Of a DNA stretch of 33,691 nt, positions 1 to 33,691 are shown piece after piece; the stretch's first letter is position 1, and every line of letters starts with the position of its first letter. Source of the stretch: Gammaproteobacteria bacterium (GTDB lineage Bacteria; Pseudomonadota; Gammaproteobacteria; Steroidobacterales; Steroidobacteraceae); the NCBI GenBank assembly GCA_028870355.1, contig JAGWPU010000075.1, forward strand, positions 66,350 to 100,040, written 5' to 3'. The position numbers were made by a program, and so were the translations under genes. Below the pieces are notes generated by a model that was not told the DNA's origin, did no database searches, and saw only the letters and a program-made list of their open reading frames with translations.

Positions 1-691
1 GATCGAGGAGCGCCTGCGCCATCCCGCGCGCGACCAGCGGCAGATGCGGCGACTGCTTCGCCGCGTGCTGCAGGAGTCGCAACGCATCGGCCGCGCGACC
101 GGCGGCGAGCGCGACCGCGGCGAGCCCGCAGACCGCGCCGATGTGACTCGGGTCGCGCGCGAGGATCTCGCGAAAGATCTCCTCGGCGCGCCGGCGATCC
201 TCGGCGGCGAGCGCGGCGCCCGCCTCCTCGAGGCGCCGTGCCTCGGGATCGCATTGTCGAGCGCGCTCGTACGCGGCGCGCGCTTCGCGGTAATTCTCGA
301 GATCGACCCAGGTATCCCCCGCCGCCCGCCACGCGGCCTCGAACCCCGGTGCCGCGGCGAGCACCGGTCGCAATTCCCGTTGCGCGAGGTCGCAGCGTCC
401 CGCGGCGCGATGGGCCCGCGCGAGGTCGGTGCGCGCCGCCCAGAATCGCGGCGCGGCAACGACGACCCGCTCGAGCACGTCGATCGCCTCGGTCGTCCGG
501 TCTTGGTCGAGCAAGGCGGCGCCGAGAATCCACAGGCTCCGGATCTCGCCGGGCGCCTTCGCCTGGATCGCGCGAGCCTCGGCCTCCGCGGTCCGCGCAC
601 GTCCGAGTCGCAGCGCCGCGAGCGCGCGTGCATCCGCACCGCGGATCTCGCCGGGCAGCGGGCTCGGGATGCGATCGGAACCGCGCGTCAT
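1..691 (-). CDS. TPR-repeat protein, N-terminal part (C-terminus off the left edge)
   Basis: Reading the minus strand from an ATG at 691 gives an uninterrupted 230-codon frame to the window edge. It is built of helical pairs with tetratricopeptide-type spacing, for example segments beginning AIDVLERVVVAAPRFW, AQRELRPVLAAAPGF, AYERARQCDPEARR and AEEIFREILARDPSH. About five to six repeats are visible, so this is a protein-interaction scaffold. The start lies 5 nt beyond the TGA of the upstream molybdopterin oxidoreductase (sequence TGAGCGAATGA around the junction), which suggests translational coupling and a shared transcript. TPR repeats at this position often precede a sulfotransferase domain in proteobacterial proteins, but the domain that would show this is outside the window, so function is open. 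No signal peptide is visible. Confidence 0.72.
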   Translation of the reverse strand, partial: MTRGSDRIPSPLPGEIRGADARALAALRLGRARTAEAEARAIQAKAPGEIRSLWILGAALLDQDRTTEAIDVLERVVVAAPRFWAARTDLARAHRAAGRCDLAQRELRPVLAAAPGFEAAWRAAGDTWVDLENYREARAAYERARQCDPEARRLEEAGAALAAEDRRRAEEIFREILARDPSHIGAVCGLAAVALAAGRAADALRLLQHAAKQSPHLPLVARGMAQALLD

Positions 692-695
692 TCGC

Positions 696-2720
696 TCATC
701 CAGCCCAGGCCGTCACCTCGAGCCAGGTGCTCTGGTACGTCGCCCCGTCGCCGAAGTCTGAATAACGGTCCGCGCACAGAAGATTCACGGTCCCGAACAC
801 CGTTTCGCCGTCGCCCCGTTGACCCGGCACGAACGCGATGCCCGGCGGAACGTCGTCACTCACCTGCAGTACGAGGCCGACGGCCGCCCGATCGTTCACC
901 GCGCGGACGGGCTGCCCGTCGCGCAGCTCCCGCGCCCGGGCCTCCATCGGATGCAGCACGCAGACCGGCGGACCTTCGCGCGTGCGCAGGGACTCGACGC
1001 CGGCGTACACGCTGTGCGGCTGGAAGAAGCCGGGCCCCGTCAGCAAGCGCAGCGGCCATCGGCCCGAATCCTGCGTCTCTCCGGGGTCCGGATGCCAGTC
1101 GGGCATCGGCGGCAAGCCCGCGTCGGCAAGCGCTTGGGAATAGAACTCGAGCTTGCCCGAGGGGGTCCGGAACACTTGCTCGCCGACGGGGGCGATGCGA
1201 ATCGGCTGGCCGCTGCGCACCGCCGCGGCGTCGACCGTGGCGGCCGCACCCGACGCACCGCGCAACATCTCGCGCAAGAGCTCGGGTTCGGACAGACGGA
1301 AGGCCGCGTCGGTGAGCCCCATGCGCGCGGCGAGCGCCTGTGCGACCCAGAGGTTCGACCGGGCTTCGCCCGGCGGTGGCGCCGCACGCGCACCGTACTG
1401 CACGTAATAAGAACCGTAGGAGCGGTACAGGTCCTCGGTCTCGAGATACAGCGCGGCCGGCAAGACGTAATCGGCATATCGCGCGGTGACCGACAGGAAC
1501 GGATCGTGGACGACCGTGAACAACGCCTCGCGGCCGAGCGCCTCGCGCACCCGGCCCGCATCGGGACAGGTCACCGCCGGATTGTTCGCCGCGACGAACA
1601 AGGACCGGATCGGGGGATCTCGCAACTCGAGCAACGCCCGCCCGAGCTGCGAATGGTTGATGCGGCGGGTGTCGACCGGGCCGGATGGCGCGTTCACGAC
1701 GCTCGTGTCGAGTCCGAAGAAATCCCCGGTGAAGAGCAGCGCGCCGCCGCCGGGGCGCGCATACGCGCCCGTGACGCCCGGCAGCAGCGCGACCGCGCGC
1801 AGCGCCTGCCCGCCGTGCGCGAGGCGCGTCATTCCGGTGCCGAGCCGGATGAACGGCGCTCGCGCGCGACCGTAGAGCGTCGCGAGCTGCTCGACGTCCG
1901 CCGCCGAGAGACCGGTGATCGCCGCGACCCGGCGAGGCTCGAAGCGCGGCAGGATCTCGGCTTCCAGGCGCTCGAAATGCAGCGTCCGCTCGGCGAGGTA
2001 GCGCCGGTCGCAAAGCCCGTCGCGCACGAGCACGTGCATCACGCCGAGCGCGAGTGCCGCATCGGTGCCGATCCGGATCGGCAGATGCCAGTCCGCGAGC
2101 TTTGCGGTCCGGCTGCGCCGGGGCTCGATCACGACCACCCGCAGCCCGCGGCGGCGCTCGGCGGCGACCTTCGCCCAGAAATGCACGTTGGTCGTGACCA
2201 GGTCCGCGCCCCAGGACAGCAGCACGTCCGAATGAACGATCGATTCCGGGTCGGCGCCACCCACGGGACCGAGCGTCGCGTGCCACGCCGCCGCGGCGCA
2301 GCTGTCGCAAACGGTGCCCGCGTCGAGCCGGCTCGCGCCGAGCGCATGGAACAGGCCGTTCACGAGACCGCGGTTCATGATCCCGCCGTGCGCGCTGTAC
2401 GCATAGCCGAGCAGCGCGAGCGGCCCCGATTCCGCGACGATCGCGCGCCACCGTGCGGCAATCGCATCGAGCGCCTCGTCCCAGCCGATCGGCGTGAATC
2501 GCCCGGACCCCTTGGGCCCCGTACGCCGCAGCGGCGTGGTCAGCCGCTCCGCGGAGTGGACGAGATCGGTGTCCTGATGAACCTTGCCGCAGGCGAAGCC
2601 CGCGGTGAACGGGTGGTCCGGATCGCCTCGGACGCGCTGGATCCGGTCGTTCTCGACCTCGACCCGTAGCGAGCATTGATCGGGGCAGTCGTGCGCGCAA
2701 ACGCTGCGAATCGTCGCCAT
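696..2720 (-). CDS. Molybdopterin-dependent oxidoreductase (DMSO reductase superfamily) with 4Fe-4S cluster
   Basis: The 674-residue protein begins with a cysteine-rich cluster motif, CAHDCPDQC, giving Cys8, Cys12 and Cys16, plus Cys44 in GFACGK. This is the usual N-terminal 4Fe-4S binding site of the bis-MGD enzyme superfamily. A GTVCDSC segment (Cys138, Cys141) lies where these enzymes carry the molybdenum ligand. The C-terminal third resembles the molydopterin dinucleotide-binding domain (RLLTGPGFFQPHSVYAG). Family members oxidise or reduce small molecules such as formate, polysulfide or S-oxides; the substrate cannot be told here. There is no Tat signal in front of the Fe-S motif, so it is probably cytoplasmic. 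No ferredoxin-like, cytochrome or membrane-anchor subunit is next to it. It is divergent from soxB and is followed by the coupled TPR gene. Confidence 0.88.
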   Translation of the reverse strand: MATIRSVCAHDCPDQCSLRVEVENDRIQRVRGDPDHPFTAGFACGKVHQDTDLVHSAERLTTPLRRTGPKGSGRFTPIGWDEALDAIAARWRAIVAESGPLALLGYAYSAHGGIMNRGLVNGLFHALGASRLDAGTVCDSCAAAAWHATLGPVGGADPESIVHSDVLLSWGADLVTTNVHFWAKVAAERRRGLRVVVIEPRRSRTAKLADWHLPIRIGTDAALALGVMHVLVRDGLCDRRYLAERTLHFERLEAEILPRFEPRRVAAITGLSAADVEQLATLYGRARAPFIRLGTGMTRLAHGGQALRAVALLPGVTGAYARPGGGALLFTGDFFGLDTSVVNAPSGPVDTRRINHSQLGRALLELRDPPIRSLFVAANNPAVTCPDAGRVREALGREALFTVVHDPFLSVTARYADYVLPAALYLETEDLYRSYGSYYVQYGARAAPPPGEARSNLWVAQALAARMGLTDAAFRLSEPELLREMLRGASGAAATVDAAAVRSGQPIRIAPVGEQVFRTPSGKLEFYSQALADAGLPPMPDWHPDPGETQDSGRWPLRLLTGPGFFQPHSVYAGVESLRTREGPPVCVLHPMEARARELRDGQPVRAVNDRAAVGLVLQVSDDVPPGIAFVPGQRGDGETVFGTVNLLCADRYSDFGDGATYQSTWLEVTAWAG

Positions 2721-2866
2721 GATCCCGGGAGTCTACGCGCCCACGGAAACCACCGCCACGCAGGCCCGCGGGCGCGGCGGCGGCATCCCTATCGACACGG
2801 CCGACGAGATGTCCGATCATGGCCGGAATCGCCGGCCCGCGTGACCAGCGAACCGCACCAAGAACG

Positions 2867-4123
2867 ATGACCGAACGATACTCCGCCCTGGCGCTCGCGC
2901 GGCATGCGTTGACCGGGGCGCGCTGGCCGCGCGCGTGGCGCCGCGCCGATCCGAAACCGCACTACGACGTCGTGATCATCGGCGGCGGCGGGCACGGGCT
3001 CGCGACCGCGTATTACCTCGCGAAGAACCATCGCGTGACGCGCGTTGCGGTGCTCGAGCGCGCGGTCATCGGGTCGGGCAACGTCGGGCGCAACACGACG
3101 CTGGTCCGCTCGAACTACCTGCTCGACGGGAACACGCAATTCTTCGAGCACTCCCTGCGGCTCTGGGAAGGGCTGTCCCACGAGCTCAACTTCAACGTGA
3201 TGCTCTCCCAGCGCGGCCAGATCGTGCTTGCGCACGGGCCGTCGCAGCTCGACGTGCTCGCGCGCAAGGGCAACGTGATGCGGCTGAACGGCATCGACGC
3301 CGAGTTGCTCGACCGCGGCGAGGTCGAACGACTGCTGCCCTACCTCGATTTCTCCGAGCGTGCCCGGTTCCCGATCCATGGCGGGCTCCTGCAGCGGCGT
3401 GCCGGCACGGTGCGGCACGACGCGGTCGCGTGGGGCTACGCGCGCGCGGCCAGTGAGCTCGGCGTCGACATCATCGAGCACTGCGAGGTCACCGGGTTCC
3501 TTCGGGAAGGCGACCGGGTGATCGGCGTCGAGACGTCCCGGGGGCGCATCGGAGCCGACCGGACCGCGATCTCGGTCGCCGGGCACACCTCGCAGGTTGC
3601 AGCGCTCGCCGGGTTGCGCGTGCCGGTCGAGAGCCACCTGCTGCAGGCGTTCGTCACGGAACCGATCAAGCCGTTCGTCGACCACGTGATCTCGTTCGGC
3701 GCCGAGCTCTTCTATATCTCGCAATCGGACAAGGGCGGCCTCGTGTTCGGAGGGCACATCGACGGGTTCAACAGCTACACCCAGCGCGGCCAGTTCCCGA
3801 AGGTGCAGACCGTCGCCGAATGCGCGGTCGCGTTGATCCCGTCGATCTCGCGATTACGGCTCCTGCGTCACTGGGCCGGCATCCAGGACATGACGCCCGA
3901 CGGCAGCCCCTTCATCGGCCGCACGCCGCTGCGCGATCTGTACCTGAACGGTGGCTGGTGCTATCAGGGGTTCAAGGCGACCCCGGCCGCCGGCTGGTGC
4001 TTCGCGCACACGATCGCGCACGCCGAGGCGCACCCGCTGATCGAGCACTTCTCGCTCGAGCGCTTCCTCGACGGCAACGGCTACGACGAATACGGCCTCG
4101 GCAACTGGACCTACCGGCAATGA
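2867..4123 (+). CDS. soxB: Sarcosine oxidase, beta subunit
   Basis: The 418-residue protein is the FAD/FMN-binding catalytic subunit of heterotetrameric sarcosine oxidase, which oxidatively demethylates sarcosine to glycine in the cytoplasm. An N-terminal dinucleotide fold (YDVVIIGGGGHGLATAYYLA) is followed by the family motif GNVGRNTTLVRSNYL. His184 in TVRHDAVAWGYAR aligns, from memory of the Corynebacterium enzyme, with the histidine that carries covalent FMN. The C-terminus has the DAAO-type signature DGSPFIGRTPLRDLYLNGGW. I chose ATG 2867 because MTERYSALALARHAL matches the usual SoxB start. An in-frame ATG at 2819 would add 16 residues of unfamiliar sequence. First gene of the sox operon; soxD starts 4 nt after its stop. 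Confidence 0.95.
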   Translation: MTERYSALALARHALTGARWPRAWRRADPKPHYDVVIIGGGGHGLATAYYLAKNHRVTRVAVLERAVIGSGNVGRNTTLVRSNYLLDGNTQFFEHSLRLWEGLSHELNFNVMLSQRGQIVLAHGPSQLDVLARKGNVMRLNGIDAELLDRGEVERLLPYLDFSERARFPIHGGLLQRRAGTVRHDAVAWGYARAASELGVDIIEHCEVTGFLREGDRVIGVETSRGRIGADRTAISVAGHTSQVAALAGLRVPVESHLLQAFVTEPIKPFVDHVISFGAELFYISQSDKGGLVFGGHIDGFNSYTQRGQFPKVQTVAECAVALIPSISRLRLLRHWAGIQDMTPDGSPFIGRTPLRDLYLNGGWCYQGFKATPAAGWCFAHTIAHAEAHPLIEHFSLERFLDGNGYDEYGLGNWTYRQ

Positions 4124-4127
4124 ACGC

Positions 4128-4397
4128 ATGTTGAGAATCCCCTGCCCGCACTGCGGCGAGCGCGATTACACCGAATTCCGCTACGGCGGCGACGCGTCGA
4201 AGACGCGGCCCGCGCACGACGAACGCGATGTCCGCGCCTGGCACGATCACGTGTTCGTCTTCACGAACCCGCGCGGCCCGCACCGGGAATACTGGCAGCA
4301 CGTGCAAGGCTGCCGGCAGTGGCTGATCCTCGAGCGCGATACCGCGACCAACGCGGTCGGCACGGCGCGGCTCGCACGCGACGGAACACCCGCTTGA
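4128..4397 (+). CDS. soxD: Sarcosine oxidase, delta subunit (zinc-binding)
   Basis: The 89-residue protein is the small structural subunit of heterotetrameric sarcosine oxidase. The four zinc ligands of the family are all present: Cys6 and Cys9 in IPCPHCGERD, and His58 and Cys62 in YWQHVQGCRQW. The conserved stretch EFRYGGDA and the segment HVFVFTNPRGPHREYW also fit SoxD. It starts with ATG 4 nt after soxB. Its TGA stop overlaps the proposed TTG start of soxA (TTGA at 4394-4397), so the two are likely translationally coupled. Confidence 0.95.
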   Translation: MLRIPCPHCGERDYTEFRYGGDASKTRPAHDERDVRAWHDHVFVFTNPRGPHREYWQHVQGCRQWLILERDTATNAVGTARLARDGTPA

Positions 4398-7378
4398 GCG
4401 GTGGACCGCATCGCCTCGCGCGCGGTGGGCGGATCGACCGTGATCGACCGATCCGCTGCGAATTTGACGGTCGTCCCCTCGCCGGGTTCGCCGGCGACAC
4501 GCTCGCATCCGCGTTGCTCGCGAACGGGATCACGCTCGTCGGCCGCAGCTTCAAGTACCACCGGCCGCGCGGCCTCCTCGCCGCGGGGGTCGAGGAGCCG
4601 AACGCGCTGGTCACGGTGGGCGACGGCGGGCGGACCACGCCGAACCTGCCGGCGACCACGGTCGAGATGCGCACGGGCCTGCGCGCGCGCCGGCAGAACG
4701 GCTGGCCGAGCGTCGACGTCGATCTGGGGGCGTTGAACGGGTGGCTCGCGCCGCTGTTGCCCGCGGGCTTCTACTACAAGACCTTGATGGGGCCGCGGCG
4801 CGGCTCGTGGATGTGGTACGAGCCGTTCATCCGGCGGGCTGCCGGGCTCGGCCGCGCGGTCCACGAGCGCGATCCCGATCGCTACGACGCCCGGCACGCG
4901 TTCACCGACGTGTTGGTGATCGGCGCGGGCCCGGCGGGGCTCGCCGCCGCGCTCGCGGCGGCCGCCGCCGGTGCCGAGGTCCTGCTCGTCGAGCAGGATT
5001 CGGCGCTCGGCGGTTCCCTGCTCGCAGCGCCGGTGACGGGATCGCTCGAGCGCTGGCGATCGCAGCTCGAGACGGCGGTGCGATCGACGCCGACGATCGA
5101 GGTACTCACCCGGACCACGGCGCTCGGCGCCTACGACGGCCGCACCGTCGCGCTGCTCGAGCGGCACGACCACGCCGACCCGGATCCGGATCCGGATCGG
5201 GGCGCGGCACGTGAGACGGTGGTCACGCTGCGCGCACGCGCGATCGTGACCGCGACGGGCGCATTCGAGCGGCCGCTCCTGTTCGCCGACAACGATCGGC
5301 CCGGCGTGATGCTCGCCTCGGCGGCCCGCACGTACCTCAATCGCTACGCGATCGCGCCGGGGCGCCGCGCGCTCGTCGCGACCTGCACGGACGCGGGCTG
5401 GCTGACCGCGCTCGATCTCGCCGCCGCGGGGACCGCGGTGACGGTCGTCGAGCAGCGCGACGAGATCGCCGAGCCGCTCGTCGCCGCCGCGCGCGGCGCC
5501 GGGATCGACGTTCGGACCGGCGCGATGGTCACACGGGCGCTCGGCACCCGCGGCGTCGCCGGCGCGCGGGTGGAGTCACGCGCCAGCGGACGCGCGCAGC
5601 GCCTCGACTGCGACGTGTTGTGCGTGTCCGGCGGATGGTCGCCGACGCTGCACCTGACGAGCCATACCGGCCGCAAGCCGCGTTACCGTCCCGAGCTCGA
5701 CGCGTTCGTGCCCGAGGACTGGGCGGCCGGGGATTTCGGCGCCGGTGCGGTCGTCGGCGCCTACTCCTCGGCGGCCGCGGTCGAGTCCGGGCTCGCGGCG
5801 GGCCGTGCCGCCGCGACGTTCTGCGGGTGCGTGTCGACCGCCGATCCCCCGACCGCGCCGACCGCACCGGCGGAGGCCGACGAGCCCACGGCGCTCGCGG
5901 CCGCGCTCCCGCCGCCGCGGCGTGGCCGGGGACGCACGTTCGTCGATCTGCAGAACGACGTCACGGTCAAGGACGTCGCGCTCGCCCACGACGAAGGCTA
6001 TGGCGCGGTCGAACACCTGAAGCGGTACACGACGCTCGGCATGGGCACGGACCAGGGAAGGACCAGCAACGTGAACGCGATCGCGACGCTCGCATCGCTC
6101 GGCGCGCGCGGAGTGGGCGAGACCGGGACCACGACGTTCCGCCCACCGTTCACGCCGGTCTCGGTCGGCGCGCTCGCCGCCCGCAGCGTCGGCAGGCACT
6201 TCCGGCCGATCCGTCGTTCGCCGCTCGAGCCCTGGCACCTCGCCAACGGCGCGACGATGATCGAGGCCGGACCGTGGTTGCGGCCGTGGTTCTATGCCTG
6301 GGCGGGCTCCGATGTGGGCTCGGCCTATCGCGAGGAGATGCGCCTGGTGCGCAGCGGCGTTGGCGTGTCCGACGTGTCCTCGCTCGGCAAGATCGACGTT
6401 CAGGGTCCGGATGCGGCGCAGTTCCTGAACCGGGTCTACGTGAACGGCTTCGCGAAGCTCGCGGTCGGGAAGGCCCGCTACGGGGTGATGCTGAACGACG
6501 ACGCCACCGTGCTCGACGACGGCACCACCGCGCGCTTCGGCGAACACCGGTATTTCATGACGACGACCACGGCTCAGGCGGGCGAGGTGATGTCCTGGCT
6601 CGAGTTCCTGCTGCAAACCGCATGGCCGGAACTGCGGGTGCAGGTGGTGTCCGTGACCGATGCCTGGGCCGGGATGTCGGTCGCGGGCCCGCGCGCGCGC
6701 GAGGCGCTCGAACGCGCGCTGCCCGGCGTCGACGTCTCGAACGACGCGCTGCCGCACATGGGCGTGCGCGAAGTCGTGCTCGACGGCGTGCCGCTGCGCG
6801 TGCTGCGCCTGAGCTTCTCCGGCGAGCTCGCGTATGAGCTCTACGTACCCGCGACCCGGGGAATCTCGCTGTGGGAACACCTGCTCGCGGCCGCCGCGCC
6901 GCTCGGCATCAAGCCCTACGGTCTCGAAGCGCTCGCGTCGCTGCGAATCGAGAAAGGTCACGTCGCGGGTCTCGAACTCGACCATCGCAACACGCTCGAC
7001 GATCTCGGCCTCGGCAAACTCGCCTCCGGCGACAAGGCCTACGTCGGACGCGCGCTGCGTGCGCGGCCCGCGCTGCAGGCCGAGGATCGCTGGAGCCTCG
7101 TCGGCCTCGAATGCCTCGACGCCGGGGCACGCCTGCGCGGCGGCTCGATTCTGTTCGCGAGCGGCGATGCGATCGCCGGCCACGGCCGCGGCTACGTGAC
7201 CTCGGTGACGTTCTCGACCGTGCTCGGGAAGACGATCGCCCTGGGGCTGTACCAGGGCGGCCTGCGGCATCGAGGCGAGGAGATCGTCTGCGCGTTCCCG
7301 CTGAAGGGCGAGACCGTGCGCGCACGCATCGTCTCGCCGATGTTCATCGATCCGGAGGGAACCCGGCTGCATGTTTGA
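4394..7378 (+). CDS. soxA: Sarcosine oxidase, alpha subunit
   Basis: The 994-residue protein is the large subunit of heterotetrameric sarcosine oxidase. It binds NAD and tetrahydrofolate and passes the one-carbon unit to folate. An N-terminal Fer2_4-like region (about residues 15-95, FDGRPLAGFAGDTLASALLA) precedes a pyridine-nucleotide-binding fold, VLVIGAGPAGLAAALA, near residues 173-188. The last about 370 residues form a GcvT-type aminomethyltransferase domain with VSDVSSLGKIDVQGPDA and its C-terminal barrel. The start is TTG at 4394, overlapping the soxD stop: it gives LSGGPHRLARGGRIDR, which matches the usual MSGG-RLARGGRID start. An ATG at 4319 is possible but would sit inside soxD and add 25 unrelated residues. 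It overlaps soxG by 8 nt. Confidence 0.94.
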   Translation: MSGGPHRLARGGRIDRDRPIRCEFDGRPLAGFAGDTLASALLANGITLVGRSFKYHRPRGLLAAGVEEPNALVTVGDGGRTTPNLPATTVEMRTGLRARRQNGWPSVDVDLGALNGWLAPLLPAGFYYKTLMGPRRGSWMWYEPFIRRAAGLGRAVHERDPDRYDARHAFTDVLVIGAGPAGLAAALAAAAAGAEVLLVEQDSALGGSLLAAPVTGSLERWRSQLETAVRSTPTIEVLTRTTALGAYDGRTVALLERHDHADPDPDPDRGAARETVVTLRARAIVTATGAFERPLLFADNDRPGVMLASAARTYLNRYAIAPGRRALVATCTDAGWLTALDLAAAGTAVTVVEQRDEIAEPLVAAARGAGIDVRTGAMVTRALGTRGVAGARVESRASGRAQRLDCDVLCVSGGWSPTLHLTSHTGRKPRYRPELDAFVPEDWAAGDFGAGAVVGAYSSAAAVESGLAAGRAAATFCGCVSTADPPTAPTAPAEADEPTALAAALPPPRRGRGRTFVDLQNDVTVKDVALAHDEGYGAVEHLKRYTTLGMGTDQGRTSNVNAIATLASLGARGVGETGTTTFRPPFTPVSVGALAARSVGRHFRPIRRSPLEPWHLANGATMIEAGPWLRPWFYAWAGSDVGSAYREEMRLVRSGVGVSDVSSLGKIDVQGPDAAQFLNRVYVNGFAKLAVGKARYGVMLNDDATVLDDGTTARFGEHRYFMTTTTAQAGEVMSWLEFLLQTAWPELRVQVVSVTDAWAGMSVAGPRAREALERALPGVDVSNDALPHMGVREVVLDGVPLRVLRLSFSGELAYELYVPATRGISLWEHLLAAAAPLGIKPYGLEALASLRIEKGHVAGLELDHRNTLDDLGLGKLASGDKAYVGRALRARPALQAEDRWSLVGLECLDAGARLRGGSILFASGDAIAGHGRGYVTSVTFSTVLGKTIALGLYQGGLRHRGEEIVCAFPLKGETVRARIVSPMFIDPEGTRLHV
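5180..5197 (+). repeat. Three tandem CCGGAT hexamers inside soxA
   Basis: Three exact copies of CCGGAT follow one another in frame and encode Pro-Asp three times (DPDPDPDR). The stretch lies between the strands of the nucleotide-binding region of soxA and probably forms a surface loop. Because the unit is six bases, gain or loss of a copy would keep the reading frame. Confidence 0.7.
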
Positions 7379-8018
7379 ACGACGTTCCCCATTGGCCGGA
7401 CACCTGGACGCCGGTGGCCGCGACGGGTTCGACGGCGGCCGGCGGCTGCGGCTCGGCGAGGTGCGTGACACCTCGCTCGTGCAGATCGGCACGTGGCCTG
7501 CGGTCCGATCGGCGTGCGCCGCAGCGATCGCGCGAATCTGCGGCTGCGACCCACCGGCGTCGCCTCGCGTCGCGGCGGCCCGGGGCGCACACCGTCTCTA
7601 CCGCATCGCATCCGAGGAGCTGTGGATCGCGACCTCCGATCCGCGATTGCCCGCCGTCCTCGAGCGCGAGGTCGGCGCCACGGGGAGCGCCGTGACCGTG
7701 CTCACCGAGGCGCGCGTGCGCCTCGCGATCGACGGCAACGCCGCGAGGGCGCTGCTGTCGCGGCTGGTCCCGCTCGATCTGCGCGACGCCTCGTTCCCGG
7801 TCGGCGCGTTCGCGCAGACCGGCGTCCATCACGCGCCGGCTCTCCTCGACCGGATCGGGGCCGAGCGGTACGACCTGTACGTCCTCACGACCTACGCGGG
7901 CTCGACCTGGGAGTGGATGCTCGACCAGGCCTTGCCGTTCGGTTACGACCTGCACGTCACCACCGCCGCGGACCGGTCGCCATCAACGACTTCAGACATC
8001 ACGAGAGACCTTCAATGA
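7371..8018 (+). CDS. soxG: Sarcosine oxidase, gamma subunit
   Basis: The 215-residue protein is recognised mainly by position and by family features. It has an early LRLGEVRDTSLVQIGTWP segment and a later GNAARALLSRLVPLDLRDASFPVGAFAQTGVHHAPALL stretch typical of SoxG (folate-binding YgfZ/GcvT-like fold). It ends with YDLYVLTTYAGSTWEWMLDQA. SoxG is the fourth subunit of the heterotetramer and has no cofactor of its own. Its ATG lies inside the end of soxA (8 nt overlap) and its TGA overlaps the next gene's ATG, so all five genes should be co-translated. The N-terminal third is less conserved with the family than the rest. Confidence 0.9.
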   Translation: MFERRSPLAGHLDAGGRDGFDGGRRLRLGEVRDTSLVQIGTWPAVRSACAAAIARICGCDPPASPRVAAARGAHRLYRIASEELWIATSDPRLPAVLEREVGATGSAVTVLTEARVRLAIDGNAARALLSRLVPLDLRDASFPVGAFAQTGVHHAPALLDRIGAERYDLYVLTTYAGSTWEWMLDQALPFGYDLHVTTAADRSPSTTSDITRDLQ

Positions 8019-10450
8019 AATCACATACCCGTGTCGCGGTGATCGGCGGCGGCGTCGTCGGCTGCAGCGTGCTGTACCACCTGACCAAGGCCGGCTGGAA
8101 GGACGTCGTGCTGATCGAGCGCGATCAGTTGACCGCGGGCTCGACCTGGCACGCCGCCGGGGGCTTCCACACCCTGAACGGCGATCCGAACGTCGCGAAG
8201 CTCCAGGGCTACACGATCGGCCTGTACGACGAGCTCGAACGGATCTCCGGTCAGTCCTGCGGCCTGCACCGCTCCGGCGGACTGCTGCTCGCGGACACGC
8301 CCGAGCGCATGGAATGGCTCAAGATGGCGCACGCGCGCGCCCGCTACCTCGGCCTCGAGACCTCGCTCCTGACCCCGTCCGAGGCGAAGGCGCTGCTGCC
8401 GCTGATCGAGGAGCGCTACTTCGTCGGCGCGATGCTCGATGCCGCTGACGGCAATCTCGACCCGTACGGAACGACCCATGCGTACGCGAAGGCGGCGCGG
8501 ATCGGCGGGGCCGAGGTCTATCAGCAGACCCGGGTCACGGATCTCGCACGGCGCCCCGGCGGCGGCTGGGACGTGGTCACCACCGCGGGAACGATCGTCG
8601 CCGAGCACGTCGTGAACGCCGGCGGACTCTGGGCGCGGGAGATCGGCCGCATGGTCGGCCTCGAGCTGCCGGTGCTCGCGATGGAGCACATGTATCTCGT
8701 GACCGACGAGATGCCGGAGGTCGTCGCCTTCAATCGCGAGCGCGGCCACGAGTTGCCGCACGCGATCGACTTCAAGGCCGAGATCTACATGCGCCAGGAG
8801 CGCACCGGCATGGTGCTCGGCACCTACGAGAAGGCCTGTGTCCCGTGGCAGCCGCGCCAGACGCCGTGGGACTTCGGCGCGCAGTTGCTGCCGCCCGATC
8901 TCGACCGGATCGCCCCGTCGCTCGAACTCGGCTTCCAGCACTTCCCGGCGATGGCCCGCGCCGGCATCAAGCGGGTGGTTAACGGTCCGTTCACGTTCTC
9001 TCCGGACGGCAACCCGCTGGTCGGTCCGGTGCAGGGATTGCCGGGCTTCTGGTGCGCGTGCGCCGTGATGGCCGGGTTCAGCCAGGGCGGCGGCGTCGGG
9101 CTCGCGCTGTCGCAATGGATGGTGCACGGCGATCCCGGCTTCGACGTCTGGGCGATGGACGTCGCGCGCTACGGCGGTTGGGCGACGCGCAGCTACACGA
9201 ACGAGAAGGTCCGGGAGAACTATTCACGACGCTTCTCGATCCGTTTTCCGAACGAGGAACTGCCGGCCGCGCGACCGCAGCAGACGACGCCGCTGTACGA
9301 TCGCCTGCTCGCGCGAGGGGCGGTGATGGGCGACAGCTGGGGCCTCGAGACGCCGCTGTGGTTCGCGCCGAGCGGCGTCGAGCCGCGCGACGTGGTCTCG
9401 TTCCATCGCTCGAACGACTTCGCGCACGTGAAGGCCGAATGCCTCGGGGTGCGCAACGGCGTGGGGCTGACCGAGATCGCGAACTTCGCGAAATTCGAGG
9501 TCGCCGGTCCCGGCGCCGAGCGCTTTCTCGATCGGCTGATGACCAACCGGATGCCGCGCCTCGGGCGGCTCGTATTGACGCCGATGCTGAACGAGGCCGG
9601 CAAGCTGATCGGCGATTTCACGATCGCGCGGGTCGCGCCGGAGCGTTTCCTGATCTGGGGCTCCTCGCAGGCGCAGATCCACCACCTGCGCTGGTTCGAG
9701 TCGCACCTGCCGCCGGACGGATCGGTACGCATCCACCGGTTCGACCTCGGTCTCGTCGGTCTCGCGATTGCCGGGCCGCGCGCCCGCGCGGTGCTCGAGC
9801 GCGTGACCGACGAGGACGTGTCCGCGACCGCGTTCCGGTTCATGGAACACCGCGCGATGGACGTCGGCAACGTCCCGGCGATGGTGAATCGGGTCAGCTA
9901 CACCGGCGAGCTCGGCTATGAGATCTGGGTCGCGCCGGAATACGAACTCAAGCTCTACGAGGCCCTGCTCGAGGCCGGCAAGGACCACGCGATGGTCCAC
10001 TTCGGGATGCGCGCGTTGCTGTGTCTGCGCCTGGAGAAGAATTTTCCGACCTGGTATCGGGAATTGCGGCCGATCTACGGGCCGTTCGAGGCGGGACTGG
10101 ATCGTTTCGTCGATCTCGGCAAAACGGAATTCATCGGTCGCGAGGCGGCGATCGCCGAGCAACGGAGCGGCGGGACACTGCGACGCGTGAGCTTCGTCGT
10201 CGACGCGCTCGACGCGGACGTGCTCGGCGACGAGCCCGTCTGGCATCGCGGCAAGGTGGTCGGCTGGGTCACCTCCGGCGGGTACGGCCACTGCGTCGAT
10301 CGGTCGCTCGCGCAGGGCTACGTGCCGGTCGCATTGGCCGCCGATACGACGGCTCGCGCGTTCGAGATCGAGATCCTCGGCGATCGGCGCCCGGCGACGA
10401 TCGCCCCGCAGCCGCTGCTCGATCCGCAGGGCGAGCGGATGCGCGCGTGA
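8015..10450 (+). CDS. Dimethylglycine/sarcosine dehydrogenase family, FAD and tetrahydrofolate dependent
   Basis: The 811-residue two-part protein has the length and architecture of dimethylglycine and sarcosine dehydrogenases. Residues 1-380 form a DAAO-type FAD domain (RVAVIGGGVVGCSVLYHL) with GSTWHAAGG. His46 in that motif corresponds to the histidine that carries covalent FAD in mammalian DMGDH. A middle FAO domain and a GcvT-type folate domain follow (VGLTEIANFAKFEVAGPGA, then NRVSYTGELGYEIW), with a GcvT C-terminal barrel near residues 715-805. Expected reaction: oxidative N-demethylation of dimethylglycine, forming 5,10-methylene-THF. ATG 8015 overlaps the soxG stop (ATGA). The choice between dimethylglycine and sarcosine as substrate is not decided by sequence; with a complete sarcosine oxidase upstream, dimethylglycine is the better guess. 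Confidence 0.92.
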   Translation: MKSHTRVAVIGGGVVGCSVLYHLTKAGWKDVVLIERDQLTAGSTWHAAGGFHTLNGDPNVAKLQGYTIGLYDELERISGQSCGLHRSGGLLLADTPERMEWLKMAHARARYLGLETSLLTPSEAKALLPLIEERYFVGAMLDAADGNLDPYGTTHAYAKAARIGGAEVYQQTRVTDLARRPGGGWDVVTTAGTIVAEHVVNAGGLWAREIGRMVGLELPVLAMEHMYLVTDEMPEVVAFNRERGHELPHAIDFKAEIYMRQERTGMVLGTYEKACVPWQPRQTPWDFGAQLLPPDLDRIAPSLELGFQHFPAMARAGIKRVVNGPFTFSPDGNPLVGPVQGLPGFWCACAVMAGFSQGGGVGLALSQWMVHGDPGFDVWAMDVARYGGWATRSYTNEKVRENYSRRFSIRFPNEELPAARPQQTTPLYDRLLARGAVMGDSWGLETPLWFAPSGVEPRDVVSFHRSNDFAHVKAECLGVRNGVGLTEIANFAKFEVAGPGAERFLDRLMTNRMPRLGRLVLTPMLNEAGKLIGDFTIARVAPERFLIWGSSQAQIHHLRWFESHLPPDGSVRIHRFDLGLVGLAIAGPRARAVLERVTDEDVSATAFRFMEHRAMDVGNVPAMVNRVSYTGELGYEIWVAPEYELKLYEALLEAGKDHAMVHFGMRALLCLRLEKNFPTWYRELRPIYGPFEAGLDRFVDLGKTEFIGREAAIAEQRSGGTLRRVSFVVDALDADVLGDEPVWHRGKVVGWVTSGGYGHCVDRSLAQGYVPVALAADTTARAFEIEILGDRRPATIAPQPLLDPQGERMRA

Positions 10451-10486
10451 GCGCGCACCCGCTCGCTCAGTCGGTCGACGCCGTGC

Positions 10487-10882
10487 TCACCGGAACCGCT
10501 CGTCCACGGCCACGTCGAGGGCCGTGACGAGGCGATTGGTCTCGTTCGCGAGGCCGACGATCGCCAGCATTTCCGAGTATTGCGCCTCGGTCATGCCCTT
10601 CTTGCGGGCCGCGGCACCGTGGGACGCGATGCAATAGCGGCAGCCGTTGCTCGCGCTGACCGCGACGTAGATCATCTCCTTGACGAGCGGATCCAGTGCG
10701 CCGGGACCCATCACTTCCTTGATGTTGGACCAGATCCGACGCAGGGTCGGCGGATCGTGGGCGAGCACTTTCCAGAAGTTGTTCACCCAGTCGATCTTGC
10801 GCGTCGCCATGATGTCGTCGTAGACCGCCCGCACTTCCGGCGATGCATCGGCATATTCAATCGGCTCTCTCTTTTGCGCCAC
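10487..10882 (-). CDS. AhpD-like / carboxymuconolactone decarboxylase family protein
   Basis: The 131-residue all-helical protein carries the full AhpD-type redox motif E-x11-C-x2-C-x3-H as Glu69, Cys81, Cys84 and His88 (around NGCRYCIASH). Family members act as thiol peroxidase partners or disulfide reductants in the cytoplasm. The start is GTG 10882, preceded by a strong ribosome-binding site (GGGAGGGG, 3 nt before the GTG). A longer in-frame opening up to 11044 would run into the upstream aminotransferase. It lies 37 nt downstream of that aminotransferase on the same strand and probably shares its transcript. It is convergent with the dimethylglycine dehydrogenase gene, 36 nt away. Confidence 0.9.
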   Translation of the reverse strand: MAQKREPIEYADASPEVRAVYDDIMATRKIDWVNNFWKVLAHDPPTLRRIWSNIKEVMGPGALDPLVKEMIYVAVSASNGCRYCIASHGAAARKKGMTEAQYSEMLAIVGLANETNRLVTALDVAVDERFR

Positions 10883-10919
10883 GTGCCCCTCCCGTTGTAA
10901 TCCTCGATCGATCCGCCCG

Positions 10920-12158
10920 TCAGTCGCTCCCGGTCGCGGCCGTCCCGGCACCGCAATGCGGCCAGCCTCGCGCCTGCTCCTCGTCGAGCACCGCCCCGAG
11001 CGCCGTGATGCCGCGCACGATGTCCTCCTCCCGCTGCGTCGCATAGCTCAGCCGCGCATGATTCGGGCGCTGGCGGAGCGGGAAGAACGTCGCACCCGGC
11101 ACATAGGCGACTTTCGCCTTCGGAATCGCCTCCTCGTAGAGGAACCGCCCGGAATCGAAGCCGTCCGGGAACGTGAGCCAGGTGAAGAGCCCGCCCTCCG
11201 GGTCGGTGCAGCGCACCTCGGGCGGGAACGTGCGGCGGATCGCCTCGAGCATCACGGCCTTCTTGCGGCGATAGCCCTCGCTCACCCGCGCGATGTGCGC
11301 GTCGAGATCGAACCGCTCCAGCAGCAGCGAGGTCGCGGTCATGTTGATCGTGCTGCACTGGGTGTCCGCGGCGAGCTTCAGGAGGCCCAGTCTTTCGATC
11401 AGCGCGCGCGAGGCCACGACCCAGCCGAGTCGCAGGCCGGGCGCGATGATCTTCGAGAAGCTGCCGACGTAGAACACGCGATCCTCGGTGTCGAACCGTT
11501 TGATCGGCGGCAGGGACTGCCCGGCGAAGCGGATGTCCCGATACGGACTGTCCTCGAGGATCATCAGGTCGTGACGGTTCGCGAACTCGATGAGCGCGCG
11601 GCGCCGCGCGAGGCTCATCGACGTACCCGTGGGATTCTGGAAGTCCGGGATCACGTAGATCAGCTTCGCATCCGGCGTGTGCGCGAGCACGGCTTCGAGC
11701 CGATCGACGCGCATCCCCTCCTCGTCCATCGGGACGGCCGCGTACCGCGGCTGGCACGGATTGAACGCGATCAGCGCGCCGAGGAAGGTCGGGTTCTCGG
11801 TCACGATCCCGTCGCCCCGGTTGATCAGGAGCTTCGCGATCAGGTCGAGCCCTTGCTGGGCGCCCTGCACGATCAGCACCTCGTCGGCCGAACAGGCGAC
11901 GCCCTCGCGCTGCATCCGCGCCGCGACCTGGGATCGCAAGCGCTCGAGGCCCTGGGAGGTCGCGTACTGCAGGCTCGACGAACCGACCTCGAGCAGCGCC
12001 TGCTGGTATGCGCTCGCGAGCTCGGCACGCGGAAAGGAATCCGGATCCGGGTAACCGCCGCCGAACGAGATGATCTGCGGATCCGCGCCGAGCCGGAGCA
12101 GTTCCCGGATCGCGGATGGTTTGACGCGCTGCATGCGTCGCGCGAGCTTGCCAGTCAT
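10920..12158 (-). CDS. PLP-dependent aminotransferase, class I/II (2-aminoadipate/MocR-catalytic type)
   Basis: The 412-residue fold-type I aminotransferase has a SFGGGYPDPDSFP opening motif and PDFQNPTGTS (Asn175), then EDSPYRDI (Asp203, Tyr206). The Schiff-base lysine is Lys236 in VGSFSKIIAPGLRLGW. The sequence type matches LysN/2-aminoadipate transaminases and the catalytic domain of MocR proteins, which transaminate aromatic, branched or long amino acids in the cytoplasm. I chose ATG 12158 (MTGKLARRMQRVKPSAIREL), which has a GGAGG 13 nt upstream. An upstream ATG at 12227 adds 23 non-conserved residues. Divergent from the Lrp-type regulator, and followed by the AhpD-like gene. The substrate is not identified. 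Confidence 0.92.
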   Translation of the reverse strand: MTGKLARRMQRVKPSAIRELLRLGADPQIISFGGGYPDPDSFPRAELASAYQQALLEVGSSSLQYATSQGLERLRSQVAARMQREGVACSADEVLIVQGAQQGLDLIAKLLINRGDGIVTENPTFLGALIAFNPCQPRYAAVPMDEEGMRVDRLEAVLAHTPDAKLIYVIPDFQNPTGTSMSLARRRALIEFANRHDLMILEDSPYRDIRFAGQSLPPIKRFDTEDRVFYVGSFSKIIAPGLRLGWVVASRALIERLGLLKLAADTQCSTINMTATSLLLERFDLDAHIARVSEGYRRKKAVMLEAIRRTFPPEVRCTDPEGGLFTWLTFPDGFDSGRFLYEEAIPKAKVAYVPGATFFPLRQRPNHARLSYATQREEDIVRGITALGAVLDEEQARGWPHCGAGTAATGSD

Positions 12159-12205
12159 GGGTCGTCTCGATCCTCCGACGTGAGGTCCGGTCGATGACGT
12201 TGAAT

Positions 12206-12236
12206 TGTAAGCAGGGATCGGCGGCATCGGCTTACA
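12206..12236. promoter_or_regulatory. Inverted repeat in the aminotransferase/Lrp divergent intergenic region
   Basis: TGTAAGC at 12206-12212 and GCTTACA at 12230-12236 are perfect inverted copies separated by 17 nt. This is the AT-richer part of an otherwise very GC-rich sequence, in the region shared by the divergent aminotransferase and Lrp/AsnC genes. Lrp-family proteins commonly regulate their own gene and a divergent neighbour from such a site. A second TTACATTT copy sits at about 12870-12877, just before the permease gene. That this is an operator is inference. Confidence 0.45.
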
Positions 12237-12314
12237 TTTTTGTCGTCATCGACCGAATTAATGTAATGTTCATTGCATCGGCAAGCACCCATGCTGCCAC
12301 CGGAGCGCGCCCCC

Positions 12315-12866
12315 GTGCCAACGACCTTCGATGAACTCGATCGGCTGGATCTGCGAATCCTCGACATCTTGCAGCACGATGCGACGCTGTCGGCGGCCCA
12401 GATCGGGGAGCGCGTCGGCGTGACCGGCCCGACCGCGTGGCGGCGGATCGCCCGCCTGGAGAAGGCGGGGATCATCACCGGCCGGCACGCCTCGATCGAC
12501 GCGTCCAAGGTCGGCCTAGGCCTGACCGTGTACGTGAAGATCAAGCTGGTGAACGGCGCGCGGGAATACCTGACGGCATTCGCGCGAGCGGTCGAGAAGA
12601 TCCCCGAGATCGTCGAATGCGTCGTAATCACCGGTGATGCCTCGTTCCTGCTGCGCGTGCTCGTGAAGGACACGGCCGCGTACGACGCGTTCTTCGTCGA
12701 CGTGCTCTCGGGCCTGCCCGGTCTGCTCGCGAGCGACTCGATCATCGTGCTGTCGACGGTGAAATCGACCCCGATGCTCCCCCTCGGCACCCCGCTACGG
12801 CGTGCATCGCTCACCCGCTGGCCGGATCGGTCCGCAACGCGCCCGCCAAATGGCGACGAACGATGA
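12315..12866 (+). CDS. Lrp/AsnC family transcriptional regulator
   Basis: The 183-residue protein (from GTG) begins FDELDRLDLRILDILQHDATLS, the usual AsnC-type opening. A helix-turn-helix follows at about residues 24-47 (AAQIGERVGVTGPTAWRRIARLEKAG). A RAM ligand-binding domain spans about residues 65-150 (VECVVITGDASFLLRVLVKDTAAY). Such proteins sense amino acids or related small molecules and act as dimers or octamers. GTG 12315 has GGAG 9 nt upstream; an in-frame ATG at 12291 has no clear ribosome-binding site but cannot be excluded. A basic, proline-rich tail of about 25 residues after the RAM domain is unusual. It probably controls the divergent aminotransferase-AhpD pair, the downstream permease operon, or both. 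Confidence 0.93.
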   Translation: MPTTFDELDRLDLRILDILQHDATLSAAQIGERVGVTGPTAWRRIARLEKAGIITGRHASIDASKVGLGLTVYVKIKLVNGAREYLTAFARAVEKIPEIVECVVITGDASFLLRVLVKDTAAYDAFFVDVLSGLPGLLASDSIIVLSTVKSTPMLPLGTPLRRASLTRWPDRSATRPPNGDER

Positions 12867-13012
12867 AACATTTGTTACATTTCGGTCGCGATCGATCGCG
12901 TTTTTTGAAAGGTGCGGTTGCGGGATCGTCGCTAGACTGGCTTCGGTGACCGAGACGCGTGACGATCGGGCGCCCACCAGCGGAAACTCAGGAAATACCC
13001 GGGGATCAACCG

Positions 13013-14662
13013 ATGTCGGTCAGCTACACCGCCAGGCGGGTCGCGAACGCGCGCGACGCACGCGCCGACGGCCGATTGCGGCGAGAGATCGGCGCGCTGC
13101 CGCTGCTGTTCACGGGCCTGAGCGCGATGATCGGGTCCGGCTGGCTGTTCGGTGCGCAGCGAGCCGCGGCCTTGGCGGGTCCGGCCGCAATCCTCGCGTG
13201 GCTGATCGGCGGCGCCGTGATCCTCGTGATCGCCGTGGCCGCCGCGGAACTCGGCACCGTGTTCCAGATCTCCGGCGGCCTCACGCGCTACCCGCAGGGA
13301 ACACACGGCGCCCTGGTCGGCTTCCTCGCCTCCTGGGCGAACTGGCTGTCGATCGCCGGCGCGATCCCGCTCGAAGCGGTCGCCTCCGTGCAGTACGTGA
13401 GTTCGTGGAACATGCCGTGGGCGCACGCGCTCGTGGTCGCGGGCACCCTGACCCGCACCGGATTGCTGCTCGCGAGCGCGCTGATCGTCGTCTACTTCCT
13501 CCTCAACTACTGGGGCGTGAAGCTCTTCGCGCGGTCGAATGCACTGATCACGGTGTTCAAACTGGTGGTGCCGACGCTCACCGGGATCGCACTGATCGCG
13601 GCATCGATTCGGCCCTCGCAGGCCGTCGGGAGCGGCCCCGGCGGGTTCTTCCCGTACGGACTCTCGGGCCTGCTGACCGCCGTCTCCACGTCCGGGATCG
13701 TGCTGTCGTTCAACGGCTTCCAGAGCCCCTTGAATCTCGCCGGCGAGGCCCGCGATGCGCACCGCACGATCCCGTTCGCGGTGATCGGGTCGGTTCTCCT
13801 CGGTGGCATCGTCTATCTCCTGCTTCAGGTCGCGTTCCTCGCCGCCGTGAGCCCCGCCGCGATCACCCACGGCTGGGCGACGGTCAACCTGAACTCGCCG
13901 TTCGCCGAACTCGCGATCGCGCTGAACCTGAACTGGCTCGCGATCGTGCTGTACGCGGACGCGTTCGTCTCGCCGAGCGGCGCGGGCATCACCGACATGG
14001 CGACCAGTTCGCGCATGATCCTCGGCGTCGAGTTGAACGGCCTGGCGCCGGCGCTGCTCGGACGGATCGATCCGGTCTACGGCGTGCCGCGACCGGCGCT
14101 ATGGATGAACCTGCTCGTCGCGTTCATCGTGCTGTACGGCTTTCGCGGCTGGAACGCACTCGCCGCGATGATCTCGGTCGCGACCGCGCTGTCGTACCTG
14201 ATGATCCCGATCTCCGCGATGTCGCTGCGGCGGACTGCGCCGGACCTGCACCGACCGTTCCGGGTTCGCGGGATGAATCTCGTCGGTACGATCGGATTCG
14301 TGATGGCGGGGGAACTGCTGTACTGGGCGCGCTGGCCGCTGACCGCCGAGATCATCGGCATGCTGCTCGTGCCGCTGCCGGTGTACCTGTGGTATCGACG
14401 CGGCCCCGCGCGCGCGCTGCTGCGATCGGACCTGCGCCATGCGACCTGGCTGCTGCTCTATCTGCCGGTCGTGGTCGCACTGTCCTGGCTCGGCAGCCGC
14501 GAATTCGGCGGGCATGGCCTGATCCCATACGGCTGGGACATGCTCGTCGTTGCGCTCGTCGCGACGTTGTTCTGCGCCTGGGGAACGCGCGCCGGACTGC
14601 CGGAGCCCGCGATCGCGGACCTGCTGCCGCCGGAAGCCGAGCTCGAATCATCGGATCATTGA
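13013..14662 (+). CDS. APC-superfamily amino acid permease
   Basis: The 549-residue inner-membrane protein has about twelve hydrophobic spans. The first span carries the APC hallmark FTGLSAMIGSGWLFGAQRAA (substrate/Na site glycines), and YPQGTHGALVGFLASW follows span 2. Later segments NLAGEARDAHRTIPFAVIGS and SYLMIPISAMSLRRTAPDLHRPF are typical of amino acid/polyamine/aspartate-type permeases. ATG 13013 has a GGGGA upstream; an earlier ATG at 12959 adds 18 unlikely residues. It lies 146 nt after the Lrp-type gene and 34 nt before the TonB receptor gene, so it could be the first gene of that operon. The substrate is presumably an amino acid or a close derivative. Confidence 0.92.
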   Translation: MSVSYTARRVANARDARADGRLRREIGALPLLFTGLSAMIGSGWLFGAQRAAALAGPAAILAWLIGGAVILVIAVAAAELGTVFQISGGLTRYPQGTHGALVGFLASWANWLSIAGAIPLEAVASVQYVSSWNMPWAHALVVAGTLTRTGLLLASALIVVYFLLNYWGVKLFARSNALITVFKLVVPTLTGIALIAASIRPSQAVGSGPGGFFPYGLSGLLTAVSTSGIVLSFNGFQSPLNLAGEARDAHRTIPFAVIGSVLLGGIVYLLLQVAFLAAVSPAAITHGWATVNLNSPFAELAIALNLNWLAIVLYADAFVSPSGAGITDMATSSRMILGVELNGLAPALLGRIDPVYGVPRPALWMNLLVAFIVLYGFRGWNALAAMISVATALSYLMIPISAMSLRRTAPDLHRPFRVRGMNLVGTIGFVMAGELLYWARWPLTAEIIGMLLVPLPVYLWYRRGPARALLRSDLRHATWLLLYLPVVVALSWLGSREFGGHGLIPYGWDMLVVALVATLFCAWGTRAGLPEPAIADLLPPEAELESSDH

Positions 14663-14696
14663 AAGATACGGCCTCAACGAAGCCGAAGGGGGAACC

Positions 14697-17111
14697 ATGT
14701 CGACGATCGGACGCCTGCATTCTCTGACGAGACCCCGTCTTGCGCCGCTGTGCGTGGCGCTCGGCGTGGGATGGGCCTTGAGCGCGCACGCCCAGGAGCC
14801 GTCGGCCAATTCCGATCAGGCACTGCAACAGATCGTCGTCACCGCGGAGACCTACGCGTCCTCCGCGCAGGAGACGCCGATCAGCCTCACCGCGGTGACC
14901 GGTGCGGATCTCGCGAAGCAAGGCACGACCTCGATCGAGGCGGTCGCTCGCGACGTCCCGGGCTTGTCGATGCGCAGCTCGGGGCCGGGTCAGAGTGAAT
15001 TCGAGGCACGCGGCATCGCCTCGAACGGCGGCAACTCGCCGACCGTCGGATTCTATCTCGGCGACATCCCGCTCGATCCGCCGGCGATGGGCCAGATCGG
15101 CAAGGTCGTGATCGATCCGAATCTCTACGACCTCGCCCGCATCGAAGTGCTGCGCGGTCCGCAAGGCACGCTCTACGGCTCGAGCTCGATGGGCGGCACG
15201 ATCAAGGTGATCCCGCATGCCCCGGTGCTCAACCGGTTCGAGGGCTCGGCCGACGCGATGCTCTCGCACACGAACGGTGGACGCGCGAACGGGTCGGCCG
15301 ATCTGATGCTGAATTATTCGAACAGCGATTACTGGGCGGTGCGTGCGGTCGTCTCGGACGCCTATCGCAGCGGCTGGATCAGCCGCACCGTGTTGAACCC
15401 CTTCCCGGCCGACGTGCTCGCGGCGAATGGCCCCCCGTGGACCCGCGGCGACGTCGCGAACACGCCCGCGCAGAGCATCACGCCGGACGTGAACCTCGAG
15501 CGCAAACTCTCGGGACGGGTCGAGTTGTTGATCCAGCCGAATTCCAAGTGGCAGGTGAACCTGCTCGCGCTCGGTCAGCAGATGAATCTCGGTGGCTACG
15601 ACGAATTCGATCTGCCGCCGGGCCCGAACCATCTGACCCATTACCAGCCGTATCCGATCGCCGAACGCGTGCACGACCGCGCCAGCATCTTCTCCGCGAC
15701 GATCAAGGGGAAGCTCGGCTTTGCGGACCTGACGAGCGCGACCGGCTACTTCGAGCGCCAGCCCTGGCAGGTGCAGGACGCGTCCGAAGCGACTTCCTGG
15801 ACCCTCGAGTCCTTCCTGGTGACGCCCGCGCAGATGGCGGCGCTCGGCATGCCGACGTACATCAACGCGCCGATCTACGAGGCGGAGCCGGAACACGAGT
15901 TCAGCCAGGAAGTGCGCCTGAACTCGGCGGGCAACACCAATCTCCACTGGGTCACCGGACTCTTCTACAGCAAGCTGAACTCCTCGTTCGTCGAGTCCCA
16001 GTACGCACCCTACATCGCACAGCTCTCGCAACAGCTCTCGCCGCCGATGAACAATCCGGCGGGCTTGACGTTCGGGCTGAACAATCTGTACGAGATCGCG
16101 CAGAAAGCGGCATTCGCGGACGCTTCCTGGCGGCTCGCCCCGTCCTGGAAGCTCGAAGGCGGCTTGCGCTGGTACCGGTACGACACCTCGGCGTACAACA
16201 ACGAGTGGGGATACTTCTTCACGCCACAGGCGGCCCCGCTCGCGAACCCGCCCGGCCAGTTCTCGAACGCATCCGGCGTGATCCCCCGCGTGGACCTCGC
16301 CTGGCTGCCGACGAGCAAGGTGATGATGTACCTGTCCGCCTCCAAGGGCTTCCGTCCGGGCGGCGCGAACATGGCGATCCCGCTGACCGCGTGCCCGCTC
16401 GGCGGACCGAAGTCGTTCAATCCGGACACCGTCTGGGACTACGAGCTCGGCGGCAAGTCGATGCTCGCGAACGACCATGTCCGCATCAACGGCGACTTCT
16501 ACTACATCAAGTGGGATCAGGTTCAGCAGACCGCGCTGCTGTCGTGCGGCACCCAGTACGTGACCAATGCGGGCAACGGCCGCAGCTACGGCCCGGAGCT
16601 GGACTTCGCGGCGCGGTTCCTGGATCACTGGACCGTGCACCTCGCCGGCACCTGGACCCAGGCCGACATCACCAGCCCGAGCGCGTCCTACGTCGGCTCG
16701 CTCGCGAATTCCGGGTACAGCTTCCCGAGCTGCCCGGTCGGCGGTCCGTGCAACAGCATCCCGATCCTGAACGTGCCGAAGGAGACCGCGAGCGCATCGA
16801 TCGACTACTCGATGCCGGTCGCCGACAAGACGCTGACCGTGCGCCTCGACGGGACCTACACCGGGTCGTCCTGGGACGAGGCCTTCTCGGTGATCCAGCT
16901 CCCGGGATATGCGATGGCGAATCTGCGCGTGACGCTCGCCGCGAACCGCTGGACGGGCGCGTTCTTCATCACGAACCTGACGAACAAGGTGCCCTGGGTG
17001 TCGGCGAACAACACGAGCTTCAGTTTCAACATCGGACCGCTGACGCGGATCTCGACCGTGCAACCGATGACGATCGGCACGCAGTGGAGCTACAAATTCG
17101 GAGGGGAATGA
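14697..17111 (+). CDS. TonB-dependent outer-membrane receptor
   Basis: The 804-residue protein has a signal peptide (cleavage expected after AHA at residue 32) and a TonB-box-like QQIVVTAE at residues 44-51. A plug domain follows with LARIEVLRGPQGTLYGSSSMGGTIKV, then a long beta-barrel. It ends in SYKFGGE, near an aromatic terminal residue as usual for barrels. ATG 14697 follows a purine-rich ribosome-binding site (AAGGGGGAACC). It belongs to the broad receptor group common in sphingomonads and some gammaproteobacteria, often encoded beside catabolic genes. There is no N-terminal STN signalling domain and no adjacent ECF sigma factor, so it is a plain importer. The next gene starts 1 nt after its stop. 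Confidence 0.95.
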   Translation: MSTIGRLHSLTRPRLAPLCVALGVGWALSAHAQEPSANSDQALQQIVVTAETYASSAQETPISLTAVTGADLAKQGTTSIEAVARDVPGLSMRSSGPGQSEFEARGIASNGGNSPTVGFYLGDIPLDPPAMGQIGKVVIDPNLYDLARIEVLRGPQGTLYGSSSMGGTIKVIPHAPVLNRFEGSADAMLSHTNGGRANGSADLMLNYSNSDYWAVRAVVSDAYRSGWISRTVLNPFPADVLAANGPPWTRGDVANTPAQSITPDVNLERKLSGRVELLIQPNSKWQVNLLALGQQMNLGGYDEFDLPPGPNHLTHYQPYPIAERVHDRASIFSATIKGKLGFADLTSATGYFERQPWQVQDASEATSWTLESFLVTPAQMAALGMPTYINAPIYEAEPEHEFSQEVRLNSAGNTNLHWVTGLFYSKLNSSFVESQYAPYIAQLSQQLSPPMNNPAGLTFGLNNLYEIAQKAAFADASWRLAPSWKLEGGLRWYRYDTSAYNNEWGYFFTPQAAPLANPPGQFSNASGVIPRVDLAWLPTSKVMMYLSASKGFRPGGANMAIPLTACPLGGPKSFNPDTVWDYELGGKSMLANDHVRINGDFYYIKWDQVQQTALLSCGTQYVTNAGNGRSYGPELDFAARFLDHWTVHLAGTWTQADITSPSASYVGSLANSGYSFPSCPVGGPCNSIPILNVPKETASASIDYSMPVADKTLTVRLDGTYTGSSWDEAFSVIQLPGYAMANLRVTLAANRWTGAFFITNLTNKVPWVSANNTSFSFNIGPLTRISTVQPMTIGTQWSYKFGGE

Positions 17112-17112
17112 C

Positions 17113-18009
17113 GTGAACGACCATCGAGTTCGACTTCGCAACCGCCTCGCGAGCACCCTGCTGGTCGCCTCGCTCGGCCTGCCGTTCGTCGCCCGCGCCA
17201 CCGCGTCGCCCGCGCCGGCACGGCCGGCGGCGGCATCCGCGCCGGCGTTTCCCCTGTGGTCGATCTATCGCCACGTCCTGGCCGGCGCCCGTTACGTCGA
17301 CCTGACGCACGCGTTCGGACCGGACACGCCGCACTGGAAGGGGTTCGGGCCGATGACCGTGCGCACGCTCTATACCATCCGCAAGAACGGCTTCCACGTG
17401 GACCAGTACTGTCACGTCGGCCAGTGGGGCACCCACGTGGACGCGCCCGCGCACTTCCATCACGGCATGCGGACGGTGGACCAGATCCCGGTGGACCAGA
17501 TGCTGATGCCGCTCGTCGTGCTCGACGTGCACAAGCAGGTCGAGAAGGATCCGGACTATGCGATCACGATGGGCGATGTCCGCGCCTGGGAGCATCGTTA
17601 CGGCAGGATCCCTCCGCACGCCTTCGTCGCGATGCGCACCGACTGGTCGAAGCGCTGGCCGAGCCAGAAGGCGATGCAGAACAAGGATGCGCACGGCATC
17701 GCGCACTATCCCCGCTGGAGCCTGCCGGTGCTGAAGTTCCTGTTCACGCAGCGGCACGTCACGGCGATCGGGCACGAGACGACCGATACCGACGGCGGTC
17801 TCGGGGCGTCGAAGGACGATTACTCGCTGGAGTCCTACGTGCTCGGCACCAATCACTACCAGATCGAGGTGCTCGCGCACCTGAACGAGGTTCCGGATGC
17901 CGGCGCGCTGGTGATGGTGTCCTTCCCGAAACCTGAGCACGGCACGGGTTTCCCGGCGCGCGTCGTCGCGATCGTTCCCCGGAACGACGCCGGCACGGGC
18001 GCGCACTGA
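17113..18009 (+). CDS. Periplasmic cyclase/kynurenine-formamidase-like metal hydrolase
   Basis: The 298-residue protein has a signal peptide (hydrophobic core around residues 13-27, AxA-type site ending at residue 31), placing it in the periplasm. The metal-binding signature of the cyclase/KynB family is complete: HVGQWGTHVDAPAHF gives His101, His108, Asp110 and His114. The later conserved region GHETTDTDGG and the tail NHYQIEVLAHLNEVP also fit. KynB hydrolyses N-formylkynurenine in the cytoplasm; exported relatives act on unknown amides, lactones or cyclic compounds. GTG 17113 has GGAGGGG upstream and lies 1 nt after the TonB receptor stop, so the two are coupled and the substrate may be what the receptor imports. 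Confidence 0.9.
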   Translation: MNDHRVRLRNRLASTLLVASLGLPFVARATASPAPARPAAASAPAFPLWSIYRHVLAGARYVDLTHAFGPDTPHWKGFGPMTVRTLYTIRKNGFHVDQYCHVGQWGTHVDAPAHFHHGMRTVDQIPVDQMLMPLVVLDVHKQVEKDPDYAITMGDVRAWEHRYGRIPPHAFVAMRTDWSKRWPSQKAMQNKDAHGIAHYPRWSLPVLKFLFTQRHVTAIGHETTDTDGGLGASKDDYSLESYVLGTNHYQIEVLAHLNEVPDAGALVMVSFPKPEHGTGFPARVVAIVPRNDAGTGAH

Positions 18010-18054
18010 GGACGTCCGGATCCCGCTCGCCATTCGAACCGAGAGGCACTCTGC

Positions 18055-18435
18055 ATGACTGCACCGACCAAGACCCAGGTTCCCCACTACCGCTGGGACG
18101 ACCTGCCCGCGGAACCGCTGAAGGGGACCATCACTCGCAAGCTGGTCACCGGCGAGCGGATGATGATCGCGCACGTCTACCTGAAGAAGGGCGACGAGGT
18201 ACCCCGGCATTCGCATCACAACGAGCAACTGACGTACATCCTGTCGGGCGCGCTGCACTTCTGGTTCGGACCGGAAGGCGACTCCGAGATCACGGTGCGT
18301 GCCGGCGAAGTGATCGTGATTCCGTCGAATCTGCCGCACCGGGCGCTCGCGCTCGAGGACACGCTCGACGTGGACGTGTTCTCGCCGCCGCGCGAGGACT
18401 GGCTCACCGGCACCGACGCCTACCTGCGAGGCTGA
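18055..18435 (+). CDS. Single-domain cupin protein
   Basis: The 126-residue small beta-barrel protein carries both cupin motifs. The first includes RHSHHNEQ, with His52, His54 and Gln58 or Glu57 as likely metal ligands, then YILSGAL. The second is GEVIVIPSNLPH, with His95. There is no signal peptide. Single-domain cupins are isomerases, dioxygenases, decarboxylases or sensors, so the reaction is not decided. Its stop codon is directly followed by the ATG of the aminotransferase (no spacer), so translation is probably coupled. Confidence 0.9.
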   Translation: MTAPTKTQVPHYRWDDLPAEPLKGTITRKLVTGERMMIAHVYLKKGDEVPRHSHHNEQLTYILSGALHFWFGPEGDSEITVRAGEVIVIPSNLPHRALALEDTLDVDVFSPPREDWLTGTDAYLRG

Positions 18436-19500
18436 ATGAGCGCCTACGACGTGGACCCGGGCGTCGCCGCCGCCGTCCGGGGCTTCACCCTGCCGGAGAA
18501 GCTCGGCTTCGGGCTCGTGAACGCCCCGGTGATGTACAGCGCGACCTGGCGCGAGGGCGCGTGGAGCCGGGGGCAGCTCCTCCCGTACGGACCGATCGAG
18601 CTGTGGCCGGGCTCGCGCGCGCTGCAGTACGCCGAACTCGTGTTCGAGGGGCTCAAGGCGTACCGGGTCGGACAGGAGCGGCCAAGCTTCTTCCGCCCGG
18701 AGGAGAATTGCCGCCGGATGGCGCGCTCGGCGGCCCGGATGTCGATGCCCGTCGTCAGCGAGCCTCTGTTCTTCGAGGGCATCGAGGCCGTGACCCGCAC
18801 GTGCAGCGACTTCATTCCGAGACAGTCCGGACGATCGCTCTATCTGCGGCCGTTCCTGTGCGGCACGGAGAACAGCTACCTGCTGAAGAACTCCTCCACG
18901 TTCCGCTTCATGGTGATCGCCAATCCGGTGGAAGCCTACGCCGCCGGCGCGCTCAAGGTGACGATCGAGCGCACGGACGTGCGCGCGGCCGCGGGTGGGA
19001 TCGGAGAAGCCAAGGCGGCGGCGAACTACGCCGCGTCGCTGCGCGCGTCCACGGCGGCGGTGAATCGAGGCTGTACCGTCGCGCTGTGGCTCGACGCCGC
19101 GCACCATCGTGACGTGCAGGAGCTCTCGGGGATGAACGTGTTCGTCGTGATCGACGGCGAACTGCACACCCCGGCGCTCGACGGCACGATCCTGCCCGGC
19201 GTCACGCGCGATTCCCTGCTCCAGCTGGCGCGCAGCCTCGGCTACGCGACCCACGAGCGGCGCATCGCGATCGACGAGATCATAGACGGAATCCGCAGCG
19301 GCGCGTGCACCGAGGTGTTCGCGTGCGGGACCGCGGCGATCGTGAGCCCGATCGAGTCGCTCTGGGAGAGCGACGGGCGCCATCACTCGCCGCCGAACGT
19401 CGACGTCGTCGCCAAGCGCCTGCGCGAATCCTTGCTCGCGATTCAGGAGCGGCGCGCGCCCGACCCGTTCGGATGGACGAGAGACCTGTCCATCGCGTAG
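18436..19500 (+). CDS. Branched-chain-type aminotransferase (fold type IV)
   Basis: The 354-residue PLP enzyme is related to the long (eukaryote-like, type II) IlvE group. It contains ALQYAELVFEGLKAYR, then SLYLRPFLCGTENSYLL. The Schiff-base lysine is Lys193 in GEAKAAANYAASL. QELSGMNVFVV, LPGVTRDSLLQLA and VFACGTAAIVSPI form the phosphate and substrate sites. These enzymes exchange the amino group of Val, Leu or Ile with 2-oxoglutarate. Here the gene sits in a seven-gene run with uptake functions rather than with ilv biosynthetic genes, so a catabolic role on another hydrophobic amino acid is plausible. It begins directly after the cupin stop, and the next gene starts 14 nt after its own stop. 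Confidence 0.93.
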   Translation: MSAYDVDPGVAAAVRGFTLPEKLGFGLVNAPVMYSATWREGAWSRGQLLPYGPIELWPGSRALQYAELVFEGLKAYRVGQERPSFFRPEENCRRMARSAARMSMPVVSEPLFFEGIEAVTRTCSDFIPRQSGRSLYLRPFLCGTENSYLLKNSSTFRFMVIANPVEAYAAGALKVTIERTDVRAAAGGIGEAKAAANYAASLRASTAAVNRGCTVALWLDAAHHRDVQELSGMNVFVVIDGELHTPALDGTILPGVTRDSLLQLARSLGYATHERRIAIDEIIDGIRSGACTEVFACGTAAIVSPIESLWESDGRHHSPPNVDVVAKRLRESLLAIQERRAPDPFGWTRDLSIA

Positions 19501-19514
19501 ACCGCGGAGGAACC

Positions 19515-20498
19515 GTGACCGACAGCACTCGAGCGATCGTGATCCACGAGACCGGCGGACCGGAAAAGCTCGTGTGGGAGAGCGTTCCGGTCGCCCCGCC
19601 GGGGCCGGGCGAGGTCGTGATTCGCCACACCGCGATCGGGGTCAATTTCCACGATACCTACGTGCGCTCCGGGCTCTACCAGACGCTTCGCTTGCCGGGG
19701 ATCCCCGGGATCGAGGCGGCCGGGATCGTCGAGCGGATCGGCGACGGCGTCGCGGGGCTCGCGGTCGGCGACCGGATCACGTACATCGATGCCAGCTACG
19801 GCGCATATGCCGAGCGGCGCGTGCTGCCGGCACGCCTCGCGGTACGGCTTCCGCCGGGCGTGGCCGACGACGTCGCGGCGAGTCTGACGATCAAGGGCTT
19901 CACCGCGTCGATGCTGCTGCAGTCGGTGCATCGCGTCCGCGCCGGTGAGACCGTGCTGATTCACGCGGCCGCGGGGGGCGTCGGCCAGCCGCTGGTCCGC
20001 TGGGCGAAGCACCTCGGCGCGACCGTGATCGCGACGGCCGGGTCCGCCGAGAAGCTCGCGATCGCGCGCGATTGCGGGGCGGATCACGTGATCAATTACC
20101 GGGAAGAGAATTTCGTCGACCGCGTGGCTCAACTGACCGCGGGGCGCGGCGTCGACGTCGCGTACGACTCGGTCGGCGCCTCGACGTTCCTGGGGTCGCT
20201 CCAGTGCCTCGCGTTCCAGGGACTGCTGGTGAATTTCGGCCAATCCTCGGGTCCGGTCGCGCCGTTCAGCCCGTCGCTGCTCGCGACCCGGTCGAACGGC
20301 GTCGTGCGCCCGATGGTGTTCCACTACATTCGCGATCGCGGCGCGCTCGACGCCATGGCCGCGCAGGTATTCGGCGCGATCGAGAAGGGCATCCTGCGCG
20401 CGCCGACGATCACGCGCCTCCCGCTGGCCCAGGCATCCGAAGCACACGGGTTGCTGGAGTCCCGGCGATCCACCGGACCGATCGTGCTCGAGCCCTGA
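19515..20498 (+). CDS. NADPH:quinone oxidoreductase-like zinc-independent MDR enzyme
   Basis: The 327-residue cytoplasmic protein belongs to the quinone reductase branch of the medium-chain dehydrogenase family. The N-terminal GroES-like half includes [15 protein letters not shown]. The Rossmann half has [20 protein letters not shown], then [13 protein letters not shown] and [12 protein letters not shown]. The zinc-binding cysteines of alcohol dehydrogenases are missing. Family members reduce quinones or the double bond of enones using NADPH. GTG 19515 has GGAGG 4 nt upstream; the frame is open further upstream but that would overlap the aminotransferase. Within this operon it may reduce an unsaturated intermediate. 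Confidence 0.92.
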
Positions 20499-20534
20499 TT
20501 CCCGCAGACCCCACCGACGCCAGGAGATCGATTC

Positions 20535-21455
20535 ATGAAAGTGTCCCGAATCGTCGCACTCGCCGCCTTCGCCCTCTTCGGCGCCGCCTCGGTACGCGCG
20601 GCCGAGGTCACGGTCGTCCGCAACGTCATGGGTCCCGAGGGCCCGCTGTTCGTCGACGGCAACCTGTATTACGTGGGCTGGGTCTCGAATACCCTGTCGC
20701 GCTGGAACGGACACGAGAGCACCGTGCTCAATCACCTCGACGGTTGCAGCCACAATGGCCTCGCACTCACGAAGCAGCACACCTTCCTGCTCGCGTGCAC
20801 GGCCGAACGAGGCGCGATCCTCGAGCTCAGCATGAGCGGCAAGATCCTGCGTCGCTGGGACGCGGACGACAAGGGGCGACAATTCATCGGCGGCATCAAT
20901 GACCTGATGGTCACCGCCAACGGCGGCGCCTATGCGACCGTGTTCGGCACGTACAAGACCGTACCCGAGGGCGTGACCGGCAAGATCCTCTATCTCGCGC
21001 CCGGCGCCAGCCAGTGGGTCCAGGTCGCCACCGATCTGAACTACGCGAACGGCATCGGCATCTCCCCCGACCAGAAGACGCTCTACGTCGACGAAACGGT
21101 CGGCGACTGCATCCTGAAGTTCACCGTGAATCCGGACGGAACGCTCAGCCATCGCTCGAACTTCGCGCTGCTCTACGTGCTGGTTCCGAACAAGGTCAAC
21201 TCATGGTGGATCGGACCGGACAGCATGAAGGTCGGACGACGCGGCAACCTGTACGTCGCCCAGTGGATGGGCGGCAAGGTCCTGAAGATCTCGCCCACCG
21301 GCAAACTCCTGCACGTCTTCCACATCGCCGCGGGTGACGGCACCACGAACGTCGCGTTCGGACCCGGGGAGAAGGACCTGTACGTGACGGTGGTGAAGGA
21401 TCCGAACGATCCGCTCGCCCGCGGCAGCATCGTGCGGATTCCGAACGTCCCGTAG
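20535..21455 (+). CDS. Periplasmic SMP-30/gluconolactonase-like beta-propeller protein
   Basis: The 306-residue protein has a clear signal peptide (cleavage after VRA, residue 22). Repeated blades such as [32 protein letters not shown] and [16 protein letters not shown] mark a six-bladed propeller of the SMP-30/NHL class. The four residues that bind the catalytic metal in SMP-30 lactonases appear to be conserved: Glu35 (PEGPLF), Asn122 (INDLMV), Asn172 (ANGIGIS) and Asp229 (GPDSMK). A metal-dependent lactonase or esterase acting in the periplasm is therefore likely; the substrate is unknown. Last gene of the operon, 36 nt after the reductase, with a strong hairpin just downstream. Confidence 0.88.
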
Positions 21456-21465
21456 CGCGCCCGCG

Positions 21466-21507
21466 CGAGCGCCGCGAGCGCGTTTCACCGCGCCATCGCG
21501 GCGCTCG
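21466..21507. terminator. Strong GC-rich hairpin ending the operon
   Basis: CGAGCGCCGCGA at 21466-21477 pairs perfectly with TCGCGGCGCTCG at 21496-21507. Inside it GCGCG (21478-21482) pairs with CGCGC (21489-21493), leaving a 6-nt loop and a 2-nt bulge. It lies 10 nt past the SMP-30-like stop and 20 nt before the efflux operon start. There is no U tract after the stem, so it is not a textbook intrinsic terminator. It may work with Rho or protect the mRNA end. Confidence 0.6.
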
Positions 21508-21527
21508 GGAATCGGGAGAAACGCGTA

Positions 21528-23090
21528 TTGCGCCCGCCGAGCGCGCGGCCCCATAGTGGCCGTGTGCGGCCCGTTCTTCAGGTGAAAGTGCCCGGCGGTC
21601 CCGATCGGCCGCCGTGCGGCAGGCTCGCCGCGCTGGCGGCGCTGGTCGCGGTCGCGGGCTGCACGGTCGGCCCGCGGTTCGTCGCGCCGACCGCCCCGCG
21701 GACCGACGCCTACACCCCCGCGCGCACGGCCCCCCAGCTCGATGCGGGTCCGGGCGAGCCGGGGCAACGCCTGTCGATCGGCCGCGCGCCATCGCCGGCC
21801 TGGTGGGAGCGATTCGGCTCCCCGACGATCGACGCCCTGGTTCGTCGCGCGCTGGCGCACAACCCGACGCTCGACGCGGCCCGCGCAACGCTCGCGCAAG
21901 CCGAGCAGGTCGTGCGGGAGACCCGCGCCGGTCTATACCCGCAAATCGACTTCGGCGCCACCGCGCAGCGCCAAAAGGGGCCGGCGTTCGCGCTCGGCCT
22001 GCTGCCCCGGGGATCCGGCTTGCCGCAGTACGATCTGTACTCGGTCGGACCCACCGTGCGCTTCGCCCCCGACGTGTTCGGCCTGAACGCGCACCGTATC
22101 GAAGAGCGCGAAGCGCTCGCGGACGTGCAGCGGGACCAGGTCGCGGCGGCGGTCCTCGCGATCACCGGCAACACCGTGACCGCGGCGCTCGATCTCGCCG
22201 CGCTGCACACGCAGATCGAGGCGATCCGGCGCATCGTCGCCGACGACGAACGCGCTCTGGCGCTCGCGCGACATCGGTTCTCGGTCGGCCGTGCCGCGCG
22301 CACGGACGTGCTGATCGCCGAGGCGCGCCTCGCGAGCGACCGCGCCCGCCTGCCGGGGTTCCGTCGGCGTCTGGCCGCGACCGAGGATGCGCTCGCGGTG
22401 CTGCTCGGAGAATCCCCGGCGCAGTGGACACCTCCCGCGTTCGATCTGAGCGCAGTCCGCCTGCCGACCGATCTGCCGCTCGTACTGCCGTCGCGCCTCG
22501 TGCGCCGCCGACCCGACATCCTCGCGTCCGAGTCGATCGTCCACGCTCGCAGCGCCGCGGTCGGCATCGCGACTGGCGAGCTGGTTCCGCAGATCGAGAT
22601 CTCGGGCGCCTTCGGCACCAGCGCACTCGCAGCCCGCTCGCTGTTCGGCCCGACGAGCGCGGTCTGGTCGATCGCCGCCGGCCTCAGCGCACCGGTATTC
22701 CATGGCGGTGCGCTCGAGGCGCAGCGGCGCGCCGCGGTCGAGGCGCTGCGCGCCTCGCTCGCGATGTACCGGGCGACCGTGCTGGCCGCGTTCGGTCAAG
22801 TCGCGGACACCCTGCGATCGCTGGGTGACGACGCGGCACAGGTGCGCGCGGCGCATCGCGCGCTCGCGGTCGGGCTCGCGAGCCTGCGGATCCAGCGGGC
22901 CCGTTTCGCGGCCGGACGGATCGACCGGACGCGGCTGATCGACGCCGAACGGACGGTCGAGGATGCCCGCGTCGACTACACCGAGGCGATCGCCGAGCGC
23001 GAGATCGACAGCGCCCGACTGTTCGTCGCGCTCGGTGGCGCCGCGCCGGCCGACCGCGCATCTCCCCTGTCCGGAGCACTCCCGCGATGA
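21528..23090 (+). CDS. Outer-membrane efflux lipoprotein (TolC/NodT family)
   Basis: The protein of up to 520 residues is the outer-membrane channel of a tripartite exporter. A lipoprotein signal with lipobox VAGC (Cys45 from the first start) is followed by CTVGPRF and the PSPAWWERFGSPTIDALVRRAL region. Two OEP repeats follow, with typical helices such as ARATLAQAEQVVRETRAGLYPQIDF and RHRFSVGRAARTDVLIAEARL. The start is uncertain. TTG 21528 has a good GGGAGAA upstream, while GTG 21588 would give a more usual short lipoprotein signal of about 25 residues. Its end overlaps the next gene's ATG by 4 nt (ATGA at 23087-23090), so it is the first gene of the export operon. Confidence 0.92.
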   Translation: MRPPSARPHSGRVRPVLQVKVPGGPDRPPCGRLAALAALVAVAGCTVGPRFVAPTAPRTDAYTPARTAPQLDAGPGEPGQRLSIGRAPSPAWWERFGSPTIDALVRRALAHNPTLDAARATLAQAEQVVRETRAGLYPQIDFGATAQRQKGPAFALGLLPRGSGLPQYDLYSVGPTVRFAPDVFGLNAHRIEEREALADVQRDQVAAAVLAITGNTVTAALDLAALHTQIEAIRRIVADDERALALARHRFSVGRAARTDVLIAEARLASDRARLPGFRRRLAATEDALAVLLGESPAQWTPPAFDLSAVRLPTDLPLVLPSRLVRRRPDILASESIVHARSAAVGIATGELVPQIEISGAFGTSALAARSLFGPTSAVWSIAAGLSAPVFHGGALEAQRRAAVEALRASLAMYRATVLAAFGQVADTLRSLGDDAAQVRAAHRALAVGLASLRIQRARFAAGRIDRTRLIDAERTVEDARVDYTEAIAEREIDSARLFVALGGAAPADRASPLSGALPR

Positions 23091-24139
23091 ATCCTCGACT
23101 TCGAACGCGGCTGGCGGTCGCGATCGTGATCCTTGCCGTCGCGATCGTCGCGGCGGTGATCTACGTTCGGCGGAATCGCACCGGCGGTGCCGCGACCTTG
23201 ACGTTCTACGGGAACGTCGACATCCGGGAAGCGCGGCCGGCCTTCGACGCGACCGGTCGCGTCACGACGATGCGGGTCGTGGAAGGCGCTCGGGTCACGA
23301 AGGGGGAATGGATTGCCTCGATCGACGACACCCGCTATGCCGCACGGCTCGCGGAGGCGACGCAGCGCAGTGCGACGCTCGCGGCGGATCTCGCGCGACT
23401 GAAGCACGGCTCGCGACCGGAGGAGATCGCGCGGGCGAAGGCGGTGCTGGACGGCTTGCGTGCGACATTCGCGAACGATCGCGCGGTGTACGAGCGAACC
23501 GCGACCCTCCTGCCCCAGGGTGGCGCATCGACCGAAGAGCGCGACGACGCGCGCGCCCGACTTCGCGCGGACCGCGCCGCCGTCGAGGCCGCCCGCCAGA
23601 CCTACGTGCTCGCGGTGCGCGGACCCCGGCGCGAGGACGTCACCGCGGCGCGCCACGCGTATCGCGCAGCGCTGGCGGCGACCGCACTCGCACGCCGGGA
23701 GTTCGCGGACACCCGCTTGTACGCACCGGTCGACGGCGTCGTCGAGGATCGGATCCTGGAGTCGGGCGACATGGCCTCCCCCGCGATCCCGGTCTACACG
23801 ATCGCGATCACGGGCCTCAAGTGGGTTCGGGCGTACGTGCCGGAAAGCGATCTCGGCCGCGTGCGCCTCGGGATGCGCGCGACCATCGCGACCGACAGCT
23901 ATCCGGGCCGACGCTACCCGGGCTGGATCGGCTATCTCTCGCCGACGGCCGAATTCACGCCGAAGACCGTGGAGACGCCGGCGCTGCGCACCGCGCTCGT
24001 GTATCAGGTCCGCGTGTACGTCTGCGATCCGCGGGGCGAGTTGCGCCTGGGGATGCCCGCGACCGTTCAGCTCGATCTCGGCGCACCCGGGTCGACGGCG
24101 GCGCCGGGGTGTGGACCGACGGATGCCGCCGCCCACTGA
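23087..24139 (+). CDS. HlyD-family periplasmic adaptor (membrane fusion protein)
   Basis: The 350-residue protein has one N-terminal membrane span (about residues 8-25, VAIVILAVAIVAAVIYV). A lipoyl-like half follows, YGNVDIREARPAFDATGRV with MRVVEGARVTKGEWIASIDD, then a coiled-coil hairpin (about residues 85-190) and the returning beta-barrel (LYAPVDGVVEDRILESGDM). It matches the YhiI/YbhG type that works with ABC-2 exporters, bridging the inner-membrane ABC complex and the outer-membrane channel. It overlaps the upstream gene by 4 nt and the ATPase gene by 17 nt. Confidence 0.93.
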   Translation: MNPRLRTRLAVAIVILAVAIVAAVIYVRRNRTGGAATLTFYGNVDIREARPAFDATGRVTTMRVVEGARVTKGEWIASIDDTRYAARLAEATQRSATLAADLARLKHGSRPEEIARAKAVLDGLRATFANDRAVYERTATLLPQGGASTEERDDARARLRADRAAVEAARQTYVLAVRGPRREDVTAARHAYRAALAATALARREFADTRLYAPVDGVVEDRILESGDMASPAIPVYTIAITGLKWVRAYVPESDLGRVRLGMRATIATDSYPGRRYPGWIGYLSPTAEFTPKTVETPALRTALVYQVRVYVCDPRGELRLGMPATVQLDLGAPGSTAAPGCGPTDAAAH

Positions 24140-25931
24140 CGCCGAGCCGGCCCTGCGGCTCGCCGACGTCCGCCACCGATTCCGTTCCGGCCCGCGCGAC
24201 GTGGCCGCGCTCGCCGGCGTCAGTGCGACCGCGATGCGTGGCACGGTGACCGGCCTGATCGGCCCCGACGGCGCCGGCAAGACCACGCTGATGCGGCTGG
24301 TCGCGGGGCTGCTCCGGCTGCAGTCGGGGCGTGTCGAGGTGCTCGGCATCGACGTCGGTCGCGATCCACTCGCGGTGCAGGCACGCCTCGGGTACATGCC
24401 GCAGCGCTTCGGACTGTATGAGGATCTCACGGTCCAGGAGAACCTCGACCTGTACGCGGATCTGCAGGACGTACCGCCGGCCGAACGGCGTGCTCGGTAT
24501 GCGCAGCTGCTGCCGCTGACCGGACTCGGTCCCTTCACGAAACGTCTCGCGGGCCGACTGTCGGGCGGCATGAAGCAGAAGCTCGGCCTCGCGTGCACCC
24601 TGCTGCATCCGCCCGAGTTCCTGCTGCTCGACGAACCGACCGTCGGGGTCGATCCCGTGTCGCGCCGCGAACTGTGGCGCATCATCGAACACCTGACCCG
24701 GGAATCCCGCACGACCGTGCTGTTCAGCACCGCCTACCTCGACGAGGCCGAACGCTGCGACCAGGTGATCCTGATCCACGAAGGACGGCTGCTCGGCGCC
24801 GGCACGCCCGCTGCGTTCACCGCCGAGATCGCCGGTCGCAGCTTCCTCGCCTCCGCCGGGCTCGGCCGTCGAGAGCTCCAGGCCCGTCTGAGCGCGGCGC
24901 CCGGGATCCTCGATGCCGTGATCCAGGGCGATCGCGTGCGCATCGTGACCGCATCGACCGGCACCGCCGCATCCGCCGACTGGAGCCGCGCGGCGCCGGG
25001 ACTGTCGCTGACACCGACGCCGCCGCGCTTCGAGGACAGCTTCGTCGCGAAACTGCGCGGAATCGCCCGCGCGAACGAGCCCCCGCTCCCTCCCGCATCG
25101 CCGACGGCCACGCCGGTCGCCACCGCTCCCCCGCCGCCAGTGACCACAGGCTCGACCCCCGGCGGCACGCCCGAAGAACCGGTGATCGTGGTCGAGCACC
25201 TCACGCGGCGGTTCGGCCCCTTCGTCGCGGTGCGCGACGTGAGCTTCGCGGTCGGCCGCGGCGAGATCTTCGGCCTGCTCGGCGCGAACGGTGCGGGCAA
25301 ATCGACGACGTTCCGGATGCTGTGCGGCCTGTTGCCGGCCTCGGCGGGCCGCCTGCGCGTCGCCGGGTTCGATCTGCGAACCGCCGCGGCGACGGCACGC
25401 GCCCGCATCGGCTACATGGCTCAGAGATTCTCGCTCTACGCCGACCTGTCGGTGCGCCAGAACCTGCGTTTCTTCAGCAGCGCGTATCGTCTGTCCGGCG
25501 CGCGGCAGATCGCGCGGATCGACTGGGCGGTCGGCGAGTTCGACCTGGCCGCGGTGCTCGACGCGACCGCGCGCGACCTCGCGCTCGGCTACAAGCAGCG
25601 GCTCGCGCTCGCGTGCGCGCTGATGCACGAGCCGCAGATCCTGTTCCTCGACGAGCCGACCTCCGGCGTCGACCCGCTCGCCCGGCGCGAATTCTGGCGC
25701 CGGATCAATGCGCTCGCCGAATCCGGGGTCACGGTGCTGGTCACCACCCATTTCATGGAGGAAGCCGAGTACTGCGACCGCTTGATCATCATGGCGAGCG
25801 GACGGGTGCTGGCCGACGGCACGCCGGCCTCGATCAAGGCGAGCGCGCGTCGCGACGACCGACCGGATCCGACCCTCGAGGACGCGTTCATCGCGATGAT
25901 CGACGCCGCCGGCACCGAGGTGGCGGCGTGA
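24123..25931 (+). CDS. ABC exporter ATPase with two fused nucleotide-binding domains (RbbA/YhiH-like, without membrane domain)
   Basis: The 602-residue protein carries two complete ABC ATPase domains. The first has Walker A GPDGAGKTT, signature LSGGMKQKLGLA and Walker B LLLDEPTVGVDP. The second has Walker A GANGAGKST, Walker B LFLDEPTSGVDP and a divergent signature LALGYKQRLALA in place of LSGGQ. A proline/threonine-rich linker at about residues 318-353 separates them. Domain order and the odd second signature match E. coli RbbA (YhiH), but RbbA carries its membrane domain in the same chain, whereas here that domain is the next gene. ATG 24123 lies inside the end of the adaptor gene. The GTG of the permease overlaps its stop (GTGA). 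Confidence 0.93.
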   Translation: MPPPTDAEPALRLADVRHRFRSGPRDVAALAGVSATAMRGTVTGLIGPDGAGKTTLMRLVAGLLRLQSGRVEVLGIDVGRDPLAVQARLGYMPQRFGLYEDLTVQENLDLYADLQDVPPAERRARYAQLLPLTGLGPFTKRLAGRLSGGMKQKLGLACTLLHPPEFLLLDEPTVGVDPVSRRELWRIIEHLTRESRTTVLFSTAYLDEAERCDQVILIHEGRLLGAGTPAAFTAEIAGRSFLASAGLGRRELQARLSAAPGILDAVIQGDRVRIVTASTGTAASADWSRAAPGLSLTPTPPRFEDSFVAKLRGIARANEPPLPPASPTATPVATAPPPPVTTGSTPGGTPEEPVIVVEHLTRRFGPFVAVRDVSFAVGRGEIFGLLGANGAGKSTTFRMLCGLLPASAGRLRVAGFDLRTAAATARARIGYMAQRFSLYADLSVRQNLRFFSSAYRLSGARQIARIDWAVGEFDLAAVLDATARDLALGYKQRLALACALMHEPQILFLDEPTSGVDPLARREFWRRINALAESGVTVLVTTHFMEEAEYCDRLIIMASGRVLADGTPASIKASARRDDRPDPTLEDAFIAMIDAAGTEVAA

Positions 25932-27049
25932 GCGCCGCGACGACGCGCCGGATCGCGCTGATCCGCAAGGAGTTCCTGCAGATCGCGCGCGACCCGTCGG
26001 CACTCGCGATCGCGTTCCTGCTGCCCGCGATGCTGCTGCTGATCTTCGGGTACGGCGTCTCGCTGGATGCCCGCAACGTCCCGGTCGCAATCGTGGTCGA
26101 TCACCCCGACGCACTCACCGCGAGCTTCACCGGTCGATTCGCGCAGTCCGCGTACTTCCGGCCGCGCGCCTACCTCACGATCCAGAGCGCCGAACGGGCA
26201 ATGGCCGCGAATCGCGTGACGGCGATCGTGTGGCTGCGCAGCGATTTCACGCGCGGCGCCGAGACCACCGGCGCGGCGCCGATCGGCGTGCTGGTGAACG
26301 GTGTCGACGCGAACGACGCCCGACTGGTCGAAGGCTACGTGCAACAGCTCTGGGCGGGCTGGCTCGAGGATCGCGCGCGCGCTGACGGTCGCGCGGCATC
26401 GTTGCCGATCACGGTCGAGCCGCGGGTGCGGTTCAACCCCGCGGTGAGCAGCAAGGACTACCTGGTGCCGGGATTGATCGCGATGATCATGACGCTGACC
26501 GGCGCCCTTCTCACCGCGCTCGTGATCGCCCGCGAGTGGGAGCGCGGCACGATGGAAGGCTTGATGGTCACCCGCGTGCGGATCGGCGAGATCCTGACCG
26601 CGAAGCTCGTCCCGTATTTCGTGCTCGGCATCGGCGGCATGAGCGCATCGGTCGCGCTCGCGGTGTTCGTGTTCGGCGTGCCACTGCGGGGCTCGCTGTG
26701 GGTCCTCACGGCGACGTCGGCCTTGTTCATGCTCGCCGCCCTCGGGATGGGTCTACTGATCTCCGGCGTCGCGCGCAACCAGTTCGTCGCCGGCCAGATC
26801 GCGATCATCGCGACGTTCCTGCCGGCGTTCATGCTCTCGGGCTTCGTGTTCGACATCGACAGCATGCCCCGCGCGGTCCGCCTCGTCACCCACCTCGTCG
26901 CCGCCCGCTATTTCGTCGCGATCCTGCAGTCGGTGTTCCTCGCCGGCGACGTCTGGTCGGTGATCCTGCCGAATGCGGCCGCGCTCGCGGTGATGGCCGC
27001 GATCTTCCTCGGTCTGGCGCGCATGACCGCACGCAAGCGGCTCGACTGA
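25928..27049 (+). CDS. ABC-2 type permease (RbbA C-terminal-domain/YhhJ-like), first copy
   Basis: The 373-residue inner-membrane protein has the ABC-2 layout: one N-terminal span (LAIAFLLPAMLLLIFGYGV), a large periplasmic domain of about 140 residues, then five spans. RIALIRKEFLQIARDP at the N-terminus and AREWERGTMEGLMVTRV after the second span are family hallmarks; the latter is the cytoplasmic coupling segment. GTG 25928 overlaps the ATPase stop, so synthesis is coupled. It pairs with the following permease to form the transmembrane part of the exporter. Confidence 0.93.
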   Translation: MSAATTRRIALIRKEFLQIARDPSALAIAFLLPAMLLLIFGYGVSLDARNVPVAIVVDHPDALTASFTGRFAQSAYFRPRAYLTIQSAERAMAANRVTAIVWLRSDFTRGAETTGAAPIGVLVNGVDANDARLVEGYVQQLWAGWLEDRARADGRAASLPITVEPRVRFNPAVSSKDYLVPGLIAMIMTLTGALLTALVIAREWERGTMEGLMVTRVRIGEILTAKLVPYFVLGIGGMSASVALAVFVFGVPLRGSLWVLTATSALFMLAALGMGLLISGVARNQFVAGQIAIIATFLPAFMLSGFVFDIDSMPRAVRLVTHLVAARYFVAILQSVFLAGDVWSVILPNAAALAVMAAIFLGLARMTARKRLD

Positions 27050-27054
27050 CGCCG

Positions 27055-28164
27055 ATGTGGCGACCGATCTTCGCGCTGATTCGCAAGGAACTGATCGCGG
27101 TGTTCCGCGACGCGCGCAGTCGACTGGTGCTGGTCGTACCGCCGCTGATCCAGCTCCTGGTTTTCGGCTACGCCGCAACCTTCGACCTCAATCACGTGCC
27201 GATCGCGGTCTTCGACCCGGATCACGGACAGGCCTCGCGCGAGCTCGTCGCACGATTCGCCGGATCCCCGACGTTCAGCGTCCGCAAGGTGCTCGACAGC
27301 GAATCCCAGGGGTCGGCACTGCTCGACGCGCGTGCGGTGCAGATGGTTCTGGTGATCGATCCGCGGTTCACCCGCGATCTGTACCAGCACCGGAGCGCGC
27401 CGGTGCGACTGGTGGTCGACGGTCGCAATTCGAATACCGCGCTGCTGATCGAGGGCTATGCGAACACTATCCTGAGCGGCTTCGCGCTCAGGTGGACCGC
27501 CGCGCACGGCGGCCCGCCGCCGGCGGCGATGCTCGACATCGCGACCCGCTACAATCCCGCGCTCCTGTCGCGCTGGTTCATCGTGCCCGGCGTGATCGCG
27601 TTGCTCACGCAGGTCGTCGTGCTGCTCGTGGTGGGCCTGTCGGTCGCGCGCGAGCGCGAGATGGGCACCTTCGATCAACTCCTGGTCACGCCGCTGCGGC
27701 CGATCGACCTGCTGCTCGGCAAGGGATTGCCCGGCGTGCTGATCGGCCTCGTGGAGGCGAGCGTGATCACGGTCGCGGCGACCGTCTGGTTCAAGATCCC
27801 CTTTCGCGGTGAGATCGGCGCGCTGTATCTCGGATTGCTGTTGTTCGTGATCGCGATCACCGGCCTCGGGCTCGCGGTCTCGGCGCTGGCCGCGACTCAG
27901 CAGCAGGCCCTGCTCGGCGCCTTCCTGTTCATGGTGCCCTCGGTGATCCTGTCGGGATTCGCGACGCCGATCGCGAACATGCCGCGATGGGTGCAATGGC
28001 TCACGTTCGCGAATCCGATGCGCTACGTCCTGGTGATCGTGCGCGGCGTGTTCCTCGAGGGCACGGGATACTCGGCGCTGGCATCGCAATACTGGCCGAT
28101 GGCGGTGATCGGCCTGGTCACCCTGATCGCGGCGGCCTGGCTGTTTCGAAAACGCACGGTGTGA
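27055..28164 (+). CDS. ABC-2 type permease (YhhJ-like), second copy
   Basis: The 369-residue inner-membrane protein has the same layout as its upstream neighbour: FALIRKELIAVFRDARSR, a first span ending LLVFGYAATF, a periplasmic domain, then five spans. The coupling motif reads AREREMGTFDQLLVTPL, and the segment SGFATPIANMPRWVQWLT near the end is typical of YhhJ/YbhR-type permeases. ATG 27055 lies 5 nt after the upstream stop. It is the last gene of the efflux operon and is convergent with the DUF302 gene, 43 nt away. The cargo is unknown; related systems export cationic drugs, peptides or lipophilic compounds. Confidence 0.93.
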   Translation: MWRPIFALIRKELIAVFRDARSRLVLVVPPLIQLLVFGYAATFDLNHVPIAVFDPDHGQASRELVARFAGSPTFSVRKVLDSESQGSALLDARAVQMVLVIDPRFTRDLYQHRSAPVRLVVDGRNSNTALLIEGYANTILSGFALRWTAAHGGPPPAAMLDIATRYNPALLSRWFIVPGVIALLTQVVVLLVVGLSVAREREMGTFDQLLVTPLRPIDLLLGKGLPGVLIGLVEASVITVAATVWFKIPFRGEIGALYLGLLLFVIAITGLGLAVSALAATQQQALLGAFLFMVPSVILSGFATPIANMPRWVQWLTFANPMRYVLVIVRGVFLEGTGYSALASQYWPMAVIGLVTLIAAAWLFRKRTV

Positions 28165-28207
28165 CCGCGTCGCCCGTCGATCGCGGTCGACCCAGCGCGC
28201 GGCGGCA

Positions 28208-28603
28208 TCAGGCGCCGAGCGCGTCCTTGACCCGCATCAGCCGTGCCCGCGCCTCCCGCGCGACCTCGTGCATCGCCGGGTTCTCGATGAACCGGGCCAT
28301 CACGTCGGGATCGAGGAAGGACACGGTCACCCGCCCGTCGGCCTCCTCGCGAACGACCACGTTGCAGGGCAGGAGGAGCCCGACGTCGGGCTCCGCGCTG
28401 ATCGCGCGGTGCGCGAGCGGCGGATTGCACGCGCCGAGGATGCGATACGGCCGTCCGTCGACCCCGAGCTTCGCCTTGAAGGTCGCGCGGACGTCGATGT
28501 CGGTCAGCACGCCGAAGCCTTCGGCCTTGAGCGCCGCGGTGACCTTGTCGATCGCCGCGTCGAACGGGCCGTCGATCCGGATTTCGAAACCGTAGTCGCT
28601 CAT
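28208..28603 (-). CDS. DUF302 family protein
   Basis: The 131-residue protein fits the DUF302 family: [30 protein letters not shown], then the conserved [16 protein letters not shown] with its cysteine. [11 protein letters not shown] follows and VSFLDPD lies near the end. It has no signal peptide. Family members are small proteins of unknown biochemical role, found with thiol, sulfur or metal functions. It stands alone on the minus strand between two plus-strand operons. Confidence 0.93.
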
Positions 28604-28666
28604 CGGGTCATTCCGGGTTCGGCGGCCACACCACCGGCGCCCTCCCTCGGGCGGTTGCCAGGCCCC

Positions 28667-28672
28667 TATAAT
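28667..28672 (+). promoter_or_regulatory. TATAAT -10-like element
   Basis: A perfect TATAAT stands out in GC-rich sequence, about 100 nt before the small secreted protein gene. I found no convincing -35 box 16-18 nt upstream, so promoter function is a guess. Confidence 0.3.
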
Positions 28673-28774
28673 GGCATCGGCATGAGTGAATGGGAACGTT
28701 CAGCGTGTGCCCGAGGAGGGTCGGTGGCGTCACGCCGCGGCGATCCGGATCGGTCGAACCCGGAGGTGATCGAC

Positions 28775-28978
28775 ATGCGCTCCCGTTGGATTCGCACAGC
28801 CGCTCTATCGGCGATTACGCTGCTCGGCCTCGGCGACATGGACTACGTGCCCGCGCTCGGCCGCATCCCGCTGAGCCCCGGGCGCGCGCAGCGCGACGCG
28901 CACTGCGTCGCATCCGACCAGGCCGGACGGGCGTTCGCCTGCGATTCGCACCACGGGCGCGTTCTCGTGTACGACTGA
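28775..28978 (+). CDS. Small secreted or membrane-anchored protein, unknown
   Basis: This is a 67-residue frame from ATG 28775 with an excellent ribosome-binding site (GGAGGTGAT, 4 nt before ATG). It starts MRSRWIRTAALSAITLLGLG, a basic then hydrophobic export-signal-like segment. The rest (about 45 residues) contains two cysteines and ends CDSHHGRVLVYD. I recognise no family. The same frame is open upstream (an ATG at 28682), but the ribosome-binding site and the signal-like segment favour 28775. It lies 28 nt before the sterol desaturase family gene and probably shares its transcript. Confidence 0.55.
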   Translation: MRSRWIRTAALSAITLLGLGDMDYVPALGRIPLSPGRAQRDAHCVASDQAGRAFACDSHHGRVLVYD

Positions 28979-29006
28979 TCAGGGATTGCGATCGAGCGAA
29001 TCACCG

Positions 29007-29786
29007 ATGATCGAAGCACTGCTGAGAGCCGCAACGTTCGCGAGTCTGGTCGCGATCCTGGCGTTCGCGGAATGGCGACGGCCCCGCAACCCGACGGCGC
29101 CCGATCGCCGACATCGCTGGCCGGTGAACTTCACGCTCGGCGTGATCAACGTCGTCGCGGTGCGTGTGCTGATGCCCTGGGTCGCGGTCGATGCGGCCCA
29201 CTGGAGCGAACTGCATCGGACCGGACTGCTCCGGCTCACGGGCGCATCACCGATGCTCGGCGCCTTGCTCGGCTTCATGCTCCTCGATCTCGCGGTCTAC
29301 ACTCAGCACCTCGTATCGCATCGACTCCCGCTGCTCTGGCGGCTCCATCGGTTGCACCATACCGATCTCGTGCTCGACGTGAGTTCCGCGGTTCGGTTCC
29401 ACCCGCTCGAGATCCTGCTGTCGATGGCGTTCAAGACCGGCGTGGTACTCCTGCTCGGCGTATCGGCCGAGACCGTGATCGCGTTCGAGATCGCGTTGAG
29501 CGCATTCGCGCTGTTCACTCACGCGAACCTCGCGTTCCCGATCCCGGTCGACCAGGCGCTGCGCAGCCTGTTCGTGACGCCGGACATGCACAAGATCCAC
29601 CATTCGGTGGAGCGCGCCGAGCACGACCGCAACTTCGGATTCCAGTTCTCCGTCTGGGACCGGCTGTTCGGCACGTACCTCGCGCGCGGGGCGAACCCGC
29701 CCGCGCGAATCCGGCTCGGCCTGCGCGAGTTCCGATCGCCGGCCGAGCAACGATTGCCGGCGCTGCTGCTCCAGCCGTTGCGCTGA
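29007..29786 (+). CDS. Sterol desaturase / fatty acid hydroxylase family membrane protein
   Basis: The 259-residue integral membrane protein has the di-iron histidine clusters of the family: H101xxxH105 (QHLVSHR), H114xxHH118 (LHRLHH), His172 (THAN), H195xxHH199 (MHKIHH) and His206. Hydrophobic spans at about residues 8-21, 45-62, 84-100 and 140-170 anchor it in the inner membrane. Bacterial members hydroxylate or desaturate lipids, carotenoids or alkyl chains. ATG 29007 is taken over an in-frame TTG at 28986. It stands upstream of a CDP-alcohol phosphatidyltransferase, so a membrane lipid substrate is plausible. Confidence 0.92.
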   Translation: MIEALLRAATFASLVAILAFAEWRRPRNPTAPDRRHRWPVNFTLGVINVVAVRVLMPWVAVDAAHWSELHRTGLLRLTGASPMLGALLGFMLLDLAVYTQHLVSHRLPLLWRLHRLHHTDLVLDVSSAVRFHPLEILLSMAFKTGVVLLLGVSAETVIAFEIALSAFALFTHANLAFPIPVDQALRSLFVTPDMHKIHHSVERAEHDRNFGFQFSVWDRLFGTYLARGANPPARIRLGLREFRSPAEQRLPALLLQPLR

Positions 29787-29843
29787 ACGCGAACGCGTCG
29801 ACACCGGCCCTGCCTGCCACGACTCCCCGGAGACCACCGCCGC

Positions 29844-30428
29844 ATGCTCGACAGCCAGGCCCGACGCTTCGTCGAACCCGCGTTCCGCGTCGCCGCGCTC
29901 GCGCTGCGACGGCTCGGGATCTCCGCGAACGCGGTCTCGCTGACCGCGTTGCTGGTCGGGCTCGGTGCCGCGGGCGGCATCGTGTCGGGCCGGCCCGGTC
30001 TGGCGATCGCGCTGTTGTGGATCTCGGGCTGCCTGGACGCGGTCGACGGCACGCTCGCCCGCCTGACGGCGGGAACGCCGATCGGCGCGATCCTCGACAT
30101 CACCTTCGACCGGATCGTCGAGACCGCGGCGATCGCGGCGCTCGCGTGGCGCCATCCCGCGCTGCGATTCGAACTGCTGCTGCTGGTCGGCGCGATCGCG
30201 ATCGCGATGTCCCTGTTCCTGTCGATCGCGGCCGCGGTGATCAACCGGTCGGTGAAGTCCTTCCATTACGCGCCAGGCCTCGGCGAGCGCACCGAGGCAT
30301 TCCTGTGCCTCACCGTGATGATCGCGGATCAGCGCCGGCTCGCACTGTGGAGCGCGATCTTCATCGCGATGATCGTGGTCACGATGGCACAGCGGCTCTG
30401 GTACGCCGCGCGGCAGCTCGCGCGGTGA
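29844..30428 (+). CDS. CDP-alcohol phosphatidyltransferase family protein
   Basis: The 194-residue protein contains the full catalytic motif D65xxD68G69xxA72R73...G81xxxD85xxxD89, seen as CLDAVDGTLARLTAG and GAILDITFDR. The aspartates bind the metal and the CDP-linked substrate. About five to six membrane spans surround the motif. Such enzymes transfer a phosphatidyl or similar group from a CDP-alcohol to another alcohol in phospholipid synthesis. The sequence does not tell which head group is used. It lies 57 nt after the hydroxylase family gene and is convergent with the ABC importer. Confidence 0.92.
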   Translation: MLDSQARRFVEPAFRVAALALRRLGISANAVSLTALLVGLGAAGGIVSGRPGLAIALLWISGCLDAVDGTLARLTAGTPIGAILDITFDRIVETAAIAALAWRHPALRFELLLLVGAIAIAMSLFLSIAAAVINRSVKSFHYAPGLGERTEAFLCLTVMIADQRRLALWSAIFIAMIVVTMAQRLWYAARQLAR

Positions 30429-30459
30429 GCGGCCCGACCCATCGCCTCGAGAGACGGGT

Positions 30460-31218
30460 TCATTCGCGACGCAGCGACGTGCCCGCGTCGCTCCAGAATG
30501 CGATCTCGGCGGCCACCCCGTTGGCCGGATCGGCGCAGAAGGCGGCTCGGCCCGGATACACCCGACAGCGGCCGTCGCGGATCGCGGCGAACTGGTCGCC
30601 GACCCTCAGGCATTCCTTCAGATCGTGGGTCACGAACAGCGCGGTGATGCCGCGGTCGCGGGCCACTTGCCGGAACAGCGTCTGCATGCTGAGGCGGGTC
30701 GCCGGATCGAGACTTGCGAACGGCTCGTCGAGCAGCAGCACCGCGGGATCCACCGCGAGCGCCCGGCCGAACGCGACCCGCTGACGTTCGCCGCCGGAGA
30801 GCGTCAGCGGATCGCGGGACTCGAGACCCTGCAGCCCCAGCGCCGCGACCAACGGGTCGACGACCACGGCGATCCGCGACGCGCTTCGGTGTCTCAGGCG
30901 CAGTCCGAACCCGATGTTGCCGCGGACGTCGAGGTGTGGGAACAGCAACGGTTCCTGATTCAGATAGACGATGCCGCGGCGATGGGCCGGCAGTGCGTCG
31001 ACGCGACGGCGATCCACCTCGATCGCCCCGTTCGCACGCCCTCCGAGCCCGGCGAGCGCACGCAGCAACGAGGTCTTGCCGCTGCCGGACGGCCCGATCA
31101 CCGCGAGCGTCGAATGCGGGTCGACCGCGAAATCGACGTCCCGCAGGATCGCCCGCCCGCCGAGGCTCACGTCGAGTCCGCTCACGCGCAACCCCGGGTT
31201 CATGCCTGGATCGGCCAT
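30460..31218 (-). CDS. ynjD: ABC importer ATP-binding protein (YnjD-like)
   Basis: The 252-residue ATPase has Walker A GPSGSGKTS (residues 42-50), Q-loop YLNQEPLLFPHL, signature LSGGERQRVAFGRAL (from residue 140), Walker B VLLLDEPFASLD and H-loop FVTHD. It energises the binding-protein-dependent importer encoded just upstream. ATG 31218 lies 2 nt after the stop of the second permease; a much longer frame runs upstream but would cover that permease. The assignment to YnjD rests on the neighbouring YnjB-like protein. ThiQ-type or other small-molecule importers are alternatives. Confidence 0.9.
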   Translation of the reverse strand: MADPGMNPGLRVSGLDVSLGGRAILRDVDFAVDPHSTLAVIGPSGSGKTSLLRALAGLGGRANGAIEVDRRRVDALPAHRRGIVYLNQEPLLFPHLDVRGNIGFGLRLRHRSASRIAVVVDPLVAALGLQGLESRDPLTLSGGERQRVAFGRALAVDPAVLLLDEPFASLDPATRLSMQTLFRQVARDRGITALFVTHDLKECLRVGDQFAAIRDGRCRVYPGRAAFCADPANGVAAEIAFWSDAGTSLRRE

Positions 31219-31220
31219 CT

Positions 31221-31994
31221 TCAAGGGTCCGGTTCGCCGGCGAGCGCGTCCGGACGCGGCTGCGCCTGGGTCACCAGCGCGACCAGCGGCGGCAGCAGCA
31301 ACAGCAGCGCGCTCGCCGCCGCCAGACGCAGATCGCCGGACTGCACGAACTGGTACAGGCTCGTGGTGAGCGTCGCCACGCGACCGCCGCCGATCAACAG
31401 CACCAGCGCGTAGTCGAACCACGAGATCAGGAAGGTCTGCACGAAGCACAACGCCAGCAGCGGCCGCGCGAGCGGCAACAGCACCAGGGTCCACGCCTGT
31501 CGCGGCGTGGCGCCGAGCGTCGCCGCGCCTTCGAGAAACGCCCCGACGCGTGCGGTCCACAGCCCGCTCAGCAGGATCACCGCGTACGCGTACGCGAGAA
31601 TGCCCTGCGCGAGCGCGACGCCGACGAGATTGCCGGCGAGTCCCGCACGCAGGAACGAGTACTCGAGGCCGACGCCGAGCACCACCGGGGACAATGCGAA
31701 CGGCAGGTGCAGCAGCCACTGCAGCGCCTCGCGGGCGCGCGCCTCGGCGACACTGCGGCTGGTCACGAATCCGAGCCCGGTCGCGACGACCGCCACCGTG
31801 GTCGCGATGCCGAGCGAGCGCAGCGCAGCGGCGCCGAGGCCGCCGGTCGCGGCCAGATCGGTCCACGCCGACGCCCGCCACCGGTTCGGCAGCGGCGCAG
31901 GCCACGGCCAGCGCCAGGCGAACGACCAGACCAGCAGCAAAGCGACCGGCGCGAGGAACGCCGTCCAGAGCGCGATGTTCGACACTCGCCGCAT
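31221..31994 (-). CDS. ABC importer permease, second half (YnjC C-terminal-like)
   Basis: The 257-residue protein has six predicted spans and the EAA-type coupling loop, AATLGATPRQAWTLVLLPLARP. Its ATG at 31994 overlaps the stop of the preceding permease by one base (TGATG), and the ATPase starts 2 nt after its stop. In E. coli YnjC the two permease halves are one chain; here they are separate genes. A longer upstream opening in this frame would overlap the other permease and is not used. Confidence 0.9.
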   Translation of the reverse strand: MRRVSNIALWTAFLAPVALLLVWSFAWRWPWPAPLPNRWRASAWTDLAATGGLGAAALRSLGIATTVAVVATGLGFVTSRSVAEARAREALQWLLHLPFALSPVVLGVGLEYSFLRAGLAGNLVGVALAQGILAYAYAVILLSGLWTARVGAFLEGAATLGATPRQAWTLVLLPLARPLLALCFVQTFLISWFDYALVLLIGGGRVATLTTSLYQFVQSGDLRLAAASALLLLLPPLVALVTQAQPRPDALAGEPDP

Positions 31995-32893
31995 CAGATG
32001 CGCTCCGTCCGCGGCGTGGAAGTCCGCAGTCTCCGGGCGACGGCCGATGACACCGCAACCCCGAGGGCGTAGAGCAGCGCCAGCGCGTAAGCCTGCGGGC
32101 GGGTCGACAGGTCGAACCGACCGGACAATTGCACGACCCGCACCGACAGCATCGTCGGATAGGACGCGCCGACCAGCAACGGGATCTCGAATGCGCCGCT
32201 GAGTGCGAGGAAGTAGATGCCGAGCGTCGGTGCCGCCGAGCGCAGCAGCAGCGGCACCCGGACCCGCCACCACGCCAGACTCGGCGACGCACCGAGCGTT
32301 CGCGCGGCCTCGTCGAGCGCCCCGAGCCGATGCACGCGCGACAACCGGTCGAACAGCACGATCAGGAACGGCAGCACCAGCGCCGCTTGCGTGACGATGA
32401 TTCCGAGACCGCTGGTCGAGTAGATCGGCGACGGGAAATCGGCGGGACGACGGATCCAACCGAGCGCGTACGCCGCGCGCGCAAGCGCGCCGGCATTGCC
32501 GAGCCACAGCACCGCGCTCAGCCCGGCGACCATCGGCGGCACAGCGATCGGGAGGGACCACGGCGTGAGCATCGACCGCGCGACGGGCGCCGGACGCAGG
32601 GCGAGCACCGCGAGCGCCCCGAGCATCGAGATGCCGAGACTCGCCGCACCGACCCAGCAGGAGAAGCCCAAGCTGATCCAGGTGACCCGGTCGTCGAGCA
32701 CCGTCGCCCAGGCGGCGAACGAGAGCCCGTGGGCGAGCAGTCCCGTGAGCCCGACACTGTAAGCGAGCATGAACGCCGCACTGAGGAGCAAGGGGCCGCC
32801 GACCAACGCCCAGATCACGACGATCCTCGCGATCCGGGGACCGGCGATCCGCCCCAGGCGACGCCGTCGCCGACGGTCAGCGCTCGAGCACAT
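31994..32893 (-). CDS. ABC importer permease, first half (YnjC N-terminal-like)
   Basis: The 299-residue membrane protein has about seven predicted spans. The coupling loop is DEAARTLGASPSLAWWRVRVPLL, the EAA motif of binding-protein-dependent importers. The N-terminus is strongly basic (DRRRRRRLGR), consistent with a cytoplasmic end. Its ATG at 32893 lies within the 3' end of the binding-protein gene (17 nt overlap) and its TGA overlaps the next ATG by one base, so the operon is tightly coupled. Confidence 0.9.
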   Translation of the reverse strand: MCSSADRRRRRRLGRIAGPRIARIVVIWALVGGPLLLSAAFMLAYSVGLTGLLAHGLSFAAWATVLDDRVTWISLGFSCWVGAASLGISMLGALAVLALRPAPVARSMLTPWSLPIAVPPMVAGLSAVLWLGNAGALARAAYALGWIRRPADFPSPIYSTSGLGIIVTQAALVLPFLIVLFDRLSRVHRLGALDEAARTLGASPSLAWWRVRVPLLLRSAAPTLGIYFLALSGAFEIPLLVGASYPTMLSVRVVQLSGRFDLSTRPQAYALALLYALGVAVSSAVARRLRTSTPRTERI

Positions 32894-33691
32894 CGCGGCG
32901 AAAGTCCCTGGACAATTCGATCATCAGCTGCGCGGAGGGCTCGGGGCGTGCGAACGCCTGCAGCGCTTCGCGCGTCGGCGCGTGCTGCCGGCGTTCGGCG
33001 GCGGCGAAGCGGGCCTGCCACGCCGGCGGTAGCCGCCGGACGTCGAGCACGGTGCCGTCGCCCCAGACCGCCGGGTCGAGCTTGCGCCACTGCGCCCAGG
33101 GCGAGATCAGTTCGTTGATCACGACCATCGCCGCCGCACGGTGTGCCGAGCGCGCGACGATCCCGAGGTAGTGACTGTTCTGGATCATCCCGGTATGCAG
33201 CGAGAATCCCTCGGCGGTCCGCGGAAACTCCCCGTTCGCGACCCGACGGTCCACCTCGCCGTCGCTGAAGCTCATCGTGAAGTCGACCTCGCCGTCCGCG
33301 AACAGCTGGTCGAGTTGCTCGGTGCTCTGCGGGAACGTCGTGCCATGCCGCCACAGATCCGGGCGCACCGATCGGATCCACGCGAACACCGCGTCGCGCA
33401 GGCGCCGGTAGCGGGCCTCGTCGAACGGCCCCTGCAATTCCTGGGGATTCTTCGCGAACGCGTACATCAGGGACTTCAGGAAGCTCAGGCCGGTGAAGCT
33501 CGTGTCGAACGTGAACCGTCCGGGGTGGCGGTGGATCCACGCCGCGAGGCTCGCGGGGTCCGTCGGTGGATGCGGGACCCGTCGCGCGTCGGTGATCATC
33601 AGCAACTGGGCGTTGCCCCAGGGGCACTCGTCGCCCGCGATCGGCTGCTGGAAATCCTCTGCGATGTACGGATTGCCCCAATCGATCGCAC
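32877..33691 (-). CDS. ynjB: YnjB-like periplasmic solute-binding protein (5' end off the right edge)
   Basis: The frame is open to the window edge (about 270 residues visible, beginning AIDWGNPYIAEDF). The segments IAGDECPWGNAQLL, HPGRFTFDTSFTGLSFLK, ALYAF-like LMYAFAKN, QSTEQLDQLFADGEVDFTMSF and DPAVWGDGTVLDVRRLPP match what I know of the YnjB family of ABC substrate-binding proteins. The signal peptide and first lobe lie outside the window. The solute of YnjBCD is not established (thiamine- or sulfur-related compounds have been suggested only by similarity). First gene of the importer operon, overlapping the first permease by 17 nt. Confidence 0.9.
   Translation of the reverse strand, partial: AIDWGNPYIAEDFQQPIAGDECPWGNAQLLMITDARRVPHPPTDPASLAAWIHRHPGRFTFDTSFTGLSFLKSLMYAFAKNPQELQGPFDEARYRRLRDAVFAWIRSVRPDLWRHGTTFPQSTEQLDQLFADGEVDFTMSFSDGEVDRRVANGEFPRTAEGFSLHTGMIQNSHYLGIVARSAHRAAAMVVINELISPWAQWRKLDPAVWGDGTVLDVRRLPPAWQARFAAAERRQHAPTREALQAFARPEPSAQLMIELSRDFRRDVLER

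Follow-up and report, generated by a model that had tools for sequence, protein, structure and literature searches.

Which compound is served by a run of genes that combines a TonB-dependent receptor, an amino-acid permease, a hydrolase of the PF04199 family and an aminotransferase, and do these genes belong to one pathway? The run lies within a 33,691 nt stretch of DNA (the window, meaning the whole stretch analysed) from a soil-living Gammaproteobacteria bacterium of the Steroidobacteraceae (GCA_028870355.1, contig JAGWPU010000075.1, positions 66,350–100,040). The initial annotation had described seven ORFs on the + strand as a single uptake-and-breakdown operon. The seven ORFs and the spacers between them (34, 1, 45, 0, 14 and 36 nt) were confirmed on the sequence, and the family names hold in Pfam. 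They are an APC amino-acid permease of 549 aa (13013..14662; PF13520, 131.7 bits), a TonB-dependent receptor (14697..17111; PF00593 barrel and PF07715 plug, from a query carrying one extra codon) with a hydrophobic, signal-peptide-like N-terminus, the PF04199 hydrolase CYC of 298 aa (17113..18009; 134.9 bits, gathering cut-off 23.1), the single-domain cupin CUP of 126 aa (18055..18435; PF07883, 51.6 bits), the class-IV, BCAT-like aminotransferase AT4 (18436..19500; PRK13357, ilvE_II), the quinone-reductase-like MDR oxidoreductase QOR (19515..20498; PF00107, PF08240) and SGL, a predicted exported beta-propeller of the SMP-30/gluconolactonase type (20535..21455; PF08450, 114.6 bits, cut-off 26.3). 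Our preferred reading, held at somewhat less than even confidence, is that the locus encodes a pathway that scavenges conjugates of an amino acid, hydrophobic and perhaps branched-chain, supplied through the TonB receptor, with a chemistry that we infer.

The locus is larger than these seven genes. Upstream of the permease lies a Lrp/AsnC-family regulator on the + strand (12315..12866; PF01037, PF13404), whose GTG start was picked by comparison with the related contigs L031 and L142 and which scores 99.5 bits with the Lrp model, under the cut-off of 233. Divergent from it, from 12158 down to 10487 on the – strand, are AT1, a fold-I aminotransferase of 412 aa (10920..12158; PF00155), and behind it, across the regulator from the operon, CMD, an AhpD-like protein of 131 aa (10487..10882; PF02627, 68.1 bits, cut-off 23). 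A putative Lrp-type operator, composed of TTGTAAGC with TTACAT and ATGTAA half-sites, is located between AT1 and the regulator gene (12205..12266), and a conserved block with the same half-site, GATGAAANATTTGTTACAT (12862..12880), overlaps the regulator stop and precedes the APC gene. The operator blocks are identical in the alignment of the window, L031 and L142, and the three ATGTAA copies in the window (0.83 expected) all adjoin the regulator gene. A simple consensus scan of 10400–21800 gave no promoter-like site, and 10 terminator-like sites were found there against 4.4 expected; since sites of this kind on the + strand fall within the APC gene (at 14548) and within the receptor gene (at 15509), the run may not form a single transcript. 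The end of the unit was placed at SGL because L031 is missing the efflux cassette that occupies the 6.7 kb past SGL in the window (21467–28207), and has a DUF302 gene directly after SGL instead. This cassette and an upstream molybdopterin enzyme were set apart as separate from the locus. Next door to the locus are the genes for SoxB, D, A and G (sarcosine oxidase) and a DMGDH-like gene, the sox genes being convergent to CMD.

One sister species has the entire seven-gene run, and in a second the ends of contigs break it up. Contig L031 (genome G006) carries all seven genes in the same order, with protein identities of 88–96%; in G022, the genes from receptor through CYC and CUP to AT4 are found on contig L032, and QOR and SGL on the separate contig L143. 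In G016, the APC and receptor genes are on L142, which ends inside CYC, and the right half of the run was not found in this assembly, where AT4 has no match above 34% and SGL none better than E 3e-8. AT1 is at the equivalent position in L031 and L142. The gene-order search that the initial annotation had named as its refuting test thus has a divided outcome: the full set occurs only in close species, but a smaller core is co-conserved further.

This core was defined on 80 CYC loci, the best 80 of the 226 retrieved when CYC was the query; many of them come from related MAGs. A gene was counted as linked when tblastn placed it within 8 kb of CYC, with arbitrary identity thresholds of 40–55% depending on the gene; tblastn was preferred for the counts because our own gene caller, with a codon model built from nine window genes, overlooks genes in low-GC loci. 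Within these best 80 of 226, CMD, which the initial annotation had overlooked, is the most frequent partner (47/80), followed by CUP (25/80) and AT4 (24/80), and the AT4-bearing loci nearly all have CUP (23/24) and CMD (22/24) as well. Gene order and strand in the core differ between loci while the linkage is kept. TonB receptors of type b are present at 21 of the same 80 loci and those of type a, the window's type, at 7; SNF (7), AzlC (6), AzlD (6) and BcaP-like APC (4) amino-acid transporters also recur, as does an amidohydrolase resembling Xaa-Pro dipeptidase (8). QOR, however, is found at only 8/80 loci, and SGL and the window's APC type at 1/80 each, which argues against the claim that all seven genes constitute one pathway; what stands of the uptake-and-breakdown operon is a conserved hydrolase/aminotransferase locus, often with a TonB receptor and a transporter. 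We consider it well supported that CYC, CMD, CUP and AT4 form a linked core, to which a TonB receptor and amino-acid transporters of exchangeable type are often added.

Across the genomes of 60 relatives, both CYC and AT4 occur in 12, CYC only in 2, AT4 only in 2 and neither in 44. CUP is nearby at 14 of the 15 AT4 places in these relatives (at least 57% identity over at least 150 residues); AT4 fragments in G011 (L144) are without any partner. The module looks lineage-restricted, since at E ≤ 1e-40 CUP was found in 1/398 genomes of the phylum (its own), and at E ≤ 1e-100 AT4 in 3/369 of the class, its own included, both samples holding few genomes of the same family. CYC itself is present without the module in distant phyla among the best 80 of 226 loci, and CMD was not found within 8 kb at 33 of these 80, the fetched stretch being short in some, so the activity of CYC may be more general. 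SGL was dropped as a core part: it adjoins QOR in G022 (L143), but outside this contig and L031 its two strong homologues, in G002 (79%) and G027 (66%), are on short contigs, of 7.8 and 8.8 kb, that carry neither CYC nor AT4. SGL and the window's permease are local additions, with QOR and SGL probably accessories of some lineages.

Two independent neighbours could also be involved, namely a Lrp-regulated amino-acid unit (AT1 and APC) and an unrelated unit of TonB receptor, CYC, CUP and AT4. Indeed, the Lrp-type regulator, APC and AT1 accompany CYC at only 1/80 loci (L031, among the best 80 of 226) and in L142, and in the assembly of G016, which keeps the left arm, neither AT4 nor SGL was found. 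Such a division is nevertheless improbable in our view: CMD, a core partner of CYC elsewhere, sits in the AT1 arm, which implies that the arms share a function, the APC slot is filled by other amino-acid transporters at other loci, and conserved half-sites flank both arms.

The locus might also serve detoxification instead of nutrition. CYC, and with it SGL, both predicted to be exported, could destroy a harmful molecule as it leaks in, with CMD, CUP and QOR treating the reactive products and the amino-acid genes as mere passengers. CMD is AhpD-like (nearest PDB entry 2ouw, E 7e-44) and carries CRYCIASH, fitting CxxCxxxH, which we take to be the AhpD/CMD motif, QOR is a quinone-reductase-like MDR enzyme, and 14 Pseudomonas loci among the best 80 of 226 have CYC beside a divergent CMD, without AT4 or CUP. 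Detoxification is nonetheless an unlikely explanation, if a somewhat better one than two unrelated units, as AT4 is present at 24/80 loci, with CUP at 23 of them, amino-acid transporters from different families recur, and a TonB receptor suggests deliberate import. The scavenging pathway has its own difficulty here, in that its scheme offers no clear place for the two partners that recur most constantly, CMD and CUP. A second set of genes also favours amino-acid-related products. At four loci (L052, L069, L071 and L080; 38% identity threshold), a TonB receptor of the same type and CYC are accompanied by a glutamine-synthetase-like enzyme and an isochorismatase, to which a class-III aminotransferase, a permease or an N-formylglutamate amidohydrolase is added in some cases, as if the products of CYC were amino acids or amines.

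The PDB matches of CYC are 8f9x, for which a literature search by code found no publication, and then 5nna, 5nnb, 5nmp and 4j0n. Aligned to the isatin hydrolase 5nna, the site of CYC consists of Gln104, His108, Asp110, His114, Asp227, Glu240 and Glu252, all invariant in 81/81 sequences, with Gln104 replacing the first metal His and Glu240 the His that acts as base in isatin hydrolase. A hydrophobic N-terminal segment is present in 79 of the 80 CYCs judged, one further sequence being cut by a contig end. Both exported enzymes had been credited with complete metal sites, and for CYC the first His is thus lost. SGL may keep its standard ligands, which are presumably Glu, Asn and Asp, as its PEGP, NGIG and DSM segments align with an SGL-family PDB chain, PEGP only weakly.

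Isatin degradation was dismissed because of the motifs of CYC. The isatin-hydrolase motif HxxxHxDxxxH reads QxxxHxDxxxH, and of the markers named in PMC6117287, a GLQC or GLAS signature and a WXW/FXW pocket, the first is replaced by QIEV and the second by FHV, which faces WKW in the pairwise alignment. A better case could be made for CYC as the missing kynurenine formamidase of the genome's tryptophan-to-NAD pathway. CYC is the sole PF04199 match in its genome, which also encodes a tryptophan 2,3-dioxygenase and a kynureninase, both over cut-off, the latter adjoining ORFs that read, by eye, like KMO and 3-HAA dioxygenase; moreover, AT1 is of the LysN/KAT-II/multiple-substrate type (nearest PDB entry 1wst, 304.8 bits), and Glu252 corresponds to the Glu of KynB. 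We regard this as very improbable and set the kynurenine pathway aside for three reasons, namely the export, the motif and where the dioxygenase occurs. By hydropathy, CYC is an exported protein, and it reaches only 31.3 bits with the KynB equivalog model (cut-off 223.05). The two-metal ligands of KynB, His50, His54, Asp56, His161 and Glu173, become Gln104, His108, Asp110, Glu240 and Glu252 in CYC and are therefore incomplete, as mapped through the isatin-hydrolase alignment and a spacing of 12 from the KynB numbering rather than by direct alignment. Dioxygenase matches occur in nine genomes of the same genus without this CYC type (G001, G005, G010–G013, G015, G019 and G020), of which four have weaker PF04199-like matches (G005, G010, G015 and G020), and no dioxygenase was found in two that bear CYC (G004 and G014). 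The position of Glu252 hints at linear amides as substrates, with ring opening as one option.

An ester might also be cut, since MGS0169, a relative with Gln at two positions of the motif, is mainly an esterase and far better as such than as an isatin hydrolase, according to PMC5341072. CYC would then be an esterase or lactonase acting on a depsipeptide- or lactone-type compound, whose N-methyl amino acids would be oxidised by the products of the adjacent genes for sarcosine oxidase and a dimethylglycine-dehydrogenase-like protein. The presence of lactonases among the SGL-family PDB chains and the proximity of the genes for SoxB, D, A, G and the DMGDH-like protein agree with this, but the sox genes converge on CMD, SoxG and the DMGDH-like gene are restricted to the window, L031 and L142 among gene-called loci, and SGL is outside the wider core. 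This is about as improbable as the split into two unrelated units, and sarcosine oxidase as a pathway part is kept as a low-probability idea.

In the scavenging pathway that we prefer, the TonB receptor, judging from its family, would bring the conjugate into the periplasm, where the predicted exported CYC, with its invariant site and export-type N-terminus, would cleave the amide bond. The freed amino acid would enter through a permease, here APC (122.7 bits with the BcaP model, under the cut-off of 690). Other loci have BcaP-like, SNF or AzlCD transporters in its place, presumably in the same role; the replacement permease has BcaP as its best model (537.8 bits, again under 690), and the AzlC match clears the Pfam threshold but, at 45.6, is far short of the 332 required by the azlC equivalog model. 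AT4, together with AT1 in this clade, would transaminate the amino acid to a 2-oxo acid. AT4 exceeds the NCBIfam cut-offs of PRK13357 (351.5 vs 307 bits) and ilvE_II (291 vs 250.05 bits) and is thereby shown to be BCAT-like at the family level; its substrate is probably hydrophobic or branched-chain. CMD and CUP most likely act on the remaining part of the conjugate or on an intermediate that has been oxidised. QOR is under the PRK10754 cut-off (287.2 vs 348 bits) and can be named only as an MDR-family member. The amidohydrolase of other loci resembles a Caulobacter Xaa-Pro dipeptidase (244.5 bits, cut-off 500) and an L-Arg carboxypeptidase. The Lrp-type regulator would sense the amino acid and control both divergent arms via the conserved, putative ATGTAA half-sites.

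The initial annotation knew of no described pathway with this set of genes, and our literature search, judged by titles and abstract starts, gave no description of such a locus either. Enzymes of PF04199 mostly go by imprecise labels, for instance ‘cyclase family protein’. The CYC branch spans several phyla, nearly always has an export-type N-terminus and differs in its metal ligands in a fixed manner, and the genes around it in one lineage suggest that it acts on amino-acid conjugates. It is possible, though we find the two parts together rather doubtful, that this widespread exported PF04199 branch has a new metal centre (Gln-His-Asp-His with Glu240 and Glu252) cleaving periplasmic amide conjugates, and that CYC, CMD, CUP and AT4 make up a hitherto undescribed route through which Gammaproteobacteria of soil use hydrophobic amino acids in conjugated form as food, a related version of it serving amines. 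The substrate of CYC, once found, would name the branch and place CMD and the cupin in the pathway.

Compared with known systems, CYC shares with the isatin hydrolases A and B (LaIHA, LaIHB) the PF04199 fold family, the second metal His, the Asp, the next His and Asp193 (His108, Asp110, His114 and Asp227 in CYC), but has Gln104 for the first metal His, Glu240 for His207 and Glu252 for Gln219, in addition to its export-type N-terminus and amino-acid locus context. With KynB it has in common the fold family and the Glu of the I(L/I)E position, which a 2018 paper tied, without certainty, to linear amides or a two-metal site; in contrast, its HxxxHxD is broken at the first His, and Glu240 stands at the position of His161. 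The MGS0169 esterase and trans-dienelactone hydrolase, also of PF04199, likewise have Gln for the first motif His, and are a precedent for an active enzyme with a Gln-type site, although theirs is QxxxQxDxxxH, with two Gln, and the position of His286 in MGS0169, matched through isatin hydrolase His212, is Glu in CYC. Dihydrophloroglucinol cyclohydrolase is another isatin-hydrolase-like ‘cyclase’ from a degradation cluster and indicates that the fold also performs C–C hydrolysis, but the cluster is one for anaerobic phloroglucinol degradation and the enzyme is reported to keep the isatin-hydrolase metal site in highly conserved form. AT4 resembles IlvE (3dtf) in passing the curated BCAT cut-offs and in aligning through the PLP-lysine region (GGxGxAK..NYAASL), yet it belongs to a catabolic locus, and a separate homologue of 35% identity is encoded elsewhere in the genome (C115). 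TonB-linked nutrient-uptake loci bring together a receptor, an exported hydrolase, an inner-membrane transporter and catabolic enzymes; the locus described here differs from them in having amino-acid enzymes together with CMD and a cupin.

The seven forward-strand ORFs at 13013–21455 were called again in the window, and both they and their spacers match the initial annotation exactly. According to their Pfam families they encode an APC permease (APC), a TonB receptor, a PF04199 cyclase (CYC), a cupin (CUP), a class-IV aminotransferase (AT4), an MDR oxidoreductase (QOR) and an SMP-30-like propeller (SGL). The locus nevertheless extends beyond these genes: an Lrp-type regulator (12315–12866, forward strand) lies upstream of the run, and genes for a fold-I aminotransferase (AT1) and then an AhpD-like protein (CMD) are divergent from it on the reverse strand, so that the boundaries of the proposed seven-gene operon are redrawn to include all three. 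CMD and CUP belong to broad families that do not fix a chemistry or a step for them here. The genome carrying the window comprises 2.93 Mb in 162 contigs (the window is on C39), and the closest CYC genes are found in MAGs of Proteobacteria, Gammaproteobacteria or Steroidobacteraceae.

Convergent to CMD, on the forward strand (2867–10450), are soxB, soxD, soxA and soxG of the heterotetrameric sarcosine-oxidase type, then a dimethylglycine-dehydrogenase-like gene (DAO plus GCV_T); SoxG and the latter are also present at the same place in two relatives' loci, L031 and L142. A molybdopterin oxidoreductase of the formate-dehydrogenase/DMSO-reductase type (696–2720, reverse strand) scores under all curated cut-offs shown. 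On the other side is an efflux cassette of 6.7 kb (21467–28207), with an outer-membrane factor assigned by Pfam (21582–23090) and HlyD-like and ABC genes recognised by eye. It is missing from L031, where a clean junction leads from SGL to a DUF302 gene, and GC is raised across 21–26 kb of the window.

The full arrangement, with both arms, is found in L031 (genome G006). G022 carries the genes from the receptor to AT4 on contig L032, and its QOR and SGL genes on a separate contig, L143. G016 (L142) has CMD, AT1, the regulator, APC and the receptor on a contig ending inside CYC; a search of its assembly revealed neither AT4 nor SGL, and it therefore backs the left arm only. The intergenic blocks common to the three genomes aligned are AATTGTAAGCAG, ATCGGCTTACATTTTTGTCG and TTAATGTAATGTTC, with ATTTGTTACAT ahead of APC. 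ATGTAA occurs only three times in the window (0.83 expected), always in those intergenic regions, and at least three sites were reached in 6 of 100 shuffles. A simple scan gave no promoter-like site and 10 terminator-like sites against 4.4 expected, including one within APC and one within the receptor gene on the forward strand, as well as a pair between regulator and APC.

Wider linkage was assessed on the best 80 of 226 confirmed CYC matches from 84,980 species genomes, counting orthologues at most 8 kb from CYC. CMD is near CYC in 47 of these 80 loci, CUP in 25 and AT4 in 24, followed by TonB receptors (21 of type b and 7 of type a, to which the receptor in the window belongs), QOR and an amidohydrolase (8 each), an SNF symporter (7), SDR, AzlC and AzlD (6 each) and a BcaP-like APC (4), while SGL and the window's APC, regulator and AT1 were each seen once, in L031. 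Among the 24 loci with AT4, 23 have CUP and 22 have CMD. The order varies, as in CYC-CUP-AT4-QOR-APC-CMD (L035), CMD-CUP-CYC-SNF-AT4-AzlCD (L039), CMD-CUP-SDR-AT4-TonB-CYC-SNF (L051) and CYC-CMD-CUP-AT4 (L058), and linkage that persists through such reshuffling is better evidence than a constant order. In Pseudomonas loci (L057, L060, L068, L075, L078, L081–L088, L110), CMD adjoins CYC divergently, without AT4 or CUP. CYC proteins 55–61% identical to that of the window also occur in distant phyla, in L103 and L106 (Methanothrix/Methanosaeta MAGs), L095, L097, L105 (Oscillatoria) and L092 (Bacillota MAG), with no partners at the thresholds used.

With AT4 as anchor, 60 relatives gave 15 places (at least 57% identity over at least 150 residues), leaving out short fragments in G011, G019 and G022:C257; no partner was found near the G011 fragment (L144). 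CUP is near AT4 in 14 of the 15, the exception being G007:C3. In the stretches read, neither CMD nor CYC was found near AT4 in G034 (L132) and G017 (L133), nor CYC in G021 (L130). When presence was scored per genome (CYC at least 60% identity, AT4 at least 57%), 12 of the 60 had both, two CYC only (G003, G004), two AT4 only (G027, G034) and 44 neither. G016 was placed in the last group since its CYC matched over just 41 residues, and the CYC of G027 is only a piece at 49%. A one-sided Fisher test of the co-occurrence gives p = 5e-9, and p = 4e-6 within the same family (37 genomes), both values being uncorrected for relatedness. In samples with few same-family genomes, AT4 and CUP of these types proved rare: AT4 was found in 3 of 369 genomes of the class, its own included, and CUP in 1 of 398 of the phylum, its own. 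The two distant AT4 matches (L136, L137) lack all of the partners in their vicinity at the thresholds applied.

Amino-acid conjugates are candidate substrates of the locus, as several features are consistent with amide cleavage that would free amino acids or amines. AT4 exceeds the cut-offs of two BCAT models and retains its PLP-lysine region. The permease replacing APC scores best as BcaP (537.8 bits, cut-off 690), and other CYC loci carry AzlC/AzlD or the SNF symporter. In eight loci the amidohydrolase is similar to the Xaa-Pro dipeptidase of Caulobacter (244.5 bits against a cut-off of 500) and, as second PDB match, to the L-arginine carboxypeptidase Cc2672 (169.6 bits). A second set of loci (L052, L069, L071, L080) combines CYC with a TonB receptor of the window's type (39–46%), a glutamine-synthetase-like protein and an isochorismatase, to which some add a class-III aminotransferase, permeases, CMD or an N-formylglutamate amidohydrolase. 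Counting against this reading are the breadth of the CMD and CUP families, which gives these two proteins no clear step, and the CYC genes that stand alone in distant phyla.

By a simple hydropathy test (threshold 1.7), used in place of a signal-peptide predictor, 79 of the 80 CYCs judged have a hydrophobic segment at the N-terminus; CYC of the window reaches 2.31, against 0.45–1.51 for six proteins of the locus expected to be cytoplasmic. This export-type start, the motif and the distribution weaken the reading of CYC as the kynurenine formamidase of its own genome, although CYC is the only PF04199 gene found there and tryptophan dioxygenase, kynureninase and ORFs reading like KMO and 3-HAA dioxygenase are present on contigs C83 and C4 (L152, L153). 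A TonB-linked catabolic locus carrying an unusual hydrolase branch is a plausible reading of the sequences, and the mechanism first proposed, in which exported enzymes open an amide, lactone or ring compound, may hold as a general type but is unproven.

CYC and the isatin hydrolase 5nna share an alignment of some 230 residues. Using the numbering published in PMC6117287, His69 corresponds to Gln104 in CYC, His73 to His108, Asp75 to Asp110, His79 to His114, Asp193 to Asp227, the base His207 to Glu240 and Gln219 to Glu252. All seven CYC residues are invariant in 81 sequences, and the isatin-hydrolase signatures are absent from CYC. Glu252 matches the position of the I(L/I)E motif of KynB (metal ligands from PMC4243253), described with stated uncertainty as a possible mark of linear amides or of two metals (PMC6117287). 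C–C hydrolysis is also reported within reach of the fold (PMC10470551). Both MGS0169 and trans-dienelactone hydrolase have, like CYC, Gln at the first motif position, and since MGS0169 is reported to be sensitive to alanine replacement of the motif residues Gln127, Gln131 and Asp133 (PMC5341072), the CYC site need not be dead.
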